Origin: Nitrospiraceae bacterium
GTDB taxonomy: Bacteria; Nitrospirota; Thermodesulfovibrionia; UBA6902
Assembly: GCA_003599275.1 (NCBI GenBank)
Contig: QZJG01000015.1
Span: 1-64,000, forward strand
DNA: 64,000 bases
Direction: 5' to 3'
The notes beneath the pieces are model-generated. The model did no database searches. It had not been told where the DNA came from and saw only the letters and a program-made list of their open reading frames with translations. This document shows positions 1-64,000 of this stretch, piece by piece. A program made the translations under genes and the position numbers. Position 1 is the first letter of the stretch. Every line of letters starts with the position of its first letter.

Positions 1-432
1 AAGTCCATATACCTTGCCGTCAGGGCCTTTCAGGGGGGTAAGAAGCAATGTGCCGCCTTGTAAACTGCTTGCATCGCCTATAGTCGAGACAAGGGCATCA
101 GTTTTGATGCCCGGTTTTGCAAACTGAGGAAGCGTTGCCGTAATCACCACTGCAGCTATGCTTTTCGTCTTAATATCATCAGGGTTTACAGTCACACCCA
201 TCCTTTCAAGCATACTTGAAATGCTCTGTATGGCTGTCTTTCCCTTATCACCGGTGCCATTTAGTCCAACGATGATCCCGTATCCTATCATCTGATTGTC
301 TCTGACCCCCTCAAAACTTGCTATGTCCTTAATACGCTCAGCGTAAACATCAGTGAACAGTGAACAGTGAACAGCAAACAGTAAAAGAAATACTATTGCA
401 GATTTTGAGATTATCTTAAATTTTATTTTCAT
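1..432 (-). CDS. flgI: Flagellar P-ring protein FlgI, N-terminal part (truncated by window edge)
   Basis: Reverse translation [64 protein letters not shown]... matches the FlgI N-terminus; lies directly downstream of flgH. Confidence 0.9.
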
Positions 433-479
433 TATCGTTATATCTCTCCTTCCTATTCACTTTTCACTATTCACTGCCT

Positions 480-1253
480 TTAGAACGGCCAAATATAATC
501 AAGCGCCCTGACCATCCATCCGGGACTCTGTTTTTCCTGTATAACTCCATCGCCAACATAGTAGACCTGTGCATCCGCTATCTTGCTGCTCAATATAGTA
601 TTTGCAGATGAAATGTCATCCGGCCTTACCATACCGCTAAGCACCAGTATCTGTTTCTCATTGTTTATTGTGAGTTCTTTTCTTCCCTCTAAAATGAGAT
701 TGCCGTTAGGCATAACCTCAATGACCTTTGCGGTCACAGTAGCAATGAGAGTCCCTTCCCTGTTTGTGTCACCTGCCCCTTTATGTTTTGACTTTGATGT
801 AGTTGAAATTGAAGGATCAAAGACATTTTCACCCTTAAACAGGTCCTTAAGGCCAAAGACATTGTGAAGATTAAAATCCTTGTTCATGCCAAGAAAGTTC
901 GTGAGCTCAAAATCGAGATTGGATTCACGGCTTGTATCCGTATCAGCCTTTCCTGAACCGGACAGGCTTTCGACAACATTGATTGTCACAAGATCATTAA
1001 GCCTCCTGGCCTTTCTGTCTTCGAATAGGTTGCCATTGTCACTCCAGAGCGAATTAAGAGATGAATGTGCAGTTGTATCAACAGTATTTTCAACGTATTT
1101 AGGGGGAGGCGGTGGCAGTTTTGCAGAAGGAGTAGCACATGAAAATATCATAAGCATAACAAGCATACATGAACACCGGATACTTAAACGGGCATACTGG
1201 CCCGTCCTGCTTTCAGTTTTATTACTTCTCTTGTTTGTTATCATTATAAGCAC
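480..1253 (-). CDS. flgH: Flagellar L-ring protein FlgH (lipoprotein)
   Basis: 257 aa ORF; lipobox-like MLMIFSCA, FlgH-like SLWSDNGNLFEDRKARRLNDLVTINVVES and GMVRPDDISSANTILSSKIADAQVYYVGDG. Confidence 0.9.
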   Translation of the reverse strand: MLIMITNKRSNKTESRTGQYARLSIRCSCMLVMLMIFSCATPSAKLPPPPPKYVENTVDTTAHSSLNSLWSDNGNLFEDRKARRLNDLVTINVVESLSGSGKADTDTSRESNLDFELTNFLGMNKDFNLHNVFGLKDLFKGENVFDPSISTTSKSKHKGAGDTNREGTLIATVTAKVIEVMPNGNLILEGRKELTINNEKQILVLSGMVRPDDISSANTILSSKIADAQVYYVGDGVIQEKQSPGWMVRALDYIWPF

Positions 1254-1258
1254 CTGTC

Positions 1259-2011
1259 CTAAAGATCAACCTTAACAGTATTTTCATCTATCAGCACTCC
1301 GCTGACTATCTTTTTTGACGAGGAATTGATGGCCCTGACAGTCATTCCGACATATCCCTTCTCTTTAGTCTTACCATCAGCCCTTATTATCATTCCTTCA
1401 TGGCTCATCAGGAGTATCACTCGCCTGCCCCTTTCAACAAGCTGGTACATCTCTATCATGCCTTCCTCAATAGCCATATTGGCATTAATGGACCTTTTCA
1501 AGGTCTTTCCAATTATCTTTTCAGGATCTTTCAGGACATTTCGGGGCATTTTTCTGATATCCATCTTTGCAAGATAAATATCCTCTTCCTCTATAACATG
1601 CCTCTTCTGAAAAGGCCTTCTGCTCATTATGACCTGACCGTAAGCCCGTATATCCGCCCGTACCAGTATTCTTTCATTATCACTGAACATGAAAGAAAAG
1701 ATGGCCCTGCCAAGAGGTCCTTTTACAACCTGGATACTCTCAGGGTTTTCCTCCCCCAGATTTTCAGGGGCCTGTACATTGCTGACCTCTATTTCTTCCC
1801 ACGGGTAATTATCCGACAAATAGGACCTGAGTTCATCATCGGGTGTCCAGGCTGCAGCCTTGCAAGAAGACAGATGCAAGAAGACAGATGTAAGAACACA
1901 GACTACGGATAACAAAACTATTCCCTGTAGTATATTATCTGAGTTCTGTGCTCTGAGCCTGCCTGTCCGGTAGGCAGGTTCTGTGTTCTGTACTCTGTAG
2001 TCTATTTTCAT
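1259..2011 (-). CDS. flgA: Flagellar basal body P-ring formation protein FlgA
   Basis: 250 aa; SAF-like C-terminal region, position between flgG and flgH. Confidence 0.85.
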   Translation of the reverse strand: MKIDYRVQNTEPAYRTGRLRAQNSDNILQGIVLLSVVCVLTSVFLHLSSCKAAAWTPDDELRSYLSDNYPWEEIEVSNVQAPENLGEENPESIQVVKGPLGRAIFSFMFSDNERILVRADIRAYGQVIMSRRPFQKRHVIEEEDIYLAKMDIRKMPRNVLKDPEKIIGKTLKRSINANMAIEEGMIEMYQLVERGRRVILLMSHEGMIIRADGKTKEKGYVGMTVRAINSSSKKIVSGVLIDENTVKVDL

Positions 2012-2013
2012 TA

Positions 2014-2802
2014 TTACCTCTTGAGATTATTGGCCAGAGCCAGCATTTCATCCGTTGACTGAATTACCTTGGAATTAAGTTCATACGCCCTCTGGCTTAC
2101 AATCATGTTTACCATCTCTTCCACAACATTCACATTACTTAGTTCAATGAATCCCTGATTAACTGAGCCGAGACCATCTGTGCCGGGATTTCCGGTTGTC
2201 GCTTCACCTGATGAACCAGTTGGAAGGAACAGGTTCTTACCAATCGCCTTTAGACCACCGGGATTAATAAACTGGGCTATCTCAATTTGTCCTACCTCAA
2301 CAGGAGTGTTGTTACCGGCCTGAAGCACCGAGACTGTACCGTCCGGCGTTACGGTAATTTCAAGAGCATTCAGCGGAATGTTTATAGCAGGCTCCATTGG
2401 ATATCCGTCGGAATTCACCAGATTCCCTTCACTATTAAGCTTGAAAGCTCCTGCACGTGAATATGCTATTTCTCCGTCCGGTGTAGTGATCTGAAAAAAA
2501 CCCTTGCCCTCAATGACCATGTCCAGGTTGTTTCCGGTTGATACAAAATCACCCTGATGAAACATTTTCTGAACAGCTGCAGGCTTGACTCCCAGCCCTA
2601 TCTGGATGCCTGTCGGCACTTCATTGCCTTCAGAGGACACAGCGCCCGCGGTTTTCAGACTCTGATACATAAGTTCCTGAAAGTCGGCCCTGCTCTTTTT
2701 GAATCCCGCTGTGTTTACATTAGCGAGATTATTGGAAATAACATCTATATTGATCCGCTGCGCCTCCATCCCGGTTGCTGCTATAAATAATGCTCTGTCC
2801 AC
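2014..2802 (-). CDS. flgG: Flagellar distal rod protein FlgG
   Basis: [48 protein letters not shown]-terminal [30 protein letters not shown]. Confidence 0.95.
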
Positions 2803-2853
2803 TTTTTCCTCCTATGTTACTTTTATCTCTTTATTCTCTGCTATTAATTCTTA

Positions 2854-3561
2854 TCATTTCCCGAGTTCGTTAATTGTCTTTGATGCCGCCTCATCAAATG
2901 AATGAATTATCTTCTGATAGCTCTCGAATTCCCTGGTTGATGCCAGCATCTGCACCATCTCCTGAATTGCATTAACATTGGACTGCTCCAGAAAACCCTG
3001 ACTGACCTGGGCATTAACTTCCTCACCGGCCTCATCTGTAGCAAACATGCCTCCGCTCAGTTTTTTAAGGACCCCGGTATCGCGGAAATTGACTATCTTC
3101 ACTTTGCCTACCAGCACTCCATCAACCAGAACATCCCCCGAGGTACTGATATCAATGCTGCTCCCCTGCACTGCAATCGGTCCGCCATCCCCGAGCACCT
3201 TTACTCCATTACTTGTCGCCAAATATCCGTCACTGCTGATCATAAAATTGCCATTGCGTGTATACCTGCCTCCTTCCAGCGTAAAAAAACCCTCGCCGTT
3301 TATTGCAAGGTCAAGCCCGTTTCCGGTCCTCTGGATAGTACCGCTCGAAAAATCAATTACGCTTTTCGAAAGGTCCGCCATTACTCGTCCACTGTCATTA
3401 ACGTCCACTTTATTGTCAGCCGGGACTATGTAGTCCTTGAAAGCCACCCTTTCTTTCTTGTATCCCGGGGTGTTGGCATTTGCGATATTCTGCCCGAACA
3501 GGTCCATATTCCTGCGTTTTAAAACCGCACCTGAGAGTGCTATGTAAATTCCTTTATTCAT
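2854..3561 (-). CDS. flgF: Flagellar proximal rod protein FlgF
   Basis: 235 aa FlgF/FlgG family, directly upstream of flgG. Confidence 0.88.
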   Translation of the reverse strand: MNKGIYIALSGAVLKRRNMDLFGQNIANANTPGYKKERVAFKDYIVPADNKVDVNDSGRVMADLSKSVIDFSSGTIQRTGNGLDLAINGEGFFTLEGGRYTRNGNFMISSDGYLATSNGVKVLGDGGPIAVQGSSIDISTSGDVLVDGVLVGKVKIVNFRDTGVLKKLSGGMFATDEAGEEVNAQVSQGFLEQSNVNAIQEMVQMLASTREFESYQKIIHSFDEAASKTINELGK

Positions 3562-3726
3562 ATTCTTCCTTATGCAAACACAATGCCAGAGAATTCTGAC
3601 AGAAATCCCTGAATAACATTTATCTTACTTGTTGATTTATCAACTGATATTATTTGCCAGATACTTTTTTTCATAGTCCCGTTCTCTATATGGCAGGAAA
3701 ATTATTCCTACAGGAAAATATCTTCC

Positions 3727-3894
3727 CTATATCCTGATGTCTATTATTCCCTTCCTGATAATGTCCTGCTTCTCTTCTTCCCGTTTTTTTTCCTTCTCGT
3801 TCTTCTGTTCATTTTTTTTCTTGTTCATGGCCGGTTCCCGTTCCTTCTTTACCTCCGGTATTCCGTATGTATTGCCAAGTCCTTCAATCGCCAT
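3727..3894 (-). CDS. Small Lys/Glu-rich hypothetical protein (55 aa) between fliA and flgF
   Basis: Read by eye on the minus strand: MAIEGLGNTYGIPEVKKEREPAMNKKKNEQKNEKEKKREEEKQDIIRKGIIDIRI*, co-oriented in the operon gap; not in the supplied ORF track. Confidence 0.5.
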   Translation of the reverse strand: MAIEGLGNTYGIPEVKKEREPAMNKKKNEQKNEKEKKREEEKQDIIRKGIIDIRI

Positions 3895-3912
3895 GGTAAT
3901 GCCTCAATGGCC

Positions 3913-4644
3913 TCAGCTTATCTGACTGATTTTTGTTTTAAGTTTCCCGAGCGCCTGGCTGTGGATCTGACAGACGCGGGACTCTGTAATACTGAGCACC
4001 TTTCCTATTTCCTGCATTGTAAGTTCTTCATAATAATATAGGGCCAGGACCATCTTTTCTTTCTTGGGCAGAGTATCTATCAGCTCCACCAGTTTTTCTT
4101 TTGTGTCCTTCTCTTCCAGAATGGTGAGCGGGCTCTTTGCCGACGGGTCTGCAATGCATTCTGATATATTGAGATCGCTGTCAGCATATTTGGTGTTCCG
4201 GAAATCATCAAGCCTGACCGGATTTGACGAGGTCGCATACTGCATGGTCTTGTAATATTCATCGAGAGGCATTTTCAGGGACTTGGCCACCTCAATATCA
4301 TCAGGCATCCTTCCCAGTTTTCTCTCAAGCTTGAGCCTGGCATTATTTATTACCTCTATCTTCTTTCTCATAGACCTCGGGATCCAGGCCGTTGCCCTTA
4401 ATTCGTCTATCATAGAGCCTTTTATCCGCAATTCAGCATACGTCTTGAGTTTGACCCTCCCCGGCTCATACCTGTCGAGGGCATCCATTAATCCCATCAG
4501 GCCCACGCTCACCAGATCATCGATGGTAACATGCTGCGGAAGTTTCCACGAAAGCCTGTAAGCGGTATACTTGATGTACGGCAAAAACTCTTTTATTACC
4601 TTTTCTCTTGCTTCTTCTTTGATTTCTGTTTTGTACTTTAACAT
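3913..4644 (-). CDS. fliA: Flagellar sigma factor FliA (sigma28)
   Basis: 243 aa; sigma70 region 2 and region 4 motifs, flagellar context. Confidence 0.93.
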   Translation of the reverse strand: MLKYKTEIKEEAREKVIKEFLPYIKYTAYRLSWKLPQHVTIDDLVSVGLMGLMDALDRYEPGRVKLKTYAELRIKGSMIDELRATAWIPRSMRKKIEVINNARLKLERKLGRMPDDIEVAKSLKMPLDEYYKTMQYATSSNPVRLDDFRNTKYADSDLNISECIADPSAKSPLTILEEKDTKEKLVELIDTLPKKEKMVLALYYYEELTMQEIGKVLSITESRVCQIHSQALGKLKTKISQIS

Positions 4645-5459
4645 TTCGCTTTTAAAAGACCTCCAAGGAAGAATTGAAGTGTTCCCTTAATATGGTTATT
4701 GTTGTCATTGTTTATCTTTTCTGATATCTTCAGCAGACTTTTCGAGGCCTCACACTCAGGATAAATGTCCATCAATGCCCTCTGCTGACGGACAGCCTTC
4801 GGGACTGAGTCGTCATGGGGTATGCATCCGATGTAATCCAAGGATATGCTCAGAAATCTTTCCGCAGCAGTCGACAGCCTCCTGTAGACGTCCGTCGCTT
4901 CTTTTTCATTCCTGATATTATTAACAAGGACCTTGAAGTCCTTTTCCTGATATTTTGTAAAAAGGACTTTTATAAGCGCATAGGCATCTGTCATCGCAGT
5001 CGGCTCGGCTGAAGTGACAATAATAGTGTCCTGTGCCGCCATACAGAAAAAAGCTACATTCGGAGATATGCCGGACGAAGTATCTATCAGGAGATAATCG
5101 ATGCCGCCGTCATAGGATTCAAACTCTTCAATAAGTCTTAATCTCTGAAACTCGTCAAGTGCCGTAAGCTCCTGAATGCCGGAACTGGCAGGAAGCACCT
5201 TTATACCCATAGGGCCATCGACTATCAGGTCTTTCAGTCCCTTCTCTCCGTTAAAGAGATGCTTGATATTATATTTGGTTGCAAGATTTAGGATTACATC
5301 AATATTACTGAGACCGAGGTCAGCGTCAAACACCAGGACCTTTTTATTCAGTTTGCTCAAGCCGATGGCCAGGTTTGCGGTAATATTCGTCTTTCCGACC
5401 CCGCCTTTACCGCTTGCAACAGCTATTGTCCTCACTATCTTTTTCTCTGCAGTGTCCAT
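4638..5459 (-). CDS. flhG: MinD-like ATPase FlhG
   Basis: Deviant Walker A ASGKGGVGKTNITANLA; next to flhF. Confidence 0.92.
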   Translation of the reverse strand: MDTAEKKIVRTIAVASGKGGVGKTNITANLAIGLSKLNKKVLVFDADLGLSNIDVILNLATKYNIKHLFNGEKGLKDLIVDGPMGIKVLPASSGIQELTALDEFQRLRLIEEFESYDGGIDYLLIDTSSGISPNVAFFCMAAQDTIIVTSAEPTAMTDAYALIKVLFTKYQEKDFKVLVNNIRNEKEATDVYRRLSTAAERFLSISLDYIGCIPHDDSVPKAVRQQRALMDIYPECEASKSLLKISEKINNDNNNHIKGTLQFFLGGLLKAKC

Positions 5460-6574
5460 TATACGCTCCCCGTTCTTAAGATAAGATTAGTCAATCTTTT
5501 ACTGTCAACAAATTCAATATTGCCCGGTACCCTCTGTCCTGTTGTAATATAGGCAACCGGTTTCTGATATATGCGACAGAGGTTATATATCGCTCCCAGC
5601 TTCACTGCCTCATCAGTCTTTGTAAATGCCATGTAATCCACAGGCAGCGATTTGTAATATTTATGAGTGTCCACGAGAAAGCTGCAGTCGCTTGATGCGC
5701 TCAGCAGCAGCTGGGTTTCAATAGGCATGCCCATTTCATATATATTTTTCAGATTGCTGATATACTCGGCATCTCTCGGATTCTGACCTGTTGTGTCTAC
5801 CAGTATTAAATCCCTGTCAGAAAATCTGCCGACGCTTTTTCTGAAGCTCTCCCTGTTTGCGACTATGTCCAGAGGAATACCTATCATTCGTGAATAAATC
5901 CGTATCTGTTCCGCGGCCCCTATCTTATATGTATCAATGCTGATCATCGCCACCTTTTTCCCTTCCTTTATGGCCATTGATGCAAGCTTGGCTAATGTAG
6001 TCGTCTTGCCCGAGCCGGTCGGTCCGATGAGCATCGTTATTCGCCTGTTGTCCTTTGCAGATATGTCCCGAATGTTTCTGAAAGTACTTCTGTCGGTCCT
6101 TGATATATTAAGATCATCAGTCATGACGGTTTCAATCTCCTCTATAGCGCCGGCCCTTTCGACAAGCTTCAGGGCAAATTCGTCATTAATTGATTTTTCC
6201 CTCAGAAAATGAAATATGCTCCTTCTTTCCTCAGGCATCCTGAATTCGAAACCGCTGTTCTTCATTGACTCAATATAGGCTCTCAGACTCTTTATGTCCT
6301 GCTGGAGCCCGGCTAAATCACCTGAGCGGTCCTCAGTTGACATGCGCGGCTGAACTTCCTTTGCTCTTTCAATTTTGTCTGTTTTTACTTCAACAACCTG
6401 GTCCTTCGCAATGCTTCCGTCAATGTCATAATCAATAGCAGCCGTGACTTCCACATAGGGCTTCAGGCCCTTTTTATCTTCTGACGAGAGGATGACGGCA
6501 TCAGGACCAAGCTCTTTCTTTACAAGTGAAAGGGCCTCCCTGAAATTTTTTGCACGTATTGTCTTAATTTTCAT
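5459..6574 (-). CDS. flhF: SRP-like GTPase FlhF
   Basis: GPTGSGKTTTLAKLA, DTTGQNPRD; between flhA and flhG. Confidence 0.94.
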   Translation of the reverse strand: MKIKTIRAKNFREALSLVKKELGPDAVILSSEDKKGLKPYVEVTAAIDYDIDGSIAKDQVVEVKTDKIERAKEVQPRMSTEDRSGDLAGLQQDIKSLRAYIESMKNSGFEFRMPEERRSIFHFLREKSINDEFALKLVERAGAIEEIETVMTDDLNISRTDRSTFRNIRDISAKDNRRITMLIGPTGSGKTTTLAKLASMAIKEGKKVAMISIDTYKIGAAEQIRIYSRMIGIPLDIVANRESFRKSVGRFSDRDLILVDTTGQNPRDAEYISNLKNIYEMGMPIETQLLLSASSDCSFLVDTHKYYKSLPVDYMAFTKTDEAVKLGAIYNLCRIYQKPVAYITTGQRVPGNIEFVDSKRLTNLILRTGSV

Positions 6575-8594
6575 ACTTCACCATCCCTCTGATATCGAGA
6601 TCTGTTTTTGAAACAATTTCTGCACTTGAAAGTACTACAAATGAAGATGATATCCTTTCAACTATCTTCCTGATATACTTTCTGATATTTGCGGAACAAA
6701 GGATTATCGGTTGTGCCCCCTTAAGCTTGCCGGAAGACAGAATCACCTCAATACTCTTCACAAGCCTGTTAATCACATCCGGCGTGACACCCCCTCCTTC
6801 AGCCTGAGACAGGAGCTTTTCATATCTGGGGTCAAGCGTAAATACTGTCAGCTTTCCCTGATCATTCAGATACTGTCTGGTAATGGTCCTTGAAAGGGCC
6901 TGCCGGACATATTCAGTCAGGGTTTCCGGGTCCTTTACATTCGGGGAGTAGTCAAGCAGGGTTTCGAAAATGGTCATAATGTCTTTAATAGACACTCTTT
7001 CTTTCAAAAGGTTCTGCAATACGCGCTGCACGGCGCCAAGGGTCAGGCTTCCCGGTATTAATTCTTCAATAATCTTGGGATATGTCTTTGAAACATTGTC
7101 CAGCAGTTTCTGGGTCTCACTCCTGGTCAGCAGTTCCCATGAATATTCCCTTATAAGTTCAGTAATATGCGTGCCTATAACAGTCGCGTTATCAACAACC
7201 ATGTATCCGGAAAGCTGGGCGTTCTCCACTTCCTTCTCATCAATCCAGTAAGCCGGAAGTCCGAACGCAGGTTCCTTGGTCGGAATCCCGTCAATTTTCT
7301 CCGCATTGCCAGAGGCCACTGCGAGCCAGCTGCCCATCATTACCTCGCCCCTTGCAATCTCAATGCCCCTTATCAGAAAACTGTACTCATGTGGTCTCAG
7401 CTGCAGATTGTCCTTAATGTGGATCGGGGCCACGACAAAACCGAGTTCCGTTGCGAGCTGTCTTCTCATGGCCTTTATTTTTCCGAGCAGTTCTCCATTG
7501 ACCGAGTCTACCAGAGGAATAAGTCCGTAACCAATCTCAAGGCTAAGCGGGTCCAGTTCAAGATAGGACTCGATTTTAGTTTCCTCCCTGGCTGCCTCAG
7601 ATGGCATTGGTGCAACTTCTTCCTCAGCCGGTGACTTTGTTATGATATATCCCATTCCTCCGGCTATTGCCGATACAAGGAAAAAAGGTATATGCGGAAG
7701 ACCAGGTACAATACCAAGCAGCATTAAGACGCCTGAAACCGTGAAAAGGGACTTTGGATTTATCAGGACCTGGCTGGTTATGTCCTTGCCCATGTTGCTC
7801 TCTTTTCCTGCACGGCTGACAACAATACCCGCAGCCGTAGACACCAGAAGCGCCGGAATCTGTGACACAAGACCGTCACCGATGGTAAGGATCGTATATG
7901 TAGTGGCAGCATCCAGCAAAGGCATGCCTTTTTGCAGAGCACCGATAATAAGTCCGCCTACTATATTAATAGCTGTGATTATCAGACCGGCAATCGCGTC
8001 GCCTCTTATGAATTTGCTCGCACCATCCATCGATCCGTAATAGTCGGCTTCCTGTGCAATGATTTCCCTGCGCTGACGTGCCTCTTTTTCATCGATAAGA
8101 CCGGAGTTAAGGTCCGCATCAATGGCCATCTGTTTGCCGGGCATTGCGTCGAGTGTAAACCTTGCAGCAACCTCTGCTATTCTTCCTGATCCCTTCGTGA
8201 TAACGACAAAATTGACAATTACCAGAATAAGGAAAATGATAATTCCGACTGCATAGTCGCCACCGACTACAAAATTTCCGAAAGATTTAACGACCTCCCC
8301 AGCCGAGTCCACTCCCTCATGACCTTTCAAAAGTATCAACCTGGTGGTTGCAACATTAAGCGCCAGCCTGAACAAAGTCGTTATCAGGAGCAGGGTCGGA
8401 AGGACTGAAAAATCAAGCGGCCTCTTAATATAGACAGCTGTAACAAGTATCGTTATTGATAGTGATATGGAAAGTGTAAGTAGTATATCAAGAAGAAACG
8501 GCGGCATCGGCAGGAGCATAACGCCTATGATTGCAACCAGTATAAGGGCAACTAATACATCTTCTCTCTTGTTAAGCATTGCCAGCAGTTTCAT
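6564..8594 (-). CDS. flhA: Flagellar export apparatus protein FlhA
   Basis: 676 aa; FlhA/InvA family N-terminal TM region and cytoplasmic domain. Confidence 0.96.
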   Translation of the reverse strand: MKLLAMLNKREDVLVALILVAIIGVMLLPMPPFLLDILLTLSISLSITILVTAVYIKRPLDFSVLPTLLLITTLFRLALNVATTRLILLKGHEGVDSAGEVVKSFGNFVVGGDYAVGIIIFLILVIVNFVVITKGSGRIAEVAARFTLDAMPGKQMAIDADLNSGLIDEKEARQRREIIAQEADYYGSMDGASKFIRGDAIAGLIITAINIVGGLIIGALQKGMPLLDAATTYTILTIGDGLVSQIPALLVSTAAGIVVSRAGKESNMGKDITSQVLINPKSLFTVSGVLMLLGIVPGLPHIPFFLVSAIAGGMGYIITKSPAEEEVAPMPSEAAREETKIESYLELDPLSLEIGYGLIPLVDSVNGELLGKIKAMRRQLATELGFVVAPIHIKDNLQLRPHEYSFLIRGIEIARGEVMMGSWLAVASGNAEKIDGIPTKEPAFGLPAYWIDEKEVENAQLSGYMVVDNATVIGTHITELIREYSWELLTRSETQKLLDNVSKTYPKIIEELIPGSLTLGAVQRVLQNLLKERVSIKDIMTIFETLLDYSPNVKDPETLTEYVRQALSRTITRQYLNDQGKLTVFTLDPRYEKLLSQAEGGGVTPDVINRLVKSIEVILSSGKLKGAQPIILCSANIRKYIRKIVERISSSFVVLSSAEIVSKTDLDIRGMVKYEN

Positions 8595-8673
8595 ATCAGC
8601 ATACTCCTGTCACAGATTGAATTATTCAGTGAATTCATTCTCTTTTCTGGTTCCTGCAGCCACAGACAGCGGT

Positions 8674-9711
8674 TCATAATCTCCCTTTCAATTTGTAAAT
8701 ATACGCAAGTATCCGGGCAACGGCAACATACAGCCCTTCCGGTATGAACGCATTCAGCTCCAGTTTAAAAAGCGCCCTTGCAATCGGTTTGTCTTCAATA
8801 ATAGGTATACCGTGTTCCCTTGCGATCTCTTTTATCTTTTCAGCGACAATATTTGCACCTTTAGCCACTATTCTTGGTGCAGGCATAACTTTGTCTTCAT
8901 ATCTGATTGCAATGGCCAGATGAGTCGGGTTCGTTATGATCACTGTAGCAGTCGGCACCTCCTGCATCATGCGCTTTCTTGCAGCTGCCCTCTGTGCACT
9001 TCTGATCCTGGATTTAATAATCGGGTCCCCTTCAGACTCCTTGGACTCCTCTTTCACTTCCTGCTTGCTCATCTTCAATGACTTCTCATATTGCCATTTA
9101 TCAATGAAATATCCGATAATCGCTACGACCATGTAATAGGCAAAGGCAATTATAATGGCATCCATTATAAGTTTGGTCGATACCTTTACCAGTTCATTCA
9201 TTTCCATTGCTGTAAGACTGGGAAGTACTTTTAAGTCTTTATTGATTATGTAATAAACAAGCCACCCCCCGACTGAGAACTTCAGAAGGCTTTTTAATAG
9301 TTCTATGAGTCCTTTTGTTGAAAATATCCTGCCCATTCCCTGAACAGGATTGAGTTTGGACATCTCAAACTTAAGAGGCTTCAGTACGATACCATCCTGC
9401 ATAGCTGAGGCAAGCAGGGCCAGAACCACGGATACAAGGAAAAAAGGAGCAACAATTTTCACTCCCTGCATAATCGCTATACGGGATACATGCAGAGGGT
9501 CTGTCCCGTATTTCAGACTCAGCATTCCGCCTGTCATACTGGCCAGACTCATGAACACCTGCTGCCCTCCGAAATAAAATATCATGATGATTCCACCCAT
9601 CGTAACCGTTGATGTAAGGTCTTTGCTCCTCGCGATCTGGCCCTTTTCCCTTGCCTTCTGCTTTTTTCGGGGTGTGGCCTGCTCAGTTTTTTCCTGAAAA
9701 TCATCTGCCAT
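8674..9711 (-). CDS. flhB: Flagellar export apparatus protein FlhB
   Basis: 345 aa; NPTH autocleavage motif (ATVIITNPTHLAIAIRY). Confidence 0.96.
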   Translation of the reverse strand: MADDFQEKTEQATPRKKQKAREKGQIARSKDLTSTVTMGGIIMIFYFGGQQVFMSLASMTGGMLSLKYGTDPLHVSRIAIMQGVKIVAPFFLVSVVLALLASAMQDGIVLKPLKFEMSKLNPVQGMGRIFSTKGLIELLKSLLKFSVGGWLVYYIINKDLKVLPSLTAMEMNELVKVSTKLIMDAIIIAFAYYMVVAIIGYFIDKWQYEKSLKMSKQEVKEESKESEGDPIIKSRIRSAQRAAARKRMMQEVPTATVIITNPTHLAIAIRYEDKVMPAPRIVAKGANIVAEKIKEIAREHGIPIIEDKPIARALFKLELNAFIPEGLYVAVARILAYIYKLKGRL

Positions 9712-9743
9712 TTTTAACTCTTAACTCCTAACTCTTAACTCTT

Positions 9744-10514
9744 TCATCCCTTTGCCATCATGAGAAGCCTCACCATCTCTCCTCTGAGGTCGCTGAAGCT
9801 TATTCCAAGGACATGTTCAAAAACAGGGATGCTCAATATCATCAGCATTATCCCGAGAAATATGTTCAGCGGTAATGCAACAAAAAATATATTCATCTGC
9901 GGGGCCACCTTGTACAAAAAACCCGACAGCAGCTGGACAATTAAAAGCCCTACCATGACAGGCGCTGCTATCTTTATCGCCATCACAAAAAAAGCACTCA
10001 CCATAGAAACAACTGCAGGCAGCAGAGGGGCAATATTCATTTTTCCTGCAGGCAGCAGTTCAAAGCTTTTCACAAAGACAAAAATTAGATCGTGGTGCGC
10101 ATTCACTACAAGAAACATCAGCATTGTAATAATGCCGTAAATCTCTGATACCAGGGTGTCCTGCCCAACTTCAGGATTAAAAACCTGTGCCATTGAGAGA
10201 CCCATTATATAACTCATAAAGGTACCCGCCATATTCACTGCCAGAAACACCAGTCTGACTGCAAACCCCAGCGTCATGGCTATAATGATCTCTTTAACGA
10301 CCAAAATGAAGATGCTGTTTTCCGCAATCACAAAGTTTACGACAGGTGTCAATAGCAATGAAATAAAAACCGCCAGCCCCATCCTGAATTGAGGAGGCAT
10401 CTGTTTACCTCCAATCACAGGAAGAAAACTGATAAAAATGCTGGTCCTGAGCAGGACAAACAAAAAGTTGGTTATATATCCGGAAACTGCATTTATGTTC
10501 ATGTCAACTGTCAT
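9744..10514 (-). CDS. fliR: Flagellar export protein FliR
   Basis: 256 aa polytopic membrane protein in fliP-fliQ-fliR-flhB order. Confidence 0.93.
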   Translation of the reverse strand: MTVDMNINAVSGYITNFLFVLLRTSIFISFLPVIGGKQMPPQFRMGLAVFISLLLTPVVNFVIAENSIFILVVKEIIIAMTLGFAVRLVFLAVNMAGTFMSYIMGLSMAQVFNPEVGQDTLVSEIYGIITMLMFLVVNAHHDLIFVFVKSFELLPAGKMNIAPLLPAVVSMVSAFFVMAIKIAAPVMVGLLIVQLLSGFLYKVAPQMNIFFVALPLNIFLGIMLMILSIPVFEHVLGISFSDLRGEMVRLLMMAKG

Positions 10515-10543
10515 ATATCACCATTTCATTACTGATTCAGCTT

Positions 10544-10813
10544 TCATTTCACATATGCCGGTATCTGTGTTATAAGGTTTGTTGTAAAGGTGATCAGCTT
10601 TTCCGACATCCAGGGCATAAGAATAAACAGACATCCAAATACAACCAGCATTTTCGGTACGAATGTCAGTGTAAATTCCTGTATCTGTGTAACAGACTGG
10701 AACAATCCTACAATAAGACCTACTACCAGACCGGTCAGTAGCGGCGGTCCTGCAATGAACAGCACAACTTTAAACATTTCAGTCGTTATTCCGTTGATCG
10801 TATCTATAGTCAT
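10544..10813 (-). CDS. fliQ: Flagellar export protein FliQ
   Basis: MTIDTINGITTEMFKVVLFIAGPPLLTGLVVGLIVGLFQSVTQIQEFTLTFVPKM; start trimmed from the ORF track. Confidence 0.94.
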   Translation of the reverse strand: MTIDTINGITTEMFKVVLFIAGPPLLTGLVVGLIVGLFQSVTQIQEFTLTFVPKMLVVFGCLFILMPWMSEKLITFTTNLITQIPAYVK

Positions 10814-11625
10814 TAAAAGCTCCTCATCAGAGAACCTATAATCAGGTTCCACCCGTCAACAAGTACAAATAACAGCAGCTTAAAGGGAAGCGATATCATT
10901 ACAGGTGGAAGCATCATCATCCCCATACTCAGCAGAATGCTTGCTATAACCATGTCCACTATCAGGAATGGCAGAAAGAGTAGAAAACCGATTTCAAAAG
11001 CGGTCTTCAGTTCACTTATGGCAAAGGCCGGTATCAATACGCCCATTGTCAGTTCTTCTGGCTTTTCCGGAACAGGTTTCTTGGCGAGGCTCGCAAATAA
11101 AGCTATGTCTTTCTGTCTCGTCTGCTTAAGCATAAACTCCCTCAACGGAGGTACTGCCTCATCAATTGCTTCTCCGAAAGAGACTTCTTCCTGCAGATAT
11201 GGTGTCACCGCTTTTTCATTTATAACATCAATGGTAGGTGACATTACAAAGAAAGTCAGGAACAGAGCAAGCCCTATCACAACAGGATTTGGAGGAACTG
11301 TCTGCCCTCCAAAGGCATGCCGCAAAAAAGAAAGCACTACAACGATACGAGTAAAAGAGGTGACCATAATCAAGACAGCCGGCAAAAAGGAAAGAAAGCT
11401 GATTATTAGGAATGTCTCTATTAAAGGATTATTAATGTCCCTGAAATCGATAGCATGCGCAGGAGATGCAGCAGCACATATTGTAATTAAGAGAGAAATG
11501 ATGGTTATAACCGGTCTGGAAAAAAGTGTCGATAATAATTTATGCATCATGCACTTCAAATGACGGTTTCCGGTACCGGTCCTGGCATTATCAAATATTT
11601 TCGAGGTGCGATCAGTATTATTCAA
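10813..11625 (-). CDS. fliP: Flagellar export protein FliP
   Basis: FTRIVVVLSFLRHAFGGQTVPPNPVVIGLALFLTFFVMSP typical of FliP; true start may be internal (MHKLL...). Confidence 0.95.
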   Translation of the reverse strand: MNNTDRTSKIFDNARTGTGNRHLKCMMHKLLSTLFSRPVITIISLLITICAAASPAHAIDFRDINNPLIETFLIISFLSFLPAVLIMVTSFTRIVVVLSFLRHAFGGQTVPPNPVVIGLALFLTFFVMSPTIDVINEKAVTPYLQEEVSFGEAIDEAVPPLREFMLKQTRQKDIALFASLAKKPVPEKPEELTMGVLIPAFAISELKTAFEIGFLLFLPFLIVDMVIASILLSMGMMMLPPVMISLPFKLLLFVLVDGWNLIIGSLMRSF

Positions 11626-11933
11626 GTTCTTTGTGCTCCTATATTCATGAGCTTTCCAAATTTACCCTGAAATCCCTCTGTCTCCGGCAAATCAATATCC
11701 TCATCTTTAAATACCCGTAACAACCGGATATCATTGGGAGTGAGCCCCAGTATGAGGACCTCTTTTCCTATTTTCAATGCGGCCACCCCTTTTTTAGGTC
11801 CAAATGGCTGATAGCTTACAACACTCATAAGACCAAACCTGTTATGTTTTTTCTTCATCACAAATCCGGCAGCCACTATAAGAAGGACCACAAAGAGAAG
11901 GGCTGCAGCCACCTGTAAATAAGTTCCTGTCAT
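11622..11933 (-). CDS. fliO: Flagellar biosynthesis protein FliO
   Basis: One N-terminal TM, small basic domain, between fliN and fliP. Confidence 0.75.
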   Translation of the reverse strand: MTGTYLQVAAALLFVVLLIVAAGFVMKKKHNRFGLMSVVSYQPFGPKKGVAALKIGKEVLILGLTPNDIRLLRVFKDEDIDLPETEGFQGKFGKLMNIGAQRT

Positions 11934-12289
11934 TTCAGTTGTGTCAGCCTTTCTGTGGGGCTGATAATATCTGTAAGCCTCACACCGAATTTTTCATTAA
12001 CAACCACTACCTCGCCCCTTGCTATGAGCCTGCTGTTAGCGAGTATCTCCATGGGTTCGCCTGCAAGTTTTTCCAGTTCAACGACCGAACCCTGGCCAAG
12101 CTGCAGGAGTTCTTTTATCAGCATCCTTGAAGATCCCAGCTGTACAGTAATTTCGACCGGGATATCGAGGAGAAATTCAATGTCCCTTTCAGCTGAAGAC
12201 CTGTTGTCATCCTTCAGGTCTCCGAATTCCGGATCCTGCACATTAACCCCCATTTTGGCCTTTTCCTGCGATTTGTCCTTTTCTTCCAT
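11930..12289 (-). CDS. fliN: Flagellar motor switch protein FliN
   Basis: SpoA domain: LLDIPVEITVQLGSSRMLIKELLQLGQGSVVELEKLAGEPMEILANSRLIARGEVVVVNEKFGVRLTDI. Confidence 0.95.
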   Translation of the reverse strand: MEEKDKSQEKAKMGVNVQDPEFGDLKDDNRSSAERDIEFLLDIPVEITVQLGSSRMLIKELLQLGQGSVVELEKLAGEPMEILANSRLIARGEVVVVNEKFGVRLTDIISPTERLTQLK

Positions 12290-12384
12290 AAAATACCTCC
12301 AAATTTGCTACGCGTTTAACTTCAGGTCCAATCCTTTCACCTCAATCAATAGATTTGATGATAAGCAAAACATAACAGACTTCT

Positions 12385-13359
12385 TCATTCAATGACCCCC
12401 GTTAATTTAACGGCCTGGTTGCCCTTGCTGAAGCCCGGAGTGCCCTTGAATTTTGGCAGGCCTTCTACATAGAGAACAAGTTCGTCATTTATCGATTTGC
12501 CGAGATTTATAACATTACCTTTTTTGAATTTCATTATGTCCCCGAATGTCAGTGACAGGCGGCCGATCTCAGCTGATATTCTTACATTGGTCTGTCTCAA
12601 TATATTCTTCATAATCAGGGACCATCTCTGGTCTGTTTCAAACTTATCACCCTGGATACCTGAATAAAGCTTTTCCTTTACAGGTTCAATCGTGGAATAC
12701 GGCACACAAAAGAACATACGGCCTGCAAAATCTTCTATTTCGATCATTACTTCGATATTGATTACTATTTCAGCTGGCGTTACAATCGTCACAAATTGCG
12801 GGTTAATTTCAGAACTCACATATTCCGGTAATATTGGTGCTATACCTCCCCATGAGACTGCAAGGTCCTTCAAGGCTATATTTACTACTTTTTGAATCAC
12901 CCTCTGCTCAATCGTGGTAAAGGCCCTTCCTTCGGACTTGATATTCTGGGCATTGGCCCCGCCAAAAAAGAACTCGATAAAAGCAAAAACAAGCGGGGCC
13001 TCAAGTACAAGCAGTGAGTAACCCTTGAGGGGGTCCATTTTAAAGATATTTATGCTGGAAGGTACCGGGATAGTTTTAATGAAATCGCCAAATTTAATTA
13101 TCTCGACATTCTGAATGCTTATATCAACGAACTTCATAATAAGGTTTGAGACTGAATTCCTGAAAAGCCTTGCAAAGGACTCATTAGCCATTTCGAGCCC
13201 GGGCATTCTGCCGCGTATAATTCGCTCCTGGTTTGTAAAGTCAAAGGGGCGTACGCCGGCAAGTATTTTGCCTTTCGCTTCTTCGGTGTCGATCTCCCCT
13301 GATGCCACACCTTTAAGCAGGGCATCGACTTCATCCTGTGAAAGTATCTTGTCGCTCAT
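12385..13359 (-). CDS. fliM: Flagellar motor switch protein FliM
   Basis: LSQDEVDALLKGV N-terminus and FliM/SpoA domains. Confidence 0.95.
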   Translation of the reverse strand: MSDKILSQDEVDALLKGVASGEIDTEEAKGKILAGVRPFDFTNQERIIRGRMPGLEMANESFARLFRNSVSNLIMKFVDISIQNVEIIKFGDFIKTIPVPSSINIFKMDPLKGYSLLVLEAPLVFAFIEFFFGGANAQNIKSEGRAFTTIEQRVIQKVVNIALKDLAVSWGGIAPILPEYVSSEINPQFVTIVTPAEIVINIEVMIEIEDFAGRMFFCVPYSTIEPVKEKLYSGIQGDKFETDQRWSLIMKNILRQTNVRISAEIGRLSLTFGDIMKFKKGNVINLGKSINDELVLYVEGLPKFKGTPGFSKGNQAVKLTGVIE

Positions 13360-13841
13360 TGCATTACAAACTCTGTAAAGAAAAGGTTCTTAAACATGTC
13401 CTTGTCCATCCCCATCACCTGATTGGCCCTGAAAAGCAGCTCATCCTTCAGCTGAAATTTGCCTTCAGGACTTGATATGGAATTCAATGACTTGCTGCTT
13501 ACCAGTGTGATAATGGTATCTCTCAGCTGTGGAGTTTTTTCTTTTACTGTTTCACTGAGCTTTTGATCGGATACCTCAAGTTGAATAGTGACTTTCAGAT
13601 ATCTGCCGTGATCAGCGAGATTCAGGACAAACGGATCAAGTGCAACAATCGCAGTTTTCAGATCAGATTTCTCCTCCTTTGTTGTATCATCGCCTTTTTT
13701 GCCGGCCAGTAATTTATACCCTGCGAACCCCCCTGCCCCAAGAACCACTACAGCTGCCACAATAATTATTATCAGCGTCTTGTTCCCTTTTTTTGGCGGG
13801 GCAGGTGCCTCTTCCTTCAGTTCATCTTTTTCATCTGCCAT
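13356..13841 (-). CDS. fliL: Flagellar basal body-associated protein FliL
   Basis: Single TM plus FliL domain, next to fliM. Confidence 0.88.
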   Translation of the reverse strand: MADEKDELKEEAPAPPKKGNKTLIIIIVAAVVVLGAGGFAGYKLLAGKKGDDTTKEEKSDLKTAIVALDPFVLNLADHGRYLKVTIQLEVSDQKLSETVKEKTPQLRDTIITLVSSKSLNSISSPEGKFQLKDELLFRANQVMGMDKDMFKNLFFTEFVMQ

Positions 13842-14153
13842 TATTGCTCCCTCCGATCAGTTGTTAATCGTCATTCGTAACTTTCCGGACTATCGGCTGA
13901 TCACGAATAACATTCTTCTATATACAAATATCATGCCCGCATTAACATATTGATTTATTTGAATTAAGAGCATGACTTTCACGTCAAAAATATGACTTAC
14001 AGGCCAATTACTGTCTTAAGAATTTTAAATTAGCAGTTAGAATGAGAATAGGGAGAGGCCGGGAAAGAGCGGGAAAAGGCGGGAATAATCAAAGAGTTAA
14101 GGGTTTTTAAGGGCATCTGAGGCTAAATGAGAAAAAGGGCGGGGAAGAGGTCG

Positions 14154-14177
14154 AAAGTTGCAGCCAGATTGAGAATT
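14154..14177 (+). repeat. Putative left-end transposase binding site
   Basis: AAAGTTGCAGCCAGATTGAGAATT, inverted relative to the right-end repeats. Confidence 0.7.
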
Positions 14178-14344
14178 CCATCTTTTCCCCAGGCTTTTAA
14201 ATCCTCATTAAAAACAATTCAAATGCCTATATAATCGTGTTTTCTTGAGCTTCAAAGCCGTGAATTGGCCCTCTGTAACCGGCGGTCGCCGGGCGGCTCT
14301 CAGGGGGACAATCGCTTTTGTTATTTTTCAATAGGTTAGCCGTT

Positions 14345-14695
14345 TTACCTTTTAGCCCTTTTATGAAAGCTTTTTACCTCCCACTTTGAGACCATATTCC
14401 ATTGTTCTAAACTAAAAGTTCTGTTTTCAGAAAGCGTCTTATACTCACCGGCCTCAAAAGGTTCAATTATAATATGCGTTAATATTTCAAAACCCTGGGC
14501 ATCCACACCATGAAGCTTTATTGTGACATCTCCTGCCGGTCCGCTGTTACGTACATCAACCTTAAACGATACCTGAATATAATAATCAGACTGTTGAATA
14601 ACCTTATAATCGACGCGAGAGACAGACACATCCTCGCTATAAGCAGTAACACTTAAAACAGAGACTAATAAGAAGCATAAAACAATCTTTAGCAT
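14345..14695 (-). CDS. Secreted hypothetical protein (prophage left-end lysogeny-side gene)
   Basis: 116 aa with signal peptide MLKIVLCFLLVSVLSVTAYSEDV. Confidence 0.6.
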   Translation of the reverse strand: MLKIVLCFLLVSVLSVTAYSEDVSVSRVDYKVIQQSDYYIQVSFKVDVRNSGPAGDVTIKLHGVDAQGFEILTHIIIEPFEAGEYKTLSENRTFSLEQWNMVSKWEVKSFHKRAKR

Positions 14696-14728
14696 GTCCC
14701 CTCCTTCATTCTATTTATTGGTAAAAAA

Positions 14729-14893
14729 CTACGGCTGGCACTGCACTTTAGTTATGGAATCCGTTATCTTGTCTCTTAAGGTATGAGTCCCCAGGCCAGC
14801 ATTTCTGCATTTATCATACTCCTTTATAATAGCCTCATTCGACATCGCGCAGCCGGATATCAGTATCAATAAGACAAACAGTAATCTTTTCAC
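14729..14893 (-). CDS. Small lipoprotein (54 aa, GTG start)
   Basis: Read by eye: (V/M)KRLLFVLLILISGCAMSNEAIIKEYDKCRNAGLGTHTLRDKITDSITKVQCQP*, lipobox LISGC; not in the supplied ORF track. Confidence 0.6.
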   Translation of the reverse strand: MKRLLFVLLILISGCAMSNEAIIKEYDKCRNAGLGTHTLRDKITDSITKVQCQP

Positions 14894-14991
14894 TTAAATC
14901 CCTCCTTATAAATATGATCAATAGTATATTACTTTTAGGTATGGTTTAATACCTATAACTTCTTATAGGTGCACAATACAGAAGCAATGCA

Positions 14992-15390
14992 TTATCCTGT
15001 AGATGACTCCCCTCTTTTCTCCCTCAAAAGCTCCGATAACAGTTTCTTTTCTTCAATACGCTTTAATATTTCGCGCTGATCATCCTCAGGCATATCCTGG
15101 AGGACTTTGACTATCAACTTTGTCACGTCGGATACTTCATTGAATGAAGGCATCTCCTCGCCGACCTGCGGCGTCCGCTCCATGGGGCCTACGCCAGTGA
15201 GTAGCCAATCAAGCGAGATATTATTTATCTCGCAAAATGTGGACAATGGGCCATAAGGGATCGTCCCTCTTAATTTGTGATTGTAGAGCGCAGTCTTAGT
15301 CATTTTTAGAGATTCCGCCACTTCAGAATCACTCTTAAATCCGAACTTATTTTTTAGTCTGTCCACTATATGAGAAATATTTTTCATCAA
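14992..15390 (-). CDS. CI-like phage repressor (N-terminal HTH)
   Basis: IVDRLKNKFGFKSDSEVAESLKMTKTALYNHKLRGTIPYGPLSTFCEINNISLDWLLTGVGP; divergent from the early operon. Confidence 0.85.
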   Translation of the reverse strand: MMKNISHIVDRLKNKFGFKSDSEVAESLKMTKTALYNHKLRGTIPYGPLSTFCEINNISLDWLLTGVGPMERTPQVGEEMPSFNEVSDVTKLIVKVLQDMPEDDQREILKRIEEKKLLSELLREKRGESSTG

Positions 15391-15395
15391 CGTTC

Positions 15396-15436
15396 ACATT
15401 ATGCTTGACTTTGCGTTCACAATTTGCTTATACTCT
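15396..15436. promoter_or_regulatory. Early promoter/operator region between repressor and Ner/Cro-like gene
   Basis: Two GTTCACA direct repeats (aacGTTCACAttatgcttgactttgcGTTCACAattt); TTGACT and TATACT separated by 18 nt. Confidence 0.5.
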
Positions 15437-15462
15437 CACCAACAGGTAAAGGAATTGACTTC

Positions 15463-15678
15463 ATGAACAAAAAAAATAAGCAGTTTAAAAAAATCAAAAA
15501 GCTAATGATCGACAAAGACGTGAAGCCATCCATGATCGCTGATAAAGCGGGAGTCACACGTGGGGCCATTACACGACTTTTGAAAGGCGATCTCGAATCA
15601 GAGCGCCTGAAGCAAGTAATTGCCAAGATGCTCGGCAAAAAGGTCGAGGACCTCTGGCCGAAAGGGAAAGCGGCATAG
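15463..15678 (+). CDS. Ner/Cro-like HTH regulator
   Basis: MNKKNKQFKKIKKLMIDKDVKPSMIADKAGVTRGAITRLLKGDLESERLKQVIAKMLGKKVEDLWPKGKAA. Confidence 0.75.
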   Translation: MNKKNKQFKKIKKLMIDKDVKPSMIADKAGVTRGAITRLLKGDLESERLKQVIAKMLGKKVEDLWPKGKAA

Positions 15679-15828
15679 ATGGGCACATCATTATATATAG
15701 GAGACAATCACACCCCCTGGGCGTCGGTCACTATTAAAGAAGAAGGCATGCGTCAACATGACCTTACGAGTGGCCGGCGCTCTTTTTGTTTGATGCCTTG
15801 ATTTTAACTTTTTTTAGAGGGAGATGCA

Positions 15829-16269
15829 ATGTCAAAAACAAAAAAAGATTTGCACACAGGCACGTCAGAGCAGGGCAGCCTCTTTGACAGCGATCTGGAG
15901 GCCGGGACGCTCGATGTGAGCATGCCCTTCCGGGACGCATTATCAAAAGCGATCCGCAAATGCCAATATTCCACCTGGCAAGTGGCCGCACTCATCAGCC
16001 GCCTCAGCGGCCATAACGTCTCCGAGGACATGCTCAACAAGGTAAAGGCCAGCGATCCAGCCTACGCACTCAGGGCAGAGGACCTTCCCGCAATCATTTA
16101 CGTCACGCAATCACTGGAACCGGCGCGTGTGCTGATGGAGGCGGTCGGCGGGACGGTGAGTGATCACAATGAGAGTAAATTCGTCAAGCTCGCCCGGCTG
16201 GAGCAGGACAATGCCCGGCTGCAGGGAGAGATCATCAAATTAAAGTCAGAGCTGGGGATAAGGAGATAA
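15829..16269 (+). CDS. Phage early hypothetical protein
   Basis: 146 aa ORF in the early operon, C-terminal coiled-coil. Confidence 0.6.
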   Translation: MSKTKKDLHTGTSEQGSLFDSDLEAGTLDVSMPFRDALSKAIRKCQYSTWQVAALISRLSGHNVSEDMLNKVKASDPAYALRAEDLPAIIYVTQSLEPARVLMEAVGGTVSDHNESKFVKLARLEQDNARLQGEIIKLKSELGIRR

Positions 16270-16271
16270 CC

Positions 16272-16499
16272 ATGGGCGCGGATTACGAAGGAGATGAAGC
16301 AGTTATACAGGAGCGGGCCATCAAAGAACTTAAAGCCTTAAGCCCCGAGGCCAAAGGCCTACTCTGCCATCATATCGGTAATCCACTTACTGCCGTGCTC
16401 TTAGAGGTGGCGATGAAACAGTACACATATACAGAGAATTGTGTGCATCACATCCTTGAGGATCTGGATACCTTCGGGATCAGGGAGAACCTTAGATAA
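16272..16499 (+). CDS. Phage early hypothetical protein
   Basis: 75 aa ORF, tightly packed. Confidence 0.5.
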   Translation: MGADYEGDEAVIQERAIKELKALSPEAKGLLCHHIGNPLTAVLLEVAMKQYTYTENCVHHILEDLDTFGIRENLR

Positions 16500-16657
16500 T
16501 GTGCATTCTATGCAATACAAGAAAGGCCAGGTCTGGCAGTCAATTATGTGAATGGTGTCTCCTGAGACCTGTGAGAGAAGGCAAGGAAAAAATGAACAGG
16601 AGACAGGAGATAGAAAAGAGCGCGATACAGGCAGAAATCAGACGGTTGCAATTATAA
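16499..16657 (+). CDS. Small CxxC...CxxC hypothetical protein (52 aa)
   Basis: Read by eye: MCILCNTRKARSGSQLCEWCLLRPVREGKEKMNRRQEIEKSAIQAEIRRLQL*, ATG overlaps the upstream stop. Confidence 0.5.
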   Translation: MCILCNTRKARSGSQLCEWCLLRPVREGKEKMNRRQEIEKSAIQAEIRRLQL

Positions 16658-16672
16658 ATTAAGGAGGGAAAC

Positions 16673-17452
16673 GTGGGTAAAAACGGAACGAAGGCAATCA
16701 TACCAGATGACATCATCAGAGAGGAAGCGATAAGGGCCATAGAGGGCGATCTGCCCTATGAACGGACGCTATATATAAATGAAGTCCGGTACCTCATGAA
16801 ACACACGGCGGAAACGATACTTGAGATCGGTAAGCGGCTGCTTATTATTCGGGAGAAAGAGGGTTACCGGCAATTTGCCGGTATTGTTGAGGAAGAAATT
16901 GGATTATCTCGCACTACAGCCTATCGCTTTATGCATTGTGCCGCCAATGCCGAGAAATTTCCCCGGATCGACTTGTCCCAAATTGGGACGAGTTCCAAAG
17001 TCTACGCACTCCTCGAGGCACCAGAGGAAGAATTGGCAAAATTCGAGCAGCTCGGCCTCTTTGCCGGGAAAGACATGGATGAACTTGAGCGCATGTCCGT
17101 CAAGGAACTCCGCTCAACGGTCAAAAAACTCCGCGAAAAAGCGGAAAAGGTCATCGGCAAACAGGTATCAAAGCTGGAGGCCAAGGCCAAGGCGCTTGAA
17201 GAGGAAAATAAAAAACTCAGGATACAGAACAGCCTCAATGATAAGAGCGCCACTGCCTTTAAAGACGCTTACGAAACCGCCAATGACCTGCTGGACCAGG
17301 CGATCACAATGCTCAATAATGCCAACAGCTCCCCGATGGTCTCGGCAGTCCTGGACGATGAAAAAACCCTCAAGAAATACACCAACATGGCAACCCTCTT
17401 TGAAAAGAAGTTTAAGGGCTGTTTAAACATCATGAAAGAGGCCTTATCATGA
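16673..17452 (+). CDS. DUF3102-like phage protein
   Basis: IGKRLLIIREKEGYRQFAGIVEEEIGLSRTTAYRFMHCAANAEKFP; upstream of the transposase. Confidence 0.65.
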   Translation: MGKNGTKAIIPDDIIREEAIRAIEGDLPYERTLYINEVRYLMKHTAETILEIGKRLLIIREKEGYRQFAGIVEEEIGLSRTTAYRFMHCAANAEKFPRIDLSQIGTSSKVYALLEAPEEELAKFEQLGLFAGKDMDELERMSVKELRSTVKKLREKAEKVIGKQVSKLEAKAKALEEENKKLRIQNSLNDKSATAFKDAYETANDLLDQAITMLNNANSSPMVSAVLDDEKTLKKYTNMATLFEKKFKGCLNIMKEALS

Positions 17453-19482
17453 CCGGCGACCTCGTGACACTGAAACAGCTCGCAGAGCTTGAAGGTGTGC
17501 CATACGACACTATCAAAAAGGCGTTTCAGCGTCAGTCATTCAGCCTCGTCCACTACCAGGGCGAGCAGCCGCTTGTCAGGATCATAGATCCGGCAATATC
17601 AGAGCACGCAAAGGCACGTTATTTTAATCCCACAGTCCCTGAGCCTGCAGGGACCTATCCCACGGAGGCGCAGGGGGACGTGATGAACCCCTCTGCGCCT
17701 TCCCCTCATAGGAAAGATGGCATTATATCCCCCGCACAGCTAAAAGACTGGCAGCGCGACTGCATGACCGCGCGGCTCGCGATATTACAGGAGATTGATA
17801 CCATCGCCGCAGAACATAAACTATCGGCCAATAAGGCCATAAAACGCTTTATTAATTTAATAGAGAAAAAACACCTTGCGCCGCATATCCAGCAGGCAAT
17901 ATCACAGGCAAATCATAGAGACGGATCAGAGAGGACACTCAGCTGGCAAACCATATATCGCTGGATGAAACTCCGCAGAGAATGCGGCGCTCTCGGGCTC
18001 GCACCGGAGGACACAGAGCAGCTCTATATACCGGCGTGGGCAGAGCGGTTTCTCTCTATATACAGAGTGCCGAGCAAGCCGTCCATTCCGCAGACACTTG
18101 AGCTTATGGGAGCAGATGCCCCGCCATACTGGCAGGCAGTGCGCTTCCTTAAAAAATACTCCCGTCTCGACATACAGCGGGGCCGGATGTCCGGCAGTGA
18201 ATTGCGAAGTGTCAAGGGCTACACCATCAGAGACAAGAGCCATTTAATGCCGCTTGATGTAGTAGTGGCCGACGGGCATTCCTACAAGGCAAAAGTCGCG
18301 CACCCGGTCCACGGCAAGCCTTTTAACCCCGAGGTCGAGGGCATCATAGACGCTGCAACGCGCGTATGTATCGGCTGGTCCACCGGCCTGGCCGAGTCCT
18401 CTATGGTAGTGGCCGACGCCATCAGGCACGCTGTCACGGTCAATGAAAAGAAGGCCATTGGCGGACTGTTCGCCATCTTCTACAGCGACCAGGGCGCGGG
18501 CAACAAGGCGCATGCCATATCTGACGAACTGACCGGCATCCTCGCGCGGATCGGCGCGACACCAAAGACCGGCATCCCCGGCAATCCGCAGGGCCGGGGC
18601 ATCATCGAAAAGGCGCAGTACTCCATCTGGATACGCGGGGCAAAACAGCTCCCGACCTTCACCGGCACCGGCATGGACAGCCTGTCATATAGAAAGACCA
18701 TGAAGATCGTCGATAAGGACATCAAGGAAAAGGGGACATCCCGGCTGCTCATTTCATGGGGACAATTCCTTGAATACTGCGAGGAGACCGTAGCGGCATA
18801 TAATAACCGCCCACATTCAGCCCTACCGAAGATAGTCGATGCGCAGAGTGGGTACCGCAGGCGTATGACCCCTATTGAAATGTGGAACAGGTACATCGAG
18901 ACCGGCTGGAAGCCGATGCTCCTCGATCCGGCAGAGATTAAGGACCTCTTCCGCCCGCAGGTAAAATGCATCGCCCGCAATGCAATGGTCAGGGTATTCG
19001 GCAATACCTATTACAACAACCTCCTTGAGCACTATCACGGCGAGGAAGTGTTTGTGAATTACGACATACACGACCCGAAAGTCGTGTGGGTCAGAGACCA
19101 GCAGCAGCGGCTGATATGTGAGGCGATCTTTGAGGCAAATAAGCGGCAATTCTTCCCTGTATCGGTTATCGAGCAGGCGAGAGAGAAGAGATTAAAGGGC
19201 AGGATAAAGCGGCTTGAGAGCCAGATTGACGATGCAAAGATAGAGGCATATGGCATCGAGGAGATCACCATACCCGAGGAGGCATTGATCGTGCCGACAG
19301 ATGCGATCGAAGATGTCACTTTAGATACGAGTGAAGATCAGATATTTGAGGAAGCCTGGCAGCGGTATGAATATTTAATGCAGCAGGCGGAGATATCCAC
19401 GGACGACAGGCAATGGATTAAGGAATATATGACATCGAATGAATACAGGAGCATCTATGGAAAAGAGGAAGCAACAGGATAA
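17449..19482 (+). CDS. Mu-type transposase A
   Basis: 677 aa; rve/DDE-type core (LDVVVADGHSY..., IFYSDQGAGNKAHAIS..., GRGIIEKAQYSIW) and Mu-transposase C-terminal region. Confidence 0.93.
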   Translation: MTGDLVTLKQLAELEGVPYDTIKKAFQRQSFSLVHYQGEQPLVRIIDPAISEHAKARYFNPTVPEPAGTYPTEAQGDVMNPSAPSPHRKDGIISPAQLKDWQRDCMTARLAILQEIDTIAAEHKLSANKAIKRFINLIEKKHLAPHIQQAISQANHRDGSERTLSWQTIYRWMKLRRECGALGLAPEDTEQLYIPAWAERFLSIYRVPSKPSIPQTLELMGADAPPYWQAVRFLKKYSRLDIQRGRMSGSELRSVKGYTIRDKSHLMPLDVVVADGHSYKAKVAHPVHGKPFNPEVEGIIDAATRVCIGWSTGLAESSMVVADAIRHAVTVNEKKAIGGLFAIFYSDQGAGNKAHAISDELTGILARIGATPKTGIPGNPQGRGIIEKAQYSIWIRGAKQLPTFTGTGMDSLSYRKTMKIVDKDIKEKGTSRLLISWGQFLEYCEETVAAYNNRPHSALPKIVDAQSGYRRRMTPIEMWNRYIETGWKPMLLDPAEIKDLFRPQVKCIARNAMVRVFGNTYYNNLLEHYHGEEVFVNYDIHDPKVVWVRDQQQRLICEAIFEANKRQFFPVSVIEQAREKRLKGRIKRLESQIDDAKIEAYGIEEITIPEEALIVPTDAIEDVTLDTSEDQIFEEAWQRYEYLMQQAEISTDDRQWIKEYMTSNEYRSIYGKEEATG

Positions 19483-19542
19483 AAAAAGGCTGCCGGTAAG
19501 AGCAGCCTGAATACAAAACATCATTCAGAGGGAGGATAACTT

Positions 19543-20235
19543 TTGAAAAGGGTATTTGTCAATACGGAGAATGTAAAGAGTTTTAAAGCGGCGATCAGTA
19601 GATTGCAGAGCAGGGAAGAACAAGTGCCTGGTATGGCACTAATATACGGGGAGCCGGGACTCGGCAAAACAAAGACCGTTGCCTCATGGTGCGCGCAGAA
19701 TTGTAATAACTCGTTTTTCATCCGGACTAAGAAACTCATGACAGGCCGATGGCTCCTTGAGGAACTGGTCTCGGAACTTGGAGAGCAGGCCGATAAGCGG
19801 GTCGCGGATCTCTATAGACAAGCCAGGACTATCCTGATGGAGAGGCAATGCACGGTCTTTTTTGATGAGGTCGACTATCTGTGTCATGATGCGCGGGTCA
19901 TCGAGACGCTGAGAGACTTACACGATGACACAGGCACTCCCATTGTAATGGTAGGGATGGCAGAGGCCGAGAAGAAGCTCTCCCGTTACAGACATCTCTA
20001 TGACAGATTTTCAGAGGTAGTTAAATTCCAGGACCTCACCGAGATGGATGTCCGTACGATAGCAGACGAAATGTGCGACGTCAAAGTCAGCGACGATGCC
20101 ACGCGATATATTCATTCACTGGGCGGACGTTTCCGAAAGATCGTAATCCAGCTATATCGATGTGAATCCATAGCAAAAAAGAACTCTCTAAAAGAAGTTA
20201 CGGCCTCTCATATTCAGAACGGGAGGCGTAAATGA
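19543..20235 (+). CDS. Mu B-like AAA ATPase transposition protein
   Basis: Walker A YGEPGLGKTKTVASW, Walker B VFFDEVDYL; follows MuA; apparent TTG start. Confidence 0.92.
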   Translation: MKRVFVNTENVKSFKAAISRLQSREEQVPGMALIYGEPGLGKTKTVASWCAQNCNNSFFIRTKKLMTGRWLLEELVSELGEQADKRVADLYRQARTILMERQCTVFFDEVDYLCHDARVIETLRDLHDDTGTPIVMVGMAEAEKKLSRYRHLYDRFSEVVKFQDLTEMDVRTIADEMCDVKVSDDATRYIHSLGGRFRKIVIQLYRCESIAKKNSLKEVTASHIQNGRRK

Positions 20236-20552
20236 GGGATCTCAAAAAACCTACCGCGCAGGACATAATCTGGAAGACCATCCGTATTCTGAGAGACTTC
20301 ACAATCCACGAAGTCGAGGCAACAGCAAAGCTGCCGTATAAGAGCATAAGCGTCTATATCGCTGCATTATCAAGAGCGGGATATATCCTCAAAGTCGGCC
20401 TCCGGAAAGACGGCTCCGGATCAGCCCCGCGCTCGAAGGTCTGGCGGATCGTGAAGAATACCGGGCCGAAGGCCCCAGTTTTGCGCCGCTGTCTGCTCGA
20501 TCCGAATCTCAATACGCTCACGGAGGTGAAAGACTGTGTCCCAGTGGATTGA
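20232..20552 (+). CDS. Phage winged-helix-like hypothetical protein
   Basis: HTH-like AQDIIWKTIRILRDFTIHEVEATAKLPYKSISVYIAALSRAGYI. Confidence 0.55.
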   Translation: MRDLKKPTAQDIIWKTIRILRDFTIHEVEATAKLPYKSISVYIAALSRAGYILKVGLRKDGSGSAPRSKVWRIVKNTGPKAPVLRRCLLDPNLNTLTEVKDCVPVD

Positions 20553-20859
20553 GATATTAAAAAAGGAAGTCAATGCAAAGGGGCCGAAGATTGTAGCTCA
20601 GGAACTCGGCATCAACCGAACTACGGTCGATCTCGTATGCCAGGACAAATACCAGGCGAGCACAGATAAAGTCATTGCGCGAGTGAAAAAAGTTTACGGC
20701 CATGACGGCAACGTCCTCTGTCCGGTGCTCGAAATAATCACCCCGCTGCGTTGCGCGGAGCTCTGGAACAAAGCAAAGAAGATCGGGATGAAGGCCAGTA
20801 ACCCGGATACTTTAAAGCTCTATAAAACGTGTCTCAATTGCAGTGTAAGAAGGAATTAA
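20536..20859 (+). CDS. Phage HTH hypothetical protein
   Basis: KGPKIVAQELGINRTTVDLVCQDKYQ. Confidence 0.55.
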   Translation: MSQWIEILKKEVNAKGPKIVAQELGINRTTVDLVCQDKYQASTDKVIARVKKVYGHDGNVLCPVLEIITPLRCAELWNKAKKIGMKASNPDTLKLYKTCLNCSVRRN

Positions 20860-20861
20860 TA

Positions 20862-21344
20862 ATGCAGAGCACAGAACACAGAACACAGAACACAGACCGG
20901 CGGGAAACCGGTATTACAAAGGCACAAATCAAGCTGATTCACACATTAAAAACGAAGCTCGGTTTATCAGACGACGACTACCGCCTACTTGTGCAGGGCA
21001 TACATGGTTTTTCCTCGACCAGCAAAGACCTCACATACAACGAAGCATCGAAGCTGATCACGGACATGAAACGCATGGCACACAAGGCTGGTACATGGAC
21101 CACGCGCCCGAAAAAATATGACAACCTCGGCCACCGTCCCGGCATGGCCTCACCCGCGCAGCTCCGCATGGTCGAGGTAATGTGGTCGCAGGTCTCATAT
21201 ACCCATGATCCGGCCACGAGAGAATCCGCATTGAGGAAATTCATCTTCCGGCAGTGCAAAAAATCAGCGATGGAGTTTTTAGAGGGACGGGATATATCGA
21301 AGCTGGTCAGATCAATGAAGGCCATGAAGGGGCAAAAACGATGA
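20862..21344 (+). CDS. Mu gp16-like (DUF1018) protein
   Basis: ITKAQIKLIHTLKTKLGLSDDDYRLLVQGIHGFSSTSKDLTYNEASKLITDMKRM, then GMASPAQLRMVEVMW. Confidence 0.8.
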   Translation: MQSTEHRTQNTDRRETGITKAQIKLIHTLKTKLGLSDDDYRLLVQGIHGFSSTSKDLTYNEASKLITDMKRMAHKAGTWTTRPKKYDNLGHRPGMASPAQLRMVEVMWSQVSYTHDPATRESALRKFIFRQCKKSAMEFLEGRDISKLVRSMKAMKGQKR

Positions 21345-21502
21345 CAGCGTCAAAGTCATGTAGGGGCGCGGTGCTCGCGCCCATTGGTTGTAAATTCTGC
21401 AGTGAGATAACCCACGCCGTGGAGGTCGTGGAGTACTGCGGCATAACAATAGAAATAAACACCTGCTGGTTTTGCGGCAGGAAACTGGAGGGAGAGAGAT
21501 GA
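21254..21502 (+). CDS. Small phage Cys-rich hypothetical protein (true start uncertain)
   Basis: GCKFCSEITHAVEVVEYCGITIEINTCWFCGRKLEGER zinc-ribbon-like pattern. Confidence 0.4.
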   Translation: MQKISDGVFRGTGYIEAGQINEGHEGAKTMTASKSCRGAVLAPIGCKFCSEITHAVEVVEYCGITIEINTCWFCGRKLEGER

Positions 21503-21699
21503 AATTAGCGACTGCGAGAGTATGCATTCAATGTGAAGAAATCTTTGATCACATCCGGACGCTGCAGGCAGGGACCGGGGATGCGAGAGTATGTCCATCC
21601 TGCCTGTCAAAATCGACAGTACTGCTGTCTAAATACGTGCAGACGATGGCGGACTTTGAAAAAAACGGCAGCTGCTGCGCAGCGGAGGTGCCCGCATGA
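21472..21699 (+). CDS. Small zinc-ribbon-like hypothetical protein
   Basis: MKLATARVCIQCEEIFDHIRTLQ...RVCPSCLSKS. Confidence 0.5.
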   Translation: MRQETGGREMKLATARVCIQCEEIFDHIRTLQAGTGDARVCPSCLSKSTVLLSKYVQTMADFEKNGSCCAAEVPA

Positions 21700-21947
21700 A
21701 TACAGAGAACACAGATCACAGAACACAGATCACAGACTATCACTTCTTAATTATCCTGCTCTGCATCCTGGCCGCATTCGGGGCCGGGATGATCATAGGC
21801 GGCAGGATCGGCGAACGGACGACAAAACAATATTACGAGGAGGGAGGCGATGATTACAGGATTAATAATAGGGCTGTTCATCGGGACCTGGGCGGGGATG
21901 CTGCTCATGGCAATATTCACGGCGCGGAGAGGACGGTGGTACGATGA
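21696..21947 (+). CDS. Small single-TM hypothetical protein
   Basis: MNTENTDHRTQITDYHFLIILLCILAAFGAGMIIGGRIGE. Confidence 0.45.
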   Translation: MNTENTDHRTQITDYHFLIILLCILAAFGAGMIIGGRIGERTTKQYYEEGGDDYRINNRAVHRDLGGDAAHGNIHGAERTVVR

Positions 21948-22483
21948 CATTAGGTGAGATTGAAAGACAGACAACCGAGTATGCGATCGCAAAACGCGAA
22001 CTCGACGAGTTGGTCGCAGAGATCAGCGAGAGGACAGAGGCGCTCAAGAGGGAATTCACCCCGAAATTAAAATCAGTCATGGGTAAGATAGCCCGGAAAC
22101 ACGAGACGCTTTATCGCTCCATCGCCGACAACACGGACCTCTTTGAAAAGCCGCGTACTCAGATATTTGAGGGCATCAAAGTCGGACTGATGAAGGGCAA
22201 GGGTAAGCTCTTTGTTGAAGATGAAGAGCTTACGATCAAGTTGATCAAAAAACACATGCCCGAGCAGGAAGAATACCTCATACATACAAAGTATGAGCTG
22301 ATAAAATCAGCGATCAAAAAGCTTACGGATAAAGAGCAAGACAAGATCAACGTCGCCATCATCGATAAAGACGATCGCATCGTCATCGAGTCGATCGATA
22401 CGACCGTGCAGAAGATACTCAACTCGCTTATCAAAGTGCAGATCGAGGGGCTGAGCGAGGAGTATAAAGAGGAGGCGGCATGA
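21944..22483 (+). CDS. Host-nuclease inhibitor Gam family protein
   Basis: 179 aa Mu Gam-like: coiled-coil followed by KSVMGKIARKHETLYRSIADNTDLFEKPRTQIFEGIKVGLMKGKGKL. Confidence 0.85.
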   Translation: MTLGEIERQTTEYAIAKRELDELVAEISERTEALKREFTPKLKSVMGKIARKHETLYRSIADNTDLFEKPRTQIFEGIKVGLMKGKGKLFVEDEELTIKLIKKHMPEQEEYLIHTKYELIKSAIKKLTDKEQDKINVAIIDKDDRIVIESIDTTVQKILNSLIKVQIEGLSEEYKEEAA

Positions 22484-22668
22484 GACTGAAAAAGAATCAG
22501 GTGCTGCTAAAGATCGCATTCATTTCGGCCAAGATGGAAATCGACCTGCAGAAAATTAATAAATTAAAACTCAAGAGTTTGATCGATATAATGATGAATG
22601 CAGATTTTAAATCAGACAATGTGGCGAATAAGTTAGTTACAAAGTTTTTACAGAAGGAGGCGGCGTGA
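22480..22668 (+). CDS. Phage hypothetical protein
   Basis: 62 aa ORF, overlapping start/stop with neighbours. Confidence 0.45.
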   Translation: MRLKKNQVLLKIAFISAKMEIDLQKINKLKLKSLIDIMMNADFKSDNVANKLVTKFLQKEAA

Positions 22669-22862
22669 AAGAGGGATGGGTAAGAATCGAGCCTCTGGGC
22701 AGACGTCCGAAGTGGCATTATTTTATCGAGGGCCTACGGTATTCACTATGCGGGACGGCTTATGATCCCAACCCGCATACTTACGAAATGCGGCATATCA
22801 CTGAGGGAGGGAATTGTTTATCGTGCATGAAGAAAATAAAAATCAGAAAGGAGATGGTATGA
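22665..22862 (+). CDS. Phage hypothetical protein
   Basis: 65 aa; MKEGWVRIEPLGRRPKWHYFIEGLRYSLCG...CLSCMKKI. Confidence 0.45.
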   Translation: MKEGWVRIEPLGRRPKWHYFIEGLRYSLCGTAYDPNPHTYEMRHITEGGNCLSCMKKIKIRKEMV

Positions 22863-23254
22863 AAAACATACTAAACATTTGTGCAGTACTGCTGGCGATT
22901 TTATCGCCGGTGATAGTTGGTGCGATGGAGGTCACTGTTAACGGGGTCAGCGTAACGCTCGACTATGAAGAGCCGACGACAAACGCGGATCTAACATCTG
23001 CCTTAACAGACCTCGATCATACGAGCATCTATTACGACCTGGGCAGCGGATTTGTAGAGGCCGACCGGATACCCGCAACCTCAGCAACCGGAGGCGGACA
23101 TATCACCGCAGGGATAACCGTCCCGGCGATGGAAGGGCAGGAAAAGGACGTGCGTTTCAAGACGACTGCGACGGACAACAGCGGCAATGAAAGCGCCGAC
23201 AGCAACATCGTTACAAAACGTATAGACCGGTTGGCCCCTGCAGCGCCTAAATGA
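22859..23254 (+). CDS. Secreted FnIII/Ig-like hypothetical protein
   Basis: Signal peptide MKNILNICAVLLAILSPVIVGA and beta-rich domain ending RFKTTATDNSGNESADSNIVTKRIDRLAPAAPK. Confidence 0.55.
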   Translation: MKNILNICAVLLAILSPVIVGAMEVTVNGVSVTLDYEEPTTNADLTSALTDLDHTSIYYDLGSGFVEADRIPATSATGGGHITAGITVPAMEGQEKDVRFKTTATDNSGNESADSNIVTKRIDRLAPAAPK

Positions 23255-23298
23255 TTTTATTGTAGGGTCCCGGCACGCCGGGGCCTTGCAATAAGATC

Positions 23299-23616
23299 AT
23301 GATCACGAAAAAAGAATTAATGAAATATTCAAAAGAGACGCTCGCGGACTGTCTCGAAATAGCAGGCTTTCTTGTCAGTAAAAAACTGCTGGATGATCTG
23401 GAACTCAGGAACCAGATTAATTACCAGACGAAGAGAGAAGAAGCATTGAGAAACAAAGCCACAGCGGGGAATCAGACACTGAAGAAATTAAAAGGACCTA
23501 AGATGATGAAGGCGTTATCAGTCCAGGCCAAATTAATAATAGAGCATAAAAAGTGCATTGATATCTTAGATAAGCTTGCAGTGAAGGCGAGGAAATATAA
23601 TGAACAGCATGGATAA
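23299..23616 (+). CDS. Phage hypothetical protein
   Basis: 105 aa ORF. Confidence 0.45.
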   Translation: MITKKELMKYSKETLADCLEIAGFLVSKKLLDDLELRNQINYQTKREEALRNKATAGNQTLKKLKGPKMMKALSVQAKLIIEHKKCIDILDKLAVKARKYNEQHG

Positions 23617-24534
23617 CATTTATTGAGATTATGAGCTTAGGATTCGGATTAGAAGGTTTAAATAATTTATTCAGCGGCGACGGGATCGCGCCGGTGTTTA
23701 GCGCGTCCGAGATGTCAATATTGAAGCACCGCGCGGACGAAGCGAAGGTTGTATATATTCCCAATAAAGCTATGAATAAAGCACCCTACGCGGTAAAGGC
23801 GTACAACATGGCTCTCTCGTACAAACGCAGGGAAATTATATGGGAGAACATGAATAAAAACCAGCGGGAATTTATTATCCGGATCAAGGACGGGCTGAAA
23901 TGACAAAGTTTAAAAAGCGAGTCCGGAGACGCATTGAGATATGTAACAGGCATATTATTGATTGTATAGGTAAGCGGCCAGCGGGACTCTGGGGAATATC
24001 CGTTGACAATGACGTCTGGGCGCTGAGATATCAAGCCTGGATGGAGGCGTCAATGAAGATTGTTCGACTTAATTATGCGGTATATGAGTTTATGAGATGA
24101 GTCCTTTTATTCAGTTCACATGCGGCTGCATCGAAGGCCCGGCACCGGCAGAGAAGTGCTGGCAGCACGGCCAGCCGGTAAGGGGTGCGTTTACGGGCGT
24201 TAAGAATATCCCGCAGCGCGGGGTAGCACAGTATCTCGATTGCGTGATGGGCAGGCCAATAAAAATATGGATATCAAACAATCTGTGCGACGGGGCGAGT
24301 ATCTGCCCGAGTAAATATGATTGTCAGCACAAGAAGCCACGGAGACAGGAGAAATTATTATGAGCGATTGTAAATCATCATGTAAGTGCGGTGCGGATCT
24401 CCCGCCTCATTATCACCCCCCTGTATCCCCCCTTAGTAAGGGGGGAATTAAAGAGGGGTCGCAGATAATATTATTCTGCGGTCTGCACTGCACAAAACGG
24501 AAGGACTGCGGACAATACGCCGTCCTGAAGGAAA

Positions 24535-24903
24535 ATGGACCAGATAACGTTTGACTTTGAACTGAACCGGGAAGAACGAATGATCATAGATATACTACAG
24601 ACCTGCAAAGGCAAAGAAGCCGCGATACTCGGGGCAAAAATAGCCGACCTCACCGGCATAACATATGTTGAGGTCAGACAGACGATCAGCCACCTGGTCA
24701 ATGAGCACCACTGCCGGATAGCCTCATGCTCCCGAGGCTATTATGTCCCCATGACTCCGGATGAAGTTGACGCTGCATATAAAAGCATGCGCCACCGGGG
24801 GATATCAATACTCGTCCGAGCTGCGAATCTGCAAAAGATATCGCTCGAAGAAGTTTATCAACAGGGGAAGCTTGAATTTGAAGGGGGATTAAATGTTCTT
24901 TAA
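24535..24903 (+). CDS. Phage HTH-type hypothetical protein
   Basis: 122 aa; winged-helix-like ILQTCKGKEAAILGAKIADLTGITYVEVRQTISHLVNEHHCRI. Confidence 0.5.
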   Translation: MDQITFDFELNREERMIIDILQTCKGKEAAILGAKIADLTGITYVEVRQTISHLVNEHHCRIASCSRGYYVPMTPDEVDAAYKSMRHRGISILVRAANLQKISLEEVYQQGKLEFEGGLNVL

Positions 24904-25495
24904 TTGGCCCTTTAAAAAACGCAAGACAACCGGGAAGGTAACTCCTCCGACGCCGTGGCCGGAGACTCCAGATGCTGATCCTACATGGGATGCCTTCCGC
25001 CGGGCGGACGGGGATTGGTGCTGTAAGGTTTTTCAGCGGATGATTAAAGACGGAGTACCGCACATAACTGTCCAGACGCCGGAGAGGGACGTGATTGTGA
25101 TGGCGATTAGATATTGTCCGAGGTGTGGGAGGAAGTTGTAAATATGTCGAGCAAAAGACGACTACGAAGGAAGGAATGTGAAAGCAAGAAAAAATATTTG
25201 ACGCTTGATCATGCTTACTCTCATGTTCGGCTGTTAAAAAAGAAGGGCGACATTGTTAAGCCCTATAAATGCAGTTTTTGTGGAGCATGGCACTTGGGTC
25301 ATCAGCGTATGAAGGCGATGGGGATAACTAATACATGGAAGCACATAGCGAGATAACATCTGGATGAGGGATGCCCGAAGACAGCAAATGAATAATATCA
25401 ACAATAAAACATCAATAGCAGTGGAATGCCGGAAACAAGACCTGTGCAGGGCATTCCTCTCGATCTATTGGTTATCCTTTTTTTGGAGGTAGACA

Positions 25496-25954
25496 GTGAT
25501 AGCTATTAAAAAGAGCCAGACAGCAGACACAAGATCGTGTGACTTTTCAACGGTCACAAAGGAACAACTTGAGGCAAGCAGTTATCAGCATATAGGTGAC
25601 GTGAATAAGGGAATATTCTTCTTCAAGACCTTACTTACTGATGCCGGTTCAAAACATGATAACGATAAAATAACAAAGCTTGACCATTTCCATGCTGACT
25701 TTATCACAGGATTCCAGCAGACAGGCTGGTGGGACAATCACCGGAAGATAACACGGCACCATCTAACCGCCGAGGACGGGATCCCCGAAGATGTGAATCT
25801 CATTGACGTGCTGGAAATGATAGCAGATTGCGTTATGGCTGGCATGGGCAGAACCGGGAGTGTCTACCCTCTAACCATCAATCCTGACGTGTTGAAACGT
25901 GCAGTAGATAACACAATGGAGTTATTAAAAAGCCAGATAGTCGTAGAAGGATAA
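25496..25954 (+). CDS. DUF5662-like phage protein
   Basis: DAGSKHDNDKITKLDHFHADFITGFQQTGWWDNHRKITRHHLTAEDGIPEDVNLIDVLEMIADCVMAG. Confidence 0.65.
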   Translation: MIAIKKSQTADTRSCDFSTVTKEQLEASSYQHIGDVNKGIFFFKTLLTDAGSKHDNDKITKLDHFHADFITGFQQTGWWDNHRKITRHHLTAEDGIPEDVNLIDVLEMIADCVMAGMGRTGSVYPLTINPDVLKRAVDNTMELLKSQIVVEG

Positions 25955-25977
25955 CAAAGAATTGAGGGAACCAGACC

Positions 25978-26322
25978 ATGAAGGATAACTGTATACCTAA
26001 GAAGGATACGCAAACCCGACACGTCGGCAACGCTAAAAATGCGCCCTCTGGTCTGGTTTCCTCTCCAATGTCTGGTTATATGAACAAATCTCCATATGCA
26101 GTAACGTACATCTGTGAAAAGTGTGGAGAGCCATATACCTGCAACGAGTGGGATGTAATACAGGTCTTGAATCAATATGGCTTTGGCTTCTCTGGAACCG
26201 ACACGGTAAAACTGTGCCTCGATTGTTTCGAGGGAATGTGTCTCTGGTGGGAAGCATATTTTGATGACCCAGAAAATCAAGCCGAGTTTAAATTTATCAT
26301 GGACATGGGGTTACACATATAA
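25978..26322 (+). CDS. Phage zinc-ribbon-like hypothetical protein
   Basis: CEKCGEPYTC...CLDCFEGMC. Confidence 0.45.
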   Translation: MKDNCIPKKDTQTRHVGNAKNAPSGLVSSPMSGYMNKSPYAVTYICEKCGEPYTCNEWDVIQVLNQYGFGFSGTDTVKLCLDCFEGMCLWWEAYFDDPENQAEFKFIMDMGLHI

Positions 26323-26685
26323 CACACAAGTTGAGTGACGAGGCGCATGAAAAATAATAACTGGCATAAAGGCGATTTGAGCGTGAACGGGATGCACAGG
26401 CAGAAAAGTGACCTGTGCGACTCGTTCAGCTCGAACGCTTTGTTATACACGGCCTTCTTTATCAGCCACTTGACAGCCCTGGCGCTTTCGTTATATTCTG
26501 AAAGCGTTCAGTGTTTGAGGGCCATCCCTCCGGCCATCGTGGTAACACGGAAAGCGAGGTGTTTTAGTTTTTACGGGCTAAGTCAGCCCGAGTGTTCCAC
26601 TAACCGCGAGGCGTGGACGGCTCTCAAACGCCGGAACAGCACTCGGGTCATTTTTTTGCCCGGTAATGTTCAAAGTTTGAGGAGG
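26317..26685 (+). promoter_or_regulatory. Cassette A non-coding module: attC-like palindrome, promoter, attenuator-like leader, RBS
   Basis: Nearly duplicated at 27991-28354; ATATAAC...GTTATAC ends (26317/26442); TTGACA(26470)-N16-TATATT(26492); terminator-like stem CCCGAGTGTTCC...GGAAC-AGC-ACTCGGG followed by TTTTTTT (26587-26657); RBS GGAGG at 26681-26685. Confidence 0.65.
26587..26657 (+). terminator. Attenuator-like intrinsic terminator, cassette A
   Basis: 12-nt stem with 3-nt bulge followed by T7; conserved in cassette B at 28255-28325. Confidence 0.55.
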
Positions 26686-26691
26686 TATGTC

Positions 26692-26952
26692 ATGTGCATA
26701 CACAAGCCTGAAATCCGTCCGGGTCTCGGAGGGATAATTGATCACATCGATGTAATCAACGAAGTTAAGGATAAACTCACGCCTATCTTTTCCATGATAA
26801 TCTTTGCGGAGGAGCTTAACCCTCTTTGCGGAGAACTGCTTACCAATAAAGACTTGAGCTATCTCGGACTGCTTATGCGGGATATGCTCGATGAAGCATG
26901 GAAAGCGACAGACGGAATATATGAAATTTTTAAGAAGGAGGTAAAAGCATGA
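26692..26952 (+). CDS. Small hypothetical protein, cassette A first ORF (86 aa)
   Basis: Preceded by GAGGAGGT; MCIHKPEIRPGLGGIIDHIDVINEVKDKLTPIFSMIIFAEELNPLCGELL...; the ORF-track start at 26335 is probably an artefact. Confidence 0.6.
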   Translation: MCIHKPEIRPGLGGIIDHIDVINEVKDKLTPIFSMIIFAEELNPLCGELLTNKDLSYLGLLMRDMLDEAWKATDGIYEIFKKEVKA

Positions 26953-27647
26953 AAGAGATAACGACAATGAACAAAGAGACAGTTCCGATTCTTCTTCTGA
27001 GAGACAATGAGTATGAGGTTTACGGGTACAGGCAGCAGCTTTGCTGTGAAACCGAATACTTAGGTAGGGCACTGGAATATAAGAACCCGGCAGCGAGATT
27101 GAGAGAACTAAAAAGCGACAATCTGGACATGTTTGAGGGCCATGTTTTCCCCGTAAATATGGCCGAGGTTTCGTCGGTTTCAAACCTACGAAACCCCAAG
27201 GGCGGAAGACCCTCAAATTTGTGGGATGAAGATGCGATTGTGGCCGCCTTCATGCTGGCTAAAAAACCCTCTGTTAAGCGGCGCGGACAGAAACTAATTG
27301 CCCGTCTCCGCAAGATGCACGACCAGAAGTTTATCATGACGCAGACCCAGCACGAAAACTACTGGTTCGGCGGCGCGCGCCGGACGCACTGGAAGGAAGT
27401 CCGTGAGCGTGCCCTGAAAGGTGAAAGCTACAGGGACATTGCAGATGCCATGCAGATAAAACGCGACCGGGTATCAAGGGCGGTAAGGTCAATGAGCAGG
27501 GTCGGACTGATAGACCCGCATGAAATCGCCGAAGTCCAGAAGGGGCCTGCGAGCAAGGCAGCGCGTGAGTTGGCTATGACATGGGGACAGCCGACGCTGT
27601 TTGATTATTTACAGGAGGGCACCGATGAAAAAAGAAACCACATGTGA
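26949..27647 (+). CDS. Antirepressor/Bro-N-like phage regulatory protein, cassette A
   Basis: MKEITTM... N-terminal domain (CCETEYLGRALEYKNPAARLRELKSDNLDMFEGH) plus C-terminal HTH (YRDIADAMQIKRDRVSRAVRSMSRVGLI). Confidence 0.6.
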   Translation: MKEITTMNKETVPILLLRDNEYEVYGYRQQLCCETEYLGRALEYKNPAARLRELKSDNLDMFEGHVFPVNMAEVSSVSNLRNPKGGRPSNLWDEDAIVAAFMLAKKPSVKRRGQKLIARLRKMHDQKFIMTQTQHENYWFGGARRTHWKEVRERALKGESYRDIADAMQIKRDRVSRAVRSMSRVGLIDPHEIAEVQKGPASKAARELAMTWGQPTLFDYLQEGTDEKRNHM

Positions 27648-27945
27648 ACGAAAAGACCGGGAAGCTATAGAGTGGATTGAAAAAGAGGCCGCGAAGTTTG
27701 AACAAATGACCCCTGCGGAGAAAGAAGAAGAGCTGCGCTTTCGGCAGAAGATGTCGATGAGGATGCCGGAGGCTTATCAGGAGTTGGAACGGCAGCTTGA
27801 AGAAATGGAAGAAGAGGGCGAAGCGGTGATTCGTTTTCTTGCGGCAATGGCGTTCAAGTATCCCGTCACCAAAGAGGATATACTTGCTTTTCTCAAAGAA
27901 CGGGGCAACGAGCATTTCTACACGGCTCTGCAAAAGGCGCACTAA
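27625..27945 (+). CDS. Phage hypothetical protein
   Basis: Acidic 106 aa; ATG with upstream GGAGGG. Confidence 0.5.
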   Translation: MKKETTCERKDREAIEWIEKEAAKFEQMTPAEKEEELRFRQKMSMRMPEAYQELERQLEEMEEEGEAVIRFLAAMAFKYPVTKEDILAFLKERGNEHFYTALQKAH

Positions 27946-27966
27946 AGGTAAAGACGTAAACAATAC

Positions 27967-27988
27967 GGGGAGGGCGTGAACCCTCCCC
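27967..27988 (+). terminator. Cassette-end hairpin A
   Basis: GGGGAGGG-cgtgaa-CCCTCCCC, repeated at 29250-29271; no U-tract. Confidence 0.45.
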
Positions 27989-27990
27989 GT

Positions 27991-28354
27991 GTATAACACA
28001 CAAGTTGAGTGACGAGGCGCATGAAACATAACAGCAAGCATAAAGACGATTTGAGGGTGAACGGGATGCACAGGCAGAAAAGTGTCCTGTGCGACTCGTT
28101 CTACTCGAACGCTTTGTTATACACGGCCTTCTTCCGCAGCCACTTGACAGCCCTGGCGCTTTCGTTATATTCTGAAAGCGTTCAGTCTGTAAGGGCCCTC
28201 TCTGGCCTCCGCAGGAATGCGGATAGGAGGTTTTTAGTTTTAGGGCTAAGTCAGCCCGAGTGTTCCACTAACCGCGAGGCGTGGACGGTACCTAAAGGCC
28301 GGAACAACACTCGGGTCTTTTTATTGCCCGGTAATGTTCAAACTTTTAGGAGGT
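27991..28354 (+). promoter_or_regulatory. Cassette B non-coding module: attC-like palindrome, promoter, attenuator-like leader, RBS
   Basis: GTATAAC(27991)...GTTATAC(28116); TTGACA(28144)-N16-TATATT(28166); terminator-like 28255-28325; AGGAGG RBS. Confidence 0.65.
28255..28325 (+). terminator. Attenuator-like intrinsic terminator, cassette B
   Basis: CCCGAGTGTTCC...GGAAC-AAC-ACTCGGG then tctttttatt. Confidence 0.5.
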
Positions 28355-28359
28355 GCTTT

Positions 28360-28599
28360 ATGAGCACAGAATTCCGCTGGTACCAACCGCAAACACCAAG
28401 AGAGGCCGCAGACGCTATTGAAAACGTCAAGGCTATTGTCCGCTTTCTCTGTGACAACCTCACGCAGGAAGGATTTAAGCCCGGTTATTCGTACTCACTG
28501 ACAGAAGAAGGCGTAAATGGGCTTTATCAAATCTATAGTCTTATCGAGGATGTCCTCGATGTTTCAAACACCATATTAGTAAAGGAGGTAAGAGCATGA
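28360..28599 (+). CDS. Small hypothetical protein, cassette B first ORF (79 aa)
   Basis: Preceded by AGGAGGTGCTTT; MSTEFRWYQPQTPREAADAIENVKAIVRFLCDNLTQEGF... Confidence 0.6.
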   Translation: MSTEFRWYQPQTPREAADAIENVKAIVRFLCDNLTQEGFKPGYSYSLTEEGVNGLYQIYSLIEDVLDVSNTILVKEVRA

Positions 28600-29234
28600 A
28601 AGAGATCACGACAATGCCGGTGAAAGTGTCAAACGGCAACAAAGCGATTGAAGTCTATGAATATGAAGGCGGCTTCTGTATGACTACGGAGTTTATCGGG
28701 AGATGCCTTGGTTATGCCCATCCCGGACAAAGCATGAGGAAGCTTTTTAACCGCAATAAAGCCGCCCTTGAACCCCATAGGTTTAGCGTCACAGTGACGC
28801 GAAACCCCCAAGGCGGAAGACCCTCGGATTTTTATGATGCAAAGGGCTGCTTAAAGGCAGCAGCTGCAGCCGGATCGTCTCAGGCTAAGAAGTTTCATGA
28901 CCGGCTTGTTGACAAGTTCGCCGAACTGGAAGCTAAGCGAATAGAGCGGATCGAGGCATATTGGTTTGCAGAGAACCGCCGTCCATGGTGGCCGGAGGTC
29001 AGAGAACGAATAATGACAGGTGAGAACTTTCGGCAGATCGCCGAGGCTATGGGACGGAGTACGGCAAGCGTAAGAAATGCCGTTCGCCGAATGATTGAGA
29101 TAGGTATCCTCCAGCCGTTGAGAGCTGCGCAAGCCCTGATTGGTACAACAAGGAAGACCGTTATCCGGTACGGTCGTAAATATATTAAAGATGATCGGCA
29201 GCTCTTTCTTTTTGATGAGCCGCAGACAACCTAA
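28596..29234 (+). CDS. Antirepressor/Bro-N-like phage regulatory protein, cassette B
   Basis: MKEITTM start, CMTTEFIGRCLGYAHPGQSMRKLFNRNKAALEPHRF, C-terminal HTH FRQIAEAMGRSTASVRNAVRRMIEIGIL. Confidence 0.6.
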   Translation: MKEITTMPVKVSNGNKAIEVYEYEGGFCMTTEFIGRCLGYAHPGQSMRKLFNRNKAALEPHRFSVTVTRNPQGGRPSDFYDAKGCLKAAAAAGSSQAKKFHDRLVDKFAELEAKRIERIEAYWFAENRRPWWPEVRERIMTGENFRQIAEAMGRSTASVRNAVRRMIEIGILQPLRAAQALIGTTRKTVIRYGRKYIKDDRQLFLFDEPQTT

Positions 29235-29249
29235 AGACGTAAACCACAA

Positions 29250-29271
29250 GGGGAGGGCGTGAACCCTCCCC
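29250..29271 (+). terminator. Cassette-end hairpin B
   Basis: GGGGAGGG-cgtgaa-CCCTCCCC; no U-tract. Confidence 0.45.
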
Positions 29272-29310
29272 GTGTATAACAACAGAATATACAAAGCACG
29301 CAAGGTGTAA

Positions 29311-29616
29311 ATGTTTAAAAAGCGAACTAACTACAGCCCAAAATTAAAAGCAATGCGCGAAGCAAAGGAGCAGATCCGGCTCAATGGGCCTGCTCCGGAT
29401 TATCCTCCGGCGCTGCCTCATCTGCGCAGGGAGATCATCGTCAGGGATTATGATTTCGGCCTGGTCGAGCACCGCATTCTCTGCTATGAGTGCGGCAGGA
29501 TCGATTGTTACCGCGTCGAGCTGGATGGTCGGCCCTGGCTGACAAAGCGCGTAGGTTGGGCGCGGCTTCTCCGGGAAGGGCTGGGGAAATTATTTTTGAG
29601 GGTGAAGGCAACATGA
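29311..29616 (+). CDS. Phage hypothetical protein
   Basis: 101 aa, stop overlaps the start of the Mor-like gene. Confidence 0.5.
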   Translation: MFKKRTNYSPKLKAMREAKEQIRLNGPAPDYPPALPHLRREIIVRDYDFGLVEHRILCYECGRIDCYRVELDGRPWLTKRVGWARLLREGLGKLFLRVKAT

Positions 29617-29918
29617 ACTGGCTCGACGACCTTAAACCGGAAGAGCTCCCTCCTCACTATCAGGAGATGGTGTCAATAATCGGGCTGGAGGCGACAATGA
29701 AGCTGGCGGAGCATTTCTCCAAACAGCCTTTTTACTTTACCGGCCTCGATGAGCTGGTCAGGAAAAAGAAAGAAGATTACATCCGAAAAAACTTCACCGG
29801 CAGCAATCATAATGCCCTTGCACGCGCGACCGGATACGGCAGGCGATGGGTCTATGCCATACTCAGTGCTACGCCGGATGATCGGCAGGCCGACCTATTC
29901 ATAGGGAAAAACTTTTAA
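29613..29918 (+). CDS. Mor/C-like middle or late transcription activator
   Basis: MNWLDDLKPEELPPHYQEMVSIIGLEATMKLAEHF...DYIRKNFTGSNHNALARATGYGRRWVYAIL resembles the Mor activator family. Confidence 0.75.
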   Translation: MNWLDDLKPEELPPHYQEMVSIIGLEATMKLAEHFSKQPFYFTGLDELVRKKKEDYIRKNFTGSNHNALARATGYGRRWVYAILSATPDDRQADLFIGKNF

Positions 29919-30071
29919 TTGCTTTTTAATAGACTCTTCTGATACCCTTTAAAAATCCTCAATTGTAAATCCCCTGTTATTTCGTGCACCACTGCACCGG
30001 ACACCTGCGCCTGCACTCCATTAAACTCAATCCATGCTCATAATATTCAACGAGTTTCAACCTCCAGTCTC

Positions 30072-30105
30072 GATGCCCCGCCCGTCCAGCGGGGCATCCC
30101 CTTTT
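30072..30105 (+). terminator. Candidate terminator upstream of lysis genes
   Basis: GATGCCCCGC-ccgtcca-GCGGGGCATC followed by cccctttt. Confidence 0.45.
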
Positions 30106-30156
30106 GATAACGCCGAGGGCAGGCAACCAGCCGCACGCCCGATATCCATTGCACAC

Positions 30157-30184
30157 GTAGGGGCGTATTGCAATACGCCCCTAC
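30157..30184. repeat. Perfect 28-bp palindrome, GTAGGGGCG family
   Basis: GTAGGGGCGTATTGCAATACGCCCCTAC. Confidence 0.8.
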
Positions 30185-30200
30185 AATTTAGAGATCCACG

Positions 30201-30788
30201 ATGACCCCCTACGAAAAAGCATACTCCGAGACGATGCATATTGAGGGCCTATACTCTGATGACCCGAACGATTTCGGCGGCGAGACGTACAAGGGCATTG
30301 CTCGCAAAAAGAACCCCGACTGGCATGGCTGGGCGTTTATTGATGAAGCCAAGACAAAGCCCGGATTCCCGGAATCTCTCAAGAACAACGCGCTGATCGA
30401 AGAGCTTGTGAAAGATTTTTATAAGGCACATTTCTGGAATCTCGTATGGGGCGACCGCGTATCTGACCTCTCATGCGATGTTGCGGCAGAGATGTTCGAC
30501 ACCGCCGTAAATCAAGGTCCTTACTGGGCCGTGGTCTACCTGCAGCAGTCCCTCAATCTGCTGAATCGCAACGCGACATTATATCCCGACCTCGTCGTGG
30601 ACGGGGTAATCGGGCAGAAATCAATATCGGCATTGCAGACATATCTGAGACGAGATCCTGCACAGATGCTATTGCTCTGGATGAATATCATGCAGGGCGC
30701 ACGCTACGCAGAGATCATGAAAAAAAGCCCGACGCAGGAAGGGTATGCACGCGGCTGGGCCAAGAGAATCAAATTAATAAAATCATAA
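30201..30788 (+). CDS. Phage endolysin, GH108/N-acetylmuramidase-like with peptidoglycan-binding C-terminus
   Basis: IEGLYSDDPNDFGGETYKGIARKKNPDW catalytic-type motif. Confidence 0.85.
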   Translation: MTPYEKAYSETMHIEGLYSDDPNDFGGETYKGIARKKNPDWHGWAFIDEAKTKPGFPESLKNNALIEELVKDFYKAHFWNLVWGDRVSDLSCDVAAEMFDTAVNQGPYWAVVYLQQSLNLLNRNATLYPDLVVDGVIGQKSISALQTYLRRDPAQMLLLWMNIMQGARYAEIMKKSPTQEGYARGWAKRIKLIKS

Positions 30789-30799
30789 TGGGAGGGCAA

Positions 30800-31378
30800 A
30801 TGGACAGTAAAAATATTCTGCAATCAAAAACATTCTGGGTTAATATCATCGCAGTGCTCGCCATGCTGGCGCAGACGCAGACCGGCTTTATAATCGAGCC
30901 CGAGGCACAGGCGGCAATACTCAGTGTAATCAATATTATTCTCCGGTTTGTAACTAAGTCTCCGGTAGTGTGGGGTAGCGATTCAAACAGTTCAAGCGGC
31001 TCAAGCGGGCTAAACAGTTTAGGCGCATGCCTATTGGCCGTTATGCTGCTGGTGTCCTGCACCTCCCTCAATTCCAACGTTTACAAATACACCGAGGCCA
31101 CCAAGGTCACCGCCGAGGGGATCGCCCGGATCGCCATCAATATGCACAAGGCCGGGACGCTCGATGACAAAAACTATCTGAAGGTCAAGGACACATATGA
31201 GCGCGCCCGGAAGGCCAGCGACGCCGCTATATTTGCGATGCAGGCCGCCCTTGAGGTCGGGCAGGATCCGCGCAGCTCCGAAAACTATAATCTGGCTCTC
31301 GATGAGTCCGTTAAGCTGTTCACAAAGCTCATCGACCTGGCCGTTGATCTCAAACTCATTCAGGGAGGTGGACAATGA
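30800..31378 (+). CDS. Holin-like N-terminus fused to a lipoprotein-like C-terminal region
   Basis: MDSKNILQSKTFWVNIIAVLAMLAQTQTGFIIEPEAQAAILSVINIILRFVTKS then internal LGACLLAVMLLVSCTSLNS. Confidence 0.6.
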   Translation: MDSKNILQSKTFWVNIIAVLAMLAQTQTGFIIEPEAQAAILSVINIILRFVTKSPVVWGSDSNSSSGSSGLNSLGACLLAVMLLVSCTSLNSNVYKYTEATKVTAEGIARIAINMHKAGTLDDKNYLKVKDTYERARKASDAAIFAMQAALEVGQDPRSSENYNLALDESVKLFTKLIDLAVDLKLIQGGGQ

Positions 31379-31565
31379 CACCTGCAGTCCAGGCGCTTAA
31401 TATTCTGGTAACAGCATTACCGTCACTGATCAATATGGTTGCGCATTACGAGGAGATCGCCTCCCGTCCGGACACTCCTCCGGAGGATAAAGAAAAGGCA
31501 AAGGCCCTCCTGGAATCCATGCGCTGGAAATCATTTGATGAGCTGGAGAAAGAGGCGGCGGGCGA

Positions 31566-31835
31566 ATGAGCGAGCTGGCTATCGCGCTGAAAGACTTTGC
31601 ACTCGTCCTGCAGACGCTCGGTCCCTGGGGGATAGTATTTTTTTTATGGTGGGATGGCAAGAAAGAATCAAAAAAATGGGAAGAGCGGCATCAGGCCGTC
31701 GTGAAAATGTATGAGAACAACATCGAACTGGTGAAATCGTATGAAAATCTCTCTTGTGATCAACAAGGAATGATCACTATGAATACTGCCGCAATTACTG
31801 AACTTACAACCATCATAAAAGAGAGGATTAAATGA
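31566..31835 (+). CDS. Phage membrane-anchored coiled-coil protein (possible spanin/DUF2730-like)
   Basis: N-terminal TM LGPWGIVFFLWWDGKKESKKWEERHQ. Confidence 0.4.
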   Translation: MSELAIALKDFALVLQTLGPWGIVFFLWWDGKKESKKWEERHQAVVKMYENNIELVKSYENLSCDQQGMITMNTAAITELTTIIKERIK

Positions 31836-32068
31836 GCACGGAAGACTTGATTAAACAGGGGTTAATAGGACAGAGGAAACAAGCACGTTTAAGATCGGTC
31901 ATTGACGGCAAGGCCGCGTTGCAGGCCCTGCTCAATGAAGCTGTCAGCTCAAAGATTAAGCCCCTTGAGGAGATTAACGTGGATGCTCTGCAATCCCATC
32001 TCGATCAACTGCGCGCGAAAAAAGAGGAGTGCGTGAAACTCGTGCAGGAAATAAAGGATCTGGAATAG
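31832..32068 (+). CDS. Phage hypothetical protein
   Basis: 78 aa, stop overlaps the next gene's GTG start. Confidence 0.45.
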   Translation: MSTEDLIKQGLIGQRKQARLRSVIDGKAALQALLNEAVSSKIKPLEEINVDALQSHLDQLRAKKEECVKLVQEIKDLE

Positions 32069-32583
32069 TGGGAAGGCATACCCGCAGACATGGGAAAATC
32101 CACGAACTGCCCGAGGACATCCGGCGGCAGGTCAATGCGCTCCTGCTCGAACCAACCGTCACGTATGCCGACATCGTAAATTTCCTGAAGGAAAATAAGC
32201 ACGAGGTCTCTGACTCTGCGGTCGGAAGATACGCTGACTGGTTTAACGAATGGCGCGAGACCGAGATCCTCCGGGACCAGGCCGCACTTATCGCCTCAGA
32301 CCCTGCCACAGCGCTTGATCTCGAGAAGATGACCGCCACTATGGCGACGACCCGTTTTGCATACGCGATGAAAAAAGAGGGCTTCGATATTACCGAGCAC
32401 CCGAAGCTCATAGACGCATTTGCAAAGATGCAGGCGAGCAGCGTGAAGCGTGAGCAGTGGATCAATAATATTAAAATCAAGGCCGAAAAGGCCGCTAATA
32501 CCATAGAGAAAAAATTCGCAAAGCAATTCTCTCCGGACACCCTCAAATATATCAAGGAGGTCATTTATGGCCTCGCTACGTAG
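32068..32583 (+). CDS. Mu gp27-like (DUF3486) small terminase candidate
   Basis: GRHTRRHGKIHELPEDIRRQVNALLLEPTVTYADIVNFLKE, GTG start. Confidence 0.75.
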   Translation: MGRHTRRHGKIHELPEDIRRQVNALLLEPTVTYADIVNFLKENKHEVSDSAVGRYADWFNEWRETEILRDQAALIASDPATALDLEKMTATMATTRFAYAMKKEGFDITEHPKLIDAFAKMQASSVKREQWINNIKIKAEKAANTIEKKFAKQFSPDTLKYIKEVIYGLAT

Positions 32584-34201
32584 ATTTTTATTTACATGTC
32601 TATTATCTGCGGGACTATGTCTTTTCATCGGTCCAGTCGACGCGCTTGCGTCACCTGCACCAACGACCGGCAAAAACAAGAGCACCGCAATAATTAATCA
32701 GTCGCCTCAAAACGCTATCACATCTCAATCTACCATTTCGCCTCTGATTAAATTGACCGAGTATCAGCGTCGCTGGGTCCAGGACCAGTCGCGTTTCAAA
32801 ATCGGCAAGTGGTCACGTCAGGCGGGGAAGTCATTTGCAACCTCGCTCGAGGCAGTGCTGGACTGTTTCGAGCATAAGACTAAGTGGGTATTCCTGAGCG
32901 CCGGTGAGCGCCAGTCTAAAGAACTCATGGCAACAGCGGCCATGCATGCCAGGGCCATCAATATCGCCATTGAAGAAGTCGAGGGTACATATAAGGACGA
33001 AGCCGGGACTGAGTATAAGCAGCTCGAAATCGTATTCCCCAACGGTTCCCGCATCGTCGGCCTTCCGGCCAACCCGAATACGGCCCGAGGTCACAGTGCA
33101 AATATACTACTGGATGAATTTGCATTCCATAAAGACTCCCGCGCCATATGGAGATCATTATTCCCGACGGTCACTCGCGGATACAAAATCCGGATCATCT
33201 CAACCCCCCAGGGGAAGAAAAATAAATTTTACGAACTCTGGACCGCGAAGACATTACAGATGTGGGACGGGCTCGAATATGAGCACAAGGGAGAGCGCGG
33301 CGGCTGGTCAAAGCATAACTGCACGATTAATGACGCCGTATCGATGGGACTTGCGCTGCTGGATGAAGAAGGCAAGCCTTGCGAGGCCGAAGATCTCCGC
33401 CTCGCACTCAATGATGATGAAGCCTGGCATCAGGAGTACCTGGTCGAATTCCTCGACGAGACAACCGCCTGGCTGCCCTATGACTTAATTGAGACGGTCG
33501 AAGACCAGCGGATTATTGCGGAGCCGTCATGGGTTGAGGATCTGATAGCCGCAGCGGCAGAGCACCACTCGCAATATAAACACCTGAAGGTACCGCCCGC
33601 ATTTAATGCAAGCCCGATACTCTCAGAAGTGCCTTTTACCGGTGATTTATATGCCGGATTCGACGTAGCGCGTCATCGCGATCTCTCGGTGATCTGGCTT
33701 GATGAGGAACGCGAGGGGATAGCCTGGAACCGCGCGGCGATTTCTCTTAAGAAACAACCCTTCGGCGTGCAGAAGCGTGTATTACATTCACTGCTCGAAT
33801 TGCCGACGATGCGCAGGTGCTGCATTGATAAGACTGGCATCGGCGAGCAGATAGCAGAGGAATCGGTCGAGAGGTTCAGCTCAAAGGTCGAGCCGATTGA
33901 TTTCAGCGCGGCCAGCAAAGAGGTCCTTGCAACCGGCATTAAAAAGTCCTTTGAAGACCAGAAAGACCGGATCCCGGCAGACCACACGATCAGGCAGAGC
34001 CTGCACAGCGTGAAAAAGACCGCGACCGGCACCGGGCATTTCCGCTTTGACGCGGACCGCACCGAGCAGATCGGTCACGCCGATCATTTCTGGGCAAAGG
34101 CGCTGGCAGTGCAGGCGCGGTCGAAACCGGTTGCTCCGATCGAATTCCAGTCAACCGGCAGAAAACGCGAATCAACCAAAATGGCGGGGTATATGAGATG
34201 A
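32567..34201 (+). CDS. Mu gp28-like terminase large subunit
   Basis: LTEYQRRWVQDQSRFKIGKWSRQAGKSFATSLEAVLD, NILLDEFAFHKDSRAIWRSLFP, RIISTPQGKKNKFYELW, nuclease-like DLYAGFDVARHRDLSVIW. Confidence 0.9.
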   Translation: MASLRRFLFTCLLSAGLCLFIGPVDALASPAPTTGKNKSTAIINQSPQNAITSQSTISPLIKLTEYQRRWVQDQSRFKIGKWSRQAGKSFATSLEAVLDCFEHKTKWVFLSAGERQSKELMATAAMHARAINIAIEEVEGTYKDEAGTEYKQLEIVFPNGSRIVGLPANPNTARGHSANILLDEFAFHKDSRAIWRSLFPTVTRGYKIRIISTPQGKKNKFYELWTAKTLQMWDGLEYEHKGERGGWSKHNCTINDAVSMGLALLDEEGKPCEAEDLRLALNDDEAWHQEYLVEFLDETTAWLPYDLIETVEDQRIIAEPSWVEDLIAAAAEHHSQYKHLKVPPAFNASPILSEVPFTGDLYAGFDVARHRDLSVIWLDEEREGIAWNRAAISLKKQPFGVQKRVLHSLLELPTMRRCCIDKTGIGEQIAEESVERFSSKVEPIDFSAASKEVLATGIKKSFEDQKDRIPADHTIRQSLHSVKKTATGTGHFRFDADRTEQIGHADHFWAKALAVQARSKPVAPIEFQSTGRKRESTKMAGYMR

Positions 34202-34368
34202 AAAATTGCAAGACCGGAAATCGCGCACAATCGACGATTCCAGTTAAGAAGGCTGTGAGATAGCCATGTTGAGGGCTGAGGCGTTTTTTGATGAGTTTAG
34301 AAGGGTCAGTGAGGCTATAAGGGGCTGTAATTTTAAAGCGGTGACCCCGCAAAAAGGGAATTTTTAGC

Positions 34369-35880
34369 ATGAGCGACGAAAACAACGAGATTGACGACAG
34401 CAAAAAGCCGGTAACGGACGAGATCGCCACGGTCGAAAAAGACATCTATATGGATTACATCGGCAGGACGCTGATCAATCCGGACAAGACGTTAAAGACC
34501 GAGGGCGGCGGCAAAGGGATCGAGTTATACGAGGACCTCCTGCGCGATCCGGAGATCCGGCAGGCCATGCAGACGCGGAGGCTTGCGGTCGTCGGCAGGG
34601 AATGGGAGATCATACCGGGATCAGAAAAGGCCACGGACATAAAAATTGCCGACTATGTAAAGGAGGTGTTGCTCTCCTGCAATTTTGACAATGGCAGGAA
34701 GGCCCTCCTCTCGGCAATTGTCCTCGGGTATAAGCCCGCTGAAATCATGTGGGAGTATTCCGAGGGTAGCATCTGGATCAACCGCTTTATCGGCAAGCCG
34801 TCACGGCGGTTCACCTTTGACATGGACAATAACCTCCGATTGATCACGCTCAAGAATATGATCGAAGGCGAGGCAGTACCGTCCCGGAAGTTCCAGGTCT
34901 TTGCGTGGGGTTCTGAAAACGGATCACCATTTGGCTATGGACTCGGCAGCTCCCTCTACTGGATGGACTGGTTCGCAAAGAACACGCTTAAGTTCTGGCT
35001 GATATTTGCGGACAAGTTCGGTCAGCCGACCGCAGTCGGGAAATATCCGACCGGCGCGACGACAGAACAGCAGGGTAAATTGTTAGACGCTATCGATACG
35101 ATCCAGACAGAAGCTGCTATAGCTATCCCGGAGAATATGATAATCGAATTACTCGAGGCAGCCCGCACAGGATCGATGGACACCTATGAGCGCCTCTGCA
35201 ATTACCTCGACAAGAAAAAGACCAAGCTCATCCTCGGGCAGACCCTTACATCTGATGTCGGAGAAAAGGGCAGCTATGCCGCGTCAAAGACACATGAGGA
35301 AGTCCGGCAGGACTTTATAACGGCGGACGCAGATGAACTCTGCGAATCGCTCAACGACCAAGTCATCAAGTGGCTGGTCGATTACAACTTCCCAAATGTC
35401 AAGCGATACCCGAGGATCTGGATCCGCACAGAGGATGAAGAGGACCTGAAGCCTCTGGCCGAGCGTGACAAACTGCTTGTCGACATGGGAGTACCGATCA
35501 CGAAGAAATATTTTTACGACACGTACGGCATTCCGGAGCCGCAGGCTGGGGAAGAAATAGTCAGCGGTCAGCAAACAGCGGACGTAGGGGCGAGGGCTTC
35601 TCGCCCTAAAAATGGGAACGGCGAATTCGCAGAGGACAAAACCTTCCCCGACCAGATAGCCATTGACAACCTCATCGACTCAATCACCCCGGAGCAATTA
35701 CAGGAGCAGCTAAACGGCGTTTTAAAGCCTGTTATAGACCTTATTAAAACCGGCGAATCATACGGGGCGATCATGGAAAAGCTCTCGACATCATATCCGG
35801 AAATGGACTCCGACGCGGTTGAGCAGATGCTCAGCAGGGCAATATTTATCTCGGAATTATGGGGGAGGATCAATGTCTGA
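34369..35880 (+). CDS. Mu gp29-like (DUF935) portal protein
   Basis: 503 aa; DUF935-like; between terminase and gp30/F-like gene. Confidence 0.85.
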   Translation: MSDENNEIDDSKKPVTDEIATVEKDIYMDYIGRTLINPDKTLKTEGGGKGIELYEDLLRDPEIRQAMQTRRLAVVGREWEIIPGSEKATDIKIADYVKEVLLSCNFDNGRKALLSAIVLGYKPAEIMWEYSEGSIWINRFIGKPSRRFTFDMDNNLRLITLKNMIEGEAVPSRKFQVFAWGSENGSPFGYGLGSSLYWMDWFAKNTLKFWLIFADKFGQPTAVGKYPTGATTEQQGKLLDAIDTIQTEAAIAIPENMIIELLEAARTGSMDTYERLCNYLDKKKTKLILGQTLTSDVGEKGSYAASKTHEEVRQDFITADADELCESLNDQVIKWLVDYNFPNVKRYPRIWIRTEDEEDLKPLAERDKLLVDMGVPITKKYFYDTYGIPEPQAGEEIVSGQQTADVGARASRPKNGNGEFAEDKTFPDQIAIDNLIDSITPEQLQEQLNGVLKPVIDLIKTGESYGAIMEKLSTSYPEMDSDAVEQMLSRAIFISELWGRINV

Positions 35881-36667
35881 TAATATCCTTCTCAATGCAT
35901 TTAATCTCCCTCCGGAGGCGGCGATCGAATACCTCCGCAAGAAGGGCTATGAAGTCTCATGGGACTGGCAGGACCTCTGGCAGGCAGCGCAGGCCAGGGC
36001 ATTTACCGTTGCCAAGGCGATGAGGCAGGACATTTTAATCGATATCAGGGACATGGTGCAAAAGGCCCTCAATGAAGGGATCACATTTCAGCAATTTCAA
36101 AAAGAGCTGGTCCCGCTTCTCAAGGCAAAAGGCTGGTGGGGCAAGATGCTGGCCGGAGACGTGCCCGGATTCGATCCGGCGACCGGTGGTGATCCGGACA
36201 AGCTCGTGCAGCTCGGCTCTCCCTGGAGGCTCAAGACTATCTATCGCACAAACCTGCAGGTCGCATATATGGCAGGCCGTGAGCAGGGGATGGAAGAGGT
36301 CGCCAAGGCGCGGCCTTACTGGCAGTACATCGCAGTCCTGGACAGCAGGACACGGCCAGCTCACCGGGCTATGCATGGGAAGATATTCCGGTGGAATGAT
36401 CCCTTCTGGGACAAATTCTATCCGCCCAATGACTGGGGCTGCCGCTGCAGGGTACGGAGCCTGTCAGAGCGCGAGATGGAGCGCGACGGCCTTGAGCCCG
36501 AGTACTCTACAGGTAAGATCAGCACTAAGGAAATCGTCGCCGACAAAAAGACCGGCGAGCTATCAACGATATCGACATACCGCGATCCGGCAACGGGTGA
36601 CAGATTAACAACCGGGCCCGGATGGGATTACAACCCCGGAAGGGCGAGTTGGAGCAAGGCATCATGA
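35873..36667 (+). CDS. Mu F/gp30-like head morphogenesis protein
   Basis: TIYRTNLQVAYMAGREQGM...WQYIAVLDSRTRPAHRAMHGKIFRWNDPFWDKFYPPNDWGCRCRV. Confidence 0.92.
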   Translation: MSDNILLNAFNLPPEAAIEYLRKKGYEVSWDWQDLWQAAQARAFTVAKAMRQDILIDIRDMVQKALNEGITFQQFQKELVPLLKAKGWWGKMLAGDVPGFDPATGGDPDKLVQLGSPWRLKTIYRTNLQVAYMAGREQGMEEVAKARPYWQYIAVLDSRTRPAHRAMHGKIFRWNDPFWDKFYPPNDWGCRCRVRSLSEREMERDGLEPEYSTGKISTKEIVADKKTGELSTISTYRDPATGDRLTTGPGWDYNPGRASWSKAS

Positions 36668-37158
36668 TCACATTAAGAGTTAATGACAGCAAAGTAGTTG
36701 CCCTCCTCGGGGAACTGGCATCGAGGGCAAAAACCCCTCGCCCGGTCATGAGCGAGATAGGGGATATTGTCATATCGTCCATTGAGAAAAATATCCAGGT
36801 CGGAGGTCGGTACTCCACTCCCGATTCGTGGAAGGGCGGATCACGTAAGTGGAAGGGCCTCTCCTCCGCCACGATAAAGCAGCGCACGAAAAAGGGCTAC
36901 TGGCCCGGAAAGATATTGCAGCAGACCGGCCAGCTCGCAGGCTCTCTGTCAAAGAGGGTCACTAATAATTCCGTAATCGTCGGAACAAATAAAGTTTATG
37001 GAGCGGTCCATCAATTCGGCATTGGGCGGAGATCTTCATTAAGGTCCCGCAGGGTAATGCCCGCTATCCCGGCCCGTCCGTGGATCGTCGTGCAGGATGA
37101 GGACCTGACCGAGATGGGACATGCCATCACCGCATACCTGATGAAAGGAGTCAAATGA
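36664..37158 (+). CDS. Mu gpG-like virion morphogenesis protein
   Basis: KWKGLSSATIKQRTKKGYWPGKILQQTGQLAGSLSKRVTNNSVIVGTNKVYGAVHQFG. Confidence 0.88.
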   Translation: MITLRVNDSKVVALLGELASRAKTPRPVMSEIGDIVISSIEKNIQVGGRYSTPDSWKGGSRKWKGLSSATIKQRTKKGYWPGKILQQTGQLAGSLSKRVTNNSVIVGTNKVYGAVHQFGIGRRSSLRSRRVMPAIPARPWIVVQDEDLTEMGHAITAYLMKGVK

Positions 37159-38393
37159 AAGACTGGATCCCAATATTCAAAACCGGCACACACACAGACT
37201 CTGCCGGTAATACAAAAGACTGGACAGAGCAGGACCTCGATAATATCGTCCAGAAGTTCAGCCCGCAGATCGGCGCGCCGCTTGTTATCGGCCATCCGAA
37301 AGACAATGCCCCGGCATACGGCTGGGTCGAGGGACTGAAGCGCGTCGGCCAGATGCTCTATTACAAACCGATGCAGGTCATCGAGGAGTTTAAGGAGATG
37401 ATCAATAAAGGACTGTTCAAAAAACGGTCGATATCCCTTTACCCGGACGGCACGCTCCGGCATATCGGATACCTGGGCGCAATGCCTCCGGCAGTAAAGG
37501 GACTCCCGGACCATACATTCATGGCAGAGGAAGACGCGGCGACGTATGAATTCTCGGAATACCGCATGACCATGCTGGGCGGCATGTTCCAGCGGCTACG
37601 TGACTTCCTGATAGAAAAATTCGGTACCGAGGCGGCTGACAGGATCGTCTCGGCTTATGAAATAGATGAACTGAAGAGAGATGATTCAGTTACAAACGAT
37701 AACCTTATGCCTGCATATAGCGGGAAAGGAAAGGAGGACATAACTATGAGTTTTATTGACAAACTCAAAAACCTCATGAAGTCCGAAGGCATGGATGTAT
37801 CAGATATCCCTGCCGGGAAGAGCTTCACAGAGGCAGAAGTAAAAGAGATGGTGACGCAGGCCGTGCAGAAAGCAACTGCGGATTTCACCGAAGCAACAAA
37901 GAAAAAGGAGACGGAGTTCAGCGAAAAGGAAACCGCCCTCAAGCAGAGAGAGGACGCCCTGAAAAAACAGGAGACCGAAAGCAAGAAAAAGGCCGTCACG
38001 GAATTCTGCGAGGACCTGAAAAAGCAGGGCAAGCTCATCCCCGCGATGGACAATCTGGGCATGGGACTGACCGAGTTCATGCATCAGATAGCCACCATCG
38101 AGACGACCATCGAATTCGGCGAGGGCGCTGACAAGAAAAAGCAGACCCCGCTGGAGTTCATGCAGGATTTCCTCACCGCACTGCCGAAGCAGATAGAGTT
38201 CGGCGAGGTGGCGAAGAGGAGCACCGACACGGCCCCTGCCGGTGGTAACGCTGGGGAGAAGATCGAAGCCCTCGTGCAGCAGCGCATGAAGGAAAACAAG
38301 GAACTGAATTACACCCAGGCATTCGCCGAGGTGCAGAAAGAATATCCGGAGCTCACAGCAGAATACGCTGAGGAGATGAGAGGAGGTAATTAA
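37155..38393 (+). CDS. Mu gpI-like head maturation protease with C-terminal scaffold
   Basis: DWIPIFKTGTHTDSAGNTKDWTEQDLDNIVQKFSPQIGAPLVIGHPKDNAPAYGWVEGLK. Confidence 0.85.
   Translation: MKDWIPIFKTGTHTDSAGNTKDWTEQDLDNIVQKFSPQIGAPLVIGHPKDNAPAYGWVEGLKRVGQMLYYKPMQVIEEFKEMINKGLFKKRSISLYPDGTLRHIGYLGAMPPAVKGLPDHTFMAEEDAATYEFSEYRMTMLGGMFQRLRDFLIEKFGTEAADRIVSAYEIDELKRDDSVTNDNLMPAYSGKGKEDITMSFIDKLKNLMKSEGMDVSDIPAGKSFTEAEVKEMVTQAVQKATADFTEATKKKETEFSEKETALKQREDALKKQETESKKKAVTEFCEDLKKQGKLIPAMDNLGMGLTEFMHQIATIETTIEFGEGADKKKQTPLEFMQDFLTALPKQIEFGEVAKRSTDTAPAGGNAGEKIEALVQQRMKENKELNYTQAFAEVQKEYPELTAEYAEEMRGGN
37746..38393 (+). CDS. Nested in-frame scaffold protein (Mu gpZ-like), internal start
   Basis: ATG at 37746 preceded by AAAGGAGGACATAACT; coiled-coil-rich, same stop as the protease. 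Confidence 0.65.
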   Translation: MSFIDKLKNLMKSEGMDVSDIPAGKSFTEAEVKEMVTQAVQKATADFTEATKKKETEFSEKETALKQREDALKKQETESKKKAVTEFCEDLKKQGKLIPAMDNLGMGLTEFMHQIATIETTIEFGEGADKKKQTPLEFMQDFLTALPKQIEFGEVAKRSTDTAPAGGNAGEKIEALVQQRMKENKELNYTQAFAEVQKEYPELTAEYAEEMRGGN

Positions 38394-38395
38394 GA

Positions 38396-39160
38396 ATGGC
38401 AACGGAAAATAAAATACTCGATCTGAGTTTTGAGGCAGCCGAGGACCTCAGCAGTGATCAGTACACATTTGTCGTACTGACCTCAGCAGGGAAAGTCAGA
38501 CGCCCGGACAGCGAAACGGAGGTCTGTCTTGGCATCCTGCAGAACGCCCCTGCATCAGGAGAGGCAGCGGCAGTGAGGATATCGGGAGTAAGCAAGCTTG
38601 CAGTAAACGATGCTATCGGCATAGGCACGTTTATCATGCAGGAATATGTCAGCGCAACAGACGCAGGCAAGGGTAAGACCTCTGCCGGGGCACCCGCATA
38701 CTCACGGGCAGTCGCGATTGAAGCGTCGGCTGCTGAGGATGACGTGATCGCGGTGCTTTTAACCAGCACCTTCCCGGCTATTAATGATGCAGTCGCGCGT
38801 GTATCGACCGTGACCACAAAGACGACTGCCGGAGCAGTGACTTATACGGCGGCAGAGCTGATCGGCGGATTGATACTGAGGGATCCAAATGGCGGAGCGC
38901 GGTCGGATGTTACCCCGACAGCGGCGCTTATTGTGGCCGGGATTGCCGGAGCAATAGCTTCATCGTCATTTGAATTCACGATCAGAAACACCGCTGACGC
39001 GGCAGAAACGATCACCGTCACTGCAGGGGTCGGCGTAACACTGAGCGGCACCATGACTATTGCACAGAATAACAGCAAGAGATTTCTTGCGGTTGTCGAT
39101 GATGCCGGATCAGGCAGTGAGGCTGTAACGATTTACAGTCTCGGCACTGTAGTCCACTAA
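38396..39160 (+). CDS. DUF2190-like capsid-associated/decoration protein
   Basis: N-terminus MATENKILDLSFEAAEDLSSDQYTFVVLTSAGKVRRPDSETEVCLGILQNAPASGEAAAVRISGVSKL. Confidence 0.7.
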   Translation: MATENKILDLSFEAAEDLSSDQYTFVVLTSAGKVRRPDSETEVCLGILQNAPASGEAAAVRISGVSKLAVNDAIGIGTFIMQEYVSATDAGKGKTSAGAPAYSRAVAIEASAAEDDVIAVLLTSTFPAINDAVARVSTVTTKTTAGAVTYTAAELIGGLILRDPNGGARSDVTPTAALIVAGIAGAIASSSFEFTIRNTADAAETITVTAGVGVTLSGTMTIAQNNSKRFLAVVDDAGSGSEAVTIYSLGTVVH

Positions 39161-39217
39161 TTACTAAAATCAGCAGGGGGGCGAATCGCCCCCCTGCATT
39201 GAAAGGAGGATTTAAAA

Positions 39218-40198
39218 ATGCCACAACCCAATGTACGAGAATTAATCATAGCCGGACCTCTGGCGAATGTGAGTATCGCATACCGGAATCAGAGTTATGT
39301 AGCAGACCGGGCATTCCCTATTATCGACGGGGTCGCGCCTGATGCAAAAATAGCGAGATACCTGAAGGGGGCATGGTTCCGTGATGAGGCGGCAGTAAGG
39401 GCTCCCGGTACACGCGCAAACAGAGGCGGATATCCGGTCGATTATTTAGACCTGTCAGTCAAAGAATACGCCTTTGCAAAAGAGGTAACTGACGAAGACA
39501 GGGACGCTGTAAAGGCCCAGGGCGCTCCTCCGTTGAGCCCTGACCAGGATGCGATCGAATTCGCAACTGATAAAGTCGACCTGAAAAAGGAGCGTCGCGT
39601 GGCCCAGTTGATACTGGGAGGCACCTGGTCAGGAGTTGCAGGGGAAGATGCGGGCGGTTTATGGGCTGCCGGTTCGGGGAATACATTCCTGGCAGATGTG
39701 AGGGCAAGAGTCGAGACTATCAGATCAAATACCGGCCTTAAGCCTAACTGTCTTATCATCGACCACGGCACATATAACTCGCTCAAGGAAGAAAGCACCG
39801 TGCTGTCTAAGATCCAGTACGTAGAGAAAGCTGTGCTGACCAAAGATCTGCTCGCAGCGATTCTGGAGTTAGAAGAGGTCCTGATCGGAGAGGCGATTTA
39901 CTCCACAGCAAAAGAGACTAAAGCCGGGACGGAATTTACCGCATCCAACGTGTGGGAAAAGAACGCAGGCAAAGGGTCCGCGTTCCTGTACTACCGTCCG
40001 AAGAGAGCAGGATTAAAAGTCCCGTCTGCCGGATATCAGGCACGTACAAAGTATGGCGACACAGGAAAACCGAGACGCACTACAACGTGGCGTGAGAATG
40101 CCGAGCACCAGGACGTATATGAAGTCGCAGAAAAGACGGACATCGTCCAGACCGGAGCCGACCTCGGCTTCCTCTGGTACGACACACTGCTAACTTAA
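39218..40198 (+). CDS. Major capsid protein
   Basis: 326 aa, after the decoration-like gene in Mu-like siphophage head order; LIIAGPLANVSIAYRNQSYVADRAFPIIDGV. Confidence 0.8.
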   Translation: MPQPNVRELIIAGPLANVSIAYRNQSYVADRAFPIIDGVAPDAKIARYLKGAWFRDEAAVRAPGTRANRGGYPVDYLDLSVKEYAFAKEVTDEDRDAVKAQGAPPLSPDQDAIEFATDKVDLKKERRVAQLILGGTWSGVAGEDAGGLWAAGSGNTFLADVRARVETIRSNTGLKPNCLIIDHGTYNSLKEESTVLSKIQYVEKAVLTKDLLAAILELEEVLIGEAIYSTAKETKAGTEFTASNVWEKNAGKGSAFLYYRPKRAGLKVPSAGYQARTKYGDTGKPRRTTTWRENAEHQDVYEVAEKTDIVQTGADLGFLWYDTLLT

Positions 40199-40282
40199 AA
40201 ACTTAGTGATTAGTGTCAGTGATTAGTGTCGGATTCGATGCTTTTCACTGACACTGACACTATTAACTGACACGGATATTAA

Positions 40283-40714
40283 ATGCCATATTGCACACTG
40301 ACAGACATTAAAAAGCTTATCCCGGAGGTCACCGTCATCCAGCTCACGGATGATGAGGACACCGGCGCGGTCGTTACATCCCGCGTCGATGAAGCGATCG
40401 CGCAGGCGGACGCGGAGATCGACAGCTATTGCGGGGGTAAATATTCCGTACCGTTCAGCACCGTCCCGGACATTATCAAAAAATGCTCCGTGGACATATC
40501 TACCTATAATCTCTATTCCCGCCGGGTCGAGGAGATCCCCGCGACGCGGGCGGACAGATACAAAAACGCAATCCGGCAGCTCGAGGGGATTGCAAAAGGG
40601 ACTATCTCTATTGGAGAGAGTGTTGAGCCTACCGCCGCATCAGAGGGCGGAGTAGCAACCAATAAAACTGCAAGCGACCGTGTCTTTACAAAGGACACGA
40701 TGACGAATTATTAA
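40283..40714 (+). CDS. Mu gp36-like (DUF1320) head-tail protein
   Basis: MPYCTLTDIKKLIPEVTVIQLTDDEDTGAVVTSRVDEAIAQADAEIDSYCGGKYSVPF. Confidence 0.87.
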   Translation: MPYCTLTDIKKLIPEVTVIQLTDDEDTGAVVTSRVDEAIAQADAEIDSYCGGKYSVPFSTVPDIIKKCSVDISTYNLYSRRVEEIPATRADRYKNAIRQLEGIAKGTISIGESVEPTAASEGGVATNKTASDRVFTKDTMTNY

Positions 40715-40725
40715 TGGAGGTTTAA

Positions 40726-41169
40726 ATGACAAATAAAAGACTATTTAAAAAAGACTGGATTATTGCCTTCGGAATACTGACGGTCTGTGTTCTGTGTTCT
40801 GTGTTCTTGGTTCTGCCTGTTCTTGCGGCGGATGTCCCGCAGAAAAGTATTTATCACCCTAACCAGCCTCCATATTTTCGCTGGACCCTGGCGACCGCCC
40901 AGGCCGTAACAGGGGATAGCGATACGGCCACTGGAGTTGACTACTGCGAGGGTGCAAAGACCCTCACAATCACAACAGCGGGCGCAAGCGTGAACCTCAC
41001 CGTCACACCCAAGGAGGGCGCTGCCGCAAAGGCGATAAAAACATACACATTCACAACTGCCGACACAAAAATCATATCAATCACGCACTCTCTATCGACA
41101 TGGAAGGCGACCTCGGCGATCACGGCAGGTACGGTGTCGATCACGCTTGAGTGCGCGGGGAGGAGGTAG
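40726..41169 (+). CDS. Secreted hypothetical protein within the structural operon
   Basis: Signal peptide IIAFGILTVCVLCSVFLVLPVLAAD; beta-rich domain. Confidence 0.6.
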   Translation: MTNKRLFKKDWIIAFGILTVCVLCSVFLVLPVLAADVPQKSIYHPNQPPYFRWTLATAQAVTGDSDTATGVDYCEGAKTLTITTAGASVNLTVTPKEGAAAKAIKTYTFTTADTKIISITHSLSTWKATSAITAGTVSITLECAGRR

Positions 41170-41171
41170 AC

Positions 41172-44033
41172 GTGAGAACACAGAACGCAGAACACAGAAC
41201 ACAGATTAAAAATCTCGTCACTCGTTACTCATTACTCGCTACTGTCTTTTTACTTCTCACTTCTCACTTTTTACTTCCCTCTTTCGCCGGTGCGGAGTAT
41301 TACGATGCTGCAGATGATTATCAGGAGGTAAATGGAGTTAGGGATATTTCGACCATTAAATCCTCCATTATATCACCAGATTTATTATGTCAAAATCTCG
41401 ACCTGCCGAAGTCGAGCGATATAGCGATTAATGGGGAGATAGCATATGTGACGCTGGCTAATCCGACGGTGGATAATGTAACTGCATCAATAGCTATACT
41501 AAATAAAAATGACTGTAGTATTAAGGGGTTCTATAGTCACCCCGAAATGGCCGGGCCACACACTATAATATTTCACGCTGGATTTTTATATGTGCAGCAG
41601 GTGGCTCCCAAGCAACAAAAATCCATTATTGCGTTGGATGTGCGACATGGTATTTTCCCTAAATTTGCGTCACGGATATATTTTAATGGGTTTAACGGTG
41701 GAAAACTACTCAGGGCGTACGGGAATTTATTGATCTCAAATGGGAATGGATTGACGTTCTGGGATATAACAAATCCATATAAAATAAAGCATTTAACATC
41801 AGTAATAGATGCTGGCACCGCATGCATAAATGAAAATCAAGGCGACATCCCCTCCAGCTGTTTTACAAACGCAGGATTTATTGATTGTCCAACGCCAGGC
41901 TGGTGTTTTGCAGGCAACGGGGCACGGGATGAATTTGTATCAATTAATTATTCTCATGGTCTCAATAATTCTGTAGTCGTGAAAATAGTAGATGTGTTAG
42001 AAGATAGCCGTTTCCGGGCATTTAATGCAGATTTCACGTATGCCTGCAATAATGCGGAATGTTGGGTCATGAGCATGGCCACCAGCAAAAGTCTGATTAA
42101 AGTAGATATAACCAACCCTACTAATTTGCGAATAATGACTGCCCCAAATACGTTAAATGATTATGCAGCTAATTCCTGGCACCTGTCCGGCCCGGTGCTG
42201 TATGCAGGAGAGGAGTCATCAAATGGATATATATCAGCCTTCAATGTGTCATCCTCAACTCCATATCTAATTTATAGATTACAGGTAGGATCAGCTCCTG
42301 AAAATATACACCGTATACTGCCAGAGGGGGACAGGCTGTATGTGATAGGTCTGAGCACAGGTGCTGACACCGGATTTCTGAAAATTTTTTCATCTAACGG
42401 GGTCAAAGGGGATACTGGCCGATTTAATGATTTAGGCGCCGGTAATATTTCTGTGGATCAATCAGCCCGTATCCACGGCGATTTACATATAGGGAATAGC
42501 GCTGATATATCGGGCAGTCTATTGGTGTCAGGGGAACTGTCGGTGTCCGGCGGGTTCAAGGTCAGGAGTTCTTATGAGTTTTCCGACCCATCGGTATCAT
42601 TTAATGGCGCAACAGAACCGTTACAGTTTTTTTCCTATGATGACGTTTTATATTTAACAGAAGGGGCGTCAGAAAAATTATATTATTATCCCTCCAATAT
42701 CGCAGGGGAAACATGGGCAACAATTGATTTATCGTCAATAGGAGCACACACCGGGTCGCTTTCATTGGCAGAATTCAACCAAAAATTGATGTTATCAATG
42801 GATGGCGTCAGGGATATTTATTATTGCAATAATAAGTCTGGCGGGGGGATCAGCACATTATGTGACGATGTTGCCGATTTCACGTCCACTGGGATAGACA
42901 CTGCGTCAGACGTGGAAAAATTTTACGACATGATTCCACATCATGGCAGGGTTTATGTAGGTGCCGGGACTGGTCCCGGTGATGGCGATATCCATGTTTG
43001 CAATCCTGCCGCAGGAGGGGCGGGATCTGACTGTGATGATGCAGCAGATTGGGAAATATCGGACAATAGAGCATCAGCTACAACGGCAAAGGCGTTGGAG
43101 CCTCACGGTAATTATTTATACTCAGGGTATTCAGCAGACGCAACTGACGCAATACGTTATTGCGATGATTCTGTTAATGGGTCATGTGTATGGGCCACTG
43201 CAGCGACCAAGTCGGCGTTGGACAATGTAACTGGCGTTAACGATTTATTATCGGACGGTGGGTGTTTATATGCAGCAACAAGTAAATCCGGCGCTGCCGC
43301 GTTGTGGCGCTGCTGTACGACTGATGGTATTTGTGATAATTCCCCTGCGGGAGAGTGGGTTAAATATTACGAAACTACGGCAAATAATATTAACGCCGTA
43401 ACTCCGTATAATGGCAAAATCATTGCTGCTACGCAATCTGCTGGGGCCTCAGGATCAGTGTTTTCTATAGACACAAATGGAGATACCGGGGCATATAATT
43501 CAACGCAAATTATTGATGTGGCCGGCGCCTATGTGACCAGGGCATTGAGCACGTGGGGGGGGGCGTTGTGGATCGGGAAAAATGGCGGAAGTGGAAATAT
43601 ATATACAGTACCGGCGAAATCAGGGTATGTGGCAGATTATTTAGGCGCGGTGACAGCGGGCAGTGGAGTGCCTATGATCGTCAACCAATTAATTGTACGG
43701 GATATGCCTCTGACGGCAATCCCGTTAACAAATATAATTACGCCCCCCAGTGATGGGCTTTACAGTATACGTATATATGCAACATGCACGACGACCGGTG
43801 CAACTGATAGTCTCGACACAGTTATAGTTGGCTGGACTGATGATTCGGGCACGGCACGAAGTGTTGATGTACTGGGGGGAGCACTGAATTGCTCATCATT
43901 AAATTCTAAATCGTCGGGCATTATTACTATTAATGCCCGCTCTATTAAACCGATTACATACGAAACTGCCGTAACATACACTACAGGGACGGCAAAATAT
44001 TCGTTGTATCTGGATGTCGAGAGGCGCAGATGA
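41172..44033 (+). CDS. Large secreted beta-propeller-like protein within the structural operon
   Basis: GTG start after AGGAGG; signal peptide RYSLLATVFLLLTSHFLLPSFAGAEYY; recurring blade-like motifs (LYVQQVAPKQQKSIIALDVRHG, LISNGNGLTFWDITNPYKIKHL, WVMSMATSKSLIKVDITNPTNLRIM). Confidence 0.6.
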   Translation: MRTQNAEHRTQIKNLVTRYSLLATVFLLLTSHFLLPSFAGAEYYDAADDYQEVNGVRDISTIKSSIISPDLLCQNLDLPKSSDIAINGEIAYVTLANPTVDNVTASIAILNKNDCSIKGFYSHPEMAGPHTIIFHAGFLYVQQVAPKQQKSIIALDVRHGIFPKFASRIYFNGFNGGKLLRAYGNLLISNGNGLTFWDITNPYKIKHLTSVIDAGTACINENQGDIPSSCFTNAGFIDCPTPGWCFAGNGARDEFVSINYSHGLNNSVVVKIVDVLEDSRFRAFNADFTYACNNAECWVMSMATSKSLIKVDITNPTNLRIMTAPNTLNDYAANSWHLSGPVLYAGEESSNGYISAFNVSSSTPYLIYRLQVGSAPENIHRILPEGDRLYVIGLSTGADTGFLKIFSSNGVKGDTGRFNDLGAGNISVDQSARIHGDLHIGNSADISGSLLVSGELSVSGGFKVRSSYEFSDPSVSFNGATEPLQFFSYDDVLYLTEGASEKLYYYPSNIAGETWATIDLSSIGAHTGSLSLAEFNQKLMLSMDGVRDIYYCNNKSGGGISTLCDDVADFTSTGIDTASDVEKFYDMIPHHGRVYVGAGTGPGDGDIHVCNPAAGGAGSDCDDAADWEISDNRASATTAKALEPHGNYLYSGYSADATDAIRYCDDSVNGSCVWATAATKSALDNVTGVNDLLSDGGCLYAATSKSGAAALWRCCTTDGICDNSPAGEWVKYYETTANNINAVTPYNGKIIAATQSAGASGSVFSIDTNGDTGAYNSTQIIDVAGAYVTRALSTWGGALWIGKNGGSGNIYTVPAKSGYVADYLGAVTAGSGVPMIVNQLIVRDMPLTAIPLTNIITPPSDGLYSIRIYATCTTTGATDSLDTVIVGWTDDSGTARSVDVLGGALNCSSLNSKSSGIITINARSIKPITYETAVTYTTGTAKYSLYLDVERRR

Positions 44034-44464
44034 CACACAATGACATCGAAGATAAAATCATAACCGAGATCAAAACCAACATGACATACGTCCGCACGGT
44101 CGAGACGTATGCCGGGCAATTGGAAGGGAAGATCGAGGAGATGGCGATCACATTCCCTGCGGCATATGTTGTATATGCCGGATCATCCTTTGAGTGGGTA
44201 GACGGGCCGAACTATAACGAGATATGTGAATTCTCAGTGCTGGTCTGCGCAAAGAATCTGAAGGGCAATGCAGCGATGCGCAAGGACACGCACGGCTGCT
44301 ATGAGATGATCGCGGATATCAAAACAAACCTCATTAATAAGACCTTTGGCCTCGCTATGGAGAAATTAAAGATACTGCGGGTGTCGCTGATATATATATC
44401 GCAGTCAGTCACTATTTACGGAATAGATTTTCAGACTAATTTTGATACGACATTTAACTGGTAA
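44030..44464 (+). CDS. Mu gp37-like (DUF1834) protein
   Basis: MTHNDIEDKIITEIKTNMTYVRTVETYAGQLE...AITFPAAYVVYAGSSFE. Confidence 0.8.
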   Translation: MTHNDIEDKIITEIKTNMTYVRTVETYAGQLEGKIEEMAITFPAAYVVYAGSSFEWVDGPNYNEICEFSVLVCAKNLKGNAAMRKDTHGCYEMIADIKTNLINKTFGLAMEKLKILRVSLIYISQSVTIYGIDFQTNFDTTFNW

Positions 44465-44479
44465 AAAAGGAGGTTTATT

Positions 44480-45760
44480 ATGTCAGGTGTAGCAGGGATA
44501 GAACTAAAATTCGCAGTAAAGAGGGGCGTAGCATGGGGCACTGCAGTAGAGTGCGGGGCAAACGACGGAGTATTGGTTCTGCCCGGAGCATTGAAGGCGA
44601 CAATGGACGACAAACCGGATGACTCACTCGGTCTTTTCTGGCCGACAGATTCCGACCGCGGCGCGGTTGTCGCTGCTGAGGGTGGGCGACCTGCGTATTT
44701 GAGGTACGACTCCATTGATGTGCTCATTGCGCATTTTATGGGGACATCAGGGGCTCCGACCTACACGAGCGGCGTTGCGACCAACGGGACGGGTGCGGGT
44801 AGCACGACAACGCTGCTTAAGACCGGCGCGGGCTGGACGATTAATGAACATGCCGGGAAATTCTGGCAGTGCTCAGCTGACTCCGGACAGCCGACAAATG
44901 TCGGAGCTGTACGGCGCATCGTAAGTAACACTGCCGACACGCTGACATTTGCAGCGGCCCTGCCTGCAGCTACAAGCGCAACGACACAGGGCAGCATGTC
45001 TGCCGGGATCGCGACTCATAATTATGATCTCGCAGATAACCTCGATGGAGTGTTCGTGACCGTCGCTATGAACGAAAAGATCGGCATCAAGGAGGCCCCG
45101 TCACTCAAGCTGTCAGAAATGGTCATCAAGGGGACAACCGGGAATCCACTCCAGATTATATTCAAAGGCCCGGCATACAATGTCATTTTCAATTCGGCGG
45201 TAAATACGCTTGCAACCTTTGCCAATGTTACCTATCGTGAACAGCGAAATCGGATGCTTTACTCTCAGGGAGTTATGAGAGTAAATGCCCAGGGTGGCGG
45301 CGCTCTCGGATCAGGGGACATATTCTATCCCAAAGAGTTTGAACTTACGGCGAAGCGGGCTATGAAGGGGGTTTATGGTGCGGGAGGATCTTTCGATAAT
45401 ATCGATGAGCCTACAAATGATGGTACGCCGGAGGTACAGCTGAAAATCACGATGCCGAGGCATACTGAAATAACCCCCTTTACCGACTGGGCAGACAGCA
45501 GTGTGTATAAAAAAATGGACATAACCTTTACTGGAGCGCTGATCAGTGGATCATCATACAGAAAAATGGTACTGTCATTCCCCAACCTGAAATATGCAAA
45601 TGTTGATACCCCTGAACAAAGGGGGATACTTGAGAACGAGAGATTGTTCAACTGCCTGTCCGCAGCCGCAGCCCCTACCGGCATGACCGGGATTACAAAG
45701 CCTTTCAGGCTGCAACTGGTAAACACCTTCGGCGGGGACCCGCTGCAGGCCGGGAATTAA
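44480..45760 (+). CDS. Major tail tube-like protein
   Basis: 426 aa; GIELKFAVKRGVAWGTAVECGANDGVLVLPGALKA; upstream of tail chaperones and tape measure. Confidence 0.65.
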   Translation: MSGVAGIELKFAVKRGVAWGTAVECGANDGVLVLPGALKATMDDKPDDSLGLFWPTDSDRGAVVAAEGGRPAYLRYDSIDVLIAHFMGTSGAPTYTSGVATNGTGAGSTTTLLKTGAGWTINEHAGKFWQCSADSGQPTNVGAVRRIVSNTADTLTFAAALPAATSATTQGSMSAGIATHNYDLADNLDGVFVTVAMNEKIGIKEAPSLKLSEMVIKGTTGNPLQIIFKGPAYNVIFNSAVNTLATFANVTYREQRNRMLYSQGVMRVNAQGGGALGSGDIFYPKEFELTAKRAMKGVYGAGGSFDNIDEPTNDGTPEVQLKITMPRHTEITPFTDWADSSVYKKMDITFTGALISGSSYRKMVLSFPNLKYANVDTPEQRGILENERLFNCLSAAAAPTGMTGITKPFRLQLVNTFGGDPLQAGN

Positions 45761-45786
45761 TACTAATGGGTATGGGATGCCGTACC

Positions 45787-45814
45787 TGTCATTCCCGCGC
45801 AGGCGGGAATCCAG
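45787..45814. repeat. Dispersed REP-like palindrome
   Basis: TGTCATTCCCGCGCAGGCGGGAATCCAG; second copy at 50793-50820. Confidence 0.75.
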
Positions 45815-45863
45815 AAAAATATGATTCTGGACAAGCCGGAATGACAATAAGGAGACATAGATA

Positions 45864-46241
45864 ATGGCAAAATTTAATTTTTCAGATACTGACAAATCCC
45901 GGTGGATACAGTTTGACGTTGACACCGAGGTAAATATAAAGCTGATCACCAAACGCGAGTTGAGGGAGATAAGTAAGCGGTCAGCTAAACACGCCAAACT
46001 GACCGGCGAGGACGAGGCGGATGTTGCGGACAGATTGCTGGGCCGTGCCGCGGTGCTTGGCTGGCGCAATAAAGACGATCACAACCATCCGGGCATTATT
46101 GTCAATGATCAGCCCTGTGAATACAACCAGAGTAATATTGACTTGCTCATGGCAAAGAGCCTTAAATTCTCCCGGTTTGTAAATCAGACGTGCATTGATG
46201 AAGACGAATTTGACAGGGAGACAGACACAAAAAACGGCTAA
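45864..46241 (+). CDS. Tail assembly chaperone (lambda gpG-like role)
   Basis: 125 aa upstream of the tape measure gene, ends at a slippery sequence. Confidence 0.75.
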   Translation: MAKFNFSDTDKSRWIQFDVDTEVNIKLITKRELREISKRSAKHAKLTGEDEADVADRLLGRAAVLGWRNKDDHNHPGIIVNDQPCEYNQSNIDLLMAKSLKFSRFVNQTCIDEDEFDRETDTKNG

Positions 46242-46285
46242 CAGCTCATATCCGCGCAAAGCTGGACTTCCCGAATGTGAGCTGT
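46229..46285 (+). promoter_or_regulatory. Programmed -1 ribosomal frameshift signal
   Basis: A AAA AAC in frame at 46229-46235; 5-nt spacer; 11-bp stem 46241-46251/46275-46285 (ACAGCUCAUAU/AUGUGAGCUGU). Confidence 0.85.
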
Positions 46286-46564
46286 GATGTATGCAGGGAG
46301 ACATTATTAATAGATAAAGTCGAGCCTCCCTGTTTTAACGAGGATGGAGATGAACAAAGACCCGGAATCAACAGCTGCTGGATACCTCCCCCGGATGAGC
46401 GCGGGCAGCGCATTCTCGACATTCGCGCAAAGATTACGTCACTACAGGGCCTCGTTGATCCCGGTACTATTCTTGGTCTTTATAATGCTGATCTTGAGGA
46501 TATCGAGCTGCTGGCATGGCTTGAGGAGCAGATTAAAGAGATGAACGGAAAGCAAAATGGCTAA
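46277..46564 (+). CDS. Frameshift extension of the tail assembly chaperone (gpGT-like)
   Basis: Open in the -1 frame from the slippery site: ...KRLTAHIRAKLDFPNVSCDVCRETLLIDKVEPPCFNEDGDEQRPGINSCWIPP; the 46277 start is probably not used. Confidence 0.75.
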   Translation: MSCDVCRETLLIDKVEPPCFNEDGDEQRPGINSCWIPPPDERGQRILDIRAKITSLQGLVDPGTILGLYNADLEDIELLAWLEEQIKEMNGKQNG

Positions 46565-48692
46565 GGTATCAATCGAAATAGTCGCTGACGACAAGGCCTC
46601 TGGGGTATTCACAAACCTCCGGAAGGAAGGCTCCTCGGCGTTTGATAAGATCAAAAGCTCTGCGCTGGATTTCTTTAAGGCAATGGTCGGGTTTGAGGCG
46701 GTCAAACAGGCGTTCAGATTTCTAAGGGACACTGCCGCTGACATACTCAACACCGCCGCAGCCTTTGAGCAGACAGAAATCATGCTCAGGCGATTGACCG
46801 GCAGCGCGGAGGCCGGGAAAAAGTCCTTTGACTGGATCGTGGATTTCTCGACAAAGACGCCGTTTCAGATGGAGGCGGTACAGGACTCATTTGTTAAGCT
46901 GCAGGTGGCCGGGCTTGATCCTATGTCCGGCAAGCTCAAGAACCTTACCGACGCGGTTGCCGCATTCGGCGGAGGGTCGCAGGAACTTCAGCGGGCGTCT
47001 GTAGCCATACAACAGATGTCCGGCAAAGGCGTAATCTCGATGGAGGAGTTACGGCAGCAGCTCGGCGAGGCGATCCCCTCGGCTATGAAGATCATGGCAC
47101 GCGAAATGGGGATGAGCATGACGGAATTTATAAAGCATGTCGAGCGGGGAGAGGTGGACGCAAAGACCGGTCTTGAGGCGATGTTCAGGGGATTTGAAAA
47201 AGACTTTGACGGGGCCGCAGCGGGCATGATGAATTCATGGACAGGTATGGTCGCTCAATTAAAAGTCGAGTGGGCCAAATTCGCAAAAGAGATTATGGAC
47301 GCCGGATTGTTCGAGACGCTGAAAGGCGAGGCACAGGACTTCATGACCTGGCTGCGCTCGCAGGACCTGAAGGCATGGGCAAAGAATATCTCCTCTGCTG
47401 TTGAGGTTGTTATAAGCGTGTTTAAGGTCGTTATATCGACTGTTAAAATCCTGTCAAATTACTCTTACGAGCTGGGCATAGCACTGGCCGGGATCGCCGC
47501 AGTAAAGGTGATATCCGGGGTTGAATCCCTGATCACCGTGTTTAAGGCTTTGGAGGTGCAGATCAAATTATCATCAATCGCGGCACAGGGCTTTGCCATC
47601 ACGGCTGGATACTATATCGGCCAGTGGCTGGGAGACAAGCTCGATAAGACACTCTATAAGTTGACGAATATCGACCTCTCCGGGATGAATGCGGTCAATG
47701 AGCAATTAAAAAGCATCGCTGATGAGCGCGAATATGTAGAGCAGAAACATGCCGAGGCCCTTGCACGGCATAAACAGGCCGAGGAGGCCGCAAAGACCGC
47801 AGTCGACAGCCTCACCATCTCCGAGCAGCAGCGCACAGAGGCGCTGAAAGGTCTCGAAGCGGTTATGAAAAACATGCTTGACCTCGAGACAAAGATCAGG
47901 CAGCAGCAGGAAGGATATGCTGACCTCGAATTATCACTCAGACAAAAGCTCATGGCTGAGGATGAAAAATATTACAGTACACAGCAGCGCCTCGAGCAGA
48001 AACTGCAAACCGCCCTGAGCCTCACCGGCCAGGATAAGATAGACGCCCTCACTGAATACCAGCGGGCCGTGGCAAACTCCGCGCAGGAGGTGATCGATGC
48101 TAACGGCAACGTCGTGGTATCACTCGAGCAGTCTGTCAGCTCCGCACTCGCAAAGATCAGCGCAGCACAGACAGCAGTAAAAGTGGAGCAGAAAAACATG
48201 GCAGACGCCCTATACGCCGAGGCCGAGGCGTGGCGGACAATGGGCCTGGCCGCCGACGAGGCTGTATATAAGGCATTGCAGGGCATTAATGATATATCCA
48301 CCCGTCTTGATGAGCTGACCGCTCAGCCGCATGTAATCAAGATGGTCATACAGCAGGAGACGGTCGGGGACACGACAAGGTATTTCACAACTCCGGTCGA
48401 TCAGGGGCCAGGATACCAATCCGAAAACTCAATGTCAGGATTTCATCCGCTCGGCGCGCATAAAGACGGGACCGACTATGTCCCGAAGACCGGCATGTAT
48501 ATGCTGCCTCAGGGGGAGGCGGTAATCCCCGCAGCACAGAATTACAAATCCAGTATCACGATCGCCCCCAGCATCACCATCCAGAGCAGCAGCAAGGATG
48601 GCCGTCAGCTCGCCCGCGAGATCGATACGGAGATGGCGGATATGTATACGCATAATCGGTCACGGCTCAAAAAAGTGCTGGAGGGCAAATGA
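46557..48692 (+). CDS. Tape measure protein
   Basis: 711 aa; FEQTEIMLRRLTGSAEAGKKSFDWIVDFSTKTPFQMEAVQDSFVKLQ...GGGSQELQRASVAIQQMSGKGVISMEELRQQLGEAIPSAMKIMAREMGMS. Confidence 0.92.
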   Translation: MAKVSIEIVADDKASGVFTNLRKEGSSAFDKIKSSALDFFKAMVGFEAVKQAFRFLRDTAADILNTAAAFEQTEIMLRRLTGSAEAGKKSFDWIVDFSTKTPFQMEAVQDSFVKLQVAGLDPMSGKLKNLTDAVAAFGGGSQELQRASVAIQQMSGKGVISMEELRQQLGEAIPSAMKIMAREMGMSMTEFIKHVERGEVDAKTGLEAMFRGFEKDFDGAAAGMMNSWTGMVAQLKVEWAKFAKEIMDAGLFETLKGEAQDFMTWLRSQDLKAWAKNISSAVEVVISVFKVVISTVKILSNYSYELGIALAGIAAVKVISGVESLITVFKALEVQIKLSSIAAQGFAITAGYYIGQWLGDKLDKTLYKLTNIDLSGMNAVNEQLKSIADEREYVEQKHAEALARHKQAEEAAKTAVDSLTISEQQRTEALKGLEAVMKNMLDLETKIRQQQEGYADLELSLRQKLMAEDEKYYSTQQRLEQKLQTALSLTGQDKIDALTEYQRAVANSAQEVIDANGNVVVSLEQSVSSALAKISAAQTAVKVEQKNMADALYAEAEAWRTMGLAADEAVYKALQGINDISTRLDELTAQPHVIKMVIQQETVGDTTRYFTTPVDQGPGYQSENSMSGFHPLGAHKDGTDYVPKTGMYMLPQGEAVIPAAQNYKSSITIAPSITIQSSSKDGRQLAREIDTEMADMYTHNRSRLKKVLEGK

Positions 48693-50749
48693 GCCAGATT
48701 AAATGCGCTTATAAAAATCTGCTGGAATCCGGGACAGTAACGCTGCCGTTGGGCTCAGAAGACAGTAGTTATCCAGCCTACAGATTACATGACCGGGATA
48801 TTGGCAAGAAGTTTAGTCTTGCTAATGGTCTGAACCACGGTCAATCATATGGCGCGACTACTGATATTTCGGGTGGTAAAATCGGCAGGTATGGATATTT
48901 TGATGGAGGAGATTATATCAATATTCCTCATAACGCAAGGTTGAATATCATTAACAAATTCACGCTTGCTTTTTGGGCACGAAGAGAGGCTGTAGGGGCC
49001 GCGGCCTTATTTGAAAAAGGTAATGATTCTAATGGATGGGACCTCAACGGTGATTCAAGTGGCAATGTTAATTTGAGATCAAAGGGTTTTAACTCATCCA
49101 GCGATCATGTGGTGAGTAGTTATCTCCCGGATAGTGTCTGGACATTCTGCGTAATAACATATGATGTCACAGCGGGGGCGAATAATTTAAAATTTTACCG
49201 GAACGGATCGAGCGTTGCGACATTTACCGAGACTGGTGGATTATTGGTAAATTCCACCTCCCTTAAAATCGGCAGATCGTTAGAAGGTACACAATTTTTC
49301 ACTGGCTTATTAGATGAGGTTACTATCTGGGGCCGTGCACTGAGTGGAGCGGAAATAACGGATTTGTACAATAGCGGTAATGGTGAAAATCTTACAGGTG
49401 ATTTTTTTATTGACCTGTGTGGATATTGGAAATTTGATGAGGCCGCCTGGAGCGGAGTCGCAGGTGAAGTAAAAGATTCATCTGTAAAACAAACAATTAA
49501 TATAAAGATAGACCGTGCCTTTTTTAATCCATGTGGCCAGGCATATGGAGGGGCTCAAACTATACCGGGCGGGAAATTAGGTCGTTGTGGGTCGTTTGAC
49601 GGGGTTAACGATTATGTGAACATTACACATAATGATAAATTGAATATTACTCAGAAATTTTCCATGGTGTTCTGGGCAAAATTAACGTCTGGAGGGACAA
49701 CCGCGATATTTGAAAAAGGAAATACTTCAAATGGTTGGGATCTTGCGGGCGGATCCGGGGGAGATATGAATCTAAGAAGCTCGGGATTCATAAGCCCTGA
49801 TCATGTTGTATCCGGATATTTAACGGCAGGAGCCTGGACATTTTGTGTGATAACATATGATGCTTCCGCCGGCGCGGATAATTTAAAGTTTTATAAGAAC
49901 GGTTCGATATTTGCGACATTTACTGAGACCGGCGGATTGATAGCGAATGCAACTGACCTTAAAATCGGGACAGCTGCATCCGGGGGCCAGTTTTTTAAAG
50001 GATTACTCGATGAAGTAGCTATATATTCGAGAGTTTTATCAGGGACGGAAATTACCGAACTCCACAACGGGGGAGATGGAAAGATATTGACCGGGGCATA
50101 TTTAAATGATCTGGCCGGGTACTGGAAATTTGATGAGGCATCATGGTCCGGGGTTGCAGGGGAAGTGAAAGAAATGACTGGCTATGATAGCACCCCGGTT
50201 GATAAATTAATCATTCCGGCGGGGCACAATTTGTACAATGCGTCATTTAGCTTAAAATATTCGGATGACGACATGACATATGTCAACATAGTCGCTCCCT
50301 GGACACAGGCGGATAGCGAGCTGATTGAAAAGACCTGGGCCTCATCTACTAACAGATTCACGGAGCTTAAAATAGTGACTCCAGTCCTGCCGCAGATAGC
50401 AGAGATGTTCCTCACGTCAGAGTACGAATGGGAGCGCAATCCCTCCCGTCCGACCGGTGACCTTCTGCCCCGCTTCAATGTTGAACGGGACGTGTGCGCA
50501 GGTGGCCAGCCACGCTACCTCATACACGGCGATCCGCGCCGGTACCGATATTACCCGCAGGTCAGGGCTCTATCCACGCAAAAGGCCAACGCAAAGGCGA
50601 TGTACGACGCATGGGCAGGAGGGAAACCCTTCTGGCTGTGTGACCACGAGGGCAACTGGATATATGGAGAGATCCTCAGCATGGAAATGCCTGAGCAGGC
50701 GTCTGATATGTTCCCGTTCAGCTTCGAATTTTTAGAGGTCCTGCCATGA
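48689..50749 (+). CDS. Distal tail protein with two tandem LamG/concanavalin-like domains
   Basis: Two ~200 aa repeats, each with INIPHNARLNI/VNITHNDKLNI, VWTFCVITYD/AWTFCVITYD, FTGLLDEVTIWGRALSG/FKGLLDEVAIYSRVLSG. Confidence 0.8.
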   Translation: MSQIKCAYKNLLESGTVTLPLGSEDSSYPAYRLHDRDIGKKFSLANGLNHGQSYGATTDISGGKIGRYGYFDGGDYINIPHNARLNIINKFTLAFWARREAVGAAALFEKGNDSNGWDLNGDSSGNVNLRSKGFNSSSDHVVSSYLPDSVWTFCVITYDVTAGANNLKFYRNGSSVATFTETGGLLVNSTSLKIGRSLEGTQFFTGLLDEVTIWGRALSGAEITDLYNSGNGENLTGDFFIDLCGYWKFDEAAWSGVAGEVKDSSVKQTINIKIDRAFFNPCGQAYGGAQTIPGGKLGRCGSFDGVNDYVNITHNDKLNITQKFSMVFWAKLTSGGTTAIFEKGNTSNGWDLAGGSGGDMNLRSSGFISPDHVVSGYLTAGAWTFCVITYDASAGADNLKFYKNGSIFATFTETGGLIANATDLKIGTAASGGQFFKGLLDEVAIYSRVLSGTEITELHNGGDGKILTGAYLNDLAGYWKFDEASWSGVAGEVKEMTGYDSTPVDKLIIPAGHNLYNASFSLKYSDDDMTYVNIVAPWTQADSELIEKTWASSTNRFTELKIVTPVLPQIAEMFLTSEYEWERNPSRPTGDLLPRFNVERDVCAGGQPRYLIHGDPRRYRYYPQVRALSTQKANAKAMYDAWAGGKPFWLCDHEGNWIYGEILSMEMPEQASDMFPFSFEFLEVLP

Positions 50750-50792
50750 AAATACAGGGATTGGGGGTCAGGGGTCAGGGGGCAGTAAAAAA

Positions 50793-50820
50793 ATGTCATT
50801 CCCGCGAAGGCGGGAATCCA
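50793..50820. repeat. Dispersed REP-like palindrome
   Basis: TGTCATTCCCGCGAAGGCGGGAATCCAG. Confidence 0.75.
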
Positions 50821-50838
50821 GTTCCTTATTAATGTCTG

Positions 50839-53163
50839 ATGGAAGCTCAAACGACATCAATTCAAAAAGCCCTCGACCGTAGCAGGTTAAAACCAGTATA
50901 TATCGTTGAAAGCACACTCCAGGGCGCGGGCGCGCCGACGCTCTATTTCTCAGATAGAAACATCACTGTAGGATCGCAGATATATGAGAATTATCTGGAC
51001 GACCTCTCCGGACTCGCCGAGGAGATCGAGCGCGCTACGTCAGAGGGGTTGAATCCGGATATTCATCTGAGATTTAAAAACGATAGATTTATGTCACATA
51101 CCCATCTCATCGAAATCGGGAGCACATACCCATTCCACGGCGCGGTCACCATCATTAAAGAGGTATATCTCGATGACGATAATGCCTTCTCCGACGTACG
51201 GACGATATTTAAGGGCGCGCTGGACCAGCCGAGGGACATCGATGAGCTGAACTTTACCTGCCCGGTGTCGGCTATGACGCTGGTTAAAGATAAACAATGG
51301 AAGCAGACCATGATCACAAAGGCGGCCTACCCGAATGCCGACCCGGACGATATCGGGAAGTACGAAAATATAATTTACGGCAGCTGCGAAAAGGTCCGAT
51401 GCCATGCGATCAAGGCGGGGGCGGTTGATTCCCTCGCGCAGGACATTGGGACCGGTTTATCGGCTTTTGCATTGTCTGATCCCGCAGGCAAAGGAATGTC
51501 CTCGGGGACTATAACAATCCAGATTGAAAACGAACAGATAAGGGGATCATATTCAGGATCGACATTTACGCCGACTGTGCGTGGCTATAACAGTACAACC
51601 GCAGTGGCCCATGATAAGGGGATGGCTGTGTTTGAGGTATTGTCTGAATATGTATATTTAGTTGCTGGACATCCGGTAAAGGCCATAGGTGATCCGTATG
51701 CCTGGAACGGCGAGAGATGGGTCAGACAGCCTACCGGAGTCACAAAATACACCGGACAATCCGGCAGTGAACATGGCAGCTATTCGGGGAAGGCTGTTAT
51801 TGCATTCTCTGCCAAGCCGGTTGTGAAAAAACAGGTGGATATGACAATATCGGACCCCCAACATCAGCATGCGGCATCCGTATTAATAGATACTGTTGTT
51901 ATGAATCAATATACCATTAATAGCGGCTCTTGGACATTCACAACAAGTAACATCATAGACAATAATTTTAATAATTCTGCCGTTCAGGATCCAAGCAGCA
52001 ATACGGACGTACAGAGAATACTTCCATATAATAATGGGATTCCTTCCCGAATTCGTATCGGTATTAATCATAGCGACGCTGTATATAACAATATCGCAGC
52101 AGTCAGTTTTTATTTGAATGGCGCGTTGAAACAGACATTGAATTTTAACGGGTCACCATCCAAAACAACGACATATTCGAACTGGTATACGCTGAGTTCC
52201 TGGTCACATGTTAACGCCGCGAATACATACGTTAATATTGTGACTACTGCTGGCAACTCATTCAGGGTATGGGAAATATGGTATGAAGTGGAGTATGATC
52301 CAACCACGTCAACCGGAGCAACAAATACCTCTCTTTCCGGCAACAGCTCCGCTGATGCCTTTGTCGGCGAGGCCGTCTGCTGCGACGTGGATGGATACCG
52401 TGACGACGGCTCCGGGACATATACAGGATCGGCCAATGCTCTTATAGAGCGTCCGGACCATTTTTATAAGCATTTTATTGATATACTCTATGGGTTTACG
52501 CTTACGGATATTGATAGTTCGTCATTTACTGCAGCTGGGACGGCCTATGCAGCAGCCATTAGCGGGGGGTATAAGTTTGGCATCTGTATTAATGAGGAGA
52601 TCGTACCGTCACAATTTATATATAGTCTGGCACCTCAATGCCGATCAAATATCCGGTATGACAAGGGGCTCTGGAAGCTTCTCTATCTCCCGGACATTGG
52701 CCCTGCGGCGGTCAAGACGATCTCTAAGTCCAGTCTGTCCGGGGAATTCTCTAAATTTTCGTTTAACTGGACAGACAATATTAATATAGCCAACGACCTA
52801 AAAGCACTCTTTAAATACAATTACGGTCGGCTGAAATATGATGAATCAGAGTGGATCGGGACGGCTACGGCCACGGACGCCACATCACAGGGGAAATATG
52901 GCGTCAGGCCGCTGACCGTACAATTCAGTGCAGTCCGCTCGCAGGCAATGGCCGATCATGTATTGGCTTTTATATTATTACTGCGTAAGAACCCCCTCCT
53001 GACCGTTAATTTTCCGGCGTTTTGGGAATACTTTGCCCTTGAGAGGGGTGATACCTTCGATATAGTTAATTCCCTGTATAATGCCGTGAAATTCTATATT
53101 GAACGGATCGGCAGGCCTGAAAAGGGAATAGTTAATATTACCGGCATCCAATGGCCGGGATAA
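50839..53163 (+). CDS. Large tail tip/baseplate-like protein
   Basis: 774 aa, last structural gene; phage tail context. Confidence 0.65.
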   Translation: MEAQTTSIQKALDRSRLKPVYIVESTLQGAGAPTLYFSDRNITVGSQIYENYLDDLSGLAEEIERATSEGLNPDIHLRFKNDRFMSHTHLIEIGSTYPFHGAVTIIKEVYLDDDNAFSDVRTIFKGALDQPRDIDELNFTCPVSAMTLVKDKQWKQTMITKAAYPNADPDDIGKYENIIYGSCEKVRCHAIKAGAVDSLAQDIGTGLSAFALSDPAGKGMSSGTITIQIENEQIRGSYSGSTFTPTVRGYNSTTAVAHDKGMAVFEVLSEYVYLVAGHPVKAIGDPYAWNGERWVRQPTGVTKYTGQSGSEHGSYSGKAVIAFSAKPVVKKQVDMTISDPQHQHAASVLIDTVVMNQYTINSGSWTFTTSNIIDNNFNNSAVQDPSSNTDVQRILPYNNGIPSRIRIGINHSDAVYNNIAAVSFYLNGALKQTLNFNGSPSKTTTYSNWYTLSSWSHVNAANTYVNIVTTAGNSFRVWEIWYEVEYDPTTSTGATNTSLSGNSSADAFVGEAVCCDVDGYRDDGSGTYTGSANALIERPDHFYKHFIDILYGFTLTDIDSSSFTAAGTAYAAAISGGYKFGICINEEIVPSQFIYSLAPQCRSNIRYDKGLWKLLYLPDIGPAAVKTISKSSLSGEFSKFSFNWTDNINIANDLKALFKYNYGRLKYDESEWIGTATATDATSQGKYGVRPLTVQFSAVRSQAMADHVLAFILLLRKNPLLTVNFPAFWEYFALERGDTFDIVNSLYNAVKFYIERIGRPEKGIVNITGIQWPG

Positions 53164-53223
53164 CATAAAGAAGCAGGCGGGAGGCACGACCCTCCCCACT
53201 TACCTGTGTTGACGCACAGATAA

Positions 53224-53295
53224 CCCGTAAGGGCTGCTCCTTGTAGTGGATGCAATACTTATCGGAGCAGGCCCTCAAAACTTTAGGAGGGTCGC
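53224..53295 (+). promoter_or_regulatory. Structured leader sequestering the RBS of the Dam gene
   Basis: CCC-GTAA-GGG (53224-53233); CTGCTCC/GGAGCAG (53234-53240/53264-53270); GGCCCTC/GAGGGTC (53270-53276/53287-53293) covering the GGAGG. Confidence 0.5.
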
Positions 53296-54060
53296 ATGAA
53301 TAGTTTTCTGAGCTGGATGGGCGGCAAATCTCTGCTCGCTAATAAAATCATCCCAAAAATCCCTGAACACACCTGTTATTGTGAGGTATTCGCCGGGGCC
53401 GCCTGGCTCCTCTTCCGGAAGGAAGAGTCAAAGGTTGAGATCATTAACGACATAAATACCGACCTGGTCACACTCTACAGGATCGTGAAAAACCACCTGG
53501 ACGAGTTTGTCCGGTACCTGCGCTGGATCCTCGTATCGAGGGACGAGTTTGAGAGGTTTAAAAAGGAGTCCCCGGACACCCTGACGGACATCCAGAAGGC
53601 CGTCCGGTTCTACTATCTTGTGAGGACCGGATATGGCAGCCGGTTAGTCAATCCGACGTTTTCAATAGCGACCACGGGCCGGTCGAGCTTCAATCTGCTG
53701 CGGATAGAGGAAGATCTCTCTGCCGCCCACATCCGGCTGTCAAGGGCCTATGTAGAAAACATGCATTACGAAAAGCTCATACCCCGCTTCGATAAGCCTC
53801 ATACCTTCTTTTATATAGATCCGCCGTATCATGGATGCGAGGATTGTTACGGCAAGGGGATCTTCGGACGGGCCGATTTTGACCGGCTTAACAGCCTTTT
53901 AAAAGACATTAAAGGCCGGTTTATAATGAGCATAAACGACACGAGGGAGATCAGGCAGACGTTCGGTAAGTTCAATATTGAGAAGGTCAAAACGACCTAC
54001 ACAGCGGGAGGCGCGGACAAGAAAAAGCCGGTTACAGAGCTATTAATCAGTAATTTTTGA
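53296..54060 (+). CDS. DNA adenine methyltransferase, Dam/D12 class
   Basis: MNSFLSWMGGKSLLANKIIPKIPEHTCYCEVFAGAAWLLF and YIDPPYHG (DPPY) motif. Confidence 0.93.
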   Translation: MNSFLSWMGGKSLLANKIIPKIPEHTCYCEVFAGAAWLLFRKEESKVEIINDINTDLVTLYRIVKNHLDEFVRYLRWILVSRDEFERFKKESPDTLTDIQKAVRFYYLVRTGYGSRLVNPTFSIATTGRSSFNLLRIEEDLSAAHIRLSRAYVENMHYEKLIPRFDKPHTFFYIDPPYHGCEDCYGKGIFGRADFDRLNSLLKDIKGRFIMSINDTREIRQTFGKFNIEKVKTTYTAGGADKKKPVTELLISNF

Positions 54061-54066
54061 AAATTA

Positions 54067-54115
54067 AATTCTCAAACTGGCTGCAACTTTTTCTCAAACT
54101 GGCTGCAACGTTTTA
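54067..54115 (-). repeat. Right-end tandem transposase binding sites (R2/R1-like)
   Basis: CTCAAACTGGCTGCAAC at 54071 and 54093, exact 22-bp period; inverted copy at 14154-14177. Confidence 0.75.
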
Positions 54116-54343
54116 GAATATATTTTTTACGGTTTCCAGCTTTGTTCAATTTTTCTGTGTAAATAAAGACGCTTATTCGGAATAATAAAGTTAAAGATAT
54201 AAGTGTCTGCTTCCGATATTATGGGTAAGTGACAGCTGGTTACTATAATGGACAGAACAACTGTATCTTTATAGTCGTTTCTTCTTAAACATATTTTTAT
54301 TTAATACCCGAAAGATAAGACTTTACGGAACAGATCAGGTAGA

Positions 54344-55648
54344 ATGACCGGTAAAATAAACCTCGATGATGAAAAAGTATCCAGACTGGAAGGCAAGATT
54401 TATACTATTGCAGATGAAGTCCTTGATATCCTCAAGCAACTCTCCCAGGACAATAAGCAGCAACTGAACAGCAAAATAATCGCTGAACGGATGTTTATTA
54501 GAGACACCGTCAAAAAAATACTGGAAGAACCTGAACAGATCAAATCGGACTTCGGCACCGACTCCAGTCTTTTTAAAAATATCGCGGACACTGTATTAAG
54601 CAGAATTTCTGATCTGACACCGGGTTCCATAACCAGTCAGCTTATCAACCTGAAAGACCAGCTTAATGATGAGGCCGTTCTTAAAGACACCACAGCCTGG
54701 CTGGATTCAACCATCAGGATAATCAAAAACCATTTTGATGCAATATCGAAAAAGAACAAAGAACTCGAAGAGTTCATGCGCCAGACCATGAAACATCTTG
54801 AAGAGACAGAACTGCATATGTCAAGTGAATTGACAGCCCACCAGCAAAAATTCTCTGAAGACAGAGAATTTGAAAATACTATATCTGTAAATATGAATAT
54901 GATGAGGCAGGACATTCATGCCGGCAATGACCTTTCGAGTATCAAGAAGGCGGTTCTGTTCAAAATCGAAAACATTAACAAGGGAATAGAGAAGAAAAGA
55001 GAACAGGACCTGCAGCGGCTCAGAGAAACAGAAATGACACTTCAGGCAATGGGAAAACGCATAAATGAAATCAAGTATGAAGCAGATGAAATAAAGAAAA
55101 AGGCCGCGGAAATAGAAAGCGAATCTTTACGTGACAATCTTACCGGACTCAGCAACCGCAAGGCCTATGACCAGAAAATAAAAGAAACCCTGGCAGACCT
55201 CGGCAGGTACGGGGTCCCTTCCTCGCTCCTTCTGTGTGACATTGACGATTTCAAAAAGATAAATGATACATATGGTCACAAGGTCGGTGATCTTGCACTG
55301 AAGAAACTTGCTTCATTATTAAGGGAGAAATTAAGGGTAAATGATTTCATAGCCCGATACGGCGGAGAAGAGTTTGCCATTATTCTTTCTCACACTGACC
55401 TGCCCGGAGCAGTTAAGGCCGGAGAAGGGATGATATCATATATCAATAAGTCGGTATTCTCATATAAAGGTAACAGGATACCTCTGACAATAAGTATTGG
55501 TATAAGCGTTTTCAAACAAAATGACGATACTATTACCGTATTTGAAAGGGCCGACTCCGCTCTTTACGTTGCAAAACGTTCCGGCAAGAATAACGTTAAG
55601 TCGGAAACCTCTCTCGTTAAAGTGCCATCTACACTTGAACGTAAATAA
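54344..55648 (+). CDS. Diguanylate cyclase (GGDEF; GGEEF active site, RxxD I-site)
   Basis: LTGLSNRKAYDQKI...RVNDFIARYGGEEFAIIL. Confidence 0.93.
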   Translation: MTGKINLDDEKVSRLEGKIYTIADEVLDILKQLSQDNKQQLNSKIIAERMFIRDTVKKILEEPEQIKSDFGTDSSLFKNIADTVLSRISDLTPGSITSQLINLKDQLNDEAVLKDTTAWLDSTIRIIKNHFDAISKKNKELEEFMRQTMKHLEETELHMSSELTAHQQKFSEDREFENTISVNMNMMRQDIHAGNDLSSIKKAVLFKIENINKGIEKKREQDLQRLRETEMTLQAMGKRINEIKYEADEIKKKAAEIESESLRDNLTGLSNRKAYDQKIKETLADLGRYGVPSSLLLCDIDDFKKINDTYGHKVGDLALKKLASLLREKLRVNDFIARYGGEEFAIILSHTDLPGAVKAGEGMISYINKSVFSYKGNRIPLTISIGISVFKQNDDTITVFERADSALYVAKRSGKNNVKSETSLVKVPSTLERK

Positions 55649-56006
55649 ATTCAATGAGTGTATCATAATCACATAATCCATACTGCCTCATCTCAATGTA
55701 CTTCCATTCAGACATTTTAAATGTCCGCTCTATTCATTGCAGCAGCAGATAATCCAGCCTGCCGCAGGACTCCAAAGGCATATTGCCTATTTTGAGCAAT
55801 CCTGATGTTTTACACTTTAAGTCTTCGTATTATTTTTTCTCCATATATTTAGTTGTCCTCCATGAGACTAAAGTAATCAAATTATAGTTCCGATAATGAT
55901 GCATAAGATGCTTATCAGTTTCTTGAACAGATTTTAACTTAAGTGTATTAAATGACAGCGACAGGTCAATCAGTATTAGTAAATCAAACCAGCTAAACCG
56001 AGGTTT

Positions 56007-57434
56007 ATGATGCACGCAGCGAGACTGTCAAAATTACTCAGAGATATTAATGATAAAGACGCTTCAAAGAGACGGGCTGCTGCGGAAGGGCTTTCACAGG
56101 GGGATGAAAGGGCCATTTATCCTCTTATCAAGTCGCTGAGAGATGATAACTTCGGAGTACAGGACTCCGCGATGAGGTCCCTTATGGAAATAAAGGGAGA
56201 GACCACAGCATATATGGTCCTGCCTCTACTGAGGGAAAACTCATATTTAAGAAACACAGCGATAATGATAATCAGGGAAATGGGTAAAATTGCAGTACCT
56301 CTTCTCCATGTTCTGCTTAATGACAGAGATGACGATATCAGAAAATTCGCACTGGACCTCATACATGATATTCAATACTGCACTTACCCCGAGAAACTCG
56401 TTGAAATGCTTACCGGTGATTCAAATGCAAATGTAAGGGCTGCTGCAGCAAAAACAATAGGCGTATTACAATACAGAAAAGCCATCCCGCAGCTCATTAA
56501 GGCACTGTCTGATGAGGAGTGGGTATGTTTCTCAGCGCTCGAAGCCCTTACTTATTTAAATGATTCAAACTCCATGTACGCCGTAGTCAATCTCCTAAAC
56601 AATCCCTCGGAAACTGTAAGATTCGCAGCCATTGAGGCACTCGGCAAGATTTCCTCTCCGGAAGCGATTAAACATCTTACTGAGCATATTTCCAGAGCAG
56701 AAGGGTTCGAGAAAATTACAACGATCAAAAGTCTGGCTGGAATTGGATGTGTTCCGTCCCACCCGGGAGTAGCAGAGGTCCTGATTGAAATGTTAAGTGA
56801 GGATGAATGGGATGACAAGTTAACAGCAGTGAAAGGCCTTGTTTCCCTGAAGGCTGAGAAGGCCATTTATCACATGGTAGACCTTGCAGGATCCCTTGAT
56901 CTCTCTGACCCCGAAAGCGAAGACAAATTATATGTCATAAAAGAAGCTATTCAAAGCTTTGGCTGTAATGCCTCACTGATAAATTTACTTAATGATGACT
57001 CAGTTAAATTCAGGGCAAAAGTTGTTGTCACGGAAATTGTCGGCAATTTAAGATGTAAGGATTCAGTCCCTGCCCTTATCATACTCCTGAAAAGTGATTA
57101 CAGGGACGTGAGAAGAACAAGCATCAAATCACTCGGTCAGATTGAAACTGACGAAGCAAAGGAGTGTCTCATAGATGCAATTGCCGACAACGACAGCCAT
57201 GTTAGAAAGACAGCTATTTCCGCACTTGGTAAAATCGGGGAAATGACGGCCTTTGAACCACTCATAAAGATGCTGCAGAATGAACAGTACAATGATGTGA
57301 TTGATGAATTCATTAATGCTCTTATGAAGATCAATCCAGGTCTTTTTTTATCACGCATCGCGGAATTCAATAAGAACATACGTGAGATTGCCGCTAGATA
57401 CACATCAGAACCTATTCCGGAGATTACATGCTGA
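56007..57434 (+). CDS. HEAT-repeat protein
   Basis: 475 aa of repeated helical pairs (AVPALIILLKSDYRDVRRTSIKSLGQI, AFEPLIKML...). Confidence 0.85.
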   Translation: MMHAARLSKLLRDINDKDASKRRAAAEGLSQGDERAIYPLIKSLRDDNFGVQDSAMRSLMEIKGETTAYMVLPLLRENSYLRNTAIMIIREMGKIAVPLLHVLLNDRDDDIRKFALDLIHDIQYCTYPEKLVEMLTGDSNANVRAAAAKTIGVLQYRKAIPQLIKALSDEEWVCFSALEALTYLNDSNSMYAVVNLLNNPSETVRFAAIEALGKISSPEAIKHLTEHISRAEGFEKITTIKSLAGIGCVPSHPGVAEVLIEMLSEDEWDDKLTAVKGLVSLKAEKAIYHMVDLAGSLDLSDPESEDKLYVIKEAIQSFGCNASLINLLNDDSVKFRAKVVVTEIVGNLRCKDSVPALIILLKSDYRDVRRTSIKSLGQIETDEAKECLIDAIADNDSHVRKTAISALGKIGEMTAFEPLIKMLQNEQYNDVIDEFINALMKINPGLFLSRIAEFNKNIREIAARYTSEPIPEITC

Positions 57435-58252
57435 ATATGACCCTTGCGGAATCAACATTCAGGGACATAAGGGATTATATATATGACAACAGCGGTATAT
57501 ATATATCCGACTCGAAAAAGTATCTCATTGAGAACCGGCTTTCGCGAATCCTACAGGAAAAAGACCTTAAGAGCTTCGAAGACTATCTCAAGCTCATAAA
57601 ATTCAGCTCAAACGGAAATGAACTTACAAGGCTTTTTGACGCTGTGACTACCAACGAGACCTATTTCTTCAGGGAACCTCAGCAGTTGACTGTATTTGCA
57701 GAAGGCATAGTGTCAAAATTATTAGATCAAAAAAAGGGCGCTAATAGACTAAAAATATGGTCAGCGGCATGTTCAACAGGCGAAGAACCTTACACCCTTG
57801 CCATGATGCTTATGGAGAAACGCATATCGCCTGACAAATTCGAAATATGTGCATCAGACCTTAGCGAGGGCGTACTGTCTTCTGCTAAAAAAGCTGTATA
57901 TAATTCTTACTCCATCAGAAATATTCCTGAACCTTACATGAAAAAATATTTTTCAACCAGCGGCCAGTCATATGCCCTTAATGATTCTGTCAAAAAATCT
58001 GTTAAGTTCATGAAAGTCAACCTTATAGATATTAAAAACACGGCATCACTCCGCGGTATGGATATTATTTTCTGCCGGAATGTTCTTATTTATTTTGATA
58101 CCAAGGCAAAACAAAAAGTTGTTTCCAATCTGTATGACAGTTTAAATCCCGGAGGGTATTTATTTATAGGTCAGTCCGAGAGTCTGCATAATGTCACAAG
58201 GGCACTGAGACCCAGTGTTATTAATAAAGTAATTATGTATCAGAAAGTGTAA
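57428..58252 (+). CDS. cheR: Chemotaxis protein methyltransferase CheR
   Basis: FDAVTTNETYFFREPQQL, IWSAACSTGEEPYTLAMML, IIFCRNVLIYFD. Confidence 0.95.
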   Translation: MLNMTLAESTFRDIRDYIYDNSGIYISDSKKYLIENRLSRILQEKDLKSFEDYLKLIKFSSNGNELTRLFDAVTTNETYFFREPQQLTVFAEGIVSKLLDQKKGANRLKIWSAACSTGEEPYTLAMMLMEKRISPDKFEICASDLSEGVLSSAKKAVYNSYSIRNIPEPYMKKYFSTSGQSYALNDSVKKSVKFMKVNLIDIKNTASLRGMDIIFCRNVLIYFDTKAKQKVVSNLYDSLNPGGYLFIGQSESLHNVTRALRPSVINKVIMYQKV

Positions 58253-58319
58253 ACATGGAGAACTTTCATATAATTGACAAACTGGTTAATAAAATACTTC
58301 ATGTGATAGGGGATATACC

Positions 58320-58712
58320 ATGAAAATTATGATTGTTGACGATTGTCAAACAACAAGAAAACTTCTTGGTCATTACCTGAAATCCAGAGGGTATTCCGTA
58401 GTATTTGCTGAAAACGGTCTCGATGCCATCGAGAAACTCGGGACAGACACAGTCAATCTGATTATGACAGACCTTAATATGCCTTACATGGACGGCATGG
58501 AATTGACAAAGACCCTGCGGGCCGATCCTAATCTGTCTGCTATCCCCATTCTGATGGTAACTACAGAAAATGACGATACAGAGAGAGAGAAGGCATATAA
58601 CCATGGAGTAAACGGGTATCTGGTTAAACCCGTAACAGGAGACGCTATAGCCCAGAATATAAAAAATATCATAAAGCAGTTTTTCGCCCAAGGAGGAATG
58701 CAGCATGGTTGA
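58320..58712 (+). CDS. CheY-like response regulator 1
   Basis: [20 protein letters not shown]...[13 protein letters not shown]...KPVTGD. Confidence 0.93.
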
Positions 58713-59100
58713 TCAAAACATGAAGATACTCGTAGTCGATGATTTTTCTACAATGAGACGAATAGTCAAAAATCTTCTCAGACAGATTGGTTACGCAGAT
58801 ATTGAGGAAGCTGAAGACGGTGCACAGGCATATTCAAAACTGAAAAACGGGGGATTCAGCTTTGTTGTCAGCGACTGGAATATGCCCAATATGGACGGGC
58901 TGGACCTCCTGAAAAAAGTCAGAAGTGATCCTGAATTAAAAGATCTGCCGATTCTTATGGTAACAGCGGAAGCTGAAAAAGAAAAAGTCATTACTGCTAT
59001 TCAGGCAGGTGTAAATAATTATATAGTCAAACCATTCACAGGTGAAGTCCTGAAAGACAAGATGGACAAGATAATTGAGAAAATTCAGGCACAGAAATAG
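58705..59100 (+). CDS. cheY: Chemotaxis response regulator CheY
   Basis: [25 protein letters not shown]...[21 protein letters not shown]...[11 protein letters not shown]. Confidence 0.94.
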
Positions 59101-59133
59101 CAGACTGCAGAAACATAGAGTGGAGACAAGATT

Positions 59134-61026
59134 ATGAATGATGAAATGGATGAAATAATATCGGAGTTTCTTACGGAGGCCGAGGAATCTCTTGACCGCA
59201 TAGAACCCCTGTTTGTCGAACTTGAGCAGAAAGGTGAAGACAAGGAGCTGATTAATGACATATTCAGGTCAATGCACACCATCAAGGGGGCAGCGGGATT
59301 TCTTGGCTTTCAGCCTATAGTGGATGTAGCTCATTCATCCGAAAACATCATGAAAAAACTCAGGGACGGCGAAATCCCTCTGGCAAAGGAGCTGATGGAT
59401 GTCATTCTCAAGTCCATCGATATGCTCAGACTGCTGCTTGCACACTTAAAGAATAAAGACGGCATAGAGGAAGATGTAGGTCCTCTGGTAAAAGAACTTG
59501 GGGCCGCCTTAAATAATGCAATATCAAAATGCGACGGAATCCCGCCGGAAACACCTTCAGCAAAACCGGTCGAACCTGCACTTCAGGAACCGGCACTGCC
59601 AAAATCCGAGCCGGCCATTCAGGCCGCTGTTGCCCCGGATCCTATAATCAGTACACCTGAAAAGGCTGCTGACATAACTCATCAGATACCTGAAGCAGCT
59701 TCAGCCAATGCAAGTCCCGATCAGGCAGTTGCAGACATAAAGCAAATACCGCTGCCTGAGGAGAATAAATCAAAGGCAGTTGACCAGGCATCCAAAAACT
59801 CACCTCAGAAACCCAAAGAATCTGCACAGAACCTGCGAGTTGATATTGAGCGGATTGACAAGGTAATGGATCTTGCCGGTGAAGTGGTCCTCGTCAGGAA
59901 CAGACTACTGAACATCTCCAACTATTTTGATCTGAAATACTCTAATGATCCAATGACTGAGACACTGATGGAGACGGTCTCCTTCCTTGATAGAGTAACC
60001 TCGGAAATGCAGCTGGCAGTAATGAAAATACGCATGCAGCCGATTAAAAAAGTGCTGTCCAAATTTCCAAGACTTGTCAGGGACATGTCTTCCTCGGTTA
60101 ATAAAGATGTTGAATTGACAATATATGGTGAGGGCACCGAAGTCGACAAGTCCGTAATTGAGCATATAGGAGATCCGTTAACGCATATATTGAGAAATTC
60201 TATCGATCATGGTCTTGAATCCTCTGAAGAACGAATTGCAAAAGGCAAACCGTCAAAAGGAAATGTAATCATTAATACTTATCAGAAAGGCACGCAGATC
60301 GTCATAGAAATTTCAGATGACGGCAAAGGCCTTGACATAGAAAAACTTAAGAGAAAGGCTGTTGAGAAAGGGCTTCTGACAGAAGATGAGACCAGAAGGA
60401 TGTCGGATGAGGTCGCTACTGAAATAATCTTCATGCCCGGTTTTTCAACCAAAGACGTAGCAACTGAGCTAAGCGGTAGAGGTGTTGGGATGGATGTTGT
60501 AAAGACCAATATTTCCCTGCTGAATGGGTATGTCGAAGTATCAACCGAAAAAGACGTGGGCACAACATTCAAAATCTGTATACCTTTGACCCTGGCAATA
60601 ATTCAGGCCCTGATGGTCGAAGTGTCAGGAGCGAAATACGCTATACCTCTTTCACCGATTGAAGAGACCCTTAAGGTATCAAAAAAGGACATTGACAATG
60701 TCACAGGACAGAATGTAATAGTCATCCGGGACAAAATATGTCCCTTATTCGAGTTAAACCAGCTTCTCGGTAACGGCTTGAATGGTCATAGTGAGAATGA
60801 GGCCGGCCACAAATATCTGGTAGTTATTGCTATGGGCGACAAAAAATTCTGCATAGCGGTTGACAAACTCATAGGGCAGGAAGAGGTTGTCATAAAAACC
60901 CTGGACGGCATTGACACCGCTTCCTCAAATGTACTGGGGGCTACAATAACAGGTGACGGGAAAGTTGTTTTCATTCTGGATGTTACCGGCATGTCCAGAA
61001 ATTTAATGGGAGTTGGAAAAGGTTGA
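59134..61026 (+). CDS. cheA: Chemotaxis histidine kinase CheA
   Basis: HPt MHTIKGAAGFLGF; P4 DHGLESSEERIAKGKPSKG, GRGVGMDVVKTNI; P5 CheW-like C-terminus. Confidence 0.95.
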   Translation: MNDEMDEIISEFLTEAEESLDRIEPLFVELEQKGEDKELINDIFRSMHTIKGAAGFLGFQPIVDVAHSSENIMKKLRDGEIPLAKELMDVILKSIDMLRLLLAHLKNKDGIEEDVGPLVKELGAALNNAISKCDGIPPETPSAKPVEPALQEPALPKSEPAIQAAVAPDPIISTPEKAADITHQIPEAASANASPDQAVADIKQIPLPEENKSKAVDQASKNSPQKPKESAQNLRVDIERIDKVMDLAGEVVLVRNRLLNISNYFDLKYSNDPMTETLMETVSFLDRVTSEMQLAVMKIRMQPIKKVLSKFPRLVRDMSSSVNKDVELTIYGEGTEVDKSVIEHIGDPLTHILRNSIDHGLESSEERIAKGKPSKGNVIINTYQKGTQIVIEISDDGKGLDIEKLKRKAVEKGLLTEDETRRMSDEVATEIIFMPGFSTKDVATELSGRGVGMDVVKTNISLLNGYVEVSTEKDVGTTFKICIPLTLAIIQALMVEVSGAKYAIPLSPIEETLKVSKKDIDNVTGQNVIVIRDKICPLFELNQLLGNGLNGHSENEAGHKYLVVIAMGDKKFCIAVDKLIGQEEVVIKTLDGIDTASSNVLGATITGDGKVVFILDVTGMSRNLMGVGKG

Positions 61027-61099
61027 TGAAATGCATTGTATTCATGAAATTATTATCTATTGAACATATATTAAGACCTAATTCCGGAGGGGCAACGAC

Positions 61100-62716
61100 A
61101 TGAGTATTTTATTTAATTTTCTTGATAAGTTCAGCATAAAAATCAGAAAAAAATTGTTGATAGGAATAATCCCCTTCTCTCTGCTTATATGCCTGATTAC
61201 AATCGGCACGTTTTTCTACAATTCAAATGTACTCAGCCTTACCGAGAACTATCCTGAGGTAGCTGAGGCATACTCACTCATGCATTACCTTGATGAATCC
61301 AGAGAGGCCATAAAATCCGCCTCCTCAGTAAAAATGCAACAACTTTTAGAAAATCAGAGCAATATCGAATCAAGTTTGGTCAATCTGGTAAATATTTCAG
61401 AAGGCAAGGGATCAACTGAAATAAAAAGATTATTTGATCAGTACTTTGAGAGTGCAAAACCCTTACTGTTCCGCGCATCAGAGCAGGACATAACCAGTGC
61501 AAGCAGTGAACTCCTCATAATTATCAATAATGCGGAAGAGGCAATCCATAAACATTATCATGACAAACATGATTTGTTAATAGCAAATATTCTGACAATC
61601 AGAAATTCTTCTCTCGGATCAAGATATTTCATATTATTAATAACTGTACTTACGGTCCTTTCAGTTATCGCTGCAGTTTACCTCACACACAGGGATTATG
61701 GCACTTCAGTCGACAGGGTTATTGATATTGCTCATGCAATATCAAGGGGGGACTTAACGGTAGATAATATACAGGTAAGGTCACATGATGAGATAGAGAA
61801 GTTCTGCGAATCTATAAATACTGTTAAGCACAACTTCTCAAGAATAGTCATGAAAATTACAGATACTATAAACAAGTTGTCCTCTTTTTCCACCACACTC
61901 TTATCTTCATCTGAAAACATCAGTAAAGATACAAGTGCTCAGGTTGAAAATACAGGAAAGGTCGCCAGTGCTGTAGAAATGATGAGTATCGTAGTCTACG
62001 ATGTTACCAGAAACTCTGCTAATGCTGCAAAATCAGCAACAGAAGCAGCAGAACTTGCTGCCAGGGGAGGGGCCGTTGTCGCTGAGACCATCGAAGGCAT
62101 GAATAAAATATCATTCTCAGTCAATAAATCTGCAGACACAATTACTGTTCTCGGTGAGAGGTCTGAACAGATAGGTGAAATAATCAAGGTAATAAACGAT
62201 ATAGCAAACCAGACAAACCTTCTTGCATTAAATGCTGCCATTGAGGCAGCAAGAGCAGGAGAACAGGGACGGGGTTTTGCAGTTGTGGCCGATGAGGTAA
62301 GAAAATTGGCAGAGAGAACAACAACAGCCACAAAAGAAATCGGTGACATGATTAAACATATTCAGGAAGAGACAAGAAACGCAGTGGAATCAATGCAGTC
62401 TGCAACCAAGGAAGTTGAGGAAGGGGTCATGCTCGCAAATCAGGCAGATGAATCATTAAAACATATTATGACGTCTGTTCAAAGTGTAATGGACATGGTG
62501 CAGCAAATCGCTGAGTCCGCCAAACAGCAAAGCTCTACCGGCGAGCATGTTTCTTCAAACCTGCAGGAAATAGCAGATGAAAACCAGAGGACTGCAAATG
62601 CCGCGCTGGAATACTATGGCACTACAAGGGAAATGAATGTTCTTTCTGAGGAGCTTAAGTCCTTAATTGCGAGTTTCAGGGTCAATAACAATAAAAACGG
62701 CATAGCTTCATCATAG
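61100..62716 (+). CDS. Methyl-accepting chemotaxis protein
   Basis: Two TMs, HAMP-like region, hairpin tip [43 protein letters not shown]. Confidence 0.95.
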
Positions 62717-62725
62717 GAGAATATT

Positions 62726-63964
62726 GTGCAACAGTTTATAGGATTTAACATTAATTCAAGTGAGTATATGATCCCTATTTTAAAGGTGCGCGAAATAATC
62801 AGTATGCCTTCTGTGACCGCTATCCCTCACTTGCCTCCATATGTAAAAGGTGTCACGAACCTCCGCGGCAGTGTCATCCCGATCATAAATTTAAGGCACC
62901 TTCTCAATTCATGTGGCAATGAAAGCGATGGCAATACAATAATAGTTATAACCACAGGGAAAATAACGTTCGGCATTATTGTAAATGGGATCACAGGTGT
63001 TATTAATGCTGATGAATCAGATATCGAACCTCCTGACAACTTCTTCAACAACAGTTCGGACAATATAGAGGGGGTTGCCAAGATAAATAACAAACTCATT
63101 GTTCTGCTCAATACCAAAAGACTGCTCCCTATCGATGATATGAGTCTACTGGAAGATGCTTTTATAGATGTAAAAAAATCAGGTGACGGAAAAAGCGTAA
63201 AGGTTACCAGAGAGATCGAAACTATCGGTGGAAAAGTTGTAGTTACCGAGTTGCATGATGCAAAAAATTATTTCAGTGACAGGCTCAGTCAAAATGAAAC
63301 TAATCATGCCGTTTATAACCTGATGTTAAACTTTATGGACGCTCTGTCAGCAAGGGAATATGATAAGGTTGAAAGTATAGTTGAACAGTTGTCCAAGGAA
63401 ACAGACAATGGACTTTTCCAGGAAGTGGGTAAGATAACGAGAAAACTTCATGACTCTCTCAACGAATTCAAGGGGTCCCTGGACAGCGGGCTACAGAAAC
63501 TGACAAACGATGATGTCCCTAATGCCATCGACAGACTTCAGTTTGTTATTACGAAGACAGAAGATGCAGCTAATAAGACAATGGGAATCGTTGAACGGTA
63601 CTTTGAAGAGTCCGGTGATTTCTCAAAACATATAGAAAGCCTGAAAGGAAACGATGAGAGTTTAGATTACCTTAGAACTTTTAAAGACTCTCTTGACAAT
63701 GACATGACCACAATATTAACCGCACAGCAGTTCCAGGACATTATCGGTCAAACTATAAAAAAAGTCATTCATCTTGTAAACCATGTTGAAGTTGAGCTGC
63801 TTTCGCTCATAACAAAATTTGGGATGCAGGTCCAACCTGAGACGGTACAGGATAAGGTCACAGTTGTATCAAATCAGTGTGAGAAATCCGATTACGGCGA
63901 AAATGTACTTGATAAGGTCTCACAGTCCGATGTTGAAGCCTTGTTAAACGATTTTGGATTTTAA
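62726..63964 (+). CDS. CheW-CheZ-like fusion protein
   Basis: N-terminal CheW (MQQFIGFNINSSEYMIPILKVREIIS...VKGVTNLRGSVIPIINLR), C-terminal helical CheZ-like region with ILTAQQFQDIIGQTIKKVIHLVNHVEVELLSLI and terminal SQSDVEALLNDFGF. Confidence 0.8.
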   Translation: MQQFIGFNINSSEYMIPILKVREIISMPSVTAIPHLPPYVKGVTNLRGSVIPIINLRHLLNSCGNESDGNTIIVITTGKITFGIIVNGITGVINADESDIEPPDNFFNNSSDNIEGVAKINNKLIVLLNTKRLLPIDDMSLLEDAFIDVKKSGDGKSVKVTREIETIGGKVVVTELHDAKNYFSDRLSQNETNHAVYNLMLNFMDALSAREYDKVESIVEQLSKETDNGLFQEVGKITRKLHDSLNEFKGSLDSGLQKLTNDDVPNAIDRLQFVITKTEDAANKTMGIVERYFEESGDFSKHIESLKGNDESLDYLRTFKDSLDNDMTTILTAQQFQDIIGQTIKKVIHLVNHVEVELLSLITKFGMQVQPETVQDKVTVVSNQCEKSDYGENVLDKVSQSDVEALLNDFGF

Positions 63965-64000
63965 AGATGCTGATCTCATAAATATAGGATTGATAAGATA

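Follow-up and report, generated by a model that had tools for sequence, protein, structure and literature searches.

A C4-like RNA probably keeps a phage antirepressor gene off in a Mu-like prophage

Introduction

In the 64,000-nt stretch of Nitrospiraceae DNA analysed here (the window), two non-coding blocks resemble each other more closely than do the genes that follow them. An earlier, sequence-only reading took each block for one regulatory RNA module that stays constant while regulator genes are exchanged behind it. The question is what these blocks consist of and how they might act on the genes behind them. Several phage systems offer points of comparison. Reports of C4-type immunity RNAs concern Proteobacteria and the phages that infect them (PMC2864571, PMC5320573); C4 RNA masks the RBS in part with its b′ loop and owes its specificity to a′ (PMC5320573). 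IsrK of the Salmonella prophage Gifsy-1 is a trans activator whose transcript stops at a terminator of its own, and the P4 CI RNA works through transcription termination (PMC4825925). Integron cassette arrays that lack an integrase are known in other phages (PMC9892861).

Results

The duplication is borne out by alignment. Positions 26318-26698 and 27992-28366 are 88% identical over 369 nt, gaps included, in keeping with the two similar blocks of ~360 nt first proposed. Where the first ~190 nt had been judged by eye to be ~90% identical, an ungapped stretch of 212 nt (26318-26529 and 27992-28203) reaches 92%; a second stretch of 142 nt (26557-26698 and 28225-28366) is 84% identical. Measured per 60 nt, identity is 75-95% in the blocks and ~35-60% in the coding part, short conserved patches excepted. 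The small ORFs downstream, said to share little similarity, give no BLASTP alignment at all. A sigma70-type promoter and an RBS with ATG ahead of the small ORF, as first described, were found in both copies. The promoter, TTGACA-16-TATATT on the plus strand (26470-26497 in copy 1, 28144-28171 in copy 2), has 11 of 12 consensus matches in each, the alternative being an 18-nt spacing to TATTCT. TTGACA also lies upstream of most of the homologous leaders described below.

When the block was searched against 61 related genomes, most matches spanned nt 1-142 alone, and one genome (G019) matched nt 193-368 alone, so the block splits into two elements. In each block the promoter connects an attC site to an RNA leader, a composite nature absent from the earlier reading. 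Its single regulatory module is thus upheld for the structured leader, which both copies have, and fails for the first ~130 nt, which form a recombination site. With BLASTN, the block had no match in annotated phages, and the only viral-contig match was a single contig carrying both copies.

Conservation of this kind could also reflect an overlapping protein, the objection raised with the original claim. A frame that opens within the attC site (26335 in copy 1, 28009 in copy 2) runs through the leader into the small ORF, and no stop codon interrupts it in either copy or in the G019 homologue. However, differences between the copies are spread over the codon positions as 7/7/4, and 12 of the 14 affected codons specify different amino acids. 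Neither the gaps that separate the copies nor those in the alignment to G019 have lengths divisible by three, which puts the conserved core in different reading frames, and the open frame has no Pfam or PHROG match. Given the codon pattern and the frame-breaking gaps, we reject this coding explanation as extremely improbable.

On the minus strand, each block's first part reads GTATAACAAAGCGTTC ... CTCGTCAC ... GTTATA, with complementary outer cores. The first ~130 nt are an integron attC, a DNA recombination site, and not regulatory RNA. We built a covariance model (R2) from 15 attC sites of relatives, with the window left out. R2 detected four sites in the window, all in one orientation on the minus strand, with E-values that are rough, as are those of our other home-made model (R1, below). 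Many of the genomes used are MAGs. Site 1, the first part of block 2 (27992-28132), has an E-value of 2e-24 and a DNA fold z of -2.8. Site 2, the first part of block 1 (26318-26458), has an E-value of 9e-26 and a z of -4.2, with its cores TATAAC at 26318-26323 and GTTATA near 26441. These two have paired outer cores and match attC sites from the lineage of the host. Site 3 (25950-26091) follows with 1e-17 and a z of -3.7. The weakest, site 4 (25352-25487; 4e-8), has the canonical R′′ to R′ direction on the minus strand, and its DNA fold was no better than shuffles.

On the minus strand, a lone TATAAC core at 29275-29280 stands at the array's right end; the end of repeat D3 is the same GTGTATAACA, and R2 found no attC in the window to the right of it. 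This core presumably marks an insertion boundary, and cassette boundaries would lie at the TATAAC cores at 25352, 25950, 26318, 27992 and 29275. On this sequence evidence, 25352-29280 is an array of about four cassettes without an integrase of its own, located inside a Mu-like prophage. The host genome does have an integron integrase (C57:16555-17490, TIGR02249 above the cut-off), with an attC adjoining it. Since this match lies on C57 and not on the window contig, the array does not amount to a complete integron, and a shallow search found no attI next to it. On the contigs of relatives, R2 located 35 sites, two of them truncated by contig ends, plus four weaker echoes on the opposite strand. 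Many of these sites form regular arrays, as on G034:C100, a contig that also has an integron integrase match exceeding the curated cut-off, and the first part of the block recurs on short contigs of relatives at cassette-like spacing.

The prophage is recognisable by a transposase (17449-19482), a DNA transposition protein (19543-20235), Mu-type head genes and a Mor-family ORF (29490-29918). In a related phage (L028), homologues of gene 24893 and of the genes from 29311 on enclose other cargo and other attC sites. Backbone gene 29311 matched, among viral contigs, only the contig bearing both copies, and no cassette-free sister phage was found. This setting bears on a plainer account of the two units, namely tandem duplication of a phage regulatory region, with the attC-like sequences being remnants or chance and no integron recombination involved. 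The units do have a 5′ block, short internal patches and a 3′ hairpin in common, so they have a common ancestor, and the right boundary is marked by one lone core. On the other hand, their ends coincide with attC cores, two more attC-bounded units adjoin them, the attC E-values come from a model blind to the window, and the related phage has different cargo with different attC sites at the equivalent place. We regard duplication without integron recombination as distinctly unlikely, and we retain the cassette reading.

Several smaller features accompany the array. At the cores at 25352, 25950 and 26318, the TAA within ATAAC is the stop codon of the preceding plus-strand ORF, and on the plus strand the attC sites there also supply a GAGG that resembles an RBS, together with an ATG; the start of ORF 25978-26322 lies within an attC. 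An Rfam match to MIR2275 at 25948 proved to be the hairpin of an attC site. The window appears by eye, from the translations, to have host flagellar and chemotaxis genes on either side of the prophage (1-13841 and 58705-63964).

The second element of the block is a structured RNA. On the plus strand, each leader has a 63-nt core (26586-26648 in copy 1, fold z -4.0; 28254-28316 in copy 2, z -2.8) that on its own folds into a three-way junction resembling C4 RNA. In copy 1, hairpin A occupies 26597-26616, b′ 26623-26629 and a′ 26634-26638; in copy 2, b′ (CCTAAAGG) is at 28291-28298 and a′ at 28302-28306. A search with one 18-mer of the leader yielded two more homologues, one in a Nitrospirota MAG and one in a Desulfobacteraceae MAG. 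We seeded a covariance model (R1) with five cores, without the RBS region or the 5′ end; both window copies were in the seed, and they score 85.2 and 83.5 bits. R1 matched 12 of the 396 Nitrospirota genomes searched and, in the phylum to which the Desulfobacteraceae MAG belongs, 2 of 297. In an alignment of 15 cores, 96.8% of pairs are standard, and 14 of 19 pairs show changes on both sides. The covariation score over these 15 loci is 0.47 (0.13 in shuffles), and none of 500 shuffles scored as high. The covariance-model search that had been suggested for the two copies thus gave homologues with strong covariation in Nitrospirota and Desulfobacterota. Because the alignment was fitted to R1, the pairing test that follows, which stands outside the model, weighs more than the covariation.

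The loop of the core is complementary to the RBS of the gene behind it. The target segment a2/b2 with the RBS lies at 26668-26685 (GTTCAaaGTTTGAGGAGG) in copy 1 and at 28336-28353 (GTTCAaaCTTTTAGGAGG) in copy 2, both on the plus strand. Each is predicted to be, among 15 targets, the best for its own antisense segment, at -16.4 and -15.7 kcal/mol. Across 15 leaders, the b′ loop and a′ linker pair with their own RBS region at a mean of -16.8 kcal/mol and with swapped partners at -9.7. In 13 of the 15 leaders the own partner comes out first, and in two it comes second (permutation p 5e-5, the floor of the test); the matches of the a′ linker were read by eye from the alignment. The b′ and RBS sequences change together, as in CTCAAAC/GTTTGAG in window copy 1, CTGTAA/TTACAG in G151, CTATATG/CATATAG in G083 and TCCTGTTGA/TCAACAGGA in G389. 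The notion of one constant control element is therefore wrong for the RNA as well: its pairing loop varies jointly with the RBS it matches, so that RNA and target change as a pair. In the window, the antisense segments favour their own RBS by just ~2-4 kcal/mol, and orthogonality of the two copies is accordingly a prediction.

A second possible target, a1/b1, lies near the transcript start. In copy 1 (26506-26520, plus strand, GTTCAgtGTTTGAGG), b1 matches the b′ loop over 13 contiguous nt; in copy 2 (28180-28194, plus strand, GTTCAgtCTGTAAGG), b1 is degenerate and its own partner ranks sixth. Over 13 leaders, this 5′ copy pairs at a mean of -19.1 kcal/mol with its own partner and -13.0 with swapped ones, with four exceptions, window copy 2 among them; the segments were picked automatically, and some of these exceptions may be placement errors. 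The second target is present in window copy 1 and most homologues; the automatic test did not find it in three others.

These 5′ segments raise the alternative that the leader acts in cis alone: pairing of a1/b1 with b′ would compete with the core stem, the core and its U-tract would terminate transcription, and no small RNA would act in trans. The a1/b1:b′ pairing is a strong one in most leaders, and in full-length leader 1 taken in isolation it is predicted to win over, and exclude, the core fold. A U-rich stretch also lies 3′ of the core stem in nearly all homologues. However, the core stem encloses ~45 nt, which is unusual for a terminator, and a terminator scan did not pick it. Action in cis alone leaves unexplained both the match of the core loop to the RBS in 15 of 15 leaders and the C4-like three-way junction that presents the loop. 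As the sole mode of action we consider it fairly unlikely; cis and trans action are not mutually exclusive, and we keep the antisense reading as the main one. A terminator hairpin just 3′ of a1/b1, plausible by eye from the example of IsrK, folds no better than shuffles, and a plain riboswitch reading was demoted after the core loop proved to match the RBS. Weak Rfam matches to microRNA, snoRNA and AgrB models appear to be chance. In one homologue (L055:150-1561, G107), a group II intron stands directly 3′ of the C4-like core, and the RBS match is weak there.

Behind each leader lie two overlapping plus-strand genes. In copy 1, a small ORF of 86 aa (26692-26952), icd-like by position, overlaps through its stop (ATGA) the start of a 232-aa HTH protein (26949-27647). 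In copy 2, an unrelated small ORF of 79 aa (28360-28599) overlaps in the same way a gene for a 212-aa protein (28596-29234). The second genes, 34% identical across 206 aa, had been called antirepressor- or Bro-N-like. For copy 2 the label has some backing, from a PHROG match to anti-repressor Ant (2.6e-4), HTH similarity and a Pfam Bro-N match below the cut-off (E 0.088), but copy 1 has HTH matches alone, and its antirepressor link runs via copy 2. The label is the softest link of the functional story, the similarity being weak in the window and clear antirepressors occurring in several homologues. Genes after homologous leaders encode P22_AR_N (followed by AntA), AntA, Rha and Bro-N proteins and a resolvase-type ORF; other leaders precede small ORFs followed by larger proteins without an assigned family. 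The proposal of a structured leader ahead of exchangeable regulator genes is thus sustained, covarying homologues preceding differing small ORFs, antirepressor genes and resolvase-type genes. A tblastn search with the second ant-like ORF gave no match in phages. At L053 and L058 (G151 and G358), the C4-like RNAs precede resolvase-type (serine recombinase) ORFs and not antirepressors; the G151 ORF matches Pfam Resolvase at 4.7e-14, and the G358 call was made by eye. Both window cassettes end in the same 64-nt stretch (27935-27998 and 29218-29281) with a strong hairpin (GGGGAGGG...CCCTCCCC) that is terminator-like on the minus strand.

Discussion

We consider it likely, from sequence comparison, that a divergent C4-type antisense RNA controls the antirepressor operons in two paralogous integron cassettes whose pairing loops differ. 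The layout equals the C4-icd-ant region of P1/P7 part for part: a promoter, a1/b1, a three-stem RNA, a2/b2 and a small ORF overlapping ant. The P1 annotation has a promoter, a1, b1, C4 RNA, a2, b2 at the RBS, icd, and ant1 with a 4-nt overlap with icd. As in C4 RNA of P1/P7, b′ sits in a hairpin loop and a′ in the linker (PMC5320573). The features that define C4 recur: a closing stem around two hairpins (in the folded window cores and the covariation of 15 loci), complementarity of the b′ loop and a′ linker to a2/b2, where the following ORF has its RBS (in the permutation test on 15 leaders), and a second target, a1/b1, close to where the transcript starts, which in window copy 2 is degenerate.

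The leaders differ from C4 in core sequence (a CCCGAGTG stem and a GNRA-capped hairpin A), in the U-rich stretch 3′ of the core, in their Nitrospirota and Desulfobacterota hosts and, for the window copies, in lying within integron cassettes. The Rfam C4 model RF01695 scores P1 at 68.8 bits; it gave no match up to E 10 in the window, L042, L043 or L011 and none up to E 0.5 in ten further loci, and R1 gave the P1 C4 RNA no score. Since each model is blind to the other group, we call the leaders C4-type by architecture, and not members of RF01695; they may have arisen by shared descent or by convergence. The Rfam scan assigned no family to the leader, in line with the earlier view that no RNA class could be named, yet the architecture does resemble the C4 antisense RNA of P1/P7.

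From the computed attC sites, fold and covariation, leader-specific complementarity and gene order, we infer how such a circuit would work. On this reading, each cassette combines a promoter and a C4-type RNA with an icd-like small ORF and an ant-like gene; the attC points in the opposite direction to the genes. A three-stem RNA would form part of the transcript from the promoter, and its b′ loop and a′ linker would pair with a2/b2 in the region of the small ORF's RBS. Such antisense pairing, acting in trans, would keep the small ORF from being translated and, by way of the ATGA overlap, the antirepressor too; in this way the C4-like RNA probably keeps the antirepressor gene off, and lysogeny would be kept. 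C4 RNA is processed by RNase P to an RNA of ~77 nt. Here the antisense RNA might be released by processing or by termination at the U-rich stretch. Where intact, a1/b1 could pair with the same a′ and b′ and so compete for the antisense RNA; because the 5′ copy is predicted to hold b′ in leader 1, the mRNA may be active until a separate antisense RNA acts.

Other phage RNAs have parts of this arrangement. IsrK-orf45-anrP has repeated pairing segments around a leader RNA and a small ORF coupled to an antirepressor gene, and in P4 repeated segments (seqA/seqC) flank the immunity RNA CI (PMC4825925). Unlike in IsrK, a terminator after a1/b1 is unsupported in the window leaders. Like the integrase-less arrays of other phages, the array has several attC sites and cassettes in a phage without its own integrase (PMC9892861). 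In contrast to those arrays, two of its cassettes have antirepressor-type operons with their own antisense RNA, its genes run opposite to attC, and the host belongs to the Nitrospirota. R2 had no match in P1 or the other C4-like loci, which marks it as specific. No attC was found near the C4-like loci beyond the window, within the sequence stretches examined, so the cassette setting is so far peculiar to this phage. No C4-like core was found in the fetched host-type integron arrays, and a chromosomal source cassette is thus unsupported.

These comparisons indicate a C4-type circuit, in which RNA and target change together, for phages of Nitrospirota and Desulfobacterota. This extends C4-type phage-immunity RNA to new phyla and shows such RNA packed in gene cassettes. 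The set is invisible to the Rfam model, two of its members front resolvase-type genes, and the core alignment with R1 could seed a new RNA family. It is conceivable, though we hold this only tentatively, that C4-type RNA, target and antirepressor travel as one attC cassette, and that the Mu-like phage gains, loses and stacks such circuits via the host integrase. Just as speculatively, cassette circuits of this kind might carry distinct antisense specificities, so that integrons would supply phages with exchangeable immunity control. With two copies of differing loops lying in integron cassettes, cassette capture of phage immunity specificity is directly testable.

A type IV CRISPR-like set occupies the same accessory zone of the related phage (L028:9543-12711, G004:C30) and is flanked on one side by attC sites. 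It comprises Csf2-like (PADLOC 1.4e-46), weak Csf1-like, PAPS-reductase (CysH-like) and Csf3-like (5.6e-36) genes.
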